From assembly GCA_029974835.1 (NCBI GenBank), contig JARKQN010000022.1, positions 1 through 64,000 of the forward strand: a DNA stretch of 64,000 nt, read 5' to 3'. Position 1 is the stretch's first letter. Every line of letters starts with the position of its first letter. Source of the DNA: Bacteroidales bacterium (lineage in GTDB: Bacteria > Bacteroidota > Bacteroidia > Bacteroidales > VadinHA17). The translations under genes and the position numbers were made by a program. Shown piece after piece: positions 1-64,000 of this stretch. Under the pieces are notes generated by a model that did no database searches, had not been told where the DNA came from, and worked only from the letters and a program-made list of their open reading frames with translations.

Positions 1-730
1 GTCTGTTACGACTTAAGGCCACCTGTTGTTGCTCCGGCAGGAGCAAAATATCTTTAACCACGGGCGCAGCCCGTGGTGAGCAACCGCCCATACCGCTGCA
101 ACCCTGAAAGGGTTGAATATTCCATATCCCCTACGGGGAATTTATATGGATGATTAATCCCATTGGGCTTTAAGACCTGAACCCCTACGGGGTACAGGTT
201 ATATGAGAATTTTGGGTTCGAATATCCGGATACGAAATTAGCTTCACTGGAGTTATCACTGGAATTTTCTTATTGCCCGTAGGGCATAAGGTCTTGTAAC
301 AGATAATGAAAAAAAGAGTGTTTTTTACCTCGTAGAGGTTAAGGATAATTACTCTTACTTTCTTTGCCTGCCCTAAGAATCGAGCCTCTGGGTGCTCCCG
401 ATTCTCGGAACATCGCTTTGCTTCGTGTGCTCTCCAATATCAAGGGAATTCACTTCGATACATACGACCTGAGCCCTGTGCCCTGAGCCCTGAGCAAAAG
501 GATTAACCCCCAAACCCCCTGAAAGTGGGCTTAAATATCATTCATTTCTAAATAAATAGCTCCGTAGGAGCGACATATTTGTAGCAAGGTATTCAATTCA
601 AACAATTTTTAGCGTCGGGACAAGCGTTTTATTTGAAAACGAAATCCCTGCATAACCGGCAATTGTGCAACCCAAAATCGTCGTCTGCCTCTCTTTTTTA
701 TACCTTTGTGCCGCATATCACCTCAACTGA
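1..730. repeat. Gene-free region with a cluster of short palindromes
   Basis: No credible ORF lies here. It holds many short hairpins: GCTCCGGCAGGAGC (31-44), CCACGGGCGCAGCCCGTGG (58-76), AACCCTGAAAGGGTT (100-114), CCCCTACGGGG (128-138), ACCCCTACGGGGT (181-193), TGCCCGTAGGGCA (274-286), ACCTCGTAGAGGT (327-339) and GCTCCGTAGGAGC (559-571). AGAATCG at 376-382 also pairs with CGATTCT at 399-405. Several share a central GTAG or CTAC with different, compensating arms. This looks like a family of REP-like elements or remnants of them. No transposase or RAYT gene is in the window. The function is unknown. Confidence 0.7.
701..708 (+). promoter_or_regulatory. Probable miaB promoter -7 box (TACCTTTG)
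   Basis: TACCTTTG matches the Bacteroidota -7 consensus TAnnTTTG and lies 22 nt before the miaB ATG. No clear TTG -33 element is seen at the expected spacing, so only the -7 half is supported. Confidence 0.4.
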
Positions 731-2056
731 ATGGCTGAGAAAAAACTATATATCGAAACTTACGGCTGCCAGATGAACGTGGCCGACAGCGAAATCGTGG
801 CGTCGGTTATGAAGGAGGCAGGATACACCATCACGCGCGAAATCTCCGCTGCCGACCTTATTCTGATAAACACCTGTTCGATCCGTGAAAACGCCGAGCA
901 GAAAGTAATGGGAAGACTAAAGGAAATGAAGGCACTGAAAAGAAAAAATCCTTCCCTTACGATCGGCGTGATAGGTTGCATGGCCGAACGTCTCAAAGAG
1001 TCGCTATTCGAAAAAGGCCTGCCCGTTGAACTGGTAGCCGGACCCGACGCATACAGAAATCTTCCCGAACTTGTAACGGATGCGGAGACAGGACAAAACA
1101 GGGTGAATGTAATCCTTTCCGACGAAGAGACCTACTCCGATATTGACCCTGTCCGCTCCACGGAAAACGGCGTAACTGCATTCATATCAATAATGAGAGG
1201 CTGCAATAATTTCTGCTCATACTGCGTGGTCCCTTACGTAAGGGGCAGGGAAAGAAGCCGCGATCCCGGCTCAATTGTAAATGAGGCAGCCGGCCTGTTC
1301 CGCAGCGGATACCGCGAGGTGACTCTTATAGGCCAGAACGTAAACTCATGGCAGTGGCAGGAGAATGGCAGGCCGGTACATTTCCCCGAACTTCTTCGCA
1401 GAGTGGCAGCAACCGACCCCCTTCTGAGGGTGAGATTCTCCACGTCACATCCGAAAGACCTCTCCGACGAACTTCTTGACGTTATTGCTTCACATGAAAA
1501 TATCTGTAAGCACATACACCTTCCCGTCCAGAGCGGAAGCACACGCATACTTAAGCTGATGAACAGGCAATATACCCGCGAATGGTATCTGGGCCGCATT
1601 GAAGCCATAAGGAGAATCATACCCGGATGCTCCGTTTCAACAGATATAATTGCAGGGTTTTGCACTGAAACGGAGGAGGATCATCTGCAGACATTATCAC
1701 TTATGGAAACAGCCGGCTTCGACTTTGCCTATATGTTCAAATACAATGAAAGGCCCGGCACCGGTGCTGCAAAAAAACTGCCTGATGATGTGCCCGACGA
1801 AGTAAAAACACGTCGGCTGAATGAAATTATCAGCCTGCAGAACAGGCTCTCTGCCGAAAGCAAGAAAGCCGACATTGGAAAAGTGTACCGTGTTCTTGCC
1901 GAAGGCACTTCAAAAAGATCGGCCGGCCATCTCTTCGGACGTAACTCGCAGAATAAAGTGGTTGTTTTCCCGAAGGGCAACATCAAAACCGGTGATTATG
2001 TTGATGTTATTATCAGGAAAGCAACATCGGCAACCCTGAGCGGTGATATTGTGTAA
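731..2056 (+). CDS. miaB: tRNA-2-methylthio-N6-dimethylallyladenosine synthase MiaB
   Basis: Radical-SAM methylthiotransferase that adds the 2-methylthio group to i6A37 of tRNAs reading UNN codons. The N-terminal UPF0004 domain carries the three cluster-binding cysteines, at C13 (YGCQMN), C49 (NTCSIRENA) and C83 (GCMAER). The radical-SAM triad CNNFCSYC is near residues 158-165. The C-terminal ~65 residues fit a TRAM RNA-binding domain. At 441 aa the length is normal. It stands alone behind a -7 box, with no Shine-Dalgarno sequence, as is usual in Bacteroidota. The RENAEQKV signature favours MiaB over the related MtaB and RimO. Its Fe-S clusters would be supplied by the SUF operon further along the window. 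Confidence 0.95.
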   Translation: MAEKKLYIETYGCQMNVADSEIVASVMKEAGYTITREISAADLILINTCSIRENAEQKVMGRLKEMKALKRKNPSLTIGVIGCMAERLKESLFEKGLPVELVAGPDAYRNLPELVTDAETGQNRVNVILSDEETYSDIDPVRSTENGVTAFISIMRGCNNFCSYCVVPYVRGRERSRDPGSIVNEAAGLFRSGYREVTLIGQNVNSWQWQENGRPVHFPELLRRVAATDPLLRVRFSTSHPKDLSDELLDVIASHENICKHIHLPVQSGSTRILKLMNRQYTREWYLGRIEAIRRIIPGCSVSTDIIAGFCTETEEDHLQTLSLMETAGFDFAYMFKYNERPGTGAAKKLPDDVPDEVKTRRLNEIISLQNRLSAESKKADIGKVYRVLAEGTSKRSAGHLFGRNSQNKVVVFPKGNIKTGDYVDVIIRKATSATLSGDIV

Positions 2057-2114
2057 TTACCTGCTGCCAAAATCCGTCAATAAATTGTAAATTGCATCCG
2101 GTAACAGGTCAGCC

Positions 2115-2825
2115 ATGAGATATTTCGCATTTATTGCAATCGTATTGTCGGTTACAGTGTCAAACCCTCTTGCCGGACAGAAACCGGGCAAAAATTATGT
2201 TGTGTCCGGCAGGGTTACCGATGCTTCAGAAACCCCGTTAAACGGTGCAGTGATACTTATAAACAATAAGGCAACCGAAGTCAAGACCGATGAAAAGGGG
2301 ATTTACCGGGTAAGAGTCAGGCCTTCAGATACATTAATATCTGCGTTTTTCATTAAGGCCGGCATGAAGGAAGAAAGACTCGACGGCAGAACCGTCATCG
2401 ATTTCAGGCTTTCGGGTAACACAGCAGGCAGGCAGACCGGGAATATATCAGAGGCTGATGAACAGGAAATAAATGTGGGGTACGGTACAGTGAAAAGGAA
2501 GGACCTTACAACTTCCGTTGGACGGATAAACGGGTCTGCCGGCAAGTACGCTTCCTATTCAAACATTTACGACATGATTAAGGGAGAAGTGCCTGGCGTG
2601 CAGGTTTCGGGTAAAAAGATAACCATACAGGGCCCGACTTCAATTAACATGAGTACCGACCCGCTGATAATTGTAAACGGTATTGAAACATCATCAATTG
2701 ACGATATTTCTCCCCAGCAGGTAAAATCAATTGAAGTGCTTAAAGGGTCATCCGCATCCATTTACGGGTCGAGAGGGGCCAACGGTGTGATTCTTATCAC
2801 CCTTACCGGATCGGAAAGGAAATAG
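2115..2825 (+). CDS. Secreted SusC-type plug-domain protein lacking a beta-barrel
   Basis: A 236-aa protein with a signal peptide (residues ~1-20), then a carboxypeptidase-regulatory-like beta-sandwich (VSGRVTDASETPLNGAVI, ~30-100). A TonB-receptor plug follows (~120-236), with the SusC-type signature VGYGTVKRKDLTTSVGRI and the closing SIEVLKGSSASIYGSRGANG. It stops after VILITLTGSERK, exactly where the 22-strand barrel of a SusC/RagA transporter would begin. The reading frame is clean and the next gene, convergent aspS, ends 5 bp away, so this looks like an intact short gene and not a recent truncation. It has no SusD-like partner. It is probably periplasmic, and its role is unknown: it could be a decoy or regulator of TonB receptors, or simply a relic. 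Confidence 0.8.
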   Translation: MRYFAFIAIVLSVTVSNPLAGQKPGKNYVVSGRVTDASETPLNGAVILINNKATEVKTDEKGIYRVRVRPSDTLISAFFIKAGMKEERLDGRTVIDFRLSGNTAGRQTGNISEADEQEINVGYGTVKRKDLTTSVGRINGSAGKYASYSNIYDMIKGEVPGVQVSGKKITIQGPTSINMSTDPLIIVNGIETSSIDDISPQQVKSIEVLKGSSASIYGSRGANGVILITLTGSERK

Positions 2826-2830
2826 CCTGT

Positions 2831-4588
2831 TTACCGCGCGGGCTTACGGATGGAAATCATCAGCTCATCCAGTTGTTTAGCCGAAATTTCCGCCGGGGAA
2901 TCGAGCATAATATCCCTTCCTGAGTTGTTTTTCGGGAATGCAATCACTTCCCTGATTGAATCTTCGCCTGCGAAAAGGGCCGTCCATCTGTCGAAACCGA
3001 AGGCAATACCACCGTGAGGCGGTGCGCCGTACCTGAAGGCGTTTATAAGAAATCCGAACTGTGCTTCAGCCTCATCAGGTGTAAAACCGAGTGCCCTGAA
3101 CATCCTCCGCTGAACATCTGAATCGTGTATCCTTACCGAGCCGCCGCCGATCTCCGTTCCGTTGATTACAAGATCGTAAGCGTTAGCTCTTACCGCTGCA
3201 GGATCGGTTTCGAGCAGGGGCAGATCTTCCGGCAAAGGAGAAGTGAAGGGATGATGCTTTGCAAAGAAACGCTTCTCTTCCTCATCCCACTCAAGAAGAG
3301 GAAAGCCGGTGACCCACAGCGGCCTGAAAACATTCCTGTCTCTCAGTCCGAGCCTGTTACCCATTTCCAGCCTCAGTTCAGAAAGTGCGGTCAGTGTCTT
3401 TTCGCGCCTGCCCGACATGATCAGAATGAGAGAACCCGGTTCCGCAGCTGCCTTCTCAACTATTGCTTTTAACTCTTCAGGAGTATAATACTTCTCAACC
3501 GATGACTTCACCGTTCCGTCAACACCATATTTTATTGCAACCAGTCCGGATGCTCCCACCTGCGGCCTCCTGACAAATTCTGTCAGTTCGTCAGTCTGCT
3601 TTCTGGAATATTCCGAACATCCCGGAGCGGAGATACAACCCGTGAATTCGGCCTGATCGAACATTGCAAAACCTTTTCCCCTTACCTCAGAGGTTATATC
3701 ATGTATTTCCATGCCAAACCTCAGGTCGGGCTTGTCGGTTCCGTAACGGCTCATGGCATCAGCGTAATTCATCCTCGGGAAATCCTCCCTGATGTCGATA
3801 CCTTTTATTTCCCTGAACAGGTGTTTTGCCAGCCCTTCGAAGGTCTGCAGTATATCATTCTGTTCCACGAAAGACATCTCGCAGTCGATCTGTGTAAATT
3901 CGGGCTGACGGTCGGAGCGCAGGTCCTCATCGCGGAAACATCTTACCAGCTGAAAATATCTGTCGAATCCTGCAACCATCAGCAGTTGCTTGAATGTCTG
4001 TGGCGATTGCGGCAGGGCATAGAACGTACCCGGCTGAAGCCTTGAGGGAACAACGAAATCGCGGGCTCCCTCAGGTGTGGATTTTATCAGTACAGGCGTC
4101 TCTATCTCAAGAAATCCCATCGAGTCGAGATATTTTCTCACTTCCCGGGCCATCCTGTGCCGGAGTATCATATTATCCCTCAGGCACGGTCTTCTGAGGT
4201 CGAGATACCTGAATTTCATCCTCAGCTCCTCTCCTCCGTCCGTTTCGTCCTCAATGGTAAAAGGTGGTATTTCACTGTTGTTCAAAACATTGAACTCTTC
4301 AACCACTATTTCTATTTCACCCGTCGGGATTTTCTGGTTTTTATTGCTTCTTTCCCTCACCACACCGGTGGCCGAAACAACGAATTCCCTGCCGAGTTCC
4401 CTTGCCCTGTTGCAGAGATCTGCATTATTTTCCATACTAAAGACAAGCTGCGTTATTCCATACCTGTCGCGCAGGTCGATGAAAGTCATTCCCCCGAAAT
4501 CTCTCGATCTCTGAACCCAGCCGCAGAGAGTGACCCTGCTGCCGCTATCCTTAAGTCTGAGCTCACCGCAAGTGTGTGTCCTGTACAT
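2831..4588 (-). CDS. aspS: Aspartyl-tRNA synthetase
   Basis: Class II aminoacyl-tRNA synthetase charging tRNA-Asp. The N-terminal OB-fold anticodon-binding domain covers ~1-100 ([20 protein letters not shown]). Motif 2 is [18 protein letters not shown] (~215-235). A GAD insertion of the bacterial type follows, and motif 3 is [16 protein letters not shown] near the C-terminus. At 585 aa the length is that of bacterial AspRS, not the short archaeal form. It is divergent from tadA and convergent with the plug-domain gene. Confidence 0.96.
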
Positions 4589-4690
4589 TCGATCAAAATT
4601 TCAGCAAAAATAAGAAAATAGTTCCTGCATCACTTACAGCAGTGTATAAAACACTTCCCGGGCCTCCTCTTCCTGCTTGTATTTTCTTAT

Positions 4691-4698
4691 TACCTTTG
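4691..4698 (+). promoter_or_regulatory. Probable tadA promoter -7 box (TACCTTTG)
   Basis: TACCTTTG lies 17 nt before the tadA ATG and fits TAnnTTTG. No convincing -33 TTG at ~20 nt upstream. Confidence 0.4.
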
Positions 4699-4715
4699 CC
4701 TGAAGTACCGATCCG

Positions 4716-5174
4716 ATGAAAGAGGCGCAAGCAGATGAGATGTATATGAAGGCTGCCATGGATGAGGCCTTTAAGGCGCTTGACAAAGACGAAGTGCCTG
4801 TTGGGGCCGTGATTGTTGCCGGAGGAAGGATAATTGCCAGGGCGCATAATCTCACCGAAACGCTGAATGACCCTACTGCCCATGCGGAAATGCAGGCCAT
4901 AACCGCTGCGGCGAACTTTCTCGGAGGGAAATACCTTTCGGGATGTACCATTTATATAACTGTTGAGCCGTGCCCGATGTGCGCCGGTGCCCTTAACTGG
5001 AGCCAGATAGATGAAGTGGTTTACGGGGCGCCCGATTTAAAAAGAGGCTACAGGACTATCTCCGCAGACATGCTTCACCCGAAAACAAAAGTGAGAAACG
5101 GTATCCTTGAAAAGGAATGCAGCGAAATAATGACCGGCTTCTTCGGCACTAAAAGGAAGACCAGGCTTAAATGA
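4716..5174 (+). CDS. tadA: tRNA(adenosine-34) deaminase TadA
   Basis: Zinc deaminase that converts A34 to inosine in tRNA-Arg(ACG). Residues 56-58 (HAE) give the zinc-binding His and the catalytic Glu. PCPMC at 85-89 gives the two zinc cysteines. A 152-aa single-domain cytidine-deaminase fold is normal for TadA. The C-terminal GFFGTKRKTRLK is basic, as in tRNA-binding TadA. A guanine deaminase is the main alternative, but the short form and the AHAEM/PCPMCAGAL signature favour TadA. Confidence 0.9.
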   Translation: MKEAQADEMYMKAAMDEAFKALDKDEVPVGAVIVAGGRIIARAHNLTETLNDPTAHAEMQAITAAANFLGGKYLSGCTIYITVEPCPMCAGALNWSQIDEVVYGAPDLKRGYRTISADMLHPKTKVRNGILEKECSEIMTGFFGTKRKTRLK

Positions 5175-5195
5175 GAATCTTAAAAACCTGAAAAA

Positions 5196-5696
5196 ATGAT
5201 AATTGAGAACAGCAAGGCAATTATAAGCATGAGGATAAAGCTCTTTGCCGTTACGGTACTCTTTATTGTCTACATCATTCTGGCCTATTTTGCCAAAGTC
5301 ATCAGGTTCCCGGTGCTTGGACTGACAGACACATGGATGACATTGATTCTCATTGCCCTCTATTTCCTTTACCTGGTATACCCTATGGCTCTTAATTACC
5401 AGTATATCTATTATTCGGATGAAGGGGAAAAACTGGTCTTCAGGTTTTTTGTCGCCGGCTTTATAGGCGGCAAAAAGAATTCAATCGAAATCAACAAGAC
5501 GGATTATGCAGGTTACCGGAGTGAAAAGAGAATGTTCGGACTGATGCATAGTGTGATTCTGTTTCAGAATGTCAAAGGGGGGATAGCCAAATATCCTCCT
5601 GTTTACATAAGTCTCCTGAAAAAGGAAGAGAGAAAAAAACTGCTTTACTCTCTTTACCGCCACGCTCCGGCCGATGCCAGGGAGATAAAAGAATAA
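5196..5696 (+). CDS. Small conserved-type membrane protein, two TM helices plus soluble tail
   Basis: 166 aa with two hydrophobic helices (about residues 15-36 and 45-66), then a ~95-residue cytoplasmic part of alternating beta character ending in a charged helix (KKEERKKLLYSLYRH). This layout resembles small bacterial PH-like membrane proteins, as does the gene at 19485. The start is 21 nt after tadA, so the two are probably co-transcribed. I do not recognise a named family. Confidence 0.7.
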   Translation: MIIENSKAIISMRIKLFAVTVLFIVYIILAYFAKVIRFPVLGLTDTWMTLILIALYFLYLVYPMALNYQYIYYSDEGEKLVFRFFVAGFIGGKKNSIEINKTDYAGYRSEKRMFGLMHSVILFQNVKGGIAKYPPVYISLLKKEERKKLLYSLYRHAPADAREIKE

Positions 5697-5733
5697 TATG
5701 AGTAAAATCATTTTTAATGTACTGTAAACGAAC

Positions 5734-5741
5734 AACCTTTG
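5734..5741 (+). promoter_or_regulatory. Possible gdhA -7 box (AACCTTTG)
   Basis: AACCTTTG is one base off TAnnTTTG and sits 36 nt before the gdhA ATG at 5778. Its TTG is also the track's proposed start codon at 5739, which argues that the track start is too far upstream. Confidence 0.3.
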
Positions 5742-5777
5742 TGTCAGTTTTTTCTTTTTAAACCAAAATTCCAACCC

Positions 5778-7115
5778 ATGAACGTAGACAAAATAATGAG
5801 CAGCCTCGAGAAGAAGCATCCCGGCGAGGTTGAATATCTTCAGGCAGTGCGCGAAGTGCTTGAATCGATTGAGGAAGTGTACAACGAAAATCCGCAGTTT
5901 GAAGCTGCAGGCATTATTGAACGGATTGTGGAGCCCGACAGGGTGATCATTTTTAAAGTGCCATGGGCCGACGATGAAGGCAATGTTAATGTTAACCTTG
6001 GATACAGGATTCAGTTCAACAACGCCATCGGACCGTACAAGGGAGGCCTCAGGTTCCACCCGAGCGTCAACCTCTCCATTCTGAAGTTTCTCGGCTTCGA
6101 ACAGATATTCAAGAACTCTCTTACAACATTGCCTATGGGAGGAGCCAAGGGCGGATCGGATTTCAATCCCAAAGGCAAATCGAATGCCGAAATTATGCGT
6201 TTCTGCCAGTCTTTTATGCTTGAACTCTGGAAACATATCGGCCCTGAAATAGATGTTCCTGCAGGAGACATCGGAGTGGGAGGCCGCGAAATCGGTTTTC
6301 TCTACGGTATGTACAAGAGACTGAAGGGAGACCACACCGGAGTCCTTACAGGCAAAGGAATCAACTGGGGCGGATCACTTATCAGGCCTGAGGCTACAGG
6401 TTTCGGTTGTGTATATTTTGCCAGCGAGATGCTAGCCACACGCGGAGAGTCGTTTGCCGGAAAAAGAGTGGCCATATCCGGATTCGGCAATGTGGCATGG
6501 GGTGCAGCCCTTAAAGCAACAGAACTTGGCGGAAAAGTTGTAACCATCTCCGGCCCCGACGGATATATCTACGACCCTGAGGGCATTTCGGGAAAGAAAA
6601 TCGAATATATGCTCGAACTGAGAGCATCAAACGAAGATATCGTCAGTCCCTACGCAAAGGAGTTCCCCGGCAGTGAGTTCCATCAGGGGAAAAGACCATG
6701 GGAGGTGAAGGTAGATATCGCCCTGCCATGCGCAACACAGAACGAACTGGATGAGAATGACGCAAAAAACCTGGTAAATAACGGATGTATCTGCGTATGC
6801 GAAGGTGCAAATATGCCCAGCACACCTGGAGCAATTGAGATTTTCCAGAACAACGGCCTTCTCTTTGCACCGGGTAAAGCTGCTAACGCCGGCGGTGTGG
6901 CAACATCAGGACTGGAAATGTCGCAGAATTCGATGAAGCTCAGCTGGAGCAAAAACGAGGTTGACAGCCGGCTTCACGAAATAATGAAAAACATACATAT
7001 CCAGTGCGTTAAGAACGGAAAGCGCCAGGACGGATACGTTGATTACGTTAAAGGAGCAAATATTGCCGGATTCCTTAAGGTGGCAAACGCCATGCTCGAC
7101 ATGGGTCTCATCTGA
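5778..7115 (+). CDS. gdhA: Glutamate dehydrogenase (hexameric, NADP-type)
   Basis: Interconverts glutamate and 2-oxoglutarate plus ammonia. Seen are the substrate pocket (GPYKGGLRFHP), the catalytic-lysine region (PMGGAKGGSDFNPKGKS) and the Rossmann nucleotide-binding segment (AISGFGNVAWGAALKA). With the ATG at 5778 the protein has 445 aa, typical of small hexameric GDH. The ORF track starts at a TTG at 5739, adding 13 residues that do not look like GDH and overlap a promoter-like box, so I reject that start. A strong terminator follows. NADP specificity is inferred from the family, not proven here. Confidence 0.95.
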   Translation: MNVDKIMSSLEKKHPGEVEYLQAVREVLESIEEVYNENPQFEAAGIIERIVEPDRVIIFKVPWADDEGNVNVNLGYRIQFNNAIGPYKGGLRFHPSVNLSILKFLGFEQIFKNSLTTLPMGGAKGGSDFNPKGKSNAEIMRFCQSFMLELWKHIGPEIDVPAGDIGVGGREIGFLYGMYKRLKGDHTGVLTGKGINWGGSLIRPEATGFGCVYFASEMLATRGESFAGKRVAISGFGNVAWGAALKATELGGKVVTISGPDGYIYDPEGISGKKIEYMLELRASNEDIVSPYAKEFPGSEFHQGKRPWEVKVDIALPCATQNELDENDAKNLVNNGCICVCEGANMPSTPGAIEIFQNNGLLFAPGKAANAGGVATSGLEMSQNSMKLSWSKNEVDSRLHEIMKNIHIQCVKNGKRQDGYVDYVKGANIAGFLKVANAMLDMGLI

Positions 7116-7127
7116 TTCCGGCTGCTG

Positions 7128-7162
7128 TCTGCCTGTAAACTCTGTACAGGCAGATTAAATTT
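7128..7162 (+). terminator. Rho-independent terminator of gdhA
   Basis: TCTGCCTGTA (7128-7137) pairs perfectly with TACAGGCAGA (7145-7154) across a 7-nt loop. TTAAATTTTT follows. Confidence 0.75.
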
Positions 7163-7177
7163 TTAATCAAAATCAGG

Positions 7178-7256
7178 GAAGAGGCTGTCCCAAAACAGGG
7201 TTAACTACAGAAGTTTTGTGCGGTTAACCGATTTTAGGCTTTGGGGAAGCCTCTTC
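7178..7256. mobile_element. 79-bp inverted-repeat element, MITE or IS remnant
   Basis: GAAGAGGCTGTCCC at the left end and GGGGAAGCCTCTTC at the right end are near-perfect inverted repeats (outer 9 bp identical). A second nested pair is GGTTAAC (7199-7205) and GTTAACC (7223-7229). The end sequence GAGGCTGTCCCAAAA resembles termini of IS1182-type insertion sequences from memory; this was not searched. There is no coding capacity. It lies just behind the gdhA terminator, and a T-run follows, so it may also fold as a terminator. Confidence 0.5.
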
Positions 7257-7379
7257 TGTTTTTTCTTTAACACCAGGAAAAAATAAATACTTCTTCTACG
7301 GCCGGTTATTACTTAATGCCTCAGCCATGCGTCCCCTTCAGAGAGGTTACAGGGTAAACAACCTGATAAAAATTTTTTC

Positions 7380-7387
7380 TATATTTG
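7380..7387 (+). promoter_or_regulatory. Probable dprA promoter -7 box (TATATTTG)
   Basis: TATATTTG fits TAnnTTTG and lies 24 nt before the ATG at 7412. It overlaps the TTG that the ORF track uses as a start (7385), which supports the internal ATG. Confidence 0.45.
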
Positions 7388-7411
7388 TTCTATGTCTCAT
7401 TCCCGCGTGCT

Positions 7412-8521
7412 ATGGAAGAAATACCTCTTAAGTACAAAATCGCTCTCAGCCTTATTCCCCGTATCGGCGATATAAACGCCCGCAAGCTTGTTTCGTATAT
7501 CGGCAGCGTGGAGGGGGTTTTCCGCGAACCGTACCGATCCCTGATAAAAATTCCGGGCATCGGCTCCTCCCTTGCCAGATATATAAGCGATAAATCATAC
7601 CTCAAAACGGCAGAAAAGGAGGCTGAATTTGTTGAAAAGAAAAAAATCAGGACCTTTTTCTATCTCGACAACGACTATCCCTACAGGCTTAAACAGTGCG
7701 ACGACTCGCCCGTACTATTCTTTTTCAAAGGAAACTGCGACCTCAATGCACCCAGAATTCTAAGCATCGTTGGAACAAGAAATGCCACTTCAAGGGGCAG
7801 GGAGATTTGCGACCGCATCATCACCGGACTTGCAGCTGACAATCCCGGGCTGGTGATAGTCAGCGGACTCGCATACGGGATAGACATTGCGGCACATAAA
7901 AGCGCCCTTGCAAATAAGCTTCCCACCATCGGTGTTCTGGGACATGGATTCAATGCCCTTTATCCGTCCGTCCACAGGCCGGTGGCAGCTTCGATGCTGG
8001 AAAACGGGGGCCTTATTACAGATTTCAGGTCGGATGAGAAGCCCGAGCGAAACAATTTCATAAAAAGAAACAGGATTATTGCCGGAATATCCGATGCTAC
8101 GCTGGTAGTGGAATCTGCTGTGGAAGGCGGGGCACTTATAACGGCCGATATAGCCAACTCTTACAACAGGGATGTCTTTGCAGTACCCGGCAGAGTAGAC
8201 GATACCTGGTCGGGAGGCTGTAATAACCTGATAAAAAGAAACAAGGCGGCACTTGTTGAGAATCATGAGGATATTGAATATTTACTCGACTGGAAGCCTC
8301 AGAAAGCTCCTGCTCCCGTGCAAAGGGTTCTTTTCTCAGAACTTACCGGTGAAGAGAAGAAAATATTTGAAATTCTCGCAAAAGAAGGAGAGATGAACAT
8401 TGATCCTTTATCGAGGGAGTCCGGTATCCCGGTTCAGAAACTGTCGACACTTCTCCTTAATATGGAATTCAACGGAATTGTTAAAAGTCGTCCCGGTAAC
8501 ATGTACGGGGTTTCCTCATAA
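7412..8521 (+). CDS. dprA: DNA-processing protein DprA (Smf)
   Basis: Single-strand DNA-binding protein that loads RecA during transformation. The N-terminal helix-hairpin-helix region (~1-65) has ALSLIPRIGDINARKLV and IPGIGSSLA. The central Rossmann-like DNA_processg_A domain (~85-290) has VSGLAYGIDIAAHKSAL, GVLGHGFNALYP and the EGGALITADIANSYNRDVFAVPG region. A C-terminal winged helix lies at ~310-369. The chosen ATG gives 369 aa. No other competence genes are in the window; DprA is widespread in Bacteroidota with or without known competence. Confidence 0.93.
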   Translation: MEEIPLKYKIALSLIPRIGDINARKLVSYIGSVEGVFREPYRSLIKIPGIGSSLARYISDKSYLKTAEKEAEFVEKKKIRTFFYLDNDYPYRLKQCDDSPVLFFFKGNCDLNAPRILSIVGTRNATSRGREICDRIITGLAADNPGLVIVSGLAYGIDIAAHKSALANKLPTIGVLGHGFNALYPSVHRPVAASMLENGGLITDFRSDEKPERNNFIKRNRIIAGISDATLVVESAVEGGALITADIANSYNRDVFAVPGRVDDTWSGGCNNLIKRNKAALVENHEDIEYLLDWKPQKAPAPVQRVLFSELTGEEKKIFEILAKEGEMNIDPLSRESGIPVQKLSTLLLNMEFNGIVKSRPGNMYGVSS

Positions 8522-8710
8522 TATAACTAATAATTTATTCCGCACTAAGAAAAAGGTCTGTATTTCAGGGAAGTCTGTACTACGGCTTCCGGCTAATGCT
8601 TTCAATCATTAATCAGATTATAATATTGTATATGAATATCTTAAATGCGCCGTAAGATTGTTTTGTTTCGCTGTGATTGATAATTGAAAGTTATTTTAAG
8701 ATATGTTTCC

Positions 8711-8718
8711 TATTTTTG
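8711..8718 (+). promoter_or_regulatory. Probable tatD-ansA promoter -7 box (TATTTTTG)
   Basis: TATTTTTG fits TAnnTTTG and is 28 nt before the chosen tatD ATG. A TTG lies at 8684-8686, 24 nt upstream, slightly longer than usual spacing. The 8522-8710 gap shows no other structure. Confidence 0.4.
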
Positions 8719-8746
8719 ATAAATTCGCATGCTTTTAAATGTGTTT

Positions 8747-9520
8747 ATGAGATTTATTGACACACATACACACATCTATCTGCCGGAATTTGACGGCGAC
8801 AGGGATGATGCCGTTAAGAGAGCAATCGATAACGGTGTTGTAAAACTGCTTATGCCCGACATTGATGTCAGGTCGGCTCCGTCAATGGTTTCTGCAGCCG
8901 AACGCTACAAAGGCACCTGCATGATGATGGCCGGGCTGCATCCCTCCTCGGTGCAGGCCGACTACCTGGAACAGCTCAGGGAGAAAGAAATACTTGCAGC
9001 CGACAGAAGGGTTATTGCCATAGGGGAAACGGGAATTGACCTTTACAGGGATACGACCTATGCTGACGAACAGGTTATTTCGTTCAGGCGCCACCTGGAG
9101 TGGGCTGTAGAGTTCAACCTGCCTGCTGTCGTACATGTCAGAAAGGCTTTCCCCGAAGTCTTCAGCGTTATGAAACAATTTAAGGGAACCCGCCTCCGGG
9201 GAGTCTTCCATGCTTTCTCCGGCGGTATAGAAGAAGCCCGAAAGGCTATCTCATTTAACTTTATGCTGGGCATCGGTGGCGTGGTGACATTTAAAAATTC
9301 ATCTCTCGGCAAAATCGTATCGGAAACCGGCCCTGATCATATTCTCCTCGAAACCGACTCGCCGTTTCTCGCCCCGGTACCCTTCAGGGGAAAGAGAAAT
9401 GAAAGTGCCTATATACCTCTCATCAACAGGAAAGTGGCAGAAATATTTGGTACAAGCGAAGAAAAATGTGCTGAAATAACAACAGGCAATGCACTAAAAA
9501 TGTTTGGAAAAGATGAATAA
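8747..9520 (+). CDS. TatD-family metal-dependent hydrolase
   Basis: A TIM-barrel metallohydrolase, probably a 3'-5' exonuclease or DNase. Metal-binding signatures are DTHTHIYLPEF at the N-terminus, AIGETGIDLY, VHVRKA, GVFHAFSG and LLETDSPFLAP. The 257-aa form starting MRFIDTHTH matches family length. The track start at 8729 adds six hydrophobic residues and is less likely. The stop overlaps the ansA start in ATGAATAA, so the two are translationally coupled. Confidence 0.9.
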   Translation: MRFIDTHTHIYLPEFDGDRDDAVKRAIDNGVVKLLMPDIDVRSAPSMVSAAERYKGTCMMMAGLHPSSVQADYLEQLREKEILAADRRVIAIGETGIDLYRDTTYADEQVISFRRHLEWAVEFNLPAVVHVRKAFPEVFSVMKQFKGTRLRGVFHAFSGGIEEARKAISFNFMLGIGGVVTFKNSSLGKIVSETGPDHILLETDSPFLAPVPFRGKRNESAYIPLINRKVAEIFGTSEEKCAEITTGNALKMFGKDE

Positions 9521-10553
9521 AAAGAGTCCCTCCATACTGCTGATTTATACCGGCGGCACAATAGGCATGGTTAACGACCCTCACAAGGGCACGCTCGTGC
9601 CGATTAACTTCAGTCATATATCCGACCAGGTGCCGGAACTTAAGAAATTCGGATTTAACATAAGTTCAATCACACTCGAGCCGGTCATTGATTCATCCAA
9701 CGTCGATCCCGACAAATGGGTAATTATGGCCGGACTCATCGAGCAGCATTACGAGCAGCACGACGGATTTGTCATACTCCACGGCACAGATACCATGGCA
9801 TACTCCGCTTCTGCCCTCAGTTTTATGCTCGAAAACCTTGAAAAACCGGTAATATTCACGGGGTCACAGCTCCCGATCGGAGTCCTCAGAACTGACGGCA
9901 AGGAAAACCTGATAACTGCAATTGAGATAGCAGCAGAGTCAAACAACGGGATACCTGCAACACCCGAGGTTTGTATCTATTTCGACAAGAAACTCATGAG
10001 GGGAAACCGTACAACCAAAAGCAGCGCCGAACAGTTTGAGGCCTTCATCTCACCTAATTATCCCTGTCTGGCAGAGGCCGGCCTCCACATAAAGTATAAC
10101 AGGAACTTTATCAGGTATCCCGGACTCAGGACCAATCTTAAAGTAAATAAAAAGCTTAACACCGATATAGCAGTATTGAAACTTTTCCCCGGGATAAGTC
10201 AGAAATTCCTGAAATCCGTTATAAATACAGAAGGACTGCGGGCGCTTATTATTGAAACCTTCGGATCGGGCAATGCACCAACTTACGGCTGGTTTCTCGA
10301 TGAACTGGCAGGCTTCATAAAACGTGGAGGCATCATTCTGAACGTGACACAGTGCCATGGAGGTGCTGTTGAAATGGGGCTCTACGAAACCAGCCGGGAA
10401 CTTCTGAATGCCGGAGTTACAAGCGGTCTGGATATTACCTCCGAGGCAGCCGTGACAAAGATGATGTACCTGCTGGGAAAATATGACGACAGGAATAAGA
10501 TTATTGAAAAACTCGGGAAGTCGCTTGCAGGAGAAATAAGCACGAATGTATAA
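9513..10553 (+). CDS. ansA: Type I L-asparaginase
   Basis: Cytoplasmic L-asparaginase hydrolysing asparagine to aspartate and ammonia. Both catalytic threonine motifs are present: IYTGGTIGMV (T13 to T16 region) and LHGTDTMAYSASALSFML. There is no signal peptide, which supports the type I cytosolic class. The ATG at 9513 gives 346 aa; the track's TTG at 9504 is only three codons longer and lies deeper inside tatD. It overlaps tatD by 8 nt. Confidence 0.93.
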   Translation: MNKKSPSILLIYTGGTIGMVNDPHKGTLVPINFSHISDQVPELKKFGFNISSITLEPVIDSSNVDPDKWVIMAGLIEQHYEQHDGFVILHGTDTMAYSASALSFMLENLEKPVIFTGSQLPIGVLRTDGKENLITAIEIAAESNNGIPATPEVCIYFDKKLMRGNRTTKSSAEQFEAFISPNYPCLAEAGLHIKYNRNFIRYPGLRTNLKVNKKLNTDIAVLKLFPGISQKFLKSVINTEGLRALIIETFGSGNAPTYGWFLDELAGFIKRGGIILNVTQCHGGAVEMGLYETSRELLNAGVTSGLDITSEAAVTKMMYLLGKYDDRNKIIEKLGKSLAGEISTNV

Positions 10554-10571
10554 CGGGGAGAAAAATTTATT

Positions 10572-10579
10572 TATTTTTG
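10572..10579 (+). promoter_or_regulatory. Possible tRNA-Ser promoter -7 box (TATTTTTG)
   Basis: TATTTTTG lies 31 nt before the tRNA 5' end and fits TAnnTTTG. No -33 TTG found. Confidence 0.4.
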
Positions 10580-10610
10580 CCCCGCCGGAGTACAACCCGG
10601 ATTATTTTCA

Positions 10611-10875
<265 letters not shown>

Positions 10876-10902
10876 CTCCTTTCCCCGAAAACCCGGCACT
10901 GA

Positions 10903-10933
10903 CACTCACTCTCACACTCACACTCACACTCAT
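10903..10933. repeat. Hexanucleotide microsatellite (CACACT-type)
   Basis: Imperfect tandem copies of ACTCAC/TCACAC run through 10903-10933. They lie between the tRNA-Ser duplication and the next gene. This could be a slippage-prone spacer. Confidence 0.6.
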
Positions 10934-11098
10934 AAGCTGGCGGTGTATAAGGTGAAAAGAAACCATAAAATCCCTGCCTCCCGCAAGTGAAATATAAACA
11001 AGACCTTAATTATACCATGAATTTTTAAATTTGATGTCTGTAAAGTTATTTTGAAACACTTTGGTTCGTTTCTGCGTATTGTAAGATTAACATCAATA

Positions 11099-11701
11099 AT
11101 GCGGAACAAGGAAGTGTCTGGTGAGTTTTCACAAACCATGCAATTATATACTGACCTGCCGGCTCCCGTGCTTTTCAATCCGTTTAAGCATCACCTCGGT
11201 TACATACGCTATGTGGCAGGTTTGCAACAGGAATCCGTGGCGATGGGTAAAAAAGAATTCTGCAGGTTTTTGCAGCACATCGGGGGCTCTGTGACAGATG
11301 TCTATACCGGCTCATTCGGCTGGATTGAAATATGCAGGCTTGTTATCAGTATTCTCGGGTCGGAGAATCATCTTTCGGCAGAGGATTTCCTCAGGTGGAC
11401 CGGAGAAAAACCGGATGACTTTAAAACTATCTCTTTGCCGGATAATTCATCGTGGGTGGTCAAATATCACCGCCATAAAGAACGTTGGGTACACCTGTTC
11501 CCTGCCCGTCAGAGCCTGCACACTTTAAGGGTAAAAGCCAATACCCTGAAATCCGCAATACTTTACCATGCATTTGTCGGAAAAGATTTTATTACATCCG
11601 ACAGCCTCAACGAGGCCAGGGCCATATGCGGCCTATCGCCCGTAAAAAGCGTATCCGAAACGGAAGCCATTTATACAATGATTGAAATTCTGCGTACTTA
11701 A
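11099..11701 (+). CDS. Unrecognised 200-aa soluble protein between two tRNA genes
   Basis: I do not recognise this family. The ATG at 11099 gives 200 aa. The track start at 11051 is a TTG adding a poor leader, and a further ATG at 11138 (MQLYTDLPAPVLFNP) is a third option. There is no signal peptide or TM helix. Visible motifs are LFNPFKHHLGYIRY near the N-terminus, a middle with several Trp residues, and a conserved-looking C-terminal helical region (LNEARAICGLSPVKSVSETEAIY). Codon use looks like its neighbours. It is monocistronic. Confidence 0.65.
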   Translation: MRNKEVSGEFSQTMQLYTDLPAPVLFNPFKHHLGYIRYVAGLQQESVAMGKKEFCRFLQHIGGSVTDVYTGSFGWIEICRLVISILGSENHLSAEDFLRWTGEKPDDFKTISLPDNSSWVVKYHRHKERWVHLFPARQSLHTLRVKANTLKSAILYHAFVGKDFITSDSLNEARAICGLSPVKSVSETEAIYTMIEILRT

Positions 11702-11774
11702 GGTTCCTGCCTCCCGGCTTTTCTTTAGCCTTTACCCTTCAGCTTTTAACCATCGCACCTTCGCCTTTAAACCT

Positions 11775-11800
11775 GATAAGCAGCCTCGCGGCTGCTTATC
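11775..11800 (-). terminator. Strong hairpin behind tRNA-Arg
   Basis: GATAAGCAGCC (11775-11785) pairs perfectly with GGCTGCTTATC (11790-11800) across a TCGC loop. It starts 4 nt past the tRNA-Arg 3' end on the minus strand. There is only a weak T-tract, so it may act as a 3' processing or termination structure. Confidence 0.55.
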
Positions 11801-11803
11801 CTG

Positions 11804-11876
11804 TGATCCCGGAGCGACTCGAACGCTCAACCAACAGAACCGGAATCTGTCATTCTATCCATTGAACTACGGGACC
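11804..11876 (-). tRNA. tRNA-Arg (anticodon CCG)
   Basis: Reading the minus strand, the acceptor GGTCCCG pairs with CGGGATC, followed by discriminator A. The anticodon stem ACAGA/TCTGT holds the loop TTCCGGT, giving CCG. The T arm is GAGCG-TTCGAGT-CGCTC. It has 73 nt and no encoded CCA. Confidence 0.93.
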
Positions 11877-11891
11877 ATTTTATTTATGATG

Positions 11892-11922
11892 CAAATTTAC
11901 ATTCCCTGAAGCTCTTTTCCAA
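11892..11922 (-). promoter_or_regulatory. tRNA-Arg promoter (TTG-N20-TAAATTTG)
   Basis: On the minus strand a TTG (11920-11922) is followed after 20 nt by TAAATTTG (11892-11899), 15 nt before the tRNA 5' end. Both Bacteroidota elements are present at normal spacing. Confidence 0.6.
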
Positions 11923-12045
11923 GTTCCCGCCGGTTTTTTACCTGGCATCTTACCGACTACACGTTCCTGTAATAAGTGAAATCTGTCAAAGTTTTCCTAT
12001 TTTCGCACTCCGAAAACTAATATATATAATATATATAAGGTATTG

Positions 12046-14706
12046 ATGGAATACAATTTCAGAGAAATAGAAAAAAAGTGGCAGAAATACTGGGAAGAAA
12101 ACAAGACTTTCAGGACAAAGGATGATTTTTCAAACCCGAACAAATATTATGTTCTTGATATGTTCCCTTACCCTTCGGGCTCGGGCCTTCACGTCGGTCA
12201 TCCCGAAGGTTATACGGCTACAGACATTGTTGCCCGTTACAAGAGAATGAAGGGCTTTAATGTACTTCACCCGATGGGTTGGGATGCCTTTGGCCTCCCT
12301 GCCGAGCAGTATGCAATCCAGACAGGCACTCATCCCTCAAAAACCACAAAGGAGAACTGCGACACTTTCCGCAGGCAGATAAAGGAACTGGGACTTAGCT
12401 ACGACTGGGACAGGGAAATTAATACAACGGATCCTGATTACTACAGGTGGACACAATGGATCTTCATTAAAATATACAACACCTGGTTTGATGAAAAAGA
12501 AGGTAAGGGAAGACCTGTCAGCGAATTGCCGGTACCTGAGGATATACGGAAGGAAGGAAAAGAGGCTGTAAGAAAATATATCGACTCAAAGCGTCTTGCA
12601 TATTACGATAACGCCCAGGTATGGTGGTGCCCCGTATGCAGAATAGTGTGCGCTAACGAAGAAGTACTGACCGACGGATCGCATGAGAAATGCGGAAATA
12701 CCGTGGAAAAGAAAAACCTTAAGCAGTGGATGCTCAGAATTCCCCTTTACGCCGAAAGACTGCTGACAGGCATCGATAAACTCGACTGGCCTGAAGGCAT
12801 AAAGGATATGCAGCGAAACTGGATAGGAAGATCCACAGGCGCAGATGTTGACTTCAGAATCGACAATTCTGAAGAAAAAATCAGGGTATTCACCACAAGG
12901 CCCGACACTCTTTTCGGTGCGACATATATGGTTCTCTCACCGGAACATCCTCTCGTGGAAAAGCTTACAACAGCCGACAGGAAGAGCGAGGTTTTGGCTT
13001 ATGTCAAAGCTGCATCACTAAAATCAGACCTCGACAGGACAGACCTCTCAAAGGAAAAAACCGGAGTTTTTACCGGCTCCTTTGCCGTCAACCCGGTAAA
13101 CCTAAAAAAAATACCCGTATGGGTGGCCGATTACGTATTGACCGGTTATGGCACGGGCGCCATAATGGCAGTCCCGGCTCATGATGAACGTGACTTCGAA
13201 TTTGCGGTTAAATTCGGACTGCCGATAACCTGCATCATGGATCCTGATACAGATGATCCCGGTCAGAGGCAAAGAGTCCTTGAGGGCAGGGAGTGCTGGA
13301 CAGAGGATGGAAGATATATTAATTCCTCAGACAGTTCAACCGGGATAGATATTAACGGACTGAACAAGGAAGCCGGAATTGAAAAGATGATAAAATGGCT
13401 GGAGGAGAGAGAAACCGGCAAGGCAAGGGTAAATTATAAACTACGCGACTGGCTCTTCAGCCGGCAGCGTTACTGGGGTGAGCCTTTCCCTGTCATCCAC
13501 TGGGAAGACGGCGAAATAACCGTTCTCGATGAAAATGATCTCCCGCTTAAACTCCCGCCTCTTGAAAAATACCAGCCGGGCGAAACAGGCGAATCACCTC
13601 TGGCCAATGCTACTGACTGGCTTACGGTTACCGATAAAAACGGAAGAAAAGGCAGAAGAGAAACCAACACCATGCCCCAGTGGGCAGGTTCGTGCTGGTA
13701 TTACCTGCGTTTCATCGACCCGCAGAATAAAAAATCAATTTTCGACCCCGAAAAGGAAAAATACTGGATGCCTGTCGACCTCTACATAGGAGGAGCCGAA
13801 CATGCCGTTCTCCATCTGCTTTACAGCAGATTCTGGCATAAGGTTCTTTACGACCTTGGCATTGTCTCAACCGACGAACCCTATACAAAACTATTTAACC
13901 AGGGAATGATACTGGCTTTTGCATATGAAACCGAAAAAGGGGCAAAAGTATCGTCGGACCTGGTTGCCGAAAAGGACGGGAAATATTTTCACTCCGAAAC
14001 GGGTGAACCCCTCAGACAGATCGTGGCAAAAATGTCCAAAACACTTAAAAATGTTATTAATCCCGACGATGTCGTAAACCGTTATGGAGCCGATTCGCTA
14101 AGGCTTTATGAAATGTTTATGGGTCCGCTCGACGTCACCAAACCATGGGATGAGAAAGGAGTTAAAGGGGTTTTCGGATTTCTGGGCCGGACTTTCAGAT
14201 TCCTCTCCGAAACAGAAAACATTACAGATGGCGAAGAAGACCAGGAGGTGCTGAAGGGATTGCACCAGGCAATAAAAAAAGTTGAAACTGATATTGAAAA
14301 CCTGAGATTCAATACTGCCATCTCGGCCATGATGATTTTTATAAACCTTGCAACCAGGAAAGGTAAGATAACACGGTCAACGGCAGAGTCATTTATAAAG
14401 ATTCTGGCTCCTTTTGCTCCACATACCGCAGAAGAACTTTGGCAGTTAACAGGCCACGGCAATACACTGGCCTATGAACCATGGCCCCTGTATAATGAGG
14501 AAATCCTTAAGGAGGATATGTTTGAATACCCTGTCTCATTCAACGGGAAACTCAGGTTCAGGATCGAACTCCCCCTTTCGATGCAGAAGGAAGAAATTAT
14601 CAGCAGGGTGCTTTCGGATGAGAGATCCGGGAAATGGCTTTCAGGCAAAAAGCCCGATAATGTGATTGTTGTACACGGAAAGATTGTCAACGTGGTGGTA
14701 CGTTAA
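12046..14706 (+). CDS. leuS: Leucyl-tRNA synthetase
   Basis: Class I synthetase charging tRNA-Leu. The HIGH-type motif is HVGH (in [14 protein letters not shown], ~40-55). A zinc-ribbon-like insert has CPVC and HEKC (~200-230). The CP1 editing domain has [20 protein letters not shown]. The second ATP motif is KMSKT near residue 665, with Thr in place of the usual final Ser. A C-terminal anticodon-binding domain completes 886 aa. The track begins at TTG 12043; ATG 12046 is preferred. The M23 lipoprotein gene follows after 12 nt and may be co-transcribed. Confidence 0.96.
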
Positions 14707-14718
14707 CCGGATGGGTGA

Positions 14719-15987
14719 ATGAAACATCTGGTCATCTTTTTACAAGGGCAAAAAGGCATCAGGGCTATTCTGATTGCAGCACTTATCTCTCTTACAATTG
14801 CTTCCTGCACCCCTCACCTGGATGAAGCGCAGGGATCACCGGCACCTAAACCCGACACATCAGATGCCAAAACGGTCCGGGAAACCCCTTATATGAGAAT
14901 CCCCTTTGATTCCTTCAACATCCTGAAGGGGACAATAAGACCCAACAGGTTTCTTTCCGACATCCTTGTACCCTATGGCATTTCGCAGAACAAACTTGAT
15001 TCCCTTCTTAATAAATCCAGGGATATTTTCGATGCAAGGAAACTCAGGGCATACCATAATTACACCATTCTTACCGGCACCGACAGCAACGCTTCACTCA
15101 AATACTTTATTTATGAACATGAACCCGGTATATCATTCATTTTCAGCTTCAACGATTCTCTCAGCATTACCGAATGGCGCGAGAAGGAGGAGTCATTTAT
15201 TAAGTTCACTTCATTCACTATTGAGACATCACTCTGGGATGCGATGAAAGCATCGGGGTCGCCGTTTGAACTGGCCGGGGCTCTTTCAGATATTTTTGCC
15301 TGGACAGTTGATTTTTTCGGACTTAAGAAGGGAGATACGTTCAGGGTGATATACGAGGAAAAGCATATCGGAGAAAAAAGCGTTACCGTGGGAAGAATAT
15401 ACGGTGCCTCATACAATTCAGGATCATACTGTTGCTATGCCATACCTCTTATACAGGGCGACACTGAGGCTTACTACGATGCTGACGGGACAAGTCTGCG
15501 AAAGGCTTTCCTGAAATCTCCTCTTAAATTCAGCCGCATAACCTCAAGGTTTTCATCAGGCAGGCTGCACCCGGTTTTAAAGATAGTTAGACCGCATTAC
15601 GGGGTCGACTATGCCGCACCTGTCGGAACACCTGTATATTCAGTCGGCGACGGCAGAGTTACCGAAACAGGATCGGACGGAGAAGCCGGCCGTTTTGTGA
15701 AAATCAGACATAACAGCGTTTATTCGACTGCATATCTTCATCTGAGCGGATACGGAAAAGGCATAATGCCGGGGGCCTCCGTCAGGCAGGGGGATATAAT
15801 TGGATATGTAGGTTCAAGCGGCCTTTCCACCGGGCCGCACCTCGACTTCAGATTCTATAAGAACGGATATCCGGTTGATCCGCTGAAGGTGGAAGCCCCT
15901 CCCGTTGAGCCGGTTCTTGAGGAAAACAAAGAGAAATTCGGAAAAATAAGTTCCGCATTAATAAGAATACTCGACCAGATCGAATAA
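14719..15987 (+). CDS. M23 (LytM-like) peptidase lipoprotein with altered HxH motif
   Basis: A 422-aa envelope protein with a lipobox (LTIASC, Cys ~31), so probably a membrane-anchored lipoprotein. The LytM domain is at ~285-395. HYGVDYAAPVGTPVYSVGDG carries the HxxxD metal ligands and AYLHLSGYG is a normal loop. The last motif reads GPHLDFRF, so the usual HxH is HLD: the catalytic His stays and the third zinc ligand is Asp. The N-terminal half (~60-280) looks like the LysM-less regulatory region found in many M23 proteins. It would cleave or remodel peptidoglycan cross-links if active. Its stop abuts the convergent purN stop. Confidence 0.85.
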   Translation: MKHLVIFLQGQKGIRAILIAALISLTIASCTPHLDEAQGSPAPKPDTSDAKTVRETPYMRIPFDSFNILKGTIRPNRFLSDILVPYGISQNKLDSLLNKSRDIFDARKLRAYHNYTILTGTDSNASLKYFIYEHEPGISFIFSFNDSLSITEWREKEESFIKFTSFTIETSLWDAMKASGSPFELAGALSDIFAWTVDFFGLKKGDTFRVIYEEKHIGEKSVTVGRIYGASYNSGSYCCYAIPLIQGDTEAYYDADGTSLRKAFLKSPLKFSRITSRFSSGRLHPVLKIVRPHYGVDYAAPVGTPVYSVGDGRVTETGSDGEAGRFVKIRHNSVYSTAYLHLSGYGKGIMPGASVRQGDIIGYVGSSGLSTGPHLDFRFYKNGYPVDPLKVEAPPVEPVLEENKEKFGKISSALIRILDQIE

Positions 15988-16563
15988 TCAGCCCGCTTCT
16001 CCGGTAATCAGCTTTTCAATCACCACGGGATAATACCTGTATTCAAGTTCATGAATCTTTGCCGCAAGCGTTTCGGGTGTGTCATTATCCGATACCGGGC
16101 AGCGCGCCTGAAATATCACCCGGCCGTTATCATAAACCTCATCCACATGGTGTATGGTTATTCCTGATTCCCGTACCCCCGACTTAATAACCGCCCTGTG
16201 GACCCTTTCGCCATACATGCCCTTTCCTCCGAAATCAGGAAGAAGCGCCGGGTGTATGTTTATTATCCTGTTCCTGTATTTCTGCAGAATATTTCCGGGA
16301 ACCAGCCACAGAAACCCTGCAAGAACAATATAGTTTATATCATAATCCTCCAGTATCCCTAACACATTTTCTGTCTGGTAAAAATCGTGCCGGTCGAAAA
16401 TTATCGCCGGCACTTTAAGTTTCTCAGATCGTTTTATAACGTAAGCTTCCGGATTATTGGACAAAACAACTGCAACTTTTGCAGTTTTCCTGTTCGAAAA
16501 GTAGTTAATTATGTTTTCCGCATTTGTGCCGGATCCTGACGCAAAAATAGCTATATTGCTCAT
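15988..16563 (-). CDS. purN: Phosphoribosylglycinamide formyltransferase (GART)
   Basis: Third step of purine synthesis, transferring formyl from 10-formyl-THF to GAR. Motifs are ASGSGTN at the N-terminus, NIHPALLPDFGGKGMYG (catalytic Asn and His) and the GITIHHVDEVYDNGRVI active-site segment with the catalytic Asp. At 191 aa the length is normal. It is divergent from acpP across a 183-bp AT-rich region. Confidence 0.93.
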   Translation of the reverse strand: MSNIAIFASGSGTNAENIINYFSNRKTAKVAVVLSNNPEAYVIKRSEKLKVPAIIFDRHDFYQTENVLGILEDYDINYIVLAGFLWLVPGNILQKYRNRIINIHPALLPDFGGKGMYGERVHRAVIKSGVRESGITIHHVDEVYDNGRVIFQARCPVSDNDTPETLAAKIHELEYRYYPVVIEKLITGEAG

Positions 16564-16633
16564 TTACTGATTATTACTAAATTTTCCTGTTTCTTTTCAG
16601 GGCGAAAATATTTCACTTTATGTTGTTTAAAAT

Positions 16634-16650
16634 GTGATAGTTATCACTTA
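16634..16650. promoter_or_regulatory. Palindromic operator-like site, GTGATA-GT-TATCAC
   Basis: A perfect 6-2-6 palindrome at 16634-16647 lies in the purN/acpP divergent region. The 16-bp string TGATAGTTATCACTTA (16635-16650) recurs with one change upstream of nhaD (42315-42330). It is a candidate binding site for a dimeric regulator. Confidence 0.45.
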
Positions 16651-16710
16651 TCTTATATAAAAACAGGCCAAATCATTTGAAAAATATAGTACAAATATAT
16701 TTCTTTGCAC

Positions 16711-16718
16711 TATCTTTA
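16711..16718 (+). promoter_or_regulatory. Probable acpP promoter -7 box (TATCTTTA)
   Basis: TATCTTTA is one base off TAnnTTTG and lies 28 nt before the acpP ATG. Confidence 0.35.
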
Positions 16719-16746
16719 AAATGAGTATTAATTAAAATTTAAGACT

Positions 16747-16983
16747 ATGTCAGACATTGCCAAAAGAGTAAAAGAGATTATTGTTGACAAGCTTGGAGTT
16801 GACGAATCAGAAGTGACTCCCGAAGCCAGCTTCACCAATGACCTTGGGGCTGATTCTCTTGATACTGTCGAACTGATAATGGAATTTGAAAAAGAATTCA
16901 ATATCGGGATTCCCGACGACCAGGCAGAATCAATCAGCACGGTTGGAGAAGCAATTAAGTATATCGAGGAGAATGCGAAATAG
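16747..16983 (+). CDS. acpP: Acyl carrier protein
   Basis: 78-aa acidic carrier protein. The 4'-phosphopantetheine attachment serine is in [11 protein letters not shown] (about S37). It carries acyl chains for FabF, encoded 25 bp downstream, and for LpxA/LpxD encoded elsewhere in this window. Confidence 0.97.
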
Positions 16984-17008
16984 CATTGCTTCCCTTTAAA
17001 TCAGATTT

Positions 17009-18256
17009 ATGAAAAGAGTTGTAGTTACAGGACTGGGAGCTTTGACTCCGATAGGTAATACTTTGCCTGAATTCTGGGAGGCTTTAAAGAATGGTGTAAG
17101 CGGTGCAGAGCTTATCACCAGGTTCAATACTGAAAAATTCAAAACAAAATTTGCCTGTGAGCTTAAAAATTACGACTCTTTAAAGTACTTCGAAAAAAAA
17201 GAAGCCAACAAGCTCGATCTTTACTCCCAATATGCCCTTGTGGCAGCAGATGAAGCCCTGAAGGACTCAGGGCTGAATCCGGATTCCCTCAACAAGGAGA
17301 GGATTGGTGTGGTCTGGACTTCGGGTATAGGAGGTCTGGATACCTTTTATGAGTCTATCCGTTCCTATGTGCTTGGTGACGGCACCCCGAGGTTCAGTCC
17401 ATTTTTTATTCCCAAAATGATCAGTAATATCGCAGCAGGCCTTATTTCCATAAAATATGGATTTATGGGTCCAAGTTTCTCAACTGTTTCGGCCTGCGCT
17501 TCATCAACGAATGCCATTATTGACGCTGTAAATTATTTAAGGCTTGGGAAGGCCGAGGTATTTATCACCGGAGGTTCTGAGGCTGCCATAAATGAACCCG
17601 GTATCGGAGGGTTTAATTCCATGCAGGCTCTTTCCACAAATAATGAAGAGTACAAGAGCGCATCGCGCCCGTTCGACAAGACCAGGGACGGTTTTGTAAT
17701 GGGAGAAGGCGCCGGCGCACTGGTGCTCGAGGAACTGGAGTTTGCCAGAGCCCGTGGTGCAAGGATTTATGCCGAAGTTATCGGAACAGGGATGTCGGCC
17801 GATGCTTTTCATCTTACTGCGCCTCACCCGGAAGGACTGGGTGCCAGGAACGTAATGAGAAACGCTCTGGAAGATGCAGGTATCAGCCCGGACAAAATTG
17901 ACTATATTAACGTCCACGGAACAGCCACTCCTCTCGGCGACGTTGCGGAAGCCAAAGCAATAATAGCTGTTTTCGGAGAACATTCGTATAAGCTTAATAT
18001 CAGCGCCACAAAGTCTATGACCGGCCACCTGCTCGGTGCTGCAGGCGCTGTTGAAGCCCTTGCGGCCATAATGGCTTTAAAAGAAGATATCGTTCCTCCG
18101 ACCATCAATTTCAGGAATCCTGATCCCGATATTGACCCCAGGCTCAATATCACACCTAACCAGGCCCAGCGCAGAACCATAAACTATGCCCTTAGCAATA
18201 CATTCGGATTCGGAGGGCAGAACGCTTCACTAATATTTAAAAAATACGAGAGCTAG
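17009..18256 (+). CDS. fabF: 3-oxoacyl-ACP synthase II
   Basis: Condensing enzyme of fatty acid elongation. The catalytic triad is visible: Cys in VSACASSTNAI, His in VHGTATPLGD and His in SMTGHLLGAAG. At 415 aa the length is normal. The order acpP-fabF-rnc is conserved across many bacteria. The stop TAG shares its G with the rnc GTG start. Confidence 0.97.
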   Translation: MKRVVVTGLGALTPIGNTLPEFWEALKNGVSGAELITRFNTEKFKTKFACELKNYDSLKYFEKKEANKLDLYSQYALVAADEALKDSGLNPDSLNKERIGVVWTSGIGGLDTFYESIRSYVLGDGTPRFSPFFIPKMISNIAAGLISIKYGFMGPSFSTVSACASSTNAIIDAVNYLRLGKAEVFITGGSEAAINEPGIGGFNSMQALSTNNEEYKSASRPFDKTRDGFVMGEGAGALVLEELEFARARGARIYAEVIGTGMSADAFHLTAPHPEGLGARNVMRNALEDAGISPDKIDYINVHGTATPLGDVAEAKAIIAVFGEHSYKLNISATKSMTGHLLGAAGAVEALAAIMALKEDIVPPTINFRNPDPDIDPRLNITPNQAQRRTINYALSNTFGFGGQNASLIFKKYES

Positions 18257-18987
18257 TGCCTCTCTTCAGCAAACGGAAAAACGGCACATTAATCCTTAAC
18301 CGCAGGGAGTTTAAAGCGCAGATCCGTAAAATCCTGGGCACAAATCCGGGTAATATAGGCATTTACGAAATGGCGCTGATACACCGCTCCGCATCAATAA
18401 AACTCCCCGACGGTTCCAGGGTGAATAATGAACGCCTCGAGTTCCTCGGCGATTCAATACTTAACAGCATCCTTTCGGATTTCCTTTTCAGGAAATATCA
18501 TAACGCCAGTGAAGGTTTCATGACCAAGATGAGATCCAAAATCGTCAACCGGGAGTTTTTTAATCATCTGGCTGTTTCAATCGGACTTGACAGGATACTT
18601 GTTTCAAACATCCCTCCTTCCACCACAACAAGAAAAATGTACGGGAATGCCCTTGAAGCTTTCATCGGAGCCCTTTTTATTGATAAGGGATATGTTAAAA
18701 CCCGTAAAATCTTCATAGAAAAAATTCTGATGAAGCATATAGACCTCGAAAAACTTATCTCTACCGACAACGATTACAAAAGCCTTGTTTTTGAATGGAC
18801 TCAGAAAAGAAAACTGAACCTCTCATTCATAAATAACGAGGATTACGATTTTAAAACGAAAAAAAGTGTTTTTTCATCCACACTGCTGATAGAAAAGACA
18901 GAATATGGCAGGGGGTACGGAGCTTCAAAAAAGGAAGCTGAGCAGGAAGCATCGTGCCAGGCATGGAACAAGATTAACAATAATTGA
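18256..18987 (+). CDS. rnc: Ribonuclease III
   Basis: Cleaves double-stranded RNA in rRNA processing. The signature NERLEFLGDSILNSILSD (~57-75) carries the catalytic acidic residues. A double-stranded RNA-binding domain lies at ~170-243 (DYKSLVFEWTQKRKLNLSF, GYGASKKEAEQEASCQAW). The start is GTG at 18256, overlapping the fabF stop by one nucleotide (TAGTG). No ATG gives a complete N-terminal helix, so GTG is favoured. 243 aa. Confidence 0.94.
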   Translation: MPLFSKRKNGTLILNRREFKAQIRKILGTNPGNIGIYEMALIHRSASIKLPDGSRVNNERLEFLGDSILNSILSDFLFRKYHNASEGFMTKMRSKIVNREFFNHLAVSIGLDRILVSNIPPSTTTRKMYGNALEAFIGALFIDKGYVKTRKIFIEKILMKHIDLEKLISTDNDYKSLVFEWTQKRKLNLSFINNEDYDFKTKKSVFSSTLLIEKTEYGRGYGASKKEAEQEASCQAWNKINNN

Positions 18988-19015
18988 ACCGTGTAAGTAT
19001 TTTTTACTACCTTTA
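18984..19015 (+). promoter_or_regulatory. Possible promoter (TTG-N21-TACCTTTA) for the IPExxxVDY gene
   Basis: TTG at 18984-18986 and TACCTTTA at 19008-19015, 21 nt apart. The -7 box is 20 nt before the ATG at 19036. Confidence 0.45.
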
Positions 19016-19035
19016 ATGTTTGTTTCCGTCATGCT

Positions 19036-19473
19036 ATGGCGACCAGTAAAAAGATCACAAGGTTCAGCCTTGATATTCCGGACGATGGATTTAATTATTC
19101 TGTTTTTGGTTTGGTAACCTCTGAACCGGATTACAGGCTTTCATTCTCCCTTAACAGGAAGCTGAATATCAACCTAAAGAAACATGACCCCATTGAGATT
19201 ACCGGCTCCGACGGAGCAAAGATTCTGTTCAGCCGGTTTACAGATCTTTCTGACCACCCCGATGAATTTTACACCCTCGCGGTAAACAGAACAGGCAATA
19301 AACTCTTCTCCCGGAAATATAACCAGGTCGACTACCTGTTTCTTAAAGGCGGCACCCGGGGCTCCGAAGGGTTCAATAAACTGCTTACATCCCTGCGAAA
19401 CCTTGAAGGTATTACAGCCGTTTTTCATATTAAGGAAAAAGAAATCAACATTGATGCCCTTCTACCACACTAA
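19036..19473 (+). CDS. IPExxxVDY family protein
   Basis: 145-aa soluble protein of a Bacteroidota-restricted family of unknown function. The family-type element is KYNQVDYLFLKGG (~98-110), with the VDY part intact and the IPE part diverged. Its place directly behind acpP-fabF-rnc is typical for this family. No catalytic motif is visible. Confidence 0.75.
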   Translation: MATSKKITRFSLDIPDDGFNYSVFGLVTSEPDYRLSFSLNRKLNINLKKHDPIEITGSDGAKILFSRFTDLSDHPDEFYTLAVNRTGNKLFSRKYNQVDYLFLKGGTRGSEGFNKLLTSLRNLEGITAVFHIKEKEINIDALLPH

Positions 19474-19484
19474 ATAAAACCACA

Positions 19485-19976
19485 ATGGAAAAACTCTATT
19501 TTGACCTTACCGAACATGAGTTTTCAAAAGGAAGAAAAATACTCCTCTGGATATTCTGCTTTTCTTTCTTCCTTGCAGGTGTTGCAATCGTATATATGTA
19601 TTTAATTGAACACGACCTTGCAATCCACGTATCTTATTCCATCGCGCCTTTCTCCATCAGTCTTTTTGCCGGCTTTATAGCTGTACTGGCATCAATTAAG
19701 AAAAAAAATCACTATTTTGTTATCGACGACGAGAAAATTGAGTACCGCTACGGGCTGGTAAAACCGGTACTCAGAAGTTACAGGTGGGATAACATCAAGG
19801 AAGTCCATCTTGCCCACATGAGCATTAAAGTAAGGCTTCTTCATTATGACGGCACGGTATCGGTTGTTAACCTTACATGGCTCGAAAAGAAGAAATCCTC
19901 CGCAATCAGAAAACATATATACCACGCGTCGAGGGAAAAAAACATCCCGGTTCTTAAATTCAGATCCTTTAACTGA
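19485..19976 (+). CDS. Small membrane protein, two TM helices plus PH-like tail
   Basis: 163 aa with two TM helices (about 18-40 and 50-70), followed by a beta-rich segment (HYFVIDDEKIEYRYGLVKP, KVRLLHYDGTVSVVNL) and a terminal charged helix. This fits a bacterial PH-like fold and mirrors the gene at 5196. It lies 11 nt after the IPExxxVDY gene, so it is probably in the same transcript. Function unknown. Confidence 0.7.
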   Translation: MEKLYFDLTEHEFSKGRKILLWIFCFSFFLAGVAIVYMYLIEHDLAIHVSYSIAPFSISLFAGFIAVLASIKKKNHYFVIDDEKIEYRYGLVKPVLRSYRWDNIKEVHLAHMSIKVRLLHYDGTVSVVNLTWLEKKKSSAIRKHIYHASREKNIPVLKFRSFN

Positions 19977-20008
19977 TTCTCCATATTCAGCCAATTACCG
20001 GGCAATAT

Positions 20009-20117
20009 AAAAAAGAAGGGCCGCCGGAACCGGCGACCCACTTTTTTGATAACCCTAAAACTAACCTAACCTATGAAAAAAACCTCTATATCTTGATTTC
20101 AAAAACCGTGCCAAACT
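20009..20117 (-). ncRNA. Candidate ~110-nt small RNA, leftward
   Basis: On the minus strand a TATCTTTG box (20123-20130) is followed by ~105 nt without a good ORF. It ends in a GC-rich hairpin and a T-run (complement of AAAAAA at 20009-20014). The internal AGGTTAGGTTAG string and the promoter-terminator spacing suit an independent sRNA. The alternative is that the hairpin is only the terminator of the gene ending at 19976 and the box is fortuitous. Confidence 0.35.
20011..20047. terminator. Bidirectional terminator
   Basis: CGCCGG (20022-20027), AA, CCGGCG (20030-20035), extended by GGG/CCC across one mismatch. A TTTTTT run follows on the plus strand (20042-20047) and AAAAAA precedes it, so it can end transcription in both directions. 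Confidence 0.75.
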
Positions 20118-20122
20118 CTTTG

Positions 20123-20130
20123 CAAAGATA
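20123..20130 (-). promoter_or_regulatory. Minus-strand -7 box (TATCTTTG)
   Basis: The plus strand reads CAAAGATA. It matches TAnnTTTG on the minus strand and would drive the candidate sRNA leftward. No gene on the minus strand uses it. No -33 TTG found. Confidence 0.4.
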
Positions 20131-20305
20131 AAAACAAATTATTTATTAAAAAAATTATCTGTCGTTAAATTCAATATTTAACAAATTTTTAATATCCGCT
20201 GAAAGATTTTAAGAATTCCACCCCCCTGCAGGTATGAGATTAAAGCCCAAAAAGGAACCTATTGTTAAAGAAAGTTAAAGTGTGTTAAAATCTTCCGGTT
20301 CGGAC

Positions 20306-20313
20306 TACCTTTG
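20306..20313 (+). promoter_or_regulatory. -7 box (TACCTTTG) directly before the histidine kinase ATG
   Basis: TACCTTTG ends 5 nt before the ATG at 20319. With the usual spacing to the start point, transcription would begin at or next to the ATG, suggesting a leaderless mRNA. Confidence 0.5.
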
Positions 20314-20318
20314 TATTG

Positions 20319-21872
20319 ATGAGGAAAAGGACCATAGTTATCCTGGCTCTGTTCTTTTTTGTAACCATAACCGGGCTTACTCTTATCCAGCTGTCGTGGA
20401 TAAAAAATGCCATTTCCATAATTGATCAGCAGTTCCGCTACCAGGCCAACAGAGTTCTGGAAAATGTTGTATCTACTCTCGAGGAGAAGGAACTGATAGA
20501 ACGTATAATAAATGAAATTGACACAATAACAATTTCATCCGACGAAACTGTTCTTGATTTCCCGGCAACCTCCGGAAATATTGACAATACAGGGCTGGAG
20601 ACCAGACAGTTTGAGATTCCTTCCACCGACAGAACGGAGAGTCCGGTTACCATTACAAGAAGAGGCAGGCAGATAATCATATCATCAGAAAATGACAATT
20701 CCTATCCGGTCGAAGATTCTCCCGATACAGGAATTGAAACGGGCTCATCGGGTATCAGAAGAAGAATCACCAATAAGCTCGTATCCATTGAAGCAATAAT
20801 GGAAAGAATCTTTACCGAAATACCCGATATCAGGCAAAGGGTGAATACTTCCATGATAAGCTCGGTTATCGATGAATCCCTGAGAAATGCCGGCATCCCG
20901 CTTGATTACGAATTTGCCGTGACTTCCGGGCGTTACGGGTTAATTTCAAGAACCCCAGGATACAGCGATATTCCCGGAACAAACCGTTTTATGAGACAGC
21001 TCTTCCCGAACGACCCTGTTCCGGGCCAGAACCTTATTATAATGTATTTCCCGCGTGAAAAACAGTATAAATTCCGGCAGATAGAATTGCTGGGGGTTAT
21101 GTCGGTTTTTTTTACCCTTATGCTCCTGCTCCTCGCCACCGGAACTTTTATTGTGATCTTCCGCCAGAAAAAACTCTCTGAAATCAGGAGCGACTTTATT
21201 CACAACATGACCCACGAACTTAAAACACCCATCTCAACAATTTCGCTGGCGGCACAGATGCTTGCTGACAAAACCATCAGCGACAACAAAAAGAATATCG
21301 ACGACCTGGCAAGAGTGGTGGCAGATGAAAGCATGAGACTCAGATATCATGTTGAAAAAGTGCTGCAGACTGCAATTTTTGAGAGGGTTAAGTTAAAACT
21401 TAATCTTGCCGAAACAGATGTCCACTCGCTGCTGAACAAGGCTATTGAAGGTTTCAGCCTTCAGATACAGGCAGTAAACGGGAAAATAACACGCGACTTT
21501 CAGGCCAAGGATCCCGTCATTAAAATTGATGAAATACATTTCCTTAATGCAATATCCAACCTCCTCGACAATGCCATAAAATACTCAAAAGACAATATTG
21601 ACATAACAGTCGCAACCCGTTCTGCCAGGCAAAATCTCCATATTTCAGTTGAAGACAGAGGTATCGGCATTTCCAGGGAAAACATGAAGAGAATATTTGA
21701 GAAATTCTACAGGGTGCCGACAGGAGATATTCACAATGTAAAAGGTTTTGGCCTTGGCCTGAGTTACGTAAAGAAAGTGATTGAGGATCACAACGGGAAA
21801 ATAAAGGTTGAAAGCCAGCCGGGAAAAGGAACAAAATTTACAGTCATAATACCTAAAATAAGTAAGCCATGA
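20319..21872 (+). CDS. Sensor histidine kinase (RprX-like)
   Basis: 517-aa membrane kinase. TM1 is at ~5-27, a long periplasmic sensor at ~28-250 has no named fold, and TM2 is at ~254-277 ([21 protein letters not shown]). The HisKA H-box [13 protein letters not shown] has the phospho-acceptor His at ~299. The HATPase domain shows the N-box ([11 protein letters not shown]), the G1 box (VEDRGIGIS), FEKFYR and GFGLGLSYV. The size and layout resemble RprX of Bacteroides, by recall only. The track starts at a TTG; ATG 20319 is preferred. The 3' end overlaps the regulator by 4 nt (ATGA). Confidence 0.9.
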
Positions 21873-22558
21873 AAACAAAAAGGATTCTGCTTGCGGAGGA
21901 TGACAGGAACCTGGGCGCACTGCTTAGCAACTACCTGAATATGAAACACTTTGAGACAACACTTTGTTCCAACGGCAAAGAGGCGCTTGAGGTATTCCGG
22001 AAAGATGCATTCGACCTCTGCATTCTTGATATCATGATGCCTGAAATTGACGGCATCACCCTGGCACGCGAACTCAGAAAAATTCAACCCGACATTCCGA
22101 TAATTTTCCTGACTGCCAAGAATCTGAAAGAAGATGTCATTGAAGGCTTTAAGTCGGGTGCTGATGATTACATCACAAAGCCTTTTTCTATGGACGAGCT
22201 GATTTACCGCATAGAAGCGATACTGAGAAGGATTATTGAAAAGAAAGAATACAGGAAGGAAGATGAATACATAATCGGGGCTTACAGGTTCGATACCGTG
22301 AAACAGATACTTACCATCGGCAATGAATCAATGCAGCTTACCACTAAGGAATCAGAGCTTCTTGAACTCTTGTGCAGGCACAGGAATGAAATCCTTGAAA
22401 GAAATTACGCCCTGAGGACAATATGGATTGATGACAATTATTTCAATGCGAGAAGCATGGACGTCTATATTACCAAACTGCGCAAATACCTGAAAAAAGA
22501 TCCGTCGGTAAAAATTCTAAATGTGCACGGAAAAGGCTACAAGCTTCTTGCAGAATAA
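21869..22558 (+). CDS. OmpR-family response regulator (RprY-like)
   Basis: 229 aa. The receiver domain (~1-120) has the acidic pocket ED(11)D(12), phospho-acceptor D54 ([12 protein letters not shown]), the Thr in IFLTAKN and the Lys in YITKPFS. The C-terminal winged-helix Trans_reg_C domain (~130-229) has [14 protein letters not shown] and [15 protein letters not shown]. It is translationally coupled to the kinase and is its cognate partner. Targets are unknown. Confidence 0.92.
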
Positions 22559-22724
22559 ATAACCCCGGCGTTCGTGCCAGGGCATATTTATTAAGGTTAG
22601 GTTGAAGGGTTAAATTCTTATTTTATTCCGGATTTAACCTTTAAAAAGTACGCCAAGGTATCAAAAAAAAATTATCCTGCAAATATTTCGGGCCTGAATA
22701 GAAAAAGTCTTTTCTTATTTTGAT

Positions 22725-24512
22725 TTATTCCAGTTTAAGTACTGCCAGAAAGGCCTGCTGTGGCACCTGAACGTTCCCGACCTGTCTCATTCTCTTCTTG
22801 CCTTTTTTCTGCTTTTCAAGAAGCTTTCTCTTCCTTGTTATATCCCCGCCGTAACATTTGGCTGTCACATCCTTCCGCACTGCCTTAACCGTTTCCCTCG
22901 CTATTATTTTTGCCCCGATGGCAGCCTGTATGGCAATCTCGAACTGCTGCCGCGGGATAAGCTCCTTCAGTTTAACGCACATCTTGCGGCCAAAGTCGTA
23001 TGCATGACTTCTGTGAATTAGCGTTGAGAGGGCATCGACCATTTCACCGTTCAGCAGTATATCGAGCCTTACAAGGTCGGCCTCCTTAAATGCTGTATAG
23101 TAATAATCGAATGAGGCATAACCTTTTGAGATGCTCTTGAGTTTATCGTAGAAATCGAAAACTATCTCGGCGAGAGGCATCTCAAATGTTATCTCAACAC
23201 GGTCGCGGGTCAGGTAAACCTGGTTTCGCAGTGTTCCCCTTTTATCTATGCACAGTTTCATTATTGAACCGACATAATCAACATGAGTGATGACCTGGGC
23301 AATGATATAGGGTTCCTCAATACGGTCGATCATTGTAACGGGTGGAAGACCTGACGGGTTATGCACCTCCATTTCCTCCCCTTTCTTTGTATACACCCGG
23401 TACGAAACGTTTGGCACGGTTGTGATTACATCCATGTCGAATTCGCGGTCGAGCCTTTCCTGTATAATCTCCATATGGAGCAGCCCAAGGAAGCCGCATC
23501 TGAAACCGAATCCGAGGGCGGCTGACGATTCCGGCACAAATGAGAGGGCAGCGTCATTGAGTTGCAGCTTCTCTATCGAAGATTTAAGATCTTCATAGTC
23601 ATCGGCATCAACAGGGTATATGCCGGCGAATACCATCGGCTTCACTTCCTCAAAACCTGAAATTGCTTCGCTGCATGGGTTATCGACGTGCGTAATAGTA
23701 TCGCCTACCCTTACCTCGGAAGACTCCTTGATGCCTGAAATTATGTACCCCACATCGCCTGTCCCGAGAAACTGGCGAGGCTGCAGTTTTAGTTTCAGTA
23801 CTCCGACTTCGTCGGCATCATATTCCCTTCCTGTACTGAAGAATTTGACATGGTCTCCCGTCCGTATTGAACCGTTTACGATCTTAAAATATGCGATAAT
23901 CCCCCTGAAGGGATTGAAAACTGAATCAAAAATAAGGGCCTGGAGCGGGGCCTCGGGGGATCCGGAAGGAGGCGGTATTTTTGTAACGATACGTTTCAGA
24001 ATCTCATCAACGCCCATTCCTGTTTTTGCGCTTGCCTCAATTATGTCTTCTCTCCTGCATCCTGTAAGATCAACTATCTGATCCTTAACTTCCTCAGGCA
24101 TGGCATTAGCCATGTCCATCTTGTTGAGAACGGGAATTATCTCAAGGTCATGTTCAAGTGCCATGTAAAGGTTTGAGATAGTCTGGGCCTGTATTCCCTG
24201 TGTGGCATCAATCACCAGCAGGGCTCCCTCGCATGCTGCTATGGAGCGTGACACTTCATAGGAGAAATCCACATGCCCGGGAGTGTCAATAAGATTCAGA
24301 ATGTATAATGTACCTTCATGGAGGTATTCCATCTGAATTGCATGACTCTTGATTGTGATGCCCCTCTCCTTTTCAAGGTCCATGTTGTCGAGCACCTGGT
24401 CGTGAAATTCCCTTTCTGAAAGTGTTTTCGTTTTTTCAAGAAGGCGGTCGGCCAGGGTGCTTTTACCATGGTCGATATGGGCAATAATGCAGAAGTTACG
24501 GATGTTTTTCAT
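22725..24512 (-). CDS. lepA: Elongation factor 4 (LepA)
   Basis: Ribosome-associated GTPase that back-translocates or remodels ribosomes. G motifs are [16 protein letters not shown] (G1), [21 protein letters not shown] (G3) and NKMDM (G4). The C-terminal LepA-specific domain is present and basic ([20 protein letters not shown]). At 595 aa the length is normal. It is monocistronic, convergent with the response regulator. Confidence 0.96.
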
Positions 24513-24575
24513 TGCCGGAGCCCGGAATCAGTTCGCCGCAAATATAAGAAAATATAAGCAGAGGGGTAAAATGAA

Positions 24576-24602
24576 AGCCCCCGTATAAATTTTACGGGGG
24601 CT
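24576..24602 (-). terminator. Terminator of groEL
   Basis: AGCCCCCGTA (24576-24585) pairs perfectly with TACGGGGGCT (24593-24602) across a 7-nt AT loop. It lies 28 nt past the groEL stop on the minus strand. The T-tract is imperfect (TTTCATTTTA). Confidence 0.7.
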
Positions 24603-24630
24603 AAGGAAGTATAGGATGTCGGTTCTGATA

Positions 24631-26277
<1,647 letters not shown>

Positions 26278-26296
26278 TTAAATTAGTTTAATTGAT

Positions 26297-26587
26297 TTAC
26301 TGGATAAACAGAATGTCGGACTGCGAAAGAAGGAGATACTCTTCACCGTCGATGGTAAGTTCCTGACCGGAATATTTTCCGTAGAGTACCACATCACCTT
26401 TTTTAACTTCCATTTCTTCGTCCTTTTTGGGAGCTCCTATCAGAACTACCGTTCCCTGGCGCGGTTTTTCCTTTGCCGAATCGGGAATAATAATACCACT
26501 GGCAGTCTTTGTCTCTGCTTCATGAGGTTTAACAAGAACCTTTCCTGCCAGAATCTTTCCTTTTACTTGTGCATTCTTTTGTGCCAT
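26297..26587 (-). CDS. groES: Co-chaperonin GroES
   Basis: 96 aa. Motifs are GKVLVKPHEAETKTASGIIIP and the roof/mobile-loop region VVLIGAPKK, with LYGKYSGQEL. It forms the lid of the GroEL chamber. It is first in the groESL operon. The upstream 256 bp to secG has a CAAATTTG box 26 nt before the ATG, one base off TAnnTTTG. Confidence 0.97.
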   Translation of the reverse strand: MAQKNAQVKGKILAGKVLVKPHEAETKTASGIIIPDSAKEKPRQGTVVLIGAPKKDEEMEVKKGDVVLYGKYSGQELTIDGEEYLLLSQSDILFIQ

Positions 26588-26772
26588 GTTTATAAGTGTT
26601 TTAGGTTCAACATCAAATTTGCATTCCTAATCTGCATATTATATGCCAAAGGTGAAATAGTGCCATTTTGCTATTTTTTTATCCGATCCTGATCCCTGCA
26701 AGGTGCCAAAATTGTCTGACAAAAAATATCTGTTCTTGTAATAATCTTATTATCAATGTATTAAATAGAAAT

Positions 26773-26801
26773 AAAAAATGTCAGTTCATGACAAACTGAC
26801 A
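26773..26801 (-). terminator. Terminator of the secG operon
   Basis: TGTCAGTT (26779-26786) and AACTGACA (26794-26801) form an 8-bp stem. On the minus strand it is followed by TTTTTTA. It lies downstream of the secG stop. Confidence 0.7.
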
Positions 26802-26843
26802 TACAGGTATGCCCCCTGGGCCGTATAAAATATAATTGAGTGT

Positions 26844-27209
26844 TTATTTCTGCGGCTGCTGTGGCTGTGGCTGCTGCTGGCCTTCCTGTGCGGGAACAGA
26901 TGAAGGCAGCGTTGGTATAGCGTTCGGGTCGATGGCGTTCTGTATCTGGTTTTCTATTCTTGAACGCTGTGTTCCGCTTCCCCTCGGGATAGCAGCTGTG
27001 GCAACAAGCGAAAGCACGAGAATCGAAACAGCAATGGTCCAGGTTGATTTCTCAAGGAAATCGGCAGTTTTCCGTATCCCCATCGACTGTCCGGTTGATG
27101 TGAGGTTTGCAGCAAGTCCGCCGCCCTTGGAATTCTGAACCAGCACTATCATAATCTGAAGAACGCAGGCGATTATGATCAGCACGGAAATAAATATATA
27201 GATGCCCAT
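26844..27209 (-). CDS. secG: Preprotein translocase subunit SecG
   Basis: 121 aa with two TM helices (about 5-26 and 55-75). The conserved SecG loop QNSKGGGLAANL lies between them. The C-terminus is a Pro/Gln-rich tail (EGQQQPQPQQPQK), common in Bacteroidota SecG. Part of SecYEG at the inner membrane. It lies 4 bp after the TPR gene. Confidence 0.93.
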   Translation of the reverse strand: MGIYIFISVLIIIACVLQIMIVLVQNSKGGGLAANLTSTGQSMGIRKTADFLEKSTWTIAVSILVLSLVATAAIPRGSGTQRSRIENQIQNAIDPNAIPTLPSSVPAQEGQQQPQPQQPQK

Positions 27210-27213
27210 GATC

Positions 27214-28152
27214 TTATTTTATTAATTTTTTTACTTCTTCAATTTGAGCCGCAAAGTAACTGCTTTTTTCCGGAAATTTCAAACTTAATTTTTCATAAAT
27301 CTCTATCGCCCTGCTGAAATATCCCTGGCTGACATAAATTTTTGCGAGTGTTTCCGATACGAATCGGCCCCTTTCTTCAGTAAATGATTCTGAGAGGTCT
27401 GTAACAGGTGCAGGATCATCCTTTTTGTCCCGCACGGTTTCTATACGCGGGTTGGCAGCAATAAATATCTCTATAAGTTCAGTCTGAATTATCTTCCTTC
27501 TGACCGGATCGGGTGCCTTTACAGCCGGTATTTCCGTTTCATCTGCCGCATCCGTAACCGGACTGATTTCTTCATCGGGCGAAAGCTCAAGCAGGTCAGT
27601 AACAGGTTCGGCGTTTATTGAAGGATCCATATAAAATACTGTCTCTTCGCTTCTTGTTTCACCGTCGTCGGATACTATTGTTATGCTGGCGGAATTATCA
27701 ATTTCTGAATCGGTGGTGAGGTAAATGGTTGTTACTTCCTGCAGGTTTCCCTCTGTTGCCGGTTTCCGGGATGTTTCTTTCTCCAGCATTTTAATTATCT
27801 CCTCGCTGTTTCTTCCTGAATCGATAACGACCTGGAGATTTTCATCCGGTTCACTCTTGATCTCTGCGGCCATTACAGGTTCTGAGCCTTGGTTCATGTC
27901 AACCGTCCGGCCCTGAACATCAACGGGGTGAAGCAGGTAATAAAGAACCTCACGGTTTGCAATACTTAAAGCTGACTGCCGGAGCTGATTCTCAAACCTG
28001 ACGTCACCGGTTTGTTTCATTCCTTTCAGGAGAAGAAGGTGGGCACTCTGGAACCATGGGTAAATTGACGCCAGTTCCTTCAGCGCCGGCATAATTTCCG
28101 CAGAAATTCCTGAAGGGTCATGCATAAGCCCGATGAATTCAGCCCTGTTCAT
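27214..28152 (-). CDS. TPR-containing protein between lptE and secG
   Basis: 312 aa. The N-terminal ~85 residues are helical (PSGISAEIMPALKELASIYPWFQSAHLLLLKGMK). A long acidic, low-complexity middle (~95-250) follows, and the C-terminal TPR-like hairpin (ETLAKIYVSQGYFSRAIEIYEKLSLKFPEKS) spans ~265-305. There is no signal peptide, so it is probably cytosolic. Its place between lptE and secG is characteristic of Bacteroidota. Function unknown. Confidence 0.75.
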   Translation of the reverse strand: MNRAEFIGLMHDPSGISAEIMPALKELASIYPWFQSAHLLLLKGMKQTGDVRFENQLRQSALSIANREVLYYLLHPVDVQGRTVDMNQGSEPVMAAEIKSEPDENLQVVIDSGRNSEEIIKMLEKETSRKPATEGNLQEVTTIYLTTDSEIDNSASITIVSDDGETRSEETVFYMDPSINAEPVTDLLELSPDEEISPVTDAADETEIPAVKAPDPVRRKIIQTELIEIFIAANPRIETVRDKKDDPAPVTDLSESFTEERGRFVSETLAKIYVSQGYFSRAIEIYEKLSLKFPEKSSYFAAQIEEVKKLIK

Positions 28153-28158
28153 CTCTTA

Positions 28159-28689
28159 TCACCAGTTAACAAATGCCGCATTGAAGATATCTTCGACGAG
28201 CAGTTCAATTATTTTATCGGAAAGACCTTTCTCCACATCACTCAGGTTCAGCCGGCTGTCGTAATCCTCGTACCTCGTAAATGTTTTTTCGTAACTATAC
28301 TGAGGCTCAACGGTATTGGTAAATTTTACTTTCACGCTGATGGTAAACCTGTTCATGGCCGCCCTCGAATCGGCGGCAACAGTAAGAGGACGTGTACTGT
28401 AATCCGTGATTTCTCCCTCAAAATTCACATCGCCGTTCCCGTTTACGAGACTGAGCCGTGTCTGTGCCTTGCATTTATCACTCAGGGCATCTGTAAGCGA
28501 CTGACTCAGTCCGGGCTGAACAAGGGCTGCACGGTTCTGAAAGTACTGCACACTCAGGGTTTTTACCTGGGGTGAAATACTTGCGCCTGAGAAAGAGTAT
28601 GATATTTTGCAGCTCTGGAAAAGAACTCCTTCCAGTATGATCATAAAAAGAATCAGCCTGAATACATTATTATTATGTGCCGATGCCAT
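28159..28689 (-). CDS. lptE: LptE-family LPS-assembly lipoprotein
   Basis: 176-aa lipoprotein of the Bacteroidota LptE family, expected to partner LptD in LPS insertion at the outer membrane. The signal ends in LFQSC (Cys ~25), then KISYSFSGASISPQVKTLSVQYFQNRA, a family hallmark. The track start at 28746 lies deep in the upstream gene; ATG 28689 gives the proper signal peptide. It overlaps the sigma-54 activator gene by 17 nt, so it is translationally coupled. Confidence 0.85.
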   Translation of the reverse strand: MASAHNNNVFRLILFMIILEGVLFQSCKISYSFSGASISPQVKTLSVQYFQNRAALVQPGLSQSLTDALSDKCKAQTRLSLVNGNGDVNFEGEITDYSTRPLTVAADSRAAMNRFTISVKVKFTNTVEPQYSYEKTFTRYEDYDSRLNLSDVEKGLSDKIIELLVEDIFNAAFVNW

Positions 28690-29914
28690 ATTCCTTAATT
28701 TTCCGGTATAGGGTACGTTCGGAGATGCCGAGTTCCTTTGCCGCATATTTGCGTTTGTTGTTGTGCTTTTCCAGCGCTTTCTTAATCAGTTCTATTTCTT
28801 TGTCGGAGAGAGAGAGCGATTCCTCAACTATCTCTTCAGTGTCCTCAATATCTGCTATCTTATGTTCCGGATTGAAGGCGACCACCGGTTCGGCACCGTC
28901 TGCCCGGGTTTTTCTTCCTAACCCTGCATCGCCGAACAGGTTCCTGATCGCTCCGGTGTTTTCTTCTGCAAATGACACGTCACCCCCTTTCTCGATGATA
29001 CCAAGGACGAGTTTCTTGAGGTCGTTCATATCGCTTTTCATGTCGAAAAGAATCTTATACAATATCTCCCTTTCCGAGGCGAAAGATTTTTCTTCCGGGC
29101 GGCTCAGCACTGCAGGCAGCTTTACTGTGGTATAGTCAGGCAGATAACGCCGCAGAATTTCATCCGTTATCTCCCTTTCATTTTCGATGACGGAAATCTG
29201 TTCTGTAATATTTTTCAGCTGTCTTACATTGCCGGGCCATTCATAATTAAGAAGCATTTGCTGGGCTTCCGGGGTAAGCCTTATGGAAGGCATTCTGTAG
29301 CGCTCGGCAAAATCGGAAGCAAACTTCCTGAAAAGAAGAATAATATCCTCGCCCCTTTCGCGGAGAGGAGGTATCCTGACAGGTACGGTGTTCAGCCTGT
29401 AAAAAAGGTCTTCTCTGAACCTGCCTTCGGCAATAACAGAGGGTATCTCAACATTGCTCGCGGCAATAACCCTTACATTTGTTTTCTGAACCTTTGACGA
29501 CCCCACCCTGATAAACTCACCAGTCTCAAGGACTCTCAGAAGCCTGACCTGTGTTGAAAGGGGAAGCTCCGCCACCTCGTCAAGAAAGATTGTACCACCG
29601 TCGGCCACTTCAAAATAGCCTTTCCTGCTGTCGGTGGCTCCGGTAAAAGATCCCTTCTCGTGTCCGAACAGCTCTGAATCGATTGTACCCTCCGGTATGG
29701 CTCCGCAGTTAACGGGGATATACTGCCCGTGTTTCCTGGTGCTGAAATTGTGAATAACCTGGGGAAATATCTCTTTGCCTGTTCCGCTTTCTCCTGTGAT
29801 AAGTACCGACAAATCAGTCGGAGCAACCTGGACTGCAATATCAATGGCTCGGTTAAGGCCGGGATGGTTACCAATAATTCCGAATCTCTGCTTGATGCTT
29901 TGCAGGTCTTTCAT
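28673..29914 (-). CDS. Sigma-54-interacting transcriptional activator without a receiver domain
   Basis: 413 aa. The AAA+ domain starts within ~15 residues of the N-terminus: Walker A GESGTGKE, GSFTGA (the GAFTGA sigma-54 contact loop with one change), Walker B GGTIFLDEV, and the R-finger region FREDLFYRL. The C-terminal Fis-type helix-turn-helix ends KKYAAKELGISERTLYRKIKEYG-like sequence. There is no REC, GAF or PAS domain, so control must be by expression or a partner. ATG 29914 replaces the track's TTG at 29935, which lies in the -7 box. It leads the lptE-TPR-secG operon. Confidence 0.9.
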   Translation of the reverse strand: MKDLQSIKQRFGIIGNHPGLNRAIDIAVQVAPTDLSVLITGESGTGKEIFPQVIHNFSTRKHGQYIPVNCGAIPEGTIDSELFGHEKGSFTGATDSRKGYFEVADGGTIFLDEVAELPLSTQVRLLRVLETGEFIRVGSSKVQKTNVRVIAASNVEIPSVIAEGRFREDLFYRLNTVPVRIPPLRERGEDIILLFRKFASDFAERYRMPSIRLTPEAQQMLLNYEWPGNVRQLKNITEQISVIENEREITDEILRRYLPDYTTVKLPAVLSRPEEKSFASEREILYKILFDMKSDMNDLKKLVLGIIEKGGDVSFAEENTGAIRNLFGDAGLGRKTRADGAEPVVAFNPEHKIADIEDTEEIVEESLSLSDKEIELIKKALEKHNNKRKYAAKELGISERTLYRKIKEYGIGT

Positions 29915-29932
29915 GCCAAATAGAATAATTTG

Positions 29933-29940
29933 CAAATTTA
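29933..29940 (-). promoter_or_regulatory. Sigma-54 activator operon -7 box (TAAATTTG)
   Basis: The minus strand reads TAAATTTG, 18 nt before ATG 29914, matching TAnnTTTG. No clear -33 element. It is back to back with the kdsB box at 29976. Confidence 0.5.
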
Positions 29941-29975
29941 CTGAAATTTTGGCATACCGGGAAATCCATTTTTCT

Positions 29976-29983
29976 TAAATTTA
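29976..29983 (+). promoter_or_regulatory. kdsB -7 box (TAAATTTA) directly before the ATG
   Basis: TAAATTTA is one base off TAnnTTTG and ends 4 nt before the kdsB ATG. If used, the mRNA would be leaderless or nearly so. Confidence 0.4.
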
Positions 29984-29987
29984 CCCC

Positions 29988-30764
29988 ATGACTGACACCA
30001 CCGGAAAACGTATCACCGGCATTATACCTGCCCGTTACGGCTCAACAAGATTCCCTGGCAAACCGCTGGCAAAACTTGGAGACCGTATCCTTATTCAGCA
30101 TGTTTTTGAGAAATCCTCAGTTGCTCTGAGTGAGACCTATGTTGCCACCGATGACCCACGCATCTTTGATGCGGTAGTCTCTTTCGGGGGCAGAGCCGTG
30201 ATGACCTCCTCCCTGCACCCGAGCGGAACCGACAGGTGCGCCGAGGCAGCCGCGGAAATCGAAAAGCTCACGGGAAAAAGCATTGATGTGGTGATAAACA
30301 TACAGGGCGACGAACCTTTTATTAAGCCCGATCAGATAAGGCTGCTGGTATCCGCTTTCAACGACCCTGAAGTTGAAATCGCAACCCTTATACGCGAGGT
30401 GAAACCGGGCGAGGATCTTTCCGATCCCAACCACCCCAAGGTGGTAACCGACCTGAAAGGTAACGCCATATACTTCAGCAGATCGGTAATACCATTCCTG
30501 AGAGACATCAAGGAAAAGGAAAACTGGATTCTGAAACACAGGTATTTCAAACACATAGGCATTTACGGCTACAGGAAAGAAACACTTCTTTCAATAACAG
30601 GGCTGAAACCTGCTCCCCTCGAAAAAGCTGAGTCGCTCGAACAGAACCGCTGGATAGAAAACGGTTTCAGGATCAGGACCAAAGTTACCGAATGGGAAAG
30701 CATCAGTGTCGACACCCCTGAGGATCTTGCAGCTGCAGCCAGATACCTGGAAATGAACAAATAA
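29988..30764 (+). CDS. kdsB: 3-deoxy-manno-octulosonate cytidylyltransferase
   Basis: Activates Kdo as CMP-Kdo for the LPS inner core. Motifs are IIPARYGSTRFPGKPLAKLG (nucleotide binding), VATDDPRIFDAV, VVINIQGDEPFI (metal-binding Asp) and HIGIYGYRKETLL. At 258 aa the length is normal. It is cytosolic and works alongside LpxA/C/D encoded at 47-51 kb. Confidence 0.95.
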   Translation: MTDTTGKRITGIIPARYGSTRFPGKPLAKLGDRILIQHVFEKSSVALSETYVATDDPRIFDAVVSFGGRAVMTSSLHPSGTDRCAEAAAEIEKLTGKSIDVVINIQGDEPFIKPDQIRLLVSAFNDPEVEIATLIREVKPGEDLSDPNHPKVVTDLKGNAIYFSRSVIPFLRDIKEKENWILKHRYFKHIGIYGYRKETLLSITGLKPAPLEKAESLEQNRWIENGFRIRTKVTEWESISVDTPEDLAAAARYLEMNK

Positions 30765-30822
30765 GCTGTTTTTCTGTAACTTTTGCACGGTTTTTGCCGT
30801 ATAAGAGTTAAAATAGTTTCGC

Positions 30823-31194
30823 ATGAAACATTTTTTACTCTTTTTATTTGGCATTTCCGTGTTTTATCCTCTCTTCCCGCAGAGCGATACCCGGGCAACC
30901 GGCACAATAGCTGCCGATTTTCGCCAGACAAATGAAGAGCGTCTGAAACTTAATATTTTTCCTGTTCCTTTCAGGGATGGAAATTTCACAATTACAAGTG
31001 ACAAGGAAATATCCGCGTTAAGGATTACGAATGTGATAGGACAGGAAGTGTATAAATCCACTTTCGGCATCCCGGTCAATGAAATAAAGGTTTCCGTTCC
31101 AAACGCAGGCAGAGGCATCTATATAATAATTATCGTTTTCAGCGACAATACCAAAGCCGTAAGAAGAATCTCATCCGAAGGAAACTCTTCATGA
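30823..31194 (+). CDS. Mini-protein: signal peptide plus T9SS-type C-terminal sorting domain
   Basis: 123 aa. The signal peptide is at ~1-20 (MKHFLLFLFGISVFYPLFPQ). A short linker follows, then a type A T9SS C-terminal domain at ~45-118: LNIFPVPFRDGNFTIT, ALRITNVIGQEVYKS, and GRGIYIIIIVFSDNTKAVRRI. The usual large passenger domain is absent. If the T9SS exports it, only the tail itself would reach the surface. No T9SS machinery gene is in the window. Confidence 0.8.
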   Translation: MKHFLLFLFGISVFYPLFPQSDTRATGTIAADFRQTNEERLKLNIFPVPFRDGNFTITSDKEISALRITNVIGQEVYKSTFGIPVNEIKVSVPNAGRGIYIIIIVFSDNTKAVRRISSEGNSS

Positions 31195-31235
31195 AAGCAC
31201 GGCAGGTTATTGCATGCTTTCGCCACCCCTGTTTA

Positions 31236-32228
31236 TCAGTATTGCTGCTTCCCCAGCGAATTAAAATAGGTTTTTTCCTCTTCGAAATCGAGTCCGGGAT
31301 TTATCTCTGTAAGCCTTCCGATCTTTTTTAGGATAGACTCCGCAAAAATTTTCAGCGATTGTGACGAAGGCGAAATAATCCTGTGGTTCCTGGCCCTGAC
31401 TACCTCCAACACTTCCCGGTAAAGTTTATCAGTGTCATCGCTGAAATATGTCTGCCTGAAAATATTAAATACATAATCTGCACCGGCTGCAGACGGATGC
31501 ACCATATCGTCGGCATAAAACCTGTAATCGCGAAGATCGTCCATAAAGATTTCATAGGCGGGGAAATAGCCGGGTGCTGATTGATGCGAAAGAATCTCCT
31601 CTATCGCTAGCGTCAGAACCGACTTGCTTACCTGGTTTGCGTGTGCGCCGTCGGCCAGGTATCTTACCGGGCTCAGTGTAAAAACCGTTTTAAGGCCGGG
31701 ATTGAAACTCTTCAGACTGTCCAGAAGAGGCAACCAAAGCCGCGTCACATCCTCAACCTTAAGCATTTCCCTGCTGAAAAGCCCGGAAGGCATCTTGTGA
31801 CAGTTTGATACAATCATGCCTGTCTCCTTAAACCTGAAGACAATGGCTGAGCCAAAAGTGACAAACAGGAATTTTGCCTGCCGCAGGAAATCACGTGCAT
31901 TCTCCAGTGACCGGTTAATCACCGAAAGTGCCAGCCCCGGATCGGCTGATGAAAAATCGGTATAGTGGTAAAAACTATGCCAGAGGTTATCGTGGAAGAC
32001 CAGGTCCTTTTCGGTAAAACTCTTTCCCTGAAGCAGAAGATCGATTGAATTGAAAACGGAGACCGGATTAAACATTGTGCCTGCAGGGTTAATCAGGACT
32101 TTCATTTTTGCTTCTGCCATCCTGCGGCCGGTTTCAACTGCAAAACAAGAACCGGCAAACAGTACCGGGGTAAAATAGGTTATCTTGTCCTGTGAAGGAT
32201 CGGTTTTGACAAGTGTCCGGAGAATCAT
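31236..32228 (-). CDS. GSCFA-domain protein (SGNH-like hydrolase)
   Basis: 330 aa with the family signature PVLFAGSCFAVETGRRM (~22-38), whose Ser is the likely nucleophile. DDMVHPSAAGADYVFN near residue 240 carries the DxxH pair of SGNH hydrolases. INPAGTMFNPVSV and TLSPVRY are further family blocks. No signal peptide. The substrate is unknown. The start overlaps the hydrolase stop by one nucleotide (TGATG), so the pair is co-translated. Confidence 0.85.
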   Translation of the reverse strand: MILRTLVKTDPSQDKITYFTPVLFAGSCFAVETGRRMAEAKMKVLINPAGTMFNPVSVFNSIDLLLQGKSFTEKDLVFHDNLWHSFYHYTDFSSADPGLALSVINRSLENARDFLRQAKFLFVTFGSAIVFRFKETGMIVSNCHKMPSGLFSREMLKVEDVTRLWLPLLDSLKSFNPGLKTVFTLSPVRYLADGAHANQVSKSVLTLAIEEILSHQSAPGYFPAYEIFMDDLRDYRFYADDMVHPSAAGADYVFNIFRQTYFSDDTDKLYREVLEVVRARNHRIISPSSQSLKIFAESILKKIGRLTEINPGLDFEEEKTYFNSLGKQQY

Positions 32229-33058
32229 CAGTTTCGGTCAGTTATCTTACCATTTATCCATTTAAGAATATAATCAAAAACCTCATCTCTGAACGGTTCA
32301 TTGTGAAGTTCATGATATCCCCCTTCCCACAGGCGTAAGGTAATTTTGTCCGATTTTGCAGCTATCTCCCGGCTGCCTTCAGGGGAAGTGATAAGGTCGT
32401 CTGTGCCGTGCATCAGCAGTAATGGAACATTCAGTTGGGATATATTTGATAAAACATACCCGGAAGCGCTTACGGCACTGTGGAAAAGTCCCGCCGATAT
32501 TTTGTCATGAACCAGCGGATCTTCAGTATACTTCTTCACAACTTCTTTATCATGAGACAGATGGGCTGTATTAAGAGCTGTTGGCTGTACAAATGACGGA
32601 AAAACCGACTTCATGATTTTAGCGAGAAAGACCCTGGCAGGTGACGGTTCAAAAGTGAGTTTCAGCCATGGGGATGTAACAACGGCTCCCTTAACATCGG
32701 GTCTGGTTCTGAGGAGGTAGCTCAATACTATATTACCGCCGAGGCTGTGTCCGTAAATGAAAAGAGGGATCCCGGGATAGGTTTTCCTGTATTCGGCAAT
32801 CAGCTGATTTATCATTTCATCTGTAAGATCATATGATGAGATGACCCCTCTCTTACCGTCAGATTTTCCGTGTCCGGGCAGATCAACTGCCAGAAAACCG
32901 ATATCCTCCCTAGTAAACCTTGCCGCCCATTCCACATATCTTCCGGTATGATCACCAATACCGTGAACAAGGAGAATGAAGGCTTTCACCTGCGAACCGG
33001 GGCTGTTTATGAAACCCCTGAGCTGCATTCCGTTCTTCAACCTGATGCTGAAATCCAT
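32228..33058 (-). CDS. Alpha/beta hydrolase, monoacylglycerol lipase-like
   Basis: 276 aa. The triad is visible: Ser in YGHSLGGNI, Asp in MHGTDDLITS and His in GGYHELHNEP. LVHGIGDHTGRY supplies the oxyanion-hole region. The GHELHNEP-type ending and AVDLPGHGKSDGKRG are typical of the Hydrolase_4 / lysophospholipase group. No signal peptide, so cytosolic. Being coupled to the GSCFA protein, both may act on an ester substrate such as a lipid. Confidence 0.88.
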   Translation of the reverse strand: MDFSIRLKNGMQLRGFINSPGSQVKAFILLVHGIGDHTGRYVEWAARFTREDIGFLAVDLPGHGKSDGKRGVISSYDLTDEMINQLIAEYRKTYPGIPLFIYGHSLGGNIVLSYLLRTRPDVKGAVVTSPWLKLTFEPSPARVFLAKIMKSVFPSFVQPTALNTAHLSHDKEVVKKYTEDPLVHDKISAGLFHSAVSASGYVLSNISQLNVPLLLMHGTDDLITSPEGSREIAAKSDKITLRLWEGGYHELHNEPFRDEVFDYILKWINGKITDRN

Positions 33059-33295
33059 ACATTAAAAATTTACAACATAAATATAAACATTACTTTCCCC
33101 CGGACAACCTGTTACTAATCTTTTAACCTGATTAAAATAAATTCCCGGGCTGCATAAGTTAATTTCAATCCGATTAAAAAAAATTCATCTGTCTCCGTAA
33201 TTTATACACAGTGTCTTATATATCTGTATTACTGTTTTTTACAAAATCAATTAAATAGAATTCAGGTAAAAACCCATCTTTTTCGGATTTTCGGA

Positions 33296-33327
33296 TTTGT
33301 TTATCTGTATATTTTATTTTATTTTTG
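33296..33327 (+). promoter_or_regulatory. Promoter of the ECF sigma gene (TTTG-N20-TATTTTTG)
   Basis: TTTG (33296-33299) and TATTTTTG (33320-33327) at 20-nt spacing match the Bacteroidota housekeeping promoter closely. The ATG is 29 nt further on. This also shows that the track's TTG start at 33297 is false. Confidence 0.65.
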
Positions 33328-33356
33328 CAGCGACAATAATTTTAAAACTCACAGAG

Positions 33357-33863
33357 ATGACAGCAAATGAATTTAACGACAGGCTTATAGAGATGAAAAG
33401 CAATCTGCAGAGGTTTGCAATGAGTCTCACCACCGACCGCGATGATGCGCTCGACCTTGTACAGGATACCTACCTTAAGGCAATAACATACAGGGACAAA
33501 TTTGTTGATTACTCAAACCTGAAGGCATGGGTTTTCACAATTATGAAGAACACTTTTATAAACAACTACAGGCGGGGTGTCAAGGAGAACACGATAATTG
33601 ACGGAACAAAGGATCTCTATTTTGTCAATCTGCCGCAGGATAAGGGTTTTGCTTCTCCCGAATCGAGTTATGCCGAAGAGGAAATTGAGAAGGCCATAAA
33701 TTCTCTTGATGAAGAATTCAGGCTTCCTTTCAGGATGCATATTGAGGGTTTCAAATACCAGGAAATTGCCGACAAGCTTAATCTCAAGATAGGTACGGTA
33801 AAGAGCAGGATATTCTTCACAAGGCAGAAATTAATGAACATCCTTAAGGATTACAATAACTAA
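33357..33863 (+). CDS. ECF-type RNA polymerase sigma factor
   Basis: 168 aa. Sigma region 2 spans ~8-75 (LVQDTYLKAITYRDKF, KAWVFTIMKNTFINNYRR). Region 4 is at ~110-165 (LDEEFRLPFRMHIEGFKYQEIADKLNLKIGTVKSRIFFTRQKL). There is no sigma region 1 or 3. No anti-sigma gene follows in the same direction; a terminator comes 23 nt downstream. The protein is expected to redirect polymerase to stress or envelope genes, but no targets can be read here. Confidence 0.93.
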   Translation: MTANEFNDRLIEMKSNLQRFAMSLTTDRDDALDLVQDTYLKAITYRDKFVDYSNLKAWVFTIMKNTFINNYRRGVKENTIIDGTKDLYFVNLPQDKGFASPESSYAEEEIEKAINSLDEEFRLPFRMHIEGFKYQEIADKLNLKIGTVKSRIFFTRQKLMNILKDYNN

Positions 33864-33886
33864 ATGATAAGGTTTTATGTCTGTTG

Positions 33887-33920
33887 AAGGGCTGTCCGCA
33901 AGGTCAGCCCTTTTGTTTGT
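33887..33920 (+). terminator. Terminator of the ECF sigma gene
   Basis: AAGGGCTG (33887-33894) pairs with CAGCCCTT (33905-33912), followed by TTTGTTTGTTT. Confidence 0.8.
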
Positions 33921-34976
33921 TTAGAGTCTCCCTGCCCTGCCTTTACGCCGTATTGCCAACCTGTAGAGGAAGTAAAGGGCACACGCAATTGTAATTACCC
34001 ATGCCCAGATATTTGTTTTCTCCGATTCAGCCCACATAACATACGGTTCAGTCATAAAATATTCTGATTTTACCGGCCAGAGAACATAACCCGTGCTGTC
34101 GGCAAATCCGCTGGTACCTGTAAGTCTTCCCGGCATAAAGGTTTTTTCGGTGTAGTTGCTGAAGCTGCGCAGGAGTACTTCCTGTACCTCATTCATTGCC
34201 GAATCAGCTTCGGCACGGAACCTTGAAGCATACTCTTCGCCGACAAGAAAGCTCAGGATGACTCCGCTGTTCCAAAGGCTGTCGGTGTCTTTGTTTTTCA
34301 GGTCCAGGTACCTGTAGAGGCTGTCTTCTTTCGATTTCAGGTTATCGAACACTACTGCGCCGGAGGTCTTCTCCTTTACCATCCTGCTGAATAACTCTGA
34401 CCATTCCGCCACAAAACTTCTGATTATCCACTCAGTTGTTTTTGAGTTTACGCTTTCCTCAATGGCCTTATACCTGAGGCTGTCCGGGCCTTTAAGGAGT
34501 TTTTCCTTCAGACTTTCGGGGGAATAAAAGAATTCTGATTCGCTTTTCTCCATAAAACGGGATAAAGGATACCCGTTTTTTGTTCTGGCCTCTATGATTT
34601 CTGCAAATCTGAATGCGGTATTAAACCATCTGAAGCTTTTCTTAAATTCAACGCGACGCTTCTCCTCCCTGTTAAAGCTGCTGTCTGTCTCATAATATTC
34701 ATTGATTTCCCTGAAATTCCTGAAAAGTTTTTCAGCTCTCCTTACCCACAGGGTATCGCCTTCAGGGTTTATTTCGAGGGTGTCGGTTATTATCCATGTG
34801 GTATCGTATGGAACCTGTACATTGCTGATGCTGAAGTTTTTCCCGCTGTGTTTCATTACAATCTCCCTGAGAACCGAGCCGTCGGGTCTGACGAAATTAA
34901 CAACCGTCGTTTCCGGCCTGTTGCAGGAATGGAGCGCAAACAGCATGAGGAAAGAGGCAGAAAGAATTTTTTTCAT
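33921..34976 (-). CDS. Putative lipoprotein with a C-terminal TM helix
   Basis: 351 aa, family not recognised. The N-terminal signal ends in a lipobox-like LFALHSC (Cys ~18). The body (~25-310) is helical and highly charged, with many Asp/Glu/Lys/Arg. A hydrophobic helix (TNIWAWVITIACALYFLYRL) at ~320-340 is followed by a basic tail RRKGRAGRL. Having both a lipid anchor and a C-terminal helix suggests it is held in the inner membrane with its body in the periplasm. It is convergent with the ECF sigma gene and monocistronic. Confidence 0.7.
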   Translation of the reverse strand: MKKILSASFLMLFALHSCNRPETTVVNFVRPDGSVLREIVMKHSGKNFSISNVQVPYDTTWIITDTLEINPEGDTLWVRRAEKLFRNFREINEYYETDSSFNREEKRRVEFKKSFRWFNTAFRFAEIIEARTKNGYPLSRFMEKSESEFFYSPESLKEKLLKGPDSLRYKAIEESVNSKTTEWIIRSFVAEWSELFSRMVKEKTSGAVVFDNLKSKEDSLYRYLDLKNKDTDSLWNSGVILSFLVGEEYASRFRAEADSAMNEVQEVLLRSFSNYTEKTFMPGRLTGTSGFADSTGYVLWPVKSEYFMTEPYVMWAESEKTNIWAWVITIACALYFLYRLAIRRKGRAGRL

Positions 34977-35128
34977 AGATTCCTGACTATTATAAATTTG
35001 GTTATCTGATTACAATCTATTGCTTTCTTTGTCTTGCCGTCTTCTGCGGGCCGGCAGGGAAAACAAACAGAAAGGTAACAACAAATTTTATTTTCTTGTA
35101 TTTTCCGTGCCTGAAATCTATGATAGTT

Positions 35129-35539
35129 ATGCAAAGAACCATTATTATCAGTACCGCATCACGGAATTGCCTGTACGATATTACCGCCGAAGTAAAAAGG
35201 ATTGTTAAGGAGAGTGGAATAAGGGAAGGCATTGTATCGGTATATGCGCGCGGTTCGACAGCTGCAGTGATGATACAGGAGAACTGGGACAATTCGGTAC
35301 AGACCGATGTGGTGAATCTGCTTGCAAAGCTTATACCGCATGGCGTCTGGGAGCATGACAGGCAGGACAACAACGGCGACTCACATCTTAAGGCAGGTCT
35401 TGTCGGGCCTTCCGAGACAATACCCGTAATTAACGGGGAGCCGGGGCTTTCAACATGGCAGAATATTTTCCTTTGCGAATTTGACGGTCCGCGCAGCAGG
35501 CGTGAAGTGGTTGTAACCGTTTTGGGTGAGAAAGGCTGA
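35129..35539 (+). CDS. YjbQ family protein (UPF0047)
   Basis: 136 aa. Family signatures are YDITAEVKRIV, GIVSVYARGSTAAVMIQE, SHLKAGLVGPSETIPV and LSTWQNIFLCEFDGPRSRR. The family has been linked to thiamin-phosphate synthase-like activity; the true role is unsettled. The start at 35129 (MQRTIII) fits family length. 35120 is an alternative. The track's TTG at 35096 adds an unlikely leader. Confidence 0.85.
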   Translation: MQRTIIISTASRNCLYDITAEVKRIVKESGIREGIVSVYARGSTAAVMIQENWDNSVQTDVVNLLAKLIPHGVWEHDRQDNNGDSHLKAGLVGPSETIPVINGEPGLSTWQNIFLCEFDGPRSRREVVVTVLGEKG

Positions 35540-35564
35540 GACGTGTAACCGGCTGCACCGGCTG

Positions 35565-36500
35565 TTACAACAGGCCGGATTCCTTACCGGTGAGTACGTC
35601 GATATTTTTCCTGAACCTTTCAAAGCCTTTACGATAGACCGGGGAGTTCTTAAAAATTCTCCTGAAATCGTCCTCGGTCATTGCCTGCCAGCCGGCGAGG
35701 TTTAATGACCTTAGTTCATCATTTATTTTAAGTTCAGGATGGTTATGGGTTTTTGCCTTTTTGTTCAGAGGGCACACCTCCTGGCATATATCGCATCCGA
35801 ATATCCTGTTGTCAATTTTCTCGCATAACGCTTTATCAATTGGCTCCCTGTTTTCAATTGTAAGGTTTGAGATGCATTTTGAGGTATCGATTGTACGGTT
35901 TTCATTTATTGCCCCGGTGGGACACCTTTCGATGCATATCCGGCACTCTCCGCATTTACCGTCTGTATAAGGCAGGTCATATTCAAGCTCGGTGGTAACG
36001 AGGATTATCCCCAGAAAAAGGAATGATCCGGTCTTCTCATTTATCAGAACCGAATTCTTCCCCTGCCAGCCAAGACCGGCCTCGACGGCCCATGCTTTTT
36101 CGGCTATACATGACGAATCGCAGAAGACACTTCCCTCTGCCGACGGGTCAAGATCCTTAATAAATCCGAGCAATGTTTTAAGCCTGTCTGTAATAAAATC
36201 ATGGTAATCTGTTCCGAGTGCATACCGGGCCACAACCGGGACATTTCTTTCAGACTGGATTTCGTCTGTGAAATAATTCAGACCCGTCACTATCACTGAT
36301 TTGACTCCCGGGAGCAGCAGTGAAGGATTGAACCGTTTCGGGATATCCCTGCAGAGCCATTTCATATTGCTGTTCAGTCCCTCCCCGCACCATTTTCTGA
36401 AGACCTCTTCATATTCCGAAAGATGCCTGGCGCGGGCAATGCCGCACAGGTCGAAGCCAAGCGACACCGCTTTCAGTCTTATTTCGGATGTGATGTTCAT
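35565..36500 (-). CDS. queG: Epoxyqueuosine reductase QueG
   Basis: Last step of queuosine synthesis on tRNA, using cobalamin and two [4Fe-4S] clusters. The cluster motifs are CGECRICIERCPTGAI and CDICQEVCPLNKKA, with a further Cys in CISNLT. ALGTDYHDFI and AGLGWQGKNSVLI are family blocks. At 311 aa it is the short core form, without the C-terminal HEAT extension of some QueG. It is the last gene of the SUF operon, 27 bp after the DUF59 gene, which places an Fe-S client next to Fe-S assembly. Confidence 0.93.
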   Translation of the reverse strand: MNITSEIRLKAVSLGFDLCGIARARHLSEYEEVFRKWCGEGLNSNMKWLCRDIPKRFNPSLLLPGVKSVIVTGLNYFTDEIQSERNVPVVARYALGTDYHDFITDRLKTLLGFIKDLDPSAEGSVFCDSSCIAEKAWAVEAGLGWQGKNSVLINEKTGSFLFLGIILVTTELEYDLPYTDGKCGECRICIERCPTGAINENRTIDTSKCISNLTIENREPIDKALCEKIDNRIFGCDICQEVCPLNKKAKTHNHPELKINDELRSLNLAGWQAMTEDDFRRIFKNSPVYRKGFERFRKNIDVLTGKESGLL

Positions 36501-36527
36501 GCCGCAGGAATTCCCTGAGTTGCCGGA

Positions 36528-36848
36528 TCACATAAAACCAAGTTCCAGGCGGGCTTCATCGCTCATCATGCTTTTGTCCCAGCGGGGCGAGAAGGTGAGC
36601 TTCAGGTCACAATCCTTTACTCCTGCCGTTCCTGCCACCTTGTATTTAACCTCTTCAACAAGGTCTTCGGCCATTGGGCAGTTGGGTGCGGTGAGCGTCA
36701 TGGTGATATGTGCTACACGGTCATCGTCAAGGTCTATTTCGTAAATCAGACCCAGGTCGTAGATGTTTACCGGTATCTCAGGGTCATATACTGATTTAAG
36801 CACCGAGACTATCCGCGATTCTGTTTCTAGTTTTTCCTGGAAATCCAT
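36528..36848 (-). CDS. DUF59 / MIP18-type Fe-S assembly protein
   Basis: 106 aa. The DUF59 domain spans nearly the whole protein: VLKSVYDPEIPVNIYDLGLIYEID and MTLTAPNCPMAEDL with the conserved Cys. SufT-like proteins of this kind aid Fe-S cluster maturation or transfer. It belongs to the SUF operon, 45 bp after sufE. Confidence 0.88.
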   Translation of the reverse strand: MDFQEKLETESRIVSVLKSVYDPEIPVNIYDLGLIYEIDLDDDRVAHITMTLTAPNCPMAEDLVEEVKYKVAGTAGVKDCDLKLTFSPRWDKSMMSDEARLELGFM

Positions 36849-36893
36849 TTTTCCTCCGTTTTTAATTTTCCGTGACTTCAGTTTTCCGGCAGG

Positions 36894-37340
36894 TCAGGCA
36901 GTTTTGTCAGGGTTTTTCAGTTCAAACGCAAGAGCGTAAAGCCTCATCTGTTTTATCATTGCCAGCAGCCCGTTGGAGCGTGTTGGTGAGAGATTCTGTC
37001 TCAGGTTTATTTTGTCGATGAACCACAGGTTGGCGTTTTTTATTTCCCGGGGCGTGCGGCCCGAAAGCACCCTTACAAGAAGAGATACGATTCCCTTTGT
37101 GATAAGGGCGTCGCTGTCGGCCTTAAAAAACAGAAGCCCGTTCCTGAATTCAGGCACCAGCCACACTTTCGACTGGCATCCTTCAATAAGATATTCATTT
37201 GTTTTTTCTGCCTGATCAACCGGGGGAAGCTCCCTGCCCAATTCTATAAGCAGGTTATACCTGTCCATCCAGTCGTTGAAGGCTTCAAATTCAGCGGTTA
37301 TCTGTTCCTGTACTTCATCTGTTGTCATAGCCTGATTCAA
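36894..37340 (-). CDS. sufE: Cysteine desulfuration protein SufE
   Basis: 148 aa. Sulfur-acceptor Cys55 lies in YLIEGCQSKVWL. It takes persulfide from SufS and passes it to SufB. It overlaps the sufS stop by 4 nt (ATGA), so the two are coupled. Confidence 0.93.
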   Translation of the reverse strand: MNQAMTTDEVQEQITAEFEAFNDWMDRYNLLIELGRELPPVDQAEKTNEYLIEGCQSKVWLVPEFRNGLLFFKADSDALITKGIVSLLVRVLSGRTPREIKNANLWFIDKINLRQNLSPTRSNGLLAMIKQMRLYALAFELKNPDKTA

Positions 37341-38554
37341 AAAAACATATCTCTGACTCTGTTTATGCCTTCAATCAGCGTATCGACCTCCTCACGGGTG
37401 TTATAGAAGCAGAGTGATGCCCGTATTGTTCCGTCGAGGCCGAGTCTTTCGATAAGCGGCTGGGCGCAGTGATTACCGGTCCGCACGGCTATTCCGAGTT
37501 TATCGAGCACCATTCCGGCGTCATAATGATGGACGCCTTCAAGGTTAAAGGAGAATACCGGCACGCCGGGAACTGAACCGCCTGCCATTTTCAGTCCGGG
37601 TATCTCCGACAAAGCTGACCATGTATAACCGAGTAAATCTTTTTCGAGCGATTCGATATACTCCGGACCTGTTTCCCTGAGATAATCGATTGCGCGTGCA
37701 AGGCCGATGGCACCGGGAAAATTTGTCGTGCCTGCTTCAAACTTAAAGGGCAGGGCGTTGTAGGTTGTTTTTTCAAAAGTGACCTTTTCAATCATATCGC
37801 CGCCGCCCTGGAAGGGGGGCATGGATTCGAGAATTTCGCGTTTGCCGTAAAGCACGCCGATACCGGCGGGACCGTAAATTTTATGTCCGGAAAAAGCATA
37901 GAAATCGCAGTCCGTTTCCATCACATCGTTCATTCCATGCTGAACGCCCTGTGCCCCGTCGACAAGCACCGGTATGTTGTACCTGTGCGCCTCTTCGATT
38001 ATTTCCTTTACGGGCAGAACCACGCCTGTTGCATTTGAAACCTGTGTCACTGCCACAAGCCTGGTCTTTTTTGACAGCATCCTGGTGTATTCCTCAAAAA
38101 CCAACCTGCAGTTGTCATCCACAGGAATTACCTTAAGGGTGGCTCCTTTCCGGTCGCACAGCATTTGCCACGGCACTATGTTTGAGTGATGTTCGAGTGT
38201 GCTGATTATGATTTCATCTCCCTTTTTAACGAACCTCTCGCCGAAAGAGTATGCTACAAGGTTAATTGACCCTGTGGTTCCCGGCGTGAAGATAATTTCT
38301 TCCTTTTGTGAGGCATTCAGAAAGGATCTTATCTTCTCCCTGGCGTTTTCGTAGGCCTCGGAGGCCTTGTCGCTCAGGAAATGTACGCCCCGGTGGACAT
38401 TTGCATTATATTCCGTATATACCTCGTTCATTGCCTCGATAACGCAGGAGGGTTTCTGTGTTGTGGCTGCATTGTCGAGGTAAACAAGCGGCTTTCCGTA
38501 AACGCTTGTGCTTAGAATGGAGAAGTCCTTTCGTATTTCTGTTATTTTTTTCAC
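37337..38554 (-). CDS. sufS: Cysteine desulfurase SufS
   Basis: 405-aa PLP enzyme of group II. PLP Lys is in FSGHKIYGPAGIGVLYG. The catalytic Cys is in RTGNHCAQPLIERLG near residue 365. TLEHHSNIVPWQ and NATGVVLP are family blocks. It mobilises sulfur from cysteine for SufBCD. Confidence 0.96.
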   Translation of the reverse strand: MKKITEIRKDFSILSTSVYGKPLVYLDNAATTQKPSCVIEAMNEVYTEYNANVHRGVHFLSDKASEAYENAREKIRSFLNASQKEEIIFTPGTTGSINLVAYSFGERFVKKGDEIIISTLEHHSNIVPWQMLCDRKGATLKVIPVDDNCRLVFEEYTRMLSKKTRLVAVTQVSNATGVVLPVKEIIEEAHRYNIPVLVDGAQGVQHGMNDVMETDCDFYAFSGHKIYGPAGIGVLYGKREILESMPPFQGGGDMIEKVTFEKTTYNALPFKFEAGTTNFPGAIGLARAIDYLRETGPEYIESLEKDLLGYTWSALSEIPGLKMAGGSVPGVPVFSFNLEGVHHYDAGMVLDKLGIAVRTGNHCAQPLIERLGLDGTIRASLCFYNTREEVDTLIEGINRVRDMFF

Positions 38555-38564
38555 AATAGTATCG

Positions 38565-39923
38565 TTAACCGCATTTCACCATACAGGAAGCGCATCTTGA
38601 GAGCTCACCCCTGAGGCGCTGCATTACGAGGTCGTCCATTCTCTGCCGGAGTGGTTCGACCGGTATGTTTCTTATCACGTCGTGTGCAAAACCGAACATC
38701 AGCAGGAGGCGTGCTTCGGCTTTGCTGATGCCTCTCGACTGCAGGTAGAACATTGCATTTTCATCGAGCTGACCAACCGTTGCGCCGTGAGTACATTTTA
38801 CATCGTCGGCCAAAATTTCGAGCTGGGGTTTTGAATTCATTTTGGTATCAGGAGTGAGCAGTATTGTGCTGTTTCGCTGATATGCAGATGTGCGTTGTGC
38901 GTCTTTTGCTACAAAAATCCTTCCGTTGAACGCCGCAGTTGACATATCGTCAAGAACTCCCTTGAAGAGCTGATTGCTGTTACAGTCGGGAACGAGGTGT
39001 TCGACATTCACATAATTATCGACATGCTGGAATTTGTCGGCAAGGTATAGCCCGAGCGAAAGGCATTCGGCCCTTTCACCGGCCAGCATATGTTTTGTTG
39101 TGTTACGCACAAGTCCGCCGTGAAGGGTGATGTTGTTCGATGAAACCCGTGAGCCGCTTTCCTGGTAAATAAAAGTGTTCGTGATTTTGGATGAGTTATT
39201 ATGCTCATTCTGAACCCGGATAAGGTTAAAGACTGCATTTTTACCGACGAAGGCTTCGGTAACACCGTTTGTAAGGAACCTGTTTGGTGACAGAGTATGA
39301 TCGCACACGATGAGACTCACATCCGAATCTTCTTCAGCAACAATAAGATTGCGGTGCTGGTTAAAGATGTCTTTTTCTGATTCAACCAGGTTAATTATCT
39401 GGATGGGTTTGTTCAGCCGCACCCCCGGCGGGACGTAGATGAATACCCCGTCGGATGCCAGGGCTGTGTTAAGATGGATAAGGGAGTCGTTTTCGCCGCT
39501 GATATATTTTCCGAAGTGTTTTTCGACAACGTCCCGGAATTTTTTTGCTGCCTCATTAAGGCTCCCGATCCATACGCCGCCCGGGAGCTTTTTGATTTTA
39601 TCGGCAATTGTCGGATAGAATCCGTTTATCAGTATTACTCCATGCGAGTCGAGGTCGGCAACATCACATTTAAACCTCTCTGCCTTTGCGAAGTCGTCCG
39701 GACCGGGTATAAAGAAGCTGTCATAATCATGGCGGAAAAGGGGCTCAACGTTGGTGTATTTATAGGCCTCGTTTTTGCGCGTGGGTATGCCAAGTTCCAG
39801 GAACTTCTCCATCGCCTTTTCCCGGGCGGAATTAAAGAGTTCGAAAGAAGATGCTCTGATGCCGGGTATTGTCTGGCTGAACAGCCGGCTGAATTTATCT
39901 GTCAGCTCATTCCTGGTTTCCAT
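38565..39923 (-). CDS. sufD: Fe-S cluster assembly protein SufD
   Basis: 452 aa. The C-terminal beta-helix core has HMLAGERAECLSLGLYLADKFQHVDNYVNVEHLVPDC-type sequence, and the family ending is SRGISKAEARLLLMFGFAHDVI. It forms the SufBC2D scaffold. Its ATG overlaps the end of sufC by 22 nt. It ends with a Cys pair (CASCMVKCG), which is not usual for SufD and could bind metal. Confidence 0.92.
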   Translation of the reverse strand: METRNELTDKFSRLFSQTIPGIRASSFELFNSAREKAMEKFLELGIPTRKNEAYKYTNVEPLFRHDYDSFFIPGPDDFAKAERFKCDVADLDSHGVILINGFYPTIADKIKKLPGGVWIGSLNEAAKKFRDVVEKHFGKYISGENDSLIHLNTALASDGVFIYVPPGVRLNKPIQIINLVESEKDIFNQHRNLIVAEEDSDVSLIVCDHTLSPNRFLTNGVTEAFVGKNAVFNLIRVQNEHNNSSKITNTFIYQESGSRVSSNNITLHGGLVRNTTKHMLAGERAECLSLGLYLADKFQHVDNYVNVEHLVPDCNSNQLFKGVLDDMSTAAFNGRIFVAKDAQRTSAYQRNSTILLTPDTKMNSKPQLEILADDVKCTHGATVGQLDENAMFYLQSRGISKAEARLLLMFGFAHDVIRNIPVEPLRQRMDDLVMQRLRGELSRCASCMVKCG

Positions 39924-40684
39924 GTCTGAACGCTGTTTTCCTCACCTGTTTTTATCCATTCATAACCTTTTTTCTCCAGTTCAAGGGCAAGTTCTTTACC
40001 GGCCGACCGCACTATCCTTCCGTCGTAAAGCACATGAACATGATCGGGGATGATATAGTCGAGCAGTCGCTGGTAGTGGGTTATCACTATTGTTGCGTTA
40101 TCGGGTTTCCTGAGGCGGTTGACGCCGTTTGCCACAATCTTCAGTGCGTCGATATCGAGTCCGGAGTCGGTTTCGTCGAGAATTGCGAGTTTAGGTTCGA
40201 GCATTGCCATCTGGAAAATTTCGTTCTTTTTCTTTTCGCCTCCCGAGAATCCTTCGTTAACAGAACGGTTAGCCAGTTTTGAGTCTATTTCGACAAGCTC
40301 CTTTTTCTCGCGCATCATTTTAAGGAAGTCGGATGCAGAGAGCGGTTCAAGACCTTTGTGTTTTCTGTGTTCATTAACCGCTGTTTTGAGGAAATTGACC
40401 ATGCTTACGCCGGGTATTTCAATCGGGTACTGGAATCCGAGGAATATACCTTCGCGCGATCTCTCCTCCGGGGCCATCGAAAGAAGGTCTTTGCCGTAAT
40501 ATTTCACGGTTCCCTCGGTTACATCTGCAAAATCGCGTCCGGCCAGAATAGAGGCCAGGGTACTCTTCCCCGAACCGTTTGGACCCATAATGGCGTGGAT
40601 CTCTCCTTCCTTCACTTCGAGGTTTATACCCTTAAGAATCTCGCGTCCTTCAATTGATGCTCTTAAATTTCTGATTACAAGCAT
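39902..40684 (-). CDS. sufC: SUF ABC ATPase SufC
   Basis: 260 aa. Walker A is GPNGSGKST, the signature is NEGFSGGEKKKNEIFQ (SufC-type) and Walker B is LAILDETDSGLDIDAL. The track start at 40720 adds 12 residues; ATG 40684 (MLVIRNLRASIEG) matches SufC N-termini. ATP hydrolysis drives the SufBC2D scaffold. Confidence 0.96.
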   Translation of the reverse strand: MLVIRNLRASIEGREILKGINLEVKEGEIHAIMGPNGSGKSTLASILAGRDFADVTEGTVKYYGKDLLSMAPEERSREGIFLGFQYPIEIPGVSMVNFLKTAVNEHRKHKGLEPLSASDFLKMMREKKELVEIDSKLANRSVNEGFSGGEKKKNEIFQMAMLEPKLAILDETDSGLDIDALKIVANGVNRLRKPDNATIVITHYQRLLDYIIPDHVHVLYDGRIVRSAGKELALELEKKGYEWIKTGEENSVQTWKPGMS

Positions 40685-40700
40685 ATAATAATATTTAAAA

Positions 40701-42149
40701 CTATCCCACGCTTCCTTCAAGGCTTATCTGAAGCAATTTCTGCGCTTCAACGGCAAATTCCATCGGAAGCTGGTTAATGATTTCCTTTGCATAACCGTTT
40801 ACAATCAGGCCCACGGCATCTTCGGTTGATATGCCGCGCTGGTTGCAGTAAAATATCTGGTCCTCTCCTATTCTGGAGGTTGTTGCTTCATGTTCCACGA
40901 CGGCATTCGGGTTGTCTACTTCAAGATAGGGGAAAGTGTGTGCACCGCACTTATCTCCCAGAAGGAGTGAATCGCACTGTGAGAAATTCCTTGCATTATC
41001 GGCGTTTTTCAGAACCTTTACCAGTCCTCGGTAGCTGTTTTGTCCCATTCCGGCGGAGATTCCCTTGGAAACTATGCGGCTTCTTGTGTTTTTACCGATA
41101 TGTATCATTTTTGTGCCGGTATCGGCCTGCTGGTAGTGATTGGTGACTGCGACCGAATAGAACTCGCCCGAGGAATTATCGCCCTTAAGAATGCATGAAG
41201 GGTATTTCCAGGTTATGGCTGAGCCGGTTTCGACCTGCGTCCATGATATTTTTGAATTGTCTCCCCTGCAGATACCCCTTTTGGTGACAAAATTGAAAAT
41301 ACCTCCCTTACCCTCACTGTCGCCCGGGTACCAGTTCTGAACGGTTGAATATTTCACTTCGGCATTTTTCTCGGCTATTATTTCGACGATAGCTGCATGG
41401 AGCTGGTTTTCGTCTCTCATTGGAGCCGTGCAGCCTTCCATGTAACTCACATAGCTTTCCTCGTCGGCCACAATAAGGGTTCTTTCGAACTGGCCGGTGT
41501 TTGCCGAGTTTATCCTGAAATATGTCGAGAGCTCCATCGGGCATTTCACCCCTTTAGGGATGTAGCAGAAGGAGCCGTCGCTGAAGACAGCAGAGTTGAG
41601 AGCTGCAAAAAAGTTATCTGTATATGGTACAACTGTAGCCATATATTTCTTTACAAGGTCGGGGTATTCGCGGACGGCCTCGCTGAACGAGCAGAATATG
41701 ATACCGAGTTCGGCAAGGGTTTCCCTGAAGGTTGTTTTAACCGAAACACTGTCCATTACTGCATCAACGGCCACGCCGCTCAGGATTTTCTGCTCCTCGA
41801 GAGGTATTCCCAGCCTGTCGAATGTTTTTTTCAGTTCCGGATCAATCCCGCCCTTCTCTTCTGTCGTGCGGCTCTTTGGGGCTGCAAAATAAATAATGTC
41901 CTGGTAGTCGATCGCGGGAATCTTAAGGTTGGGCCACCGGGGCATTTTCATTGTAAGCCAGTGCCTGTATGCCTTCAGCCTGAAATCGAGAAGCCATTCC
42001 GGCTCCCCTTTTCTGGACGATATCAGCCTGATAACATCTTCATTGAGTCCTTTGGGGATCTTATCCGTTTCAATGTCGGTATAGAAACCGTATTTATATT
42101 CCCCCGAGGTTACCTCCTTTATAATATCATTACCGTTGTTTTCCTGCAT
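40701..42149 (-). CDS. sufB: Fe-S cluster scaffold protein SufB
   Basis: 482 aa. Blocks are [19 protein letters not shown] (with the conserved Cys), [34 protein letters not shown] and [17 protein letters not shown]. It heads the operon sufB-C-D-S-E-DUF59-queG on the minus strand. It is the main cluster-building scaffold. Confidence 0.96.
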
Positions 42150-42184
42150 ATCAGTTTTTACCGGTTTTTCGTGTAATTACTAAA

Positions 42185-42206
42185 CAACAATCACGTGCAA
42201 TTGTTG
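42185..42206. promoter_or_regulatory. Dyad in the sufB 5' leader, CAACAAT-N8-ATTGTTG
   Basis: A perfect 7-bp inverted repeat (42185-42191 and 42200-42206) flanks an 8-nt centre containing CACGTG. It lies between the sufB -7 box and the sufB ATG, where a repressor could block transcription of the SUF operon. Confidence 0.4.
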
Positions 42207-42228
42207 ATCCTGATCGGCAAAAGACCTG

Positions 42229-42236
42229 CAAAATTA
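42229..42236 (-). promoter_or_regulatory. sufB promoter -7 box (TAATTTTG)
   Basis: The minus strand reads TAATTTTG, matching TAnnTTTG, 79 nt before the sufB ATG. No properly spaced -33 element. Confidence 0.4.
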
Positions 42237-42314
42237 CAAATTATTAACCAAATGTCAGGTATAAAACCACAGAACGGATACATGGTTAAAAGATAACCGG
42301 CACCGGGCGGTTAC

Positions 42315-42330
42315 TGATAATTATCACTTA
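42315..42330. promoter_or_regulatory. Palindromic site upstream of nhaD, TGATAATTATCA
   Basis: A perfect 12-bp palindrome (42315-42326). With the next bases, TGATAATTATCACTTA matches the site upstream of acpP (16635-16650) at 15 of 16 positions. It lies about 44 nt upstream of the nhaD -7 box, a typical activator position. Confidence 0.45.
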
Positions 42331-42369
42331 AAAAAAAGATTGGCTTTCTTTTTAATGACAGAATACTCT

Positions 42370-42377
42370 TAAATTTG
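42370..42377 (+). promoter_or_regulatory. nhaD promoter -7 box (TAAATTTG)
   Basis: TAAATTTG matches TAnnTTTG and is 20 nt before the nhaD ATG. Confidence 0.5.
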
Positions 42378-42397
42378 CAGCTTTTAAAAGCACTACT

Positions 42398-43798
42398 ATG
42401 TCTATTGCAGATTTCACAAAGAGCAAAGGTTTCAGCATTTACGCAAAAGGTCTTTTTATTCTGATGATTCTTCTGCTCCTTCCGGCAGCGGCTTTCGGAT
42501 CGGACGGTTCGGTTCCGTCGATAGGCCCCGTAAGGTTGGAGTTCATTATTTTCGGCCTGATTCTGCTTGGGGTTGCCCTGTTCCATGACAAAACCCTGCA
42601 GGTTGCAGTAACCGGCCTGGTGGTGCTGTTTATTTTCAAGCTGATTTTTGATCCTGGATTTCATGTTCACGAACATTTTATAGGTCATACTCCCTTCGGG
42701 GATCAGCTGCTCGACAAGCACATGCGTGAAGGAGAATGGGGGATAATTGTGAATCTCGCAGGTTTGCTTCTCGGGTTTGCATTGCTTAGCAGGATTTTCG
42801 AGGAATCGAGGGTTCCCGACATACTTCCGCGTTATCTCCCTGATGACTGGAAGGGTCCGTTTGTTCTGCTGATATTTGTTTTCATAATGTCGGCTTTCCT
42901 CGACAATATAGCTTCAGCCCTTATAGGAGGCACAATAGCTCTTGTGGTATTCAGGAAGCAGGTTCATATTGGTTATCTTGCTGCAATTGTGGCTGCAAGC
43001 AACGCCGGCGGAAGCGGCAGCGTTGTCGGCGACACTACTACAACCATGATGTGGATTGCCGGTACAAGTGCGTTCAATGTTCTGCATGCATTTGTCGCCG
43101 CAATTTTCGCACTTTTATTTTTCGGATGGTTCGGCTCGCACCAGCAGGACCGGTTCCATCCCATTCAGAAAGACCCTGTGCCGGGAATAAAGGTTGACTG
43201 GATGAGAATTGTGATTGTGGGAATGATTCTTGTCGGGGCAATCATTTCAAATATCCTTTATGATATGCCGGCTCTCGGAGTCTGGATTGCAATTGTTCTG
43301 AGTATTTTCATCAGGCCGGTTCCATGGAAGGAGATCCCGGGCGCACTAAAGGGAACCATTTTCCTGCTATCGCTGGTTACCTGCGCCTCAATGATGCCCG
43401 TTGAAGAACTTCCGGGTGCCTCGTGGGGTACTGCTTTTGCCCTCGGCTTCCTTTCGTCGGTGTTTGACAATATACCTCTTACAAAGCTTTGCATCGACCA
43501 GGGGCATTACGACTGGGGCATGCTGGCCTACACAGTCGGGTTTGGGGGCTCAATGGTATGGTTTGGCTCTTCGGCAGGGGTTGCCATTACAAATAAATTC
43601 CCAGAAGGCAGGAATGTATTTCTCTGGATAAAAAAGGGATGGCACATTGCTGTTGCTTACGTAATAGGATTCTTTGCACTTTTGCTGATAATGGGATGGG
43701 AACCTGGAGATAACCGGAAACATAAAATTGAAAACTGTCCGGTTGAGGGATGCCCGTGGAACCCTGAAACCGGTACAGTACATCCCGGCGAACACTAA
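42398..43798 (+). CDS. Na+/H+ antiporter NhaD-type (ArsB/NhaD superfamily)
   Basis: 466 aa with about 12 TM helices. Family blocks are MSAFLDNIASALIGGTIAL, GGSGSVVGDTTTTMMW and SSVFDNIPLTKLCI, the two discontinuous-helix motifs containing buried Asp. The N-terminal segment looks like a signal or first TM helix. The soluble tail has CPVEGCPWNPETG, an odd Cys pair. It would export Na+ for H+ at the inner membrane. It is divergent from the SUF operon. Confidence 0.88.
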   Translation: MSIADFTKSKGFSIYAKGLFILMILLLLPAAAFGSDGSVPSIGPVRLEFIIFGLILLGVALFHDKTLQVAVTGLVVLFIFKLIFDPGFHVHEHFIGHTPFGDQLLDKHMREGEWGIIVNLAGLLLGFALLSRIFEESRVPDILPRYLPDDWKGPFVLLIFVFIMSAFLDNIASALIGGTIALVVFRKQVHIGYLAAIVAASNAGGSGSVVGDTTTTMMWIAGTSAFNVLHAFVAAIFALLFFGWFGSHQQDRFHPIQKDPVPGIKVDWMRIVIVGMILVGAIISNILYDMPALGVWIAIVLSIFIRPVPWKEIPGALKGTIFLLSLVTCASMMPVEELPGASWGTAFALGFLSSVFDNIPLTKLCIDQGHYDWGMLAYTVGFGGSMVWFGSSAGVAITNKFPEGRNVFLWIKKGWHIAVAYVIGFFALLLIMGWEPGDNRKHKIENCPVEGCPWNPETGTVHPGEH

Positions 43799-43869
43799 AT
43801 CAGTTCCCCGGAGAGTTCACTTTCTCCTTTATCACTTTTGTCTTTTATCTTTTAAACTTTGCATAAGTA

Positions 43870-43888
43870 TTTTGACTATTCGTCAAAA
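43870..43888. promoter_or_regulatory. Operator-like dyad TTTTGAC-TATTC-GTCAAAA
   Basis: A perfect 7-bp inverted repeat with a 5-nt spacer (43870-43876 and 43882-43888), 60 nt before the ATG of the repeat-protein gene. It may bind a regulator. The surrounding 43799-43869 is pyrimidine-rich with no gene. Confidence 0.4.
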
Positions 43889-43947
43889 TGATTTGCGTCT
43901 ATTTGGTTTTTAAATTATCTTTTCGGGTTGTTTTAAAATTCATTGCT

Positions 43948-45858
43948 ATGAAAATCAACCTGAAGAACCTGATTTCAACTTTATTTTTCCTGGCTTTTTC
44001 TTTTAACCTCTTTTCGCAGGTGCCTGCCGGATTCAATTACCAGGCCATTGCACGCGATAAAGATGGAAATCCCATTCCCGACGCAGATCTGAAAGTCAGG
44101 ATAGGCGTGCTGACCACTGTAACCCCGCCAAATGTTGTTTATGAGGCAGAATATATGGTACATACCGATGCATTCGGTCATTTCACACTGATGGTGGGAG
44201 ACCCTCTTGCCACGCCTGTTTCCGGAACATTTAAAGATGTAGACTGGAATATTCAGCCGTTATACCTTCGAACTATGGTGTACTGGAAGAGTAATTGGGA
44301 GGATATGGGTTCCTCAAAGCTTCTTTCAGTGCCTTATGCAATAATGGCCCAGGGTATCAGCGGACTGGATAAACTTGTAGTTGCCGGTATGACAAGCAAC
44401 CCTGAAGAGGCCCTTTTCGAGGTCAAGAACATATTCGGCCAGACGGTCTTTGCTGTTTATAACGAAGGAGTCAGGGCCTATGTGGGTGACGGTAACAAGG
44501 GCGTGAAGGGCGGATTTGCCATAGGCGGATATGATGCAACCAAGGGATCGCAGGAATATCTGCGGGTAACTTCCGACAGTACAAGAATCTATGTAAAAGA
44601 CTCCGGTAAAGCTTCAAAAGGAGGTTTTGCAATCGGCAGCTTTAGTGCCGGCAAATCAATTCCCGAAAACTACCTCGACATTACTCCGGCCAACTATTTT
44701 ATCGGCCACCAATCGGGTACCAAGGTCACATCAGGAAAATATAATTCAGTAATGGGGTATAAGGCAGCCCATAACCTGACAACAGGCAATTCAAATACTA
44801 TTCTGGGGCACCTTGCCGACAGCGCATTAATCAGCGGCAACAACAACATAATTATAGGGCAGTATGCAGGATTAAAGCTTACAAGCGGCAATCATAATAC
44901 CCTTATCGGAACCAGCGCAGGCTATAATCATTCCAATCAGGAATATAACGTAATGATCGGAACCTCATCCGGCTACAATATAAATGCATCAGGATGGAGC
45001 GGGTCTTTCAACACCTTTATGGGCATAAACTCCGGTTATCAGATCCGCAACAGTCGCGACAATGTCTTCCTGGGTACCAATGCCGGATACTGGCTCGATA
45101 ACGGAAGGGGCAACACTTTTGTGGGTATCGACGCCGGCCGCAGCCGCGGTGAAGGCTCATGGCCTTACAGACCGACGGTAAATGCCGAATACAATACTTT
45201 CATGGGGTACCGGGCAGGATACAACATCACCAATGGCGACAATAACCTCGCGATAGGTTACGAAGCAGGATACAGTGCCACGGACGGAACAGGCAATGTA
45301 TTTCTCGGCTACCAGGCAGGCAGGAATGAAACAGGCAGCGACAAACTCTATATTGCCAACTCAGCTGCCAATCCTTTAATCTATGGTGACTTTGCGGCAA
45401 GGCAGCTTGGCATAAACACAACCTCACTCACAAAAACTCTCAATGTGGGAGGTGATGCAGATATAAGCGGCACTCTTTCAGTAACAAACATTACAGCCCA
45501 GAGTATAAACGGAATGTCGACCGGAAGAATCTATTTGAAAAACAATGGAGTCATTATAAGTATCGACGAAGGAAGATTTGTTCTCACCTGGGATAATGGA
45601 GAAGGTATTATCTCCCTAATAAACAATACGGACGAATATCCCTGTAATTACTGGGCAAAGAAAATTTCCGGTACCGTAACCACAGGAATATCGGGTGAAG
45701 TGCCTCCGAAGGACAAAAGATCTGTCATATCAGATACAAACGTAAACAACAGCGGTTTTGAAATCCATTTCGGAAAGGCAGATGAGACAGGCACCCTCTG
45801 CTCGGTGTGGCTGCAGTTTTTTAACGGGGCTCTTGTAGGTCATTACCAGATTTATTAA
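43948..45858 (+). CDS. Secreted repeat protein with trimeric-fibre-like G-N-AG repeats
   Basis: 636 aa. The signal peptide (~1-24) ends FSQVPAG. FNYQAIARDKDGNPIPDADLKVRIGV and LLSVPYAIMAQ are typical of the N-terminal domain of Bacteroidota tail-fibre-like proteins. About ten repeats at ~265-480 follow the form N-hydrophobic-G-x2-AG: NTLIGTSAGY, NVMIGTSSGY, NTFMGINSGY, NVFLGTNAGY, NTFVGIDAG, NTFMGYRAGY, NLAIGYEAGY, NVFLGYQAG. They look like head repeats of trimeric adhesins. No S74 chaperone or T9SS tail is seen at the C-terminus, which has two Cys residues. The track start (43888) is rejected for the signal-peptide ATG. Confidence 0.8.
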   Translation: MKINLKNLISTLFFLAFSFNLFSQVPAGFNYQAIARDKDGNPIPDADLKVRIGVLTTVTPPNVVYEAEYMVHTDAFGHFTLMVGDPLATPVSGTFKDVDWNIQPLYLRTMVYWKSNWEDMGSSKLLSVPYAIMAQGISGLDKLVVAGMTSNPEEALFEVKNIFGQTVFAVYNEGVRAYVGDGNKGVKGGFAIGGYDATKGSQEYLRVTSDSTRIYVKDSGKASKGGFAIGSFSAGKSIPENYLDITPANYFIGHQSGTKVTSGKYNSVMGYKAAHNLTTGNSNTILGHLADSALISGNNNIIIGQYAGLKLTSGNHNTLIGTSAGYNHSNQEYNVMIGTSSGYNINASGWSGSFNTFMGINSGYQIRNSRDNVFLGTNAGYWLDNGRGNTFVGIDAGRSRGEGSWPYRPTVNAEYNTFMGYRAGYNITNGDNNLAIGYEAGYSATDGTGNVFLGYQAGRNETGSDKLYIANSAANPLIYGDFAARQLGINTTSLTKTLNVGGDADISGTLSVTNITAQSINGMSTGRIYLKNNGVIISIDEGRFVLTWDNGEGIISLINNTDEYPCNYWAKKISGTVTTGISGEVPPKDKRSVISDTNVNNSGFEIHFGKADETGTLCSVWLQFFNGALVGHYQIY

Positions 45859-45904
45859 GACCTTATACTGCCTTCTGTTTTTCATTACTGTTTCCGGCAC
45901 CTTT

Positions 45905-45935
45905 TTTGCTGCCGAAACAGGAATATTTATCTTTA
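45905..45935 (+). promoter_or_regulatory. DUF4139 gene promoter (TTTG-N19-TATCTTTA)
   Basis: TTTG (45905-45908) and TATCTTTA (45928-45935) at 19-nt spacing. ATG 45954 follows 18 nt later. Confidence 0.5.
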
Positions 45936-45953
45936 GATCTTAAAATTAATTCC

Positions 45954-47567
45954 ATGAAGAAAGGCTTCTTTTCAATAATTGCTTTATGCACTGCCGTGTT
46001 TCAGTTATACGGACAGGCAGAAAAAGAAATCACAGCGCCTCCGGCAGGCGTGGTTGTGTATCCCGATCGCGCAAGGATCTCTTCAGACGCTTTGGTTGAA
46101 ATCCCGGCAGGCAAGTCGGTAGTCCGGCTTACCGGATTATCACCGTACATAGATCCCCAGAGCATCCAGGTGAAAGGTACCGGAGAATTTACGATACTTT
46201 CCGTGAACCACAGGAATAATTACCTCAGCAACCTCGAAGAAGAGCCCGGGATAAAGAATATCAGGAGCCAGATCGAGGCACTTCAACTGAAGATAGAAGA
46301 CGAAAAAACAGCTATTGCCACTCTCGATGAAAAACTTTCCTTCATGCAGGCCAACAGGGATGTGATGTCAAAAGCCCAGGCCATTCAGATTGAACAGTTC
46401 AAGGCGCTTATAGATGTTTATACAACCAATATAGAACAGATAAACTCGGCAAAACTCAGAAAGACCAGGCTCATAAAGGATTATGAGCAGCAGGTTGCTG
46501 CTCTCCAGCAGCAGCTGGCCGACAGGAAAAACAAAGGACAGATGCCCTCGGGAGAGATTGCGGTTAATTTAAGTGCCGACAAACCTCTGAATGCAAAACT
46601 GTCATTTTCATACATTGTTTCAAATGCCGGATGGCATCCGACATACGACATCCGGGTTGATGACATTACCAAACCTGTTGTCATTTTTTACAAAGCCAAT
46701 GTTTTCCAGAATACCGGAACGGAGTGGAAGAATGTAAAGCTCAGTTTTTCAACGGCCACCCCCTGGATATCGGGTACCCTGCCGGTGCTTAACCCATGGT
46801 TTATAGATTTTTACATGCCTGTCACAGTAAAAGGTTACGGCATTCAGAGAAAAGCTGAAGCCCCGGTGATGCTCGAATCTGTTGCAATGGCCGACAGGAA
46901 CACTTTTCTGAAGAAAGAGGCCGAAGCCGCACCCGTGGCAGTAGAGAAGAGAGAGGGTGAGATGAGCATTACCTTCGATATCTCCGTTCCGTATACAATA
47001 CCTTCCGACGGGAAAATACAGACAATAGAGATTCAGCGGACAACAACCCCTGCTGATTACAAATATGTTACCATCCCGAAGATTTCAAACCTGGCCTACC
47101 TTACGGGCAATATCACCGGCTGGGCTCAGATGAGCCTGCTTTCGGGCGAAGCAACACTCTATTTCGAAAACACCTATGTGGGCAAATCATTTCTTGATGT
47201 CAACCAGCTGAGCGATACCCTCACAATTTCACTCGGGACCGATCCGGGCGTTCTTGTGAAGAGAGAAAAAAGAAAGGATTTTACAACGCGCAGAACGATC
47301 GGAGCCAACAAGACAGAGACATATTCATTCCTGATCACCGTCCGTAACAATAAGAAAAGCCCGGTAAAAATATCCATTCAGGACCAGGTGCCCGTTTCAT
47401 CCAACAGCAGTATTACAGTGGAGACTCCCGAGCTTTCGGGAGGGAAACTCAATGCTGAAACGGGGGCTGTTACATGGGATCTTGATCTTAAACCCGGGGA
47501 AACGAAAGAAATTATCCTGACATATTCAGTAAGGTATCCGCGAAACCAGACTGTAATACTGGAGTAA
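45954..47567 (+). CDS. DUF4139 protein (mucoidy inhibitor MuiA-like)
   Basis: 537 aa with a signal peptide (~1-20, ending LYGQA). An N-terminal DUF4140-like beta domain (VVYPDRARISSDALVEIPAG) leads into a coiled coil at ~100-200 (QIEALQLKIEDEKTAIATLDEKL, LIKDYEQQVAALQQQL). The DUF4139 domain covers ~215-537 (SYIVSNAGWHPTYDIRV, KNVKLSFSTATPW, LDLKPGETKEIILTYSVRYP). It is periplasmic or surface-linked. The exact role is unknown; mucoidy inhibition is known only for a distant relative. The track start at 45906 is rejected because it begins within the promoter. Confidence 0.85.
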   Translation: MKKGFFSIIALCTAVFQLYGQAEKEITAPPAGVVVYPDRARISSDALVEIPAGKSVVRLTGLSPYIDPQSIQVKGTGEFTILSVNHRNNYLSNLEEEPGIKNIRSQIEALQLKIEDEKTAIATLDEKLSFMQANRDVMSKAQAIQIEQFKALIDVYTTNIEQINSAKLRKTRLIKDYEQQVAALQQQLADRKNKGQMPSGEIAVNLSADKPLNAKLSFSYIVSNAGWHPTYDIRVDDITKPVVIFYKANVFQNTGTEWKNVKLSFSTATPWISGTLPVLNPWFIDFYMPVTVKGYGIQRKAEAPVMLESVAMADRNTFLKKEAEAAPVAVEKREGEMSITFDISVPYTIPSDGKIQTIEIQRTTTPADYKYVTIPKISNLAYLTGNITGWAQMSLLSGEATLYFENTYVGKSFLDVNQLSDTLTISLGTDPGVLVKREKRKDFTTRRTIGANKTETYSFLITVRNNKKSPVKISIQDQVPVSSNSSITVETPELSGGKLNAETGAVTWDLDLKPGETKEIILTYSVRYPRNQTVILE

Positions 47568-47602
47568 CAGAGGAATTATTTTTAAGGAAGCTCAGGGAGT
47601 GT

Positions 47603-48391
47603 TCATTCCCTGTTGGAGCGGGGTCCTCTTATGACGCCTCTTTCAGAGTTACGGAAAAATTCAAGTATGTAATCCCTGTCGGGCGATTGTGCGAAGTTTT
47701 TCTGCACATATTCAAGGGCTGCTGAAGTGTTCATTCCGCTCTGGTAAATAGCCCTGTATATGTTATGAATCTCTTCCATTCTTTCCTTTGAGAATCCTCT
47801 GCGTGTAAGACCAACAGTATTTATGCCCATATACGCGAGAGGTTCCCTGTCGGCCTTAATAAACGGCGGCACATCAATTCTCACTCTGCCTCCGCCTCCG
47901 ATAATCACATGCCCGCCTATCCTTGAAAACTGGTGTACAAGCGAACCTCCGCTTATAATAGCCCAGTCGTCAACTTTTACCTCTCCTGCAAGGCCGGTGG
48001 TATTGCCTATGATACAGTTGTTTCCTATCTGGCAGTCGTGTCCGATATGCACATAAGCCATCAGAAGGCAGTTGTCGCCTACAACAGTTTTTCCAACCGA
48101 TGCTGTTCCCCTGTTGACGGTTGCGCCTTCTCTTACGGTGGTGTTGTCTCCTATTTCAGCTGTTGTTTCTTCTCCCCTGAATTTGAGATCCTGGGGTATT
48201 CCTGAGATGGTGGCACAGGGGAAGATCCTGCAGTTACGGCCGATTCTTGCGCCTTCGAGAACGACTGCATGAGGACCGATCCATGTTCCGTCTCCTATTA
48301 CTACATTTCCCGCGATGTATGCAAAAGGTTCAACAACCACGTTTTCGCCAAGCACGGCGTCGGGATGAATGAAAGCCTGACCGGATATCAT
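47603..48391 (-). CDS. lpxA: UDP-N-acetylglucosamine acyltransferase LpxA
   Basis: First step of lipid A synthesis, moving an acyl chain from ACP to UDP-GlcNAc. A left-handed beta-helix of hexapeptide repeats spans ~1-185. The catalytic His is in LMAYVHIGHDCQIGN. The C-terminal helical domain has the family block MGINTVGLTRRGFSKE. 262 aa. It is the last gene of the lpxD-lpxC/fabZ-lpxA operon, 7 bp after lpxC. Confidence 0.95.
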   Translation of the reverse strand: MISGQAFIHPDAVLGENVVVEPFAYIAGNVVIGDGTWIGPHAVVLEGARIGRNCRIFPCATISGIPQDLKFRGEETTAEIGDNTTVREGATVNRGTASVGKTVVGDNCLLMAYVHIGHDCQIGNNCIIGNTTGLAGEVKVDDWAIISGGSLVHQFSRIGGHVIIGGGGRVRIDVPPFIKADREPLAYMGINTVGLTRRGFSKERMEEIHNIYRAIYQSGMNTSAALEYVQKNFAQSPDRDYILEFFRNSERGVIRGPRSNRE

Positions 48392-48398
48392 AAGCTGC

Positions 48399-49793
48399 TT
48401 ATTTATTCTTTATTACCTGCGCAACCATTTCACCTTCAACGACAAGGTTGTTACCCACAAAAGCCTGTCCGTACATTGCCACAATGCCGCGGCGCAGAGG
48501 TTCGGTAAGTTCCATTTTAAGCAGAAGGGTGTCGCCCGGAACTACCTTGTGCTTAAACTTGAGTTTATCGATTTTGAGAAAATAGGTTGAATATTTTTCA
48601 GGTTCGTCAACACCGCTGAGCACCAGTAATCCGCCTGTCTGGGCGAGAGCCTCGACAATGAGTACGCCCGGCATGATGGGTTCTCCGGGGAAGTGTCCCT
48701 GGAAAAATGCCTCATTTCCCGTCACATTTTTTAATCCCACAACCTTGTTTTCATCAAGACTTATAATTTTGTCGACAAGGAGGAAAGGATACCGGTGCGG
48801 CAGTCTTTCCTTTATCTGTTCTATGTTGTACACAGGCGGCTGAGACGGATCATACACAGGCACGTCTTTTTTCGATTGTGTCTTTTTGATTTCCTGCCTT
48901 ATGATTTTTGCAAGGCGGGTGTTGGCATAATGCCCCGGCCTGGTGGCAACAACCTTTCCCTTGATGGGCTGGCCGACGAGAGCCAGATCGCCGATGAGGT
49001 CGAGAAGTTTATGGCGTGCAGGCTCGTTGGGAAATCTCAGTTCTGTATTGTTGAGGATTCCTGCCTTATGGCTGTTGATGCCGGGCCTGTTAAACAGTTT
49101 TGCAATACGGTCAAATTCTTCCTGCGAAGCCTCCTTTTCAAGTATCACTATTGCATTATCGAGGTCTCCTCCCTTTATTAGCCCGGCCTTGAAGAGCGGT
49201 TCCAATTCGTGAAAAAACACAAAAGTGCGGCACTGGCTAATCTCCTTCTCAAACTGGTCGATGGTATCTATTATCGCGTACTGGTTGCCGAGTATCCTTG
49301 AGTTGTAGTCAATTAAAACATTGATGCTGAAGTGATCGTCGGGATACACTATGAGGTCAACCCCGTGTTCCTCGTCGGAAAATACAATTTTCTGCCTGAC
49401 CTGAAAATAATTACGGTCCTCCTTCAGTTCAACTATTCCGGCCTCTTTAATCGCTTCCACAAATTTATGGGATGAGCCTCCCATTATCGGGGCTTCAGGT
49501 CCGTTAAGTTCGATGAAAGCGTTATCAATTTTAAGTCCGCTTAGAGCTGCCAGCACATGTTCGATTGTTGAAACGGAGGCTCCGTTATGAGACAGGGTTG
49601 TACCGCGTGATGCTTCAGTCACATAATCGGCAAGAGCGTCTATTACGGGCTGGCCCGGCAGGTCGGTCCTGATGAATTTATAACCGTTGTTGGCCGGGGC
49701 GGGTTTAAATGTAATTGTTACATTTATTCCGGTATGGAGTCCTTTGCCAGACAGAGTGGCTTCGCGTGCAAGAGTTCTTTGTTTTTCAGACAT
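48399..49793 (-). CDS. lpxC/fabZ: Fusion: UDP-3-O-acyl-GlcNAc deacetylase LpxC and FabZ dehydratase
   Basis: 464 aa. LpxC is residues ~1-305: EHVLAALSGLKIDN with the zinc His, and HKAGILNNTELRFPNEPARHKLLDLIGD with the second His, Asp and catalytic residues. A short linker (~306-318, YDPSQPPVYNIEQI) leads to FabZ at ~320-464 with its active site GHFPGEPIMPGVLIVEALAQ. It couples lipid A commitment to fatty acid dehydration. This fusion is characteristic of Bacteroidota. Confidence 0.96.
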   Translation of the reverse strand: MSEKQRTLAREATLSGKGLHTGINVTITFKPAPANNGYKFIRTDLPGQPVIDALADYVTEASRGTTLSHNGASVSTIEHVLAALSGLKIDNAFIELNGPEAPIMGGSSHKFVEAIKEAGIVELKEDRNYFQVRQKIVFSDEEHGVDLIVYPDDHFSINVLIDYNSRILGNQYAIIDTIDQFEKEISQCRTFVFFHELEPLFKAGLIKGGDLDNAIVILEKEASQEEFDRIAKLFNRPGINSHKAGILNNTELRFPNEPARHKLLDLIGDLALVGQPIKGKVVATRPGHYANTRLAKIIRQEIKKTQSKKDVPVYDPSQPPVYNIEQIKERLPHRYPFLLVDKIISLDENKVVGLKNVTGNEAFFQGHFPGEPIMPGVLIVEALAQTGGLLVLSGVDEPEKYSTYFLKIDKLKFKHKVVPGDTLLLKMELTEPLRRGIVAMYGQAFVGNNLVVEGEMVAQVIKNK

Positions 49794-49890
49794 CAGATTT
49801 TATTTTTCCGGTACAAAAAAACAAATTTTTTTTCGAACAAAAACCGGGTACAAGTCATGATACCTGCATTTTTCAATGAAAAAGTTCGAA

Positions 49891-50928
49891 TTAACCGTTT
49901 TTAAGTTTCTCTATTTCCTTTTTCAGGTTATCTGCAAGTGAGCTTAATTCGGGCAGTTTTCTGTAATAGACAAATGATTTCATAAACTGCCTGTGTTCCA
50001 TGGCAGGGGAGCCGACCATTATTGCATTTTCTTCCTTAATATCTCCTATTACACCCGCCTGGGCACCAAGTTTCACGCCATCGGCCACTCTGAGATGCCC
50101 TGCAATACCGACCTGCCCGCCGAACATGCAGTTACGGCCTATTTTTGTGGAGCCTGCTATTCCGGTCTGACCCGCCATCACGGTGTTTTCGCCAATTTCA
50201 ACATTATGGCCTATCTGGACCAGATTATCAATTTTCACTCCTTTCCTGATAATGGTTGATCCCATTGTAGCCCTGTCGATTGCCACATTGGCACCTATTT
50301 CAACGTTATCTTCAAGCACCACGTTGCCTATCTGTGGTATCTTCATAAACTGGTTATCGCTCTGGGGGGCAAATCCGAAGCCGTCGCTTCCTATAACTGT
50401 GCCGGCATGTATAATACAGTTATTGCCGATAACACATTCGTGATAGATTTTCACACCCTGGTAAATTATGCAGTTGCTGCCTACACTTGTATTGTCGCCG
50501 ATATAAACCTGGGGATACACTTTTGAGCCGTTGCCTATTTTTGATCCTGCCCCGATAAATGCGTAGGCTCCTATATAAACGTTTTCACCCACCGTAGCTC
50601 CTTCCTCGATTATTGCCGTGGGATGTATCCCGGTTTTTTCAGGCCGTGCCTTTGCCACCAGGGTAAGAAGAGAGGCAAATGCCTCATAGGCGTTCTCAAC
50701 CCTTATCAGCGTGGCGTTTACCTTTTCTGAAGGAACAAAACCTTTGTTGACAAGAACCACTGATGATTTTGTGGTGTAGAGGTACTGTTCATATTTTGGA
50801 TTGGACAGGAATGAAAGAGCTCCCTCCTTCCCTTCCTCAATTTTTGCGATTGTATTCACTTTTACCTGAGGGTTGCCCTCAATTTCACCGTTCAGAAAAC
50901 GGGCTATTGCTTCAGCTGTAAATTCCAT
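49891..50928 (-). CDS. lpxD: UDP-3-O-acylglucosamine N-acyltransferase LpxD
   Basis: 345 aa. The N-terminal uridine-binding domain (~1-95) is followed by a long hexapeptide beta-helix (~100-315) with catalytic His in QIGHNVEIGENTVMAG, and a C-terminal helix ending NLKKEIEKLKNG. It adds the second acyl chain in lipid A synthesis. It lies 12 bp after the HD gene and 97 bp before lpxC. Confidence 0.95.
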   Translation of the reverse strand: MEFTAEAIARFLNGEIEGNPQVKVNTIAKIEEGKEGALSFLSNPKYEQYLYTTKSSVVLVNKGFVPSEKVNATLIRVENAYEAFASLLTLVAKARPEKTGIHPTAIIEEGATVGENVYIGAYAFIGAGSKIGNGSKVYPQVYIGDNTSVGSNCIIYQGVKIYHECVIGNNCIIHAGTVIGSDGFGFAPQSDNQFMKIPQIGNVVLEDNVEIGANVAIDRATMGSTIIRKGVKIDNLVQIGHNVEIGENTVMAGQTGIAGSTKIGRNCMFGGQVGIAGHLRVADGVKLGAQAGVIGDIKEENAIMVGSPAMEHRQFMKSFVYYRKLPELSSLADNLKKEIEKLKNG

Positions 50929-50940
50929 AATATAAGGTCT

Positions 50941-52197
50941 TTAAACACATTCTTTGGGATAACATAAATAATATCTGGTAACGGGTTCTTTAACAGGCCG
51001 GCGGCTGACCATCTCGGACAATTCGTTAATGCCGGCAGTCCCACCCGATTTGAGAAGAATTCTCAGATCATCCTTATCGTCCGGTGCGTACGCCAGGTTA
51101 AGAACCCTGCCCGAGAAGACGTAATAATCCTCCATCCCGGGAGGTACTTCAAGCTTCTCCGCGAGTTTTTCTTTTATTTGTTTAATTCTTCTGTCAGGAA
51201 CAGGTTTATCCTGGATTTCCGTTGCGAGAAGGTTCCGGCTCAGAAGTCTGCACGAGAGGTCTGCAAGCACCCGGTCCGAATCATCGCACCAGTATTTGGC
51301 TGCCACAAGAATATCGGAGTCGTCGAGTTTAACAAAATGTGATGCAACAATTCCCGGCGTGAAGAGTCCGTTACCTGTAAGGTCATCCGGGCCAATCCTG
51401 TTACTGAGAAAGAATTTGAGCGAGGGTGTGCAAAAGAGGTCTTTCCCCGATTCGGCAAGCTCCTTGGCTCTTCGCAGAAGGTTTGCCAGAAGCGTTTCGG
51501 AGGAGATGACTGTCTTGTGCATATAAACCTGCCAGTACATGAAACGGCGGGCGACAAGCAGTTTCTCAATTGAATAAATTCCTTTCTCTTCAATGGCAAG
51601 ACGGTCTCCGGAAACATTGAGCATACTGATAATTCTGTCCGAACCTACCGATCCCTCTATCACACCGGTATAAAAGCTGTCGCGGTTGAGGTAATCGAGC
51701 CTGTCCATGTCGGCCTGGCCTGCAATGAGTTCATGAAAGAATCTTCTGTGGTAGCTGCCGGTGAAGATTTCTATTGCCAGCGAAAGTCTGCCGCCGAATT
51801 CGAGATTAAGTTTTTTCATCAGCAGCAGTGAAATGTCTTCGTGGGTAATTCCCTTAACTATCGACTCTTCAAGTGCATGTGAAAACGGGCCATGGCCTGC
51901 ATCGTGAAGCAGGATTGCCGCCAGCGATGCTTCCTCCTCCTCAGGAGATATTTCAACGCCTTTGCCCTTCAGTGTCTGGAGAGCCAGGTTCATCAGATGC
52001 ATGGCTCCCAGGCAGTGCTGAAACCTTGTATGCACCGCACCCGGGTATACATAACTTGTGAGACCCAGCTGCCTTATATTGCGAAGACGCTGAATCCAGG
52101 GATGCTGTATAAGGTCGAACAGAAACTCTCCGGGAATATTAATGAAACCGTAAACCGGATCATTTATTATTTTTCTCTTATTGATCTGATAGCTCAA
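50941..52197 (-). CDS. HD-domain hydrolase (dNTPase-like)
   Basis: About 418 aa. The HD motif runs RFQHCLGAMHLM, LLHDAGHGPFSHALE (the HD pair) and LDYLNRDSFYTG (last Asp), as in SAMHD1/dGTPase-like enzymes. The start is uncertain: no ATG lies near the N-terminus. The track's TTG at 52218 sits inside the -7 box TATTTTTG (52216-52223), so it cannot be the start. A TTG at 52197 (LSYQINKRKIIND) is the best choice, giving a leader of ~13 nt. It heads the lipid A operon. Confidence 0.85.
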   Translation of the reverse strand: MSYQINKRKIINDPVYGFINIPGEFLFDLIQHPWIQRLRNIRQLGLTSYVYPGAVHTRFQHCLGAMHLMNLALQTLKGKGVEISPEEEEASLAAILLHDAGHGPFSHALEESIVKGITHEDISLLLMKKLNLEFGGRLSLAIEIFTGSYHRRFFHELIAGQADMDRLDYLNRDSFYTGVIEGSVGSDRIISMLNVSGDRLAIEEKGIYSIEKLLVARRFMYWQVYMHKTVISSETLLANLLRRAKELAESGKDLFCTPSLKFFLSNRIGPDDLTGNGLFTPGIVASHFVKLDDSDILVAAKYWCDDSDRVLADLSCRLLSRNLLATEIQDKPVPDRRIKQIKEKLAEKLEVPPGMEDYYVFSGRVLNLAYAPDDKDDLRILLKSGGTAGINELSEMVSRRPVKEPVTRYYLCYPKECV

Positions 52198-52215
52198 CAG
52201 ACTGGATTTAATACA

Positions 52216-52223
52216 CAAAAATA
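52216..52223 (-). promoter_or_regulatory. HD-lpxD operon -7 box (TATTTTTG)
   Basis: The minus strand reads TATTTTTG, matching TAnnTTTG, 18 nt upstream of the TTG proposed as start. No -33 element at the usual distance. Confidence 0.5.
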
Positions 52224-52251
52224 GAAATTACTTTATTAACGCCGTTAAGAA

Positions 52252-52320
52252 TGATTGCCGAATCTTATAGAATAATGACAGTGAGTTTATTAAAAGATTT
52301 TCCTAACTTTCCGGCAATCA
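52252..52320. repeat. 9-bp inverted repeat TGATTGCCG / CGGCAATCA
   Basis: Perfect 9-bp arms (52252-52260 and 52312-52320) separated by 51 nt in the divergent region between the HD gene and the ABC cluster. They could be operator half-sites or the base of a stem. Confidence 0.4.
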
Positions 52321-52420
52321 ATTTCTCAGGGAGAAAAGTCAGTAATGTCTGTTTTTCTGCAACATTTGGAATATTTTCCGTCTTTTAAAGGTCTAAAACC
52401 CACACAATGGATTATTATAT

Positions 52421-53314
52421 ATGAAAATCGAAATCCGCAATTTAAATAAGGTTTATCCGAACGGCAATCAGGCTCTGAAAAACCTAAATATTGATATAGA
52501 GCCCGGGATATTTGGATTGCTCGGGCCCAACGGTGCGGGGAAATCTTCTCTTATGAGGATACTGGTAACTCTGATGAAGCCTACCTCCGGTGTGGTTCTG
52601 CTCGACGGGAAAGATATTCAGAATCACCGCAGGGAACTGAGGAGCATCCTTGGGTACCTGCCGCAGGATTTCCGGTTTTTCACTTCGCTTAAAACATGGG
52701 AGTTTCTTGATTATTCGGCTGCCCTTGCCGGCATGAAAAACCGTAAAGAGCGTCTGAGGGAAGTTGACAGGATGCTTGACCAGGTAGGTTTGCTCGAAGT
52801 GCGCGACAGAAAAGCCAACAGGTTATCGGGAGGTATGAAAAGGCGTCTTGGAATTGCACAGGCTCTGATAGGAAACCCAAAACTTATTATTGTGGACGAG
52901 CCTACAACAGGGCTCGATCCCGACGAAAGAATCAGGTTCAGGAATATCCTCTCGGGGCTAAGCCAGAACGACGTAATTATCATACTTTCAACCCACATTG
53001 TTGGTGATATATCATCAACCTGTCAGAAAATGGCTTTGCTTAACAAGGGTGAGATTGTATTTTCAGGGCGTCCTGAGGCACTGGTCGGAGAAGCGAGGGG
53101 ACATGTTTACAGGCTGCACCTCACCGAATACGAATTCGAAAAGGCAAAAGAGGAATATAACATAATTTCAACCATACCGGTCGAAACCGGCTGGGAAGTG
53201 CAGGTTGTGACCGACACCCCTCCCGACGGCAATGCGGTACTTATAGAACCAAATATAGAACACGCGTATGTATATTATATGGAGCACAAAATTCACGCTG
53301 ACTTAAACATTTAA
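52421..53314 (+). CDS. ABC transporter ATP-binding protein
   Basis: 297 aa. Walker A is GPNGAGKSS (~35-43), the signature is LSGGMKRRLGIAQAL (~137), and Walker B with D-loop is LIIVDEPTTGLDPDERIR. LSTHIVGDISSTC is the H-loop. It pairs with the permease 12 bp downstream and heads the export cluster. The long C-terminal arm (~225-297) beyond the core is common in this subgroup. Confidence 0.93.
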   Translation: MKIEIRNLNKVYPNGNQALKNLNIDIEPGIFGLLGPNGAGKSSLMRILVTLMKPTSGVVLLDGKDIQNHRRELRSILGYLPQDFRFFTSLKTWEFLDYSAALAGMKNRKERLREVDRMLDQVGLLEVRDRKANRLSGGMKRRLGIAQALIGNPKLIIVDEPTTGLDPDERIRFRNILSGLSQNDVIIILSTHIVGDISSTCQKMALLNKGEIVFSGRPEALVGEARGHVYRLHLTEYEFEKAKEEYNIISTIPVETGWEVQVVTDTPPDGNAVLIEPNIEHAYVYYMEHKIHADLNI

Positions 53315-53326
53315 CATTCAGACAGT

Positions 53327-56300
53327 ATGGCCTTCCTGCATAATATTCTGACAGTCTCGCACTATGAAGCCAAAACACTCAGGAGAAGCTGGTTCTTCAG
53401 GCTGTTTTCAATAGTAGCCCTCTTCTTCCTTACAATAATCAACATCAGTATGTTCTCTCCTGTCGGAGGCGATTCCTGGGAGTTAATTTCAATTCCCTCA
53501 TCGGTACCGCTGATCAACCTTTACCTTCTTAATATCGGACAGGCCATTGTTGTGATCTTTCTCGCTTCGGATTTTCTTAAGAAGGACAAGAAACTCGATA
53601 CCAATGAAGTTCTCTATACCAGGTCAATGTCAAATTTTGAATATGTTTCAGGGAAAACATGGGGAATACTCAGGCTTTTCCTTTCGCTTAACCTGGTGGT
53701 ACTGCTTATCGGCCTTACCGTTAATATCATAAATAAATCAATGAAGGTAGACTTAATGTCTTACCTTGAATATATTCTTCTCATTTCCGTCCCCACAATA
53801 GTATACAGCCTTGGACTTGCATTCATGCTTATGCTTCTTATCCGGAACCAGGCTGTCACATTCTTCATCCTGCTGGGTTACGCAGCGCTTAACATGTTTT
53901 ACCTGTGGCACAGGGCGGGTTCTGTTTTCGATTTTATGGCTTTTGGTCTCCCCCTTTTCAAGTCGGGGTTGATCGGTTTTGAGAACCCGGCAGCCATCAT
54001 CTTCCAGAGGCTTATATACTTCTTCGCCGGAACAGCACTGATAATGGCGACTATTTTGATGTTCAGGAGACTGCCTCAATCGAGGCTGCAGAGGAGCGTT
54101 GCCTTTGTTCTTATGGTTTTGTCGGTTGCAGGATTCGGATACTCACTCTTTTATACAGTTGAGAACTACACGAAAAGTGCAGCCCTCAAAAGGCAGGTAA
54201 TCGAGACCAACAGGCAGTACGAGAAATCAAATTTCCCCTCGGTGATAAAATCCGATATAAACCTTATCCACAAAGGCAGCATCATTGAAGCCACAGCCGG
54301 CATGATAATTAAAAATGACAATGACGTTCAGATTAATGAATACCTCTTCTCTCTTAACCCCGGACTGGAGGTAAAATCGGTACAAAAGAACGCAAAACCC
54401 GTTGCTTTCACCACATCCGGCCATATTGTCAAAGTTTCTCCTGACAAGCCGCTTCTGCCCGGAGAATCCGATACGATAGAGATATCGTGGTCGGGAAAGA
54501 TCATTGAGTCGTTCTGCTATCCCGATTACAGCGATAATATAAAAGAATACAGGTACCGCATCCAGATGGTCAATGTAAGGAAGAGACAGGCATTTCTTGA
54601 TAAAGATTACGTGCTTCTGACACCCGAGGCTCACTGGTATCCGGTGGCAGGGCTTAATTACTATCCTTCCAATCCGGGAAGGATAAAGATTGATTTCACG
54701 ACCTTTTCACTGAAGGCTAAGAGCGAGACCGGGCTTAATGTTGTATCTCAGGGACTGCCGTCGGTAAGCGGTGATTATACCAGTTTCTCGGCCGGCTTTC
54801 CGCTTACAGGGCTCAGCGTGGCTATGGGGAACTACGTTGCCGATACAATCAGTGTTGATTCAATAAAGTTTATCTCGTGGCACTATCCCGGGAATGACTA
54901 TTACAGGGAGCAATTCAGGGAGCTGAAAGACACCCTGCCGAACATAATCTCAGGTTTTATGAAGGATCTGGAGTCGGGATTCGGCACTCCTTATCCTTTC
55001 AGATCATTCAGCATTCTGGAATCACCCGTGAATTTCTATTCATTTCCCAAAAGAAATACACAGACAAGGGCTGAAGTCCAGCCGTCCATGGTTATTGTAC
55101 CTGAGAAACTATCCACTATCAGGCAGGCAGGATTCGCCAAAAGGTTTGAGAGACAGAAAAAACAGATGGCCAGGAACAACCAGGTCATTACAGACAGAGA
55201 CCTGAATGTAAGGATTCTGAATAACTTTCTCAGAAGCACTTTCATAAGCGGCTTTACAGTAACGGCATTTAATATTCCCCTTCTGAATGAACCAACAAGG
55301 TATCAGTTGGGGCCAAGCTTCTATTTTTTCCGCAACAATTTCTATTCGGATAAATATCCTGTTGTCAATTCTGTTTTTGAGTCACATCTGCAGAAGCTTA
55401 ACACTCCAGGTCCTCCGGGAGGCGGGCCTGACCGGATCAGCGGTAATATCTCAGACAACGACATGGCAAACCTTATCTTACGTGACATCAGTTTCCGTGA
55501 TCTTCTGGCGCGCAATCCGTCGCCCGACACGCTGCGTGTTGTTCTGACCATCAAGGGTGATTACCTCTTTAACCTGCTCAGGATGAATGCAGGAATAACA
55601 GAATTTAATGAATGGTTCAAAAAATACCTCAGCGAAAACAGCTTCACCAGGGTAAATATCTTAAAGTTCAATGATGACGTTAAGAAACGGTTCGGCTTCG
55701 AATTCTATCCTCTCCTGGAAGAATGGTTTACAGGAAAAGGGCAGCCGGGATTTCTGTTCACGGATCCTGAAGCAAGCCAGGTTGTAGTGGGAGAAAGGAC
55801 CAGATACAACGTTACATTTATTGCCGGAAATCCGGAGCCGGCAGGCGGGTTGTTTAACATATCATTCCGTACCGGCGGAGGCTTTGGAGGCAGAGGAGGA
55901 GGAGGCCAGGCTATTTTTTCCATGACCATCCAGGGCGGCCGGGGCGGCGGAGGCGGAGGCCGGATGATGCAGATCTCAATGCAGGGCAGGGGAATGGAGA
56001 GTGCCGACATCTCGAAAATTGTTTACCTGGGCCCCGGCGAAGCAAAGAAAATAGGAATTGTTCTTGACAACCAGCCCCGGGCCATGCAGATTAATACCCT
56101 GTTTTCGAAAAATATTCCGGGAGATATTTCCATGACTATCCAGGAGATTAAAAAGGCCCCTCCACGTACCGCTCCTTTCGAAGGCGAACTGCTTCTGGAA
56201 AAAATGCCCTTATTCACCGACCCTGAAGAGATAATTGTGGATAATGAGGATGAAGGTTTTATCACCTCAACGGTTACAGAAACGAACAGGCTCCGAAAAC

Positions 56301-56869
56301 TCCTTGGAGTAAAAAGAAGTACCGGAACCGTATACCAGTCTGTCAACCTGTTTATGGCCCCCGATTACTGGCAGCCCGTCGTACTATCCTCATATTATGG
56401 CAGGTACGCACGTTCGGCTGTCTATACCAGGGCCGGCGAGGGCGACAAAAGCGTGACATGGAAAGGAATTATCAGGGAACCCGGTTATTATGATGTCTAT
56501 GCCTATGTGGGGAAAGCCGGCGACAGGATAATGATAAGAGGAGTAGGCGGGCCTATGGGCAGAGGTCCGGGAGGCGGGCCGGGCGGAGCACCAGGCGGAG
56601 CACCGGGCGGAGCACCGGGAACACCTCCGGCCGGACAGGGTGGCCAGGGAAGAACCCGTGAACAGAATCCTTACCGTGACATGCATTACAAGGTATACCA
56701 CGACGACGGAGTTGAAGAAATAGTGCTCGACTGGGAAACCGCCGATCCGGGATGGAACAGGCTCGGAACCTACTACCTCTCGCCCGACACGGTTAAAGTG
56801 GAACTGAACAACAAAACCGAAGGCAGGGTGGTCATCGGCGACGCAATTAAATGGGTAATCAAGAAATGA
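53327..56869 (+). CDS. ABC permease fused to an M1-peptidase-like domain and a golvesin-C-like domain
   Basis: 1180 aa, far longer than an ordinary ABC-2 permease. Residues ~20-285 hold about seven TM helices. Residues ~290-830 resemble the M1 aminopeptidase fold, but GAMEN is replaced (SILESPVNFYS) and no HExxH zinc motif exists, so peptidase activity is unlikely. A Gly-rich stretch (GGGFGGRGGGG, ~850-890) follows. The end (~1030-1180; YYDVYAYVGKAGDR, NPYRDMHYKVYHDDG, GWNRLGTYYLS, NKTEGRVVIGDAIKWV) looks like the golvesin/xanthan-lyase C-terminal domain. It is interrupted by a second Gly/Pro-rich loop (~1078-1107) coded partly by a 12-bp tandem repeat. Confidence 0.85.
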   Translation: MAFLHNILTVSHYEAKTLRRSWFFRLFSIVALFFLTIINISMFSPVGGDSWELISIPSSVPLINLYLLNIGQAIVVIFLASDFLKKDKKLDTNEVLYTRSMSNFEYVSGKTWGILRLFLSLNLVVLLIGLTVNIINKSMKVDLMSYLEYILLISVPTIVYSLGLAFMLMLLIRNQAVTFFILLGYAALNMFYLWHRAGSVFDFMAFGLPLFKSGLIGFENPAAIIFQRLIYFFAGTALIMATILMFRRLPQSRLQRSVAFVLMVLSVAGFGYSLFYTVENYTKSAALKRQVIETNRQYEKSNFPSVIKSDINLIHKGSIIEATAGMIIKNDNDVQINEYLFSLNPGLEVKSVQKNAKPVAFTTSGHIVKVSPDKPLLPGESDTIEISWSGKIIESFCYPDYSDNIKEYRYRIQMVNVRKRQAFLDKDYVLLTPEAHWYPVAGLNYYPSNPGRIKIDFTTFSLKAKSETGLNVVSQGLPSVSGDYTSFSAGFPLTGLSVAMGNYVADTISVDSIKFISWHYPGNDYYREQFRELKDTLPNIISGFMKDLESGFGTPYPFRSFSILESPVNFYSFPKRNTQTRAEVQPSMVIVPEKLSTIRQAGFAKRFERQKKQMARNNQVITDRDLNVRILNNFLRSTFISGFTVTAFNIPLLNEPTRYQLGPSFYFFRNNFYSDKYPVVNSVFESHLQKLNTPGPPGGGPDRISGNISDNDMANLILRDISFRDLLARNPSPDTLRVVLTIKGDYLFNLLRMNAGITEFNEWFKKYLSENSFTRVNILKFNDDVKKRFGFEFYPLLEEWFTGKGQPGFLFTDPEASQVVVGERTRYNVTFIAGNPEPAGGLFNISFRTGGGFGGRGGGGQAIFSMTIQGGRGGGGGGRMMQISMQGRGMESADISKIVYLGPGEAKKIGIVLDNQPRAMQINTLFSKNIPGDISMTIQEIKKAPPRTAPFEGELLLEKMPLFTDPEEIIVDNEDEGFITSTVTETNRLRKLLGVKRSTGTVYQSVNLFMAPDYWQPVVLSSYYGRYARSAVYTRAGEGDKSVTWKGIIREPGYYDVYAYVGKAGDRIMIRGVGGPMGRGPGGGPGGAPGGAPGGAPGTPPAGQGGQGRTREQNPYRDMHYKVYHDDGVEEIVLDWETADPGWNRLGTYYLSPDTVKVELNNKTEGRVVIGDAIKWVIKK
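56581..56616 (+). repeat. Three 12-bp tandem repeats (GGGCGGAGCACC type) in the permease gene
   Basis: GGGCGGAGCACC, AGGCGGAGCACC, GGGCGGAGCACC at 56581-56616 encode the repeated GGAPGGAP segment. In-frame slippage would change the loop length without breaking the frame. Confidence 0.85.
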
Positions 56870-56887
56870 TCTTAAAGCATAACTCCT

Positions 56888-58378
56888 ATGAAAAACTATT
56901 TTAAAAAATGCTGCCTTAAAAAAACGGCTCTTTTCTCCGTTTTCTTTTGCATTTCGCTGGCAGTAGTGTCACAAAAAGCAATAACCCTCGAAGAGGCCCT
57001 GAAAGTGGCTGAATCGAACAGCCCTTCAATGAAAAGGACCAGGCTTAACCTGATTCGCAGCCAGGAAAACCTTAACGCTCAGAATGCCGCTCTTAAATCA
57101 AACTTTTCACTTACAATAAATCCAATCGGATATACCCAGAGCAGGGAATTCAATGATCTTATATCAAAATGGAATTCACGGAATACGACCGAGAGTTACG
57201 GGATGTTTACCGTCACCCAGCCTATACTTTTTACCGATGCAAGAGTATCGCTTGTCAACAGGTTCGGCTACAAGGATTCATACAGTGAATTCACAAACAC
57301 CACGACGAAAGGCTTCAGCAACAACCTTTCCATAAGTCTCGACCAGCCTCTCTTTACATATAACCGTACAAAAATGCAGCTTAAACAGTTGCAGCTGTCG
57401 CTTGAAAATGCACAGCTGAGTTATGCACTGCAGCTGCTGTCGCTCGAAAAACAGGTTACACAGGCATTTTACTATGTTTATCAGCAGCAGCAGAGCCTTG
57501 AGATTGCAAGACAGGCATTCGTAAACATGCAGCAAAGCTATGAGATATCGAAAAACAAGGTTGACGCCGGACTATCGGCAAGGGAAGAGATGTTCCAGGC
57601 AGAGCTGAACCTCGCCACCACCAAATCGGATTATGAAAATAAGCAGGTCGCTTTTGAGAATGCCAAGGACGACTTCAAGGTCCTTATCGGAATGAGCCTT
57701 TATGAGGATTTCAATGTACTTCCCAATATTGCGGTAGATACAATACCCATCGACGTATCCTTTGCCATTGAACACGGTCTTAAAAACCGGATGGAACTGA
57801 GACAGAGGGAAATCACCATCGAGAACTCACAGTTCGACCTCATACAGACAAAAGCACTGAACGAATTCAAGGGATCTCTCGGATTATCAGTAGGCCTATT
57901 CGGAGACAATGAAAAATTCGACAAGGTTTACGCCAACCCCACCGACAACGAATCTGTCTCCCTGCAGCTTACAATTCCCTTGTGGGACTGGGGAGAAAAG
58001 AAATCTAGGATAAAAGCCTCGGAGGCTTCCCTGGAATCGAACAGGGTTTCCCTCGATGAAGAAGAAAACAATGTAATCCTGGGCATAAGAAAAATATACC
58101 GTAACCTTATAAATCTGCAGAACCAGATCGAAATTACAAAGAAATCCATAACAAATGCACAACTGACATATGATCTGAATCTTGAAAAATACAAGAACGG
58201 GGATCTCACAGGTATGGATCTGAACATCTACCAGAACCAGCTTTCGGAGAAGCAGCTTTCATACACAAATGCCCTTATATCATACAAGCTGGAACTGCTG
58301 AACCTCAAGATACAGACGTTGTATGACTTTGAGAAAAAAGAGCCTGTTTCACCGGTAATGACAATAGAAAACAACTGA
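56888..58378 (+). CDS. TolC-family outer membrane efflux protein
   Basis: 496 aa with a signal peptide (~1-29). Two OEP repeats of long coiled helices and short beta segments are visible: ITLEEALKVAESNSPSMKRTRLNLIRSQENLNAQ and the second SYALQLLSLEKQVTQAFYYVYQQQQSLEIARQAF. The outer-membrane channel of a tripartite exporter. It lies 18 bp after the permease, so it is probably the same operon. Confidence 0.92.
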   Translation: MKNYFKKCCLKKTALFSVFFCISLAVVSQKAITLEEALKVAESNSPSMKRTRLNLIRSQENLNAQNAALKSNFSLTINPIGYTQSREFNDLISKWNSRNTTESYGMFTVTQPILFTDARVSLVNRFGYKDSYSEFTNTTTKGFSNNLSISLDQPLFTYNRTKMQLKQLQLSLENAQLSYALQLLSLEKQVTQAFYYVYQQQQSLEIARQAFVNMQQSYEISKNKVDAGLSAREEMFQAELNLATTKSDYENKQVAFENAKDDFKVLIGMSLYEDFNVLPNIAVDTIPIDVSFAIEHGLKNRMELRQREITIENSQFDLIQTKALNEFKGSLGLSVGLFGDNEKFDKVYANPTDNESVSLQLTIPLWDWGEKKSRIKASEASLESNRVSLDEEENNVILGIRKIYRNLINLQNQIEITKKSITNAQLTYDLNLEKYKNGDLTGMDLNIYQNQLSEKQLSYTNALISYKLELLNLKIQTLYDFEKKEPVSPVMTIENN

Positions 58379-58407
58379 TTTCATTTAACCATATTCAAAT
58401 TTAAATC

Positions 58408-59463
58408 ATGAAAAAGAATCTTCTGCCAATAACCGCTGCTCTGATTATGCTTATCCCGGCCTGCAGGAACCAGGAACAGGGATTGACGGCCGATGTCGAG
58501 ATACCTGTAACCGTTGAGGATATAAGCCTCAGATCAATAGAAGAATACGTAAGCACTACCGGGACAGTATATCCAAAGGGAGAAATAACCCTGAAATCAA
58601 AAATAACGGCTGCTTACTATCTCGAGAAGAATCCCCAGACCGGGAGACAGTGGCAGCTGGGCGACAGGATCAGGGCAGGGGCCCTTATTGCCCGCCTGGA
58701 GGACAGGGAGTTTGTACTCTCAATAAAACTCGAAACAAGCGAACTTAATCTTGAGCTTGCCGAAAGCGAACTGAAAAAACAGGAATCCCTTTATGAGAAA
58801 GGGGGTATAACCCTCAAGGACCTTAAGACAGCCAGCATAAACTATGAGAATGCAAAAACAACCGTTGAGAATGCACGTTTGCAGCTCGAAAAGACACGAA
58901 TTGTCGCACCGATCGAAGGCGTGATTGTTGAACTTCCGTATTACACACAGGGGACACAGGTTGACCAGGGTTCAGTGATAGCAAAAATAATGGATTACCA
59001 GACCATGTATATGAATGTTCAGCTTCCCGAAAAATATGCCGGCACGGTTAAACCCGAACAAAATGTAAAACTGACAAATTACACAATACCCAATGATACA
59101 CTGTATGGAAAAGTTACGCAGATTTCCCCTGCAATAAATGCCGATACAAGAACCTTCCAGGGAGTTATAACAGTAAATAACCCTCAATTGCTCCTGAGGC
59201 CCGGGATGTTTGTGAAGGCAGACATAGTAACAAGGAGGAAAGATTCTGTAATTGTAATACCCCGGAGCATAATCCTTTCACGGCAGAGAGGAAAGACAGT
59301 GTTCGTTGTAGACCGCGGGCTTGCGGTTGAAAGGATTATTGAGACCGGCCTCGAGAACCTCACCGAAGCTGAAGTAGTAAGAGGACTGAACAGAAACGAG
59401 CGCATTGTCACCTCAGGTTTCGAAACGCTCAGCAACAGGTCGAAGGTAAAAATCGTCAGATAA
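58408..59463 (+). CDS. Periplasmic adaptor (membrane fusion protein), lipoprotein
   Basis: 351 aa. Lipobox LIPAC (Cys ~19). Barrel-sandwich hybrid and alpha-hairpin regions follow (TSELNLELAESELKKQESLYEKGGITLKDLKTASINYENA), then beta-barrel (VAPIEGVIVELPYYTQGTQVDQGS) and the membrane-proximal domain. It links the RND pumps to TolC. Only 4 bp separate it from the first RND gene. Confidence 0.93.
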   Translation: MKKNLLPITAALIMLIPACRNQEQGLTADVEIPVTVEDISLRSIEEYVSTTGTVYPKGEITLKSKITAAYYLEKNPQTGRQWQLGDRIRAGALIARLEDREFVLSIKLETSELNLELAESELKKQESLYEKGGITLKDLKTASINYENAKTTVENARLQLEKTRIVAPIEGVIVELPYYTQGTQVDQGSVIAKIMDYQTMYMNVQLPEKYAGTVKPEQNVKLTNYTIPNDTLYGKVTQISPAINADTRTFQGVITVNNPQLLLRPGMFVKADIVTRRKDSVIVIPRSIILSRQRGKTVFVVDRGLAVERIIETGLENLTEAEVVRGLNRNERIVTSGFETLSNRSKVKIVR

Positions 59464-59467
59464 TATC

Positions 59468-62400
59468 ATGAATAAGATAGCACGGTTTGCAGTTAACAAT
59501 CCCGTCACGGTTCTGATGCTTGTGGCAGGAATAGTCCTGCTGGGTTTTATTTCCTTCGGCAAGCTTGGCACTGACCTCTTCCCGAACCTCAACAACCCGA
59601 AAATTTATGTTGAGCTTAAGGCAGGTGAGAAACCTCCCGAGGAAATTGAGAAGAATTTTGTTGACCAGATCGAGTCTCTGGCATTAAGGCAAAACGGGGT
59701 TGTGGATGTATCTTCCTCCACCACCAACGGGAAAGCTTCCATTACCGTTGAGTATGAATGGAAAAAGGATATGGATGAGGCCTTCCTCGATCTGCAGAAG
59801 GAACTGAATTCTTTTGCCCAGAACTCTTCCATTGAGGATTTTACCATAACCCAGTACGACCCAAATTCCGCCCCCGTTATGGTGGTCGGACTGAAAAATG
59901 ACCGGATCACCAATATGGATGAACTCCGGAAGGTCGCTGAAAACTACATCAGGAATGAACTCATCCGTATTGACGGTGTGGCGGATGTAAAACTGTCGGG
60001 TAAGGAAGAAAGTGAAATCGTAATTGAAACAAGCAAGTATATACTTGAATCCTACGGAATTACATCCGACGCAATAGCTTCGCAGATAAGCAATTACAAC
60101 CGAAACGTTTCAGGCGGTTCGATTGTTGACATGGGAACCAAATATGTGGTAAAGGGGGTAAGCGTGCTTAAGGATATCTCCGACCTGCAGAATATAATCG
60201 TGGGTTTTAAACAGGTTTCTTCATCAGCTTCGGCCACTCAGGCATCCCAGACTTCATCCAGAGTGCCCGTTTACCTTAAGGATGTTGCAAAGATCTACTA
60301 TGCCAACAAGGAACCCGAAAATATTGTAACAATCAACGGGGAGAGATGCATCAGTCTGTCGGTCTACAAGGAACCGAAGTACAATACCGTTGAGGCTGTC
60401 AGAAAGCTTAAGAATGAATTTGAGATTCTTTCAAAAGCACTTCCCGGTTACGAGTTCATTTATATCCAGGACCAGGGCACATACATCAGCAGTGCCATTT
60501 CCGAAGTCCGCGACACTGCCCTTCTGGGCATACTGCTGGCCGTAATAATTATTTACGTATTCCTCAGGCGTATCGGCACCACTCTCGTAATAAGCCTTGC
60601 AATACCCATTTCGATCATTGCAACCTTTAATCTGATGTACTTCAATCACCTTACAATAAACATTATGACTCTTGGAGGGCTCGCCCTGGGAGCAGGTATG
60701 CTGGTTGACAATGCGATTGTGGTGCTGGAAAACATTACGAGGAACCGCGAGGAAGGTATGCCGTTCATTGATTCTGTTATTACCGGTACCGGCCAGGTAG
60801 GCGGAGCAATCACTGCCTCCACGATTACCACGATAGTGGTTTTCCTGCCTATTGTATACCTTCACGGAGCTTCGGGCGAACTGTTCAAGGACCAGGCGCT
60901 CACTGTGGCATTCGCTCTCATATCTTCACTCTTTGTCGCCCTTCTTGTTATCCCCATGCTTGTCTCCTCACTCTTCAGGGAGAAGAAAGAGGCTGAGAAT
61001 CTGGCATCGCCGGTGAAATTCGGATGGTACAAAAAAGTCCTTGCAGGGATACTTGAAAGAAAAACAACAGTGGTAATTCTTGCATTTGTCATTATGGCTG
61101 CCACTGCCCTGCTGATTCCAAAACTGGGAAGTGAATTCATGCCAAAGGCGGAATCGTCCGAATTCACGGTTGAACTAAAACTGCCTGAAGGAACCAGCCT
61201 TGAAAGAACGGCGTCCACCGCCGGAATGACGGAGAATATTATCAGGGAAATCCTTGGCGAAAAAATAAAACTAATTTACACACAGGCCGGAATAACAGGG
61301 ACATCAGCTTACACCCAGGCAGATGTCAATGAAGGTGAAAATAAGGCTTCCCTGAAGATAATCCTTGATGAAAAGTACACCTCACAGACTGACGAGGCGA
61401 TGAAACTCATTGAGGGTTTTATCAAAAACATACCGGATGTTGAAGTCACATTCTCAAGAGAGGAAACAGCCCTTCAGACATCCCTCGGGACGACCGGCTC
61501 GCCATTTGCCCTTGAAATCTCGGGTAGCGACTACGCGGAGATAGAAAAAATCCTGAGTCAGTCAAGGGAAATCCTGGAAGATTCCGAATCACTTTACAAT
61601 TTCACCACTTCGCTTGATGAAGGAAATCCTGAGGTTGAGGTGACAATCGACAGGTTCAGGACGAGTTATTACAATGTAACCGTTGAGAGTGTGGTTAACC
61701 AGGTTAAGAGCTACCTTTCGGGTGCCCAGGCCGGAAGCTTTGAGAAGGAAGGGGAGATGAAAGATATTACAGTAAAACTGGAAGATATAAGCCTGAACCA
61801 GCTCAAAGACCTGATGATAACAGCAGGCTCCGTAAAAGTGCCGTTGAGCGAAATTGCAGCTATAAAAATCGTAAAAAGCCCGAGAGAAATTACCCGGCAT
61901 AATCAGTCAAGGACAGCTTACCTCTATGCAATGGTAAAAAAGAATGTTCCGTTCGACCAGGTTGTTAAACATGCACAGGAAGCCCTGAAAGTGATAAGCC
62001 TGCCTCCCGATTACAGGATCACTTTCACTGGAGAGGAGATGAAACGAAAGGAATCGATGGCAAATCTTTCCTTTGCCCTTCTTCTTGCAGTGGTGCTGGT
62101 GTTTATGGTTCTTGCCGCGCAGTTTGAATCACTGATTCAGCCTTTTGTTATTATGTTAACAATACCGCTGGCTGGCGCCGGAACCATTCTTACTTTCCTG
62201 ATTCTTGGCAAATCTCTTAATATGATGGCCTATATCGGAATAATAATGCTTGGAGGTATTGCCGTCAACAATGCAATCATTCTTATCGACCGTATTAACC
62301 AGCTAAGGGAAAGCGGCCTTGGAAAAAGAGATGCCATTCTGACAGCCGGTACTCAAAGGATAAGGCCAATTATTATGACTAGTCTTACCACCATACTGGC

Positions 62401-62578
62401 CCTCCTGCCCCTTACGCTGGGTATCGGAGAGAGTGCCTCACTCAGATCACCAATGGCAATTGCAGTCATCGGCGGGCTCTTCACTTCCACATTACTTACG
62501 CTTGTTGTCATACCCTGCTTTTACTGGATAATCGACAGTGCCGGGGCATTCCTTACCGGGAAACAGTCTGAAGCTTAA
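59468..62578 (+). CDS. RND-family efflux pump, inner membrane subunit 1
   Basis: 1036 aa, the usual length. TM1 is at ~12-32. Porter-domain segments appear in both halves, and a TM4 proton-relay Asp lies in LGAGMLVDNAIVVLENITRNREEG. The second-half TM block is VNNAIILIDRINQLRESG with RPIIMTSLTTILALLPL. It exports a substrate through the adaptor and TolC, driven by protons. The substrate is unknown. Confidence 0.95.
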   Translation: MNKIARFAVNNPVTVLMLVAGIVLLGFISFGKLGTDLFPNLNNPKIYVELKAGEKPPEEIEKNFVDQIESLALRQNGVVDVSSSTTNGKASITVEYEWKKDMDEAFLDLQKELNSFAQNSSIEDFTITQYDPNSAPVMVVGLKNDRITNMDELRKVAENYIRNELIRIDGVADVKLSGKEESEIVIETSKYILESYGITSDAIASQISNYNRNVSGGSIVDMGTKYVVKGVSVLKDISDLQNIIVGFKQVSSSASATQASQTSSRVPVYLKDVAKIYYANKEPENIVTINGERCISLSVYKEPKYNTVEAVRKLKNEFEILSKALPGYEFIYIQDQGTYISSAISEVRDTALLGILLAVIIIYVFLRRIGTTLVISLAIPISIIATFNLMYFNHLTINIMTLGGLALGAGMLVDNAIVVLENITRNREEGMPFIDSVITGTGQVGGAITASTITTIVVFLPIVYLHGASGELFKDQALTVAFALISSLFVALLVIPMLVSSLFREKKEAENLASPVKFGWYKKVLAGILERKTTVVILAFVIMAATALLIPKLGSEFMPKAESSEFTVELKLPEGTSLERTASTAGMTENIIREILGEKIKLIYTQAGITGTSAYTQADVNEGENKASLKIILDEKYTSQTDEAMKLIEGFIKNIPDVEVTFSREETALQTSLGTTGSPFALEISGSDYAEIEKILSQSREILEDSESLYNFTTSLDEGNPEVEVTIDRFRTSYYNVTVESVVNQVKSYLSGAQAGSFEKEGEMKDITVKLEDISLNQLKDLMITAGSVKVPLSEIAAIKIVKSPREITRHNQSRTAYLYAMVKKNVPFDQVVKHAQEALKVISLPPDYRITFTGEEMKRKESMANLSFALLLAVVLVFMVLAAQFESLIQPFVIMLTIPLAGAGTILTFLILGKSLNMMAYIGIIMLGGIAVNNAIILIDRINQLRESGLGKRDAILTAGTQRIRPIIMTSLTTILALLPLTLGIGESASLRSPMAIAVIGGLFTSTLLTLVVIPCFYWIIDSAGAFLTGKQSEA

Positions 62579-62582
62579 CCAC

Positions 62583-62588
62583 AGGAGG
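62583..62588 (+). promoter_or_regulatory. Shine-Dalgarno AGGAGG before RND subunit 2
   Basis: A consensus AGGAGG lies 4 nt before the ATG at 62593. It is unusual in this window, where few genes carry one. Confidence 0.55.
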
Positions 62589-62592
62589 TACA

Positions 62593-64000
62593 ATGGATTT
62601 CATTATCAAAAGAAAGGTCCTCATCAGCATGCTCTTCCTGGGGCTATCCATCCTGGGATACATTTCGTACCAGAGGCTTCCTGTTGAGCTTTTCCCGAAC
62701 GCCGAACTGCCCAATCTCATTGTCCAGGTATCCACCCCGCTTGAAATGGATCCGGCTTACATTGAAAGTCAGGCTGTGATACCTCTTGAAGGGGCCATCG
62801 GCACACTTGAGGGAGTGGAAAAGATAGAATCCAACATCACTTCCCGGAGCGGTACAATCGTTATCTATCTAACGCAGAAGGCTGACATCAAATACAGCAA
62901 TCTGAAGCTGCAGGAAAAGATTAACCTTGTCAGAAGTTCAATACCTGAGGAGTTTGTGATAAATGTGATCAGGGTGGATCTTGAACAGCTTACGGGTCAG
63001 TTTATGGAACTGCAGGTAAGAGGAGAAGGAGGTACTGACCGGATAAGAAACATAGCCGACCGTGATATCAGACCCGAATTCGAAAATCTTGACGGCATAG
63101 CAGGAGTGGAGGTTTTTGGCGGGCAGGAAAACTCCATTGAGGTAAGGCTTAATGAAAGAGCCTGCAAGGCTTATGGAATTACCATGAACCAGGTGCGAAA
63201 CCTCCTGAACAATAATTCCGGAAATAAGATATTTACAGGCCGTGTAACCGACGGCACGCAAAAATACTTTGTTAACATAACATCCGAATACACAGATGTT
63301 TCTGAGATCGGGAATATCACAGTCAAACAGGATGGCCCTGTACTTCTGAAAGATATTGCTGAAATATTCTTCGGAGTCAAGGAGCAGACTTCATACAGCA
63401 GGATTAATGGTCTTGACGCGGTGACCATCAACCTTGTGAACGACAATCAGGCCAATATAATTGACCTGGCCCGCCGAACCAGGGCCCTTGTGCATTCTTT
63501 TAACAAAAGACTTAAAGCTCTTGGTGTCGAAATAGTTATTCAGAACGACACGACAGAGGTGATGGAACGCAATATCAACCAGATCATTAACCTCGCTCTC
63601 ACCGGAGGCATCCTTGCCGTCATTGTCCTCTGGTTCTTCCTGCGCAACCTGCGACTGGTTACAGTGATTGCGTTGTCAATACCTGTTTCGGTTTACACCG
63701 CCTTTAATTTCTTTTACGGTGCCGGGATAACCATAAACAGTCTCACGCTGGTGGGCATGGCCCTGGCCATCGGTATGCTGGTCGACAACTCGGTTGTGGT
63801 TCTTGAGAATATCTACCGTCTCTCAGGACAGGGCTTAAAGGCGGAAGATGCCGTAAAAAGCGGCACCACCGAAGTAGTGAAAGCCGTTATAGCTGCTACC
63901 CTTACTACTGTAACAGTATTCCTGCCCTTTGTCTTTTCTTCCAACTTCATGATAAAGATGATTGGCAAGAACATCGGGGTGTCGATAATATCCACCCTTT
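62593..64000 (+). CDS. RND-family efflux pump subunit 2, partial (runs off the window)
   Basis: Absent from the ORF track because it has no stop before the window ends. The frame from ATG 62593 is open to 64000, giving 469 residues that begin MDFIIKRKVLISMLFLGL. Visible are TM1, the first porter region (RLPVELFPNAELPNLIVQVS), TM2-TM3 (LALTGGILAVIVLWFF, VTVIALSIPVSVYT) and the TM4 Asp motif GMALAIGMLVDNSVVVLENI. It lies 14 bp after subunit 1. Two tandem RND genes with one adaptor recall heteromeric MdtBC-like pumps. About 550 residues lie beyond the edge. Confidence 0.93.
   Translation, partial: MDFIIKRKVLISMLFLGLSILGYISYQRLPVELFPNAELPNLIVQVSTPLEMDPAYIESQAVIPLEGAIGTLEGVEKIESNITSRSGTIVIYLTQKADIKYSNLKLQEKINLVRSSIPEEFVINVIRVDLEQLTGQFMELQVRGEGGTDRIRNIADRDIRPEFENLDGIAGVEVFGGQENSIEVRLNERACKAYGITMNQVRNLLNNNSGNKIFTGRVTDGTQKYFVNITSEYTDVSEIGNITVKQDGPVLLKDIAEIFFGVKEQTSYSRINGLDAVTINLVNDNQANIIDLARRTRALVHSFNKRLKALGVEIVIQNDTTEVMERNINQIINLALTGGILAVIVLWFFLRNLRLVTVIALSIPVSVYTAFNFFYGAGITINSLTLVGMALAIGMLVDNSVVVLENIYRLSGQGLKAEDAVKSGTTEVVKAVIAATLTTVTVFLPFVFSSNFMIKMIGKNIGVSIISTL

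Follow-up and report, generated by a model that had tools for sequence, protein, structure and literature searches.

An ABC-2 permease carrying an M1-fold pseudopeptidase and a golvesin-type domain is encoded in a conserved operon with an RND protein fused to an ABC ATPase

A single polypeptide encoded in the 64,000-nucleotide stretch of Bacteroidales DNA analysed here (the window) combines an ABC-2 permease domain, an M1-fold pseudopeptidase and a Golvesin_C domain. Its gene is an intact open reading frame (ORF) with an ATG start, located at positions 53327-56869 of the forward strand and coding for 1180 aa; the size of the protein, hereafter permease A, is kept across its relatives. The gene belongs to an operon of seven, in the order ABC ATPase A, permease A, TolC, HlyD, RND1, RND2–ATPase B and permease B, in which the parts of an ABC-2 transporter are encoded together with those of an RND tripartite pump. 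The usual view is that ABC and RND exporters power tripartite pumps as alternatives to each other. We put at roughly one half the probability that permease A belongs to an ABC-2 transporter which is united with the RND pump in a single machine.

The membrane domain of permease A occupies residues 1-300 (53327..54226). In the AF2 model, which was built from an alignment (mean pLDDT 80.6, pTM 0.75), this domain consists of seven membrane helices and an N-terminal amphipathic helix; the long helices end at residue 298 and are followed by beta-rich and helical domains. Counted from an N-terminus on the inside, the seven membrane helices would place the M1 and golvesin parts in the periplasm. When permease A alone was compared with Pfam, Golvesin_C was the sole match and the M1 and ABC2_membrane_2 parts were unmatched, and the single sequence retrieved nothing convincing from PDB or NCBIfam. 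The family as a whole was more informative. ABC2_membrane_2 was matched by 18 of the 28 aligned orthologues, and a profile comparison aligned permease A with the second permease domain of one-chain ABC/M1 fusions with a probability of 99.1 (E = 6e-19). Peptidase_M1 was matched by 11 of the same 28 orthologues (best E = 1e-6), and the family profile found M1 aminopeptidases in PDB, from E = 3e-5. The M1-like part spans residues from about 303 to 849 (54233..55873). A Foldseek search of PDB with the AF2 model returned M1 enzymes in 50 of 50 cases among the matches listed, the best with a probability of 1.0 and E = 2e-15, and the TM-score reached 0.60 when normalised to a two-domain M1 enzyme of Deinococcus. 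The Golvesin_C region (Pfam PF25275; residues about 966-1177, 56222..56857, the start being approximate) was detected in permease A itself with E = 7e-11 and 42.7 bits against a cut-off of 31.6. It was matched by 27/28 aligned orthologues, the exception being a fragment cut at a contig end, and the family profile also matched the C-terminal domain of a xanthan lyase (PDB 6f2p) at E = 6e-8. The three domain calls of an earlier note on this DNA, namely an ABC permease, an M1-like fold lacking HExxH and a golvesin-type beta domain, are therefore borne out.

The zinc site has been lost. Alignment of the permease A family to active M1 fusions with hhalign (probability 98.3, E = 2e-14) sets HExxH opposite residues R624-D-L-N-V628 (55196..55210), and the register of the site is taken from this profile alignment. 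Column counts were made in 111 orthologues, some of which represent the same contig reached via two collections. The position of the first His of the motif is occupied by His in none of them and that of the second in one, so that the pair occurs in 0/111; nor does any of the 111 contain an H...H arrangement within the zinc-helix region (residues 600-665). Three HExxH strings do occur among the orthologues, but all fall outside the zinc site and represent chance occurrences. As the His pair of HExxH is absent from all 111 sequences, the M1 part is regarded as a pseudopeptidase; an intact zinc site in the M1-like part, which the earlier note had named as grounds for refutation, was not found. 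At the position that corresponds to the catalytic Glu, 108 of the 111 orthologues carry an acidic residue, which could be read as a trace of an active peptidase with an unrecognised metal site. We consider this very improbable and rejected it on the same 111 orthologues, because the His pair is missing and no other column near the zinc site holds His in at least 40% of the sequences. The acidic residue may have been retained for structure instead of catalysis.

Two Gly-rich loops interrupt the periplasmic part. Loop 1 covers residues 851-893 (55877..56005) and loop 2 residues 1066-1113 (56522..56665), the latter splitting the golvesin domain. The two Gly-rich stretches reported in the earlier note are thus real. 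Both are predicted to be disordered (pLDDT < 50, with block values of about 25-35 in the AF2 model), and their length varies among the aligned orthologues, some of which lack them while others have up to about 100 residues more. This lack of conservation leaves a threading role for them unsupported; a functional role for the loops was rejected, and they are best seen as expandable linkers.

All genes of the operon lie on the forward strand of the window or follow directly beyond its end. The gene for ABC ATPase A (297 aa, 52421..53314; Pfam ABC_tran, E = 5e-33) ends 12 bases before permease A, and its translation contains intact Walker A, signature, Walker B and H-loop motifs. Permease A is followed by a TolC-family outer-membrane factor (496 aa, 56888..58378; Pfam OEP, E = 4e-48), a HlyD-family periplasmic adaptor (351 aa, 58408..59463; NCBIfam RND_mfp, E = 8e-57, above the cut-off) and RND1, an MdtB-like RND permease (1036 aa, 59468..62578; Pfam ACR_tran, E = 1e-219), the best PDB match of which is MdtB (9lyq, E = 7e-93). 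The ACR_tran, RND_mfp and OEP matches show that RND permease, adaptor and outer-membrane factor are all present. The RND2–ATPase B gene starts at 62593 and fills the window to 64000; its ORF, of 1586 aa in all, ends at contig position 67353. Permease B (233 aa, contig positions 67356-68057) begins two bases after it and is ABC-2-like, albeit with weak Pfam matches that fall below the cut-off. Within the window the successive spacings are 12, 18, 29, 4 and 14 bases.

A check for a conserved neighbourhood, which the earlier note had proposed, revealed that the order of the operon is kept in about 100 loci, running there from ATPase A through permease A, TolC, HlyD and RND1 to RND2. Considering in each case the loci that hold both genes, ATPase A adjoins permease A in 100/101, the TolC gene is the next gene after permease A in 98/99, the HlyD gene follows that of TolC in 89/91, and the HlyD gene and RND1 are close together in 85/86. 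For RND1 and RND2 the count is 74 of 86 loci, a figure depressed for the most part by truncated loci, where the RND2 query recovered RND1 alone. Beyond the seven genes none is conserved across clades, and this includes any regulator gene beside the operon. A link to lipid A was rejected, since the upstream lpx genes are conserved in one clade only. The GldA gliding-motility system was likewise rejected, the two ATPases scoring 191.6 and 172.1 bits against an NCBIfam cut-off of 402.6. The pairwise distances between permease A sequences are correlated with the corresponding distances for ATPase A (0.95), RND1 (0.97), HlyD (0.93) and TolC (0.92); the compared genes are all operon-linked, and the correlations are largely due to shared genome descent.

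The RND2–ATPase B fusion ORF comprises an ACR_tran domain (residues 2-1029), extra membrane helices and an ABC_tran domain (1306-1448). In all 16 loci fetched far enough it forms a single ORF of 1536-1640 aa with permease B after it, and in each of the eight named genomes searched whole it is one ORF of 1454-1584 aa. The fusion is also visible in 50 named loci, even though these end inside the gene; in one locus (L116) the frames of the fusion gene are broken. As a marker of co-occurrence we used the 260-aa linker between RND2 and ATPase B. Among the 396 sampled genomes of the phylum, the linker was found in exactly the same six as full-length permease A, the own genome included. Both permease A and the linker were present in 22 genomes of the order sample. 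In the four permease-only genomes of that sample (G409, G529, G574, G579) the contigs end before the linker would begin, and of the two linker-only genomes one is of 61% completeness and the other gave a marginal match (E = 8e-4).

The motifs of ATPase B are invariant. Its sequence opens with 'I.NLVKIYDR', which resembles the first strand usually seen in such ATPases, and about 180 residues with four predicted helices precede 'PFKAL.GVS.EI..GMFGLLGPNGAGK'. In the AF2 model of ATPase B (pLDDT 79, pTM 0.54) strands are located at 78-90, the stretch from 92 to 260 contains helices, and the other strands follow from 268 on. From this model we hypothesize that four membrane helices may form an insertion that separates the first strands of the nucleotide-binding domain from its remainder. 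Neither permease A nor the RND2–ATPase B fusion reaches the cut-off of any NCBIfam model, and no description of an RND–ABC fusion was found in the open-licence literature or among curated families. For permease A, ABC/M1 fusions, inactive-peptidase permeases and golvesin, the open-licence literature provided background only. All parts of the operon belong to known superfamilies.

Several observations bear on how the two ABC halves might pair. Within the own genome, ATPase A has its best paralogue in ATPase B, at 221 bits compared with 140 for the runner-up. When the eight named genomes were searched with ATPase B, each yielded an ATPase of about 300 aa located 12-15 kb upstream; in seven of them it ranked directly behind the fusion itself, and in the eighth it shared that place with a second match of nearly equal strength. 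In profile comparisons with the one-chain ABC/M1 fusions, permease A matches domain 2 better (E = 6e-19) than domain 1 (E = 9e-10), and permease B matches domain 1 with E = 4e-5 (probability 70) and domain 2 with E = 1e-3 (probability 19). These paralogue and domain matches are suggestive of a heterodimeric ABC unit, but they are not proof of it, and the weakness of the match of permease B to domain 1, at a probability of 70, was counted against the reading of the operon as one machine.

The RND proteins give a less uniform picture. RND1 scores higher against another RND of the genome (389 bits) than against RND2 (346 bits), and a heteromeric RND trimer is therefore not specially supported; this, too, was counted against a single machine. 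In AcrB the proton relay is made up of D407, D408, K940, R971 and T978 (PMC8277102). With the register set by motif, the first Asp of TM4 and the Arg and Thr of TM11 are invariant or nearly so in RND1 and RND2, D408 is mostly Asn, and K940 is replaced by Asn or Ser. The absence of the relay Lys from both proteins was likewise counted against the one-machine reading. A proton-driven RND cycle would be plausible.

The distribution of permease A is wide but uneven. Strong matches (E < 1e-20) were found in 26 of the 198 sampled genomes of the order, the own genome included. A query of genome contigs with the single sequence found no relatives, and an alignment query identified at least 499 in GTDB genomes. 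The best 80 of these relatives are mostly from Bacteroidales, many of them from Prolixibacteraceae isolates, and also include sequences from KSB1, Krumholzibacteriota, Melioribacteraceae, Calditrichota and Latescibacterota bins. Cultured strains carry the operon as well, namely Mariniphaga anaerophila DSM 26910, Prolixibacter bellariivorans ATCC BAA-1284 and Sunxiuqinia elliptica. With 30 further genomes in the two samples and the GTDB relatives, a one-off fusion or an assembly artefact was rejected. The locus is patchy, since a genome of the same genus (G505) is devoid of permease A. A second copy of permease A without operon neighbours was observed in genome G570 (locus L074). No curated family model was found for the relatives of permease A or names this set of domains. 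To that extent the architecture is new, as the earlier note had supposed; however, given the number of relatives and the existence of a sister architecture, it is not unprecedented. The export role suggested there is plausible, and the conserved operon, which was not part of that finding, lends it further weight.

We propose the following scheme. ATPases A and B would drive permeases A and B as a heterodimer; the ABC unit would therefore be covalently tied to the RND trimer and probably be in direct contact with it. This unit would lift an amphiphilic substrate, likeliest a glycosylated or peptidic lipid, from the cytoplasm or the inner leaflet, and the periplasmic part of permease A would receive it. 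There an extended chain might be held, but not cleaved, in the zinc-free M1 cleft, and a sugar or surface glycan might be bound by the golvesin domain. The substrate would then pass to RND1/RND2–HlyD–TolC and be exported across the outer membrane. With ABC delivery followed by RND–HlyD–TolC export, ATP and the proton gradient would act in sequence. We favour such a single machine because of the strict gene order, the preservation of the fusion, the co-occurrence of permease and linker, the paralogy of the ATPases and the permease domain matches, to which the motifs of both ATPases, the loss of HExxH and the glycan-binding relatives of the golvesin-type domain (PMC9166713) are added.

Other arrangements of the same parts would account for some of these features. 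In one of these, the ABC unit would resemble MacB or NosDFY and serve as a sensor or a mechanical driver: the pseudo-M1 and golvesin parts might detect peptides or glycans of the surface, and movements powered by ATP might gate or time the RND pump. The large non-catalytic periplasmic domain and the covalent link of an ATPase to RND2 are consistent with this, as are the Foldseek matches of the ATPase B model to NosF, LptB and ABCA proteins. However, two full ATPases and two ABC-2 permeases exceed the needs of a gate, and no conserved regulator gene lies beside the operon; we therefore regard a sensor or driver as rather unlikely. Each half of the operon also possesses a complete set of parts, so that two separate pumps might be co-regulated, an ABC exporter to the periplasm and an RND pump for other substrates, in which case the role of the RND2–ATPase B fusion would be limited to setting stoichiometry or position. 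The orphan permease copy L074, which was counted against the one-machine reading, speaks for such independence. Yet wherever a locus offers enough intact sequence the fusion is preserved, and the two halves co-occur almost perfectly, making separate pumps unlikely.

The operon might, alternatively, encode an exporter of glycans or glycolipids comparable to the ABC O-antigen exporter Wzm/Wzt, in which the golvesin domain would serve for carbohydrate recognition and the M1 shell as a scaffold. The ABC-2 fold and the similarity to Golvesin_C and xanthan lyase point in this direction, and there is a precedent among lectins (PMC9166713), but no glycosyltransferase or other glycan gene is conserved beside the operon across clades, and we judge this explanation improbable. 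Returning to the single machine, our tentative proposal, for which we would not claim even odds, is a class of covalently joined, doubly energised ABC and RND exporters with a dead peptidase and a lectin-like domain as periplasmic relay. If true, a single trans-envelope machine would be able to couple two sources of energy, and the hand-over of a substrate from an ABC transporter to an RND pump would become testable. Confirmation of physical coupling would define a new class of exporter.

Among known systems, the one-chain ABC/M1 fusions of other Bacteroidota (e.g. L007, L012 and L016) likewise have an ABC-2 permease domain followed by an M1 domain. However, these proteins of ~1100-1250 aa contain two permease domains and an intact HExxH and are devoid of golvesin, whereas permease A has one permease domain, lacks the zinc site and carries an added golvesin domain, its second permease being encoded separately. 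With the MdtABC and AcrAB pumps the operon has in common TolC, the HlyD-type adaptor and the tandem RND permeases; unlike them, it also holds an ABC ATPase and two ABC permeases, and its RND2 is fused to membrane helices and a further ABC ATPase. NosDFY is an ABC-2 transporter that works with a periplasmic protein, NosD, which is a separate protein. The fold of ATPase B matches NosF (28-29% identity, probability 1.0), but the periplasmic part is here an M1/golvesin fusion and an RND pump is attached. In MacAB–TolC, MacB itself is the inner-membrane part of the conduit, whereas the operon has separate RND proteins and ABC-2 permeases; common to both is the linkage of ABC energy to an adaptor and TolC (PMC5985334). 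Golvesin and xanthan lyase are characterised members of the Cbeg4/5 lectin domain family, and the golvesin-type domain binds glycans in Bacteroides lectins (PMC9166713). The C-terminus of permease A is of the same or a related domain type, but whereas this domain is elsewhere found on secreted enzymes or lectins, it is located here at the periplasmic end of an ABC permease.

The RND permease–ABC ATPase fusion of the operon is encoded by a single 1586-aa ORF at contig positions 62593-67353 (593-5353 in L165, the locus fetched from the same contig past the window end), so that the window contains only its start (62593-64000). The ATPase domain possibly has a four-helix membrane segment inserted within it, and the fusion is arguably more striking than the permease A protein that was flagged first. 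L165 also contains, on the minus strand, a 2076-aa ORF (13689-19919), which by eye resembles SprA, a component of the gliding/type IX secretion machinery.

Upstream of the operon, and divergent from it, lie lpxA, lpxC-fabZ, lpxD and an HD-domain gene (window positions 47603-52218, minus strand), a block whose place next to the operon is conserved in no clade other than that of the closest relatives. In four loci (L127, L137, L140 and L153) a gene for a TetR-like regulator, possibly that of the operon, is found close to the operon start, upstream of ATPase A.

An extra copy of permease A is present in L074 (contig 45 of sampled genome G570), the same genome also possessing the full operon; no operon partners were found around this copy within the 18 kb fetched.

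In L007, L012, L016 and similar loci, two ABC permease domains and an M1 peptidase with intact HExxH are joined in a single chain. These proteins constitute a separate family in Bacteroidota, for which no paper was found in the open-licence literature, and which is apparently the active cousin of the permease A pseudopeptidase, the M1-like part devoid of the HExxH zinc motif.
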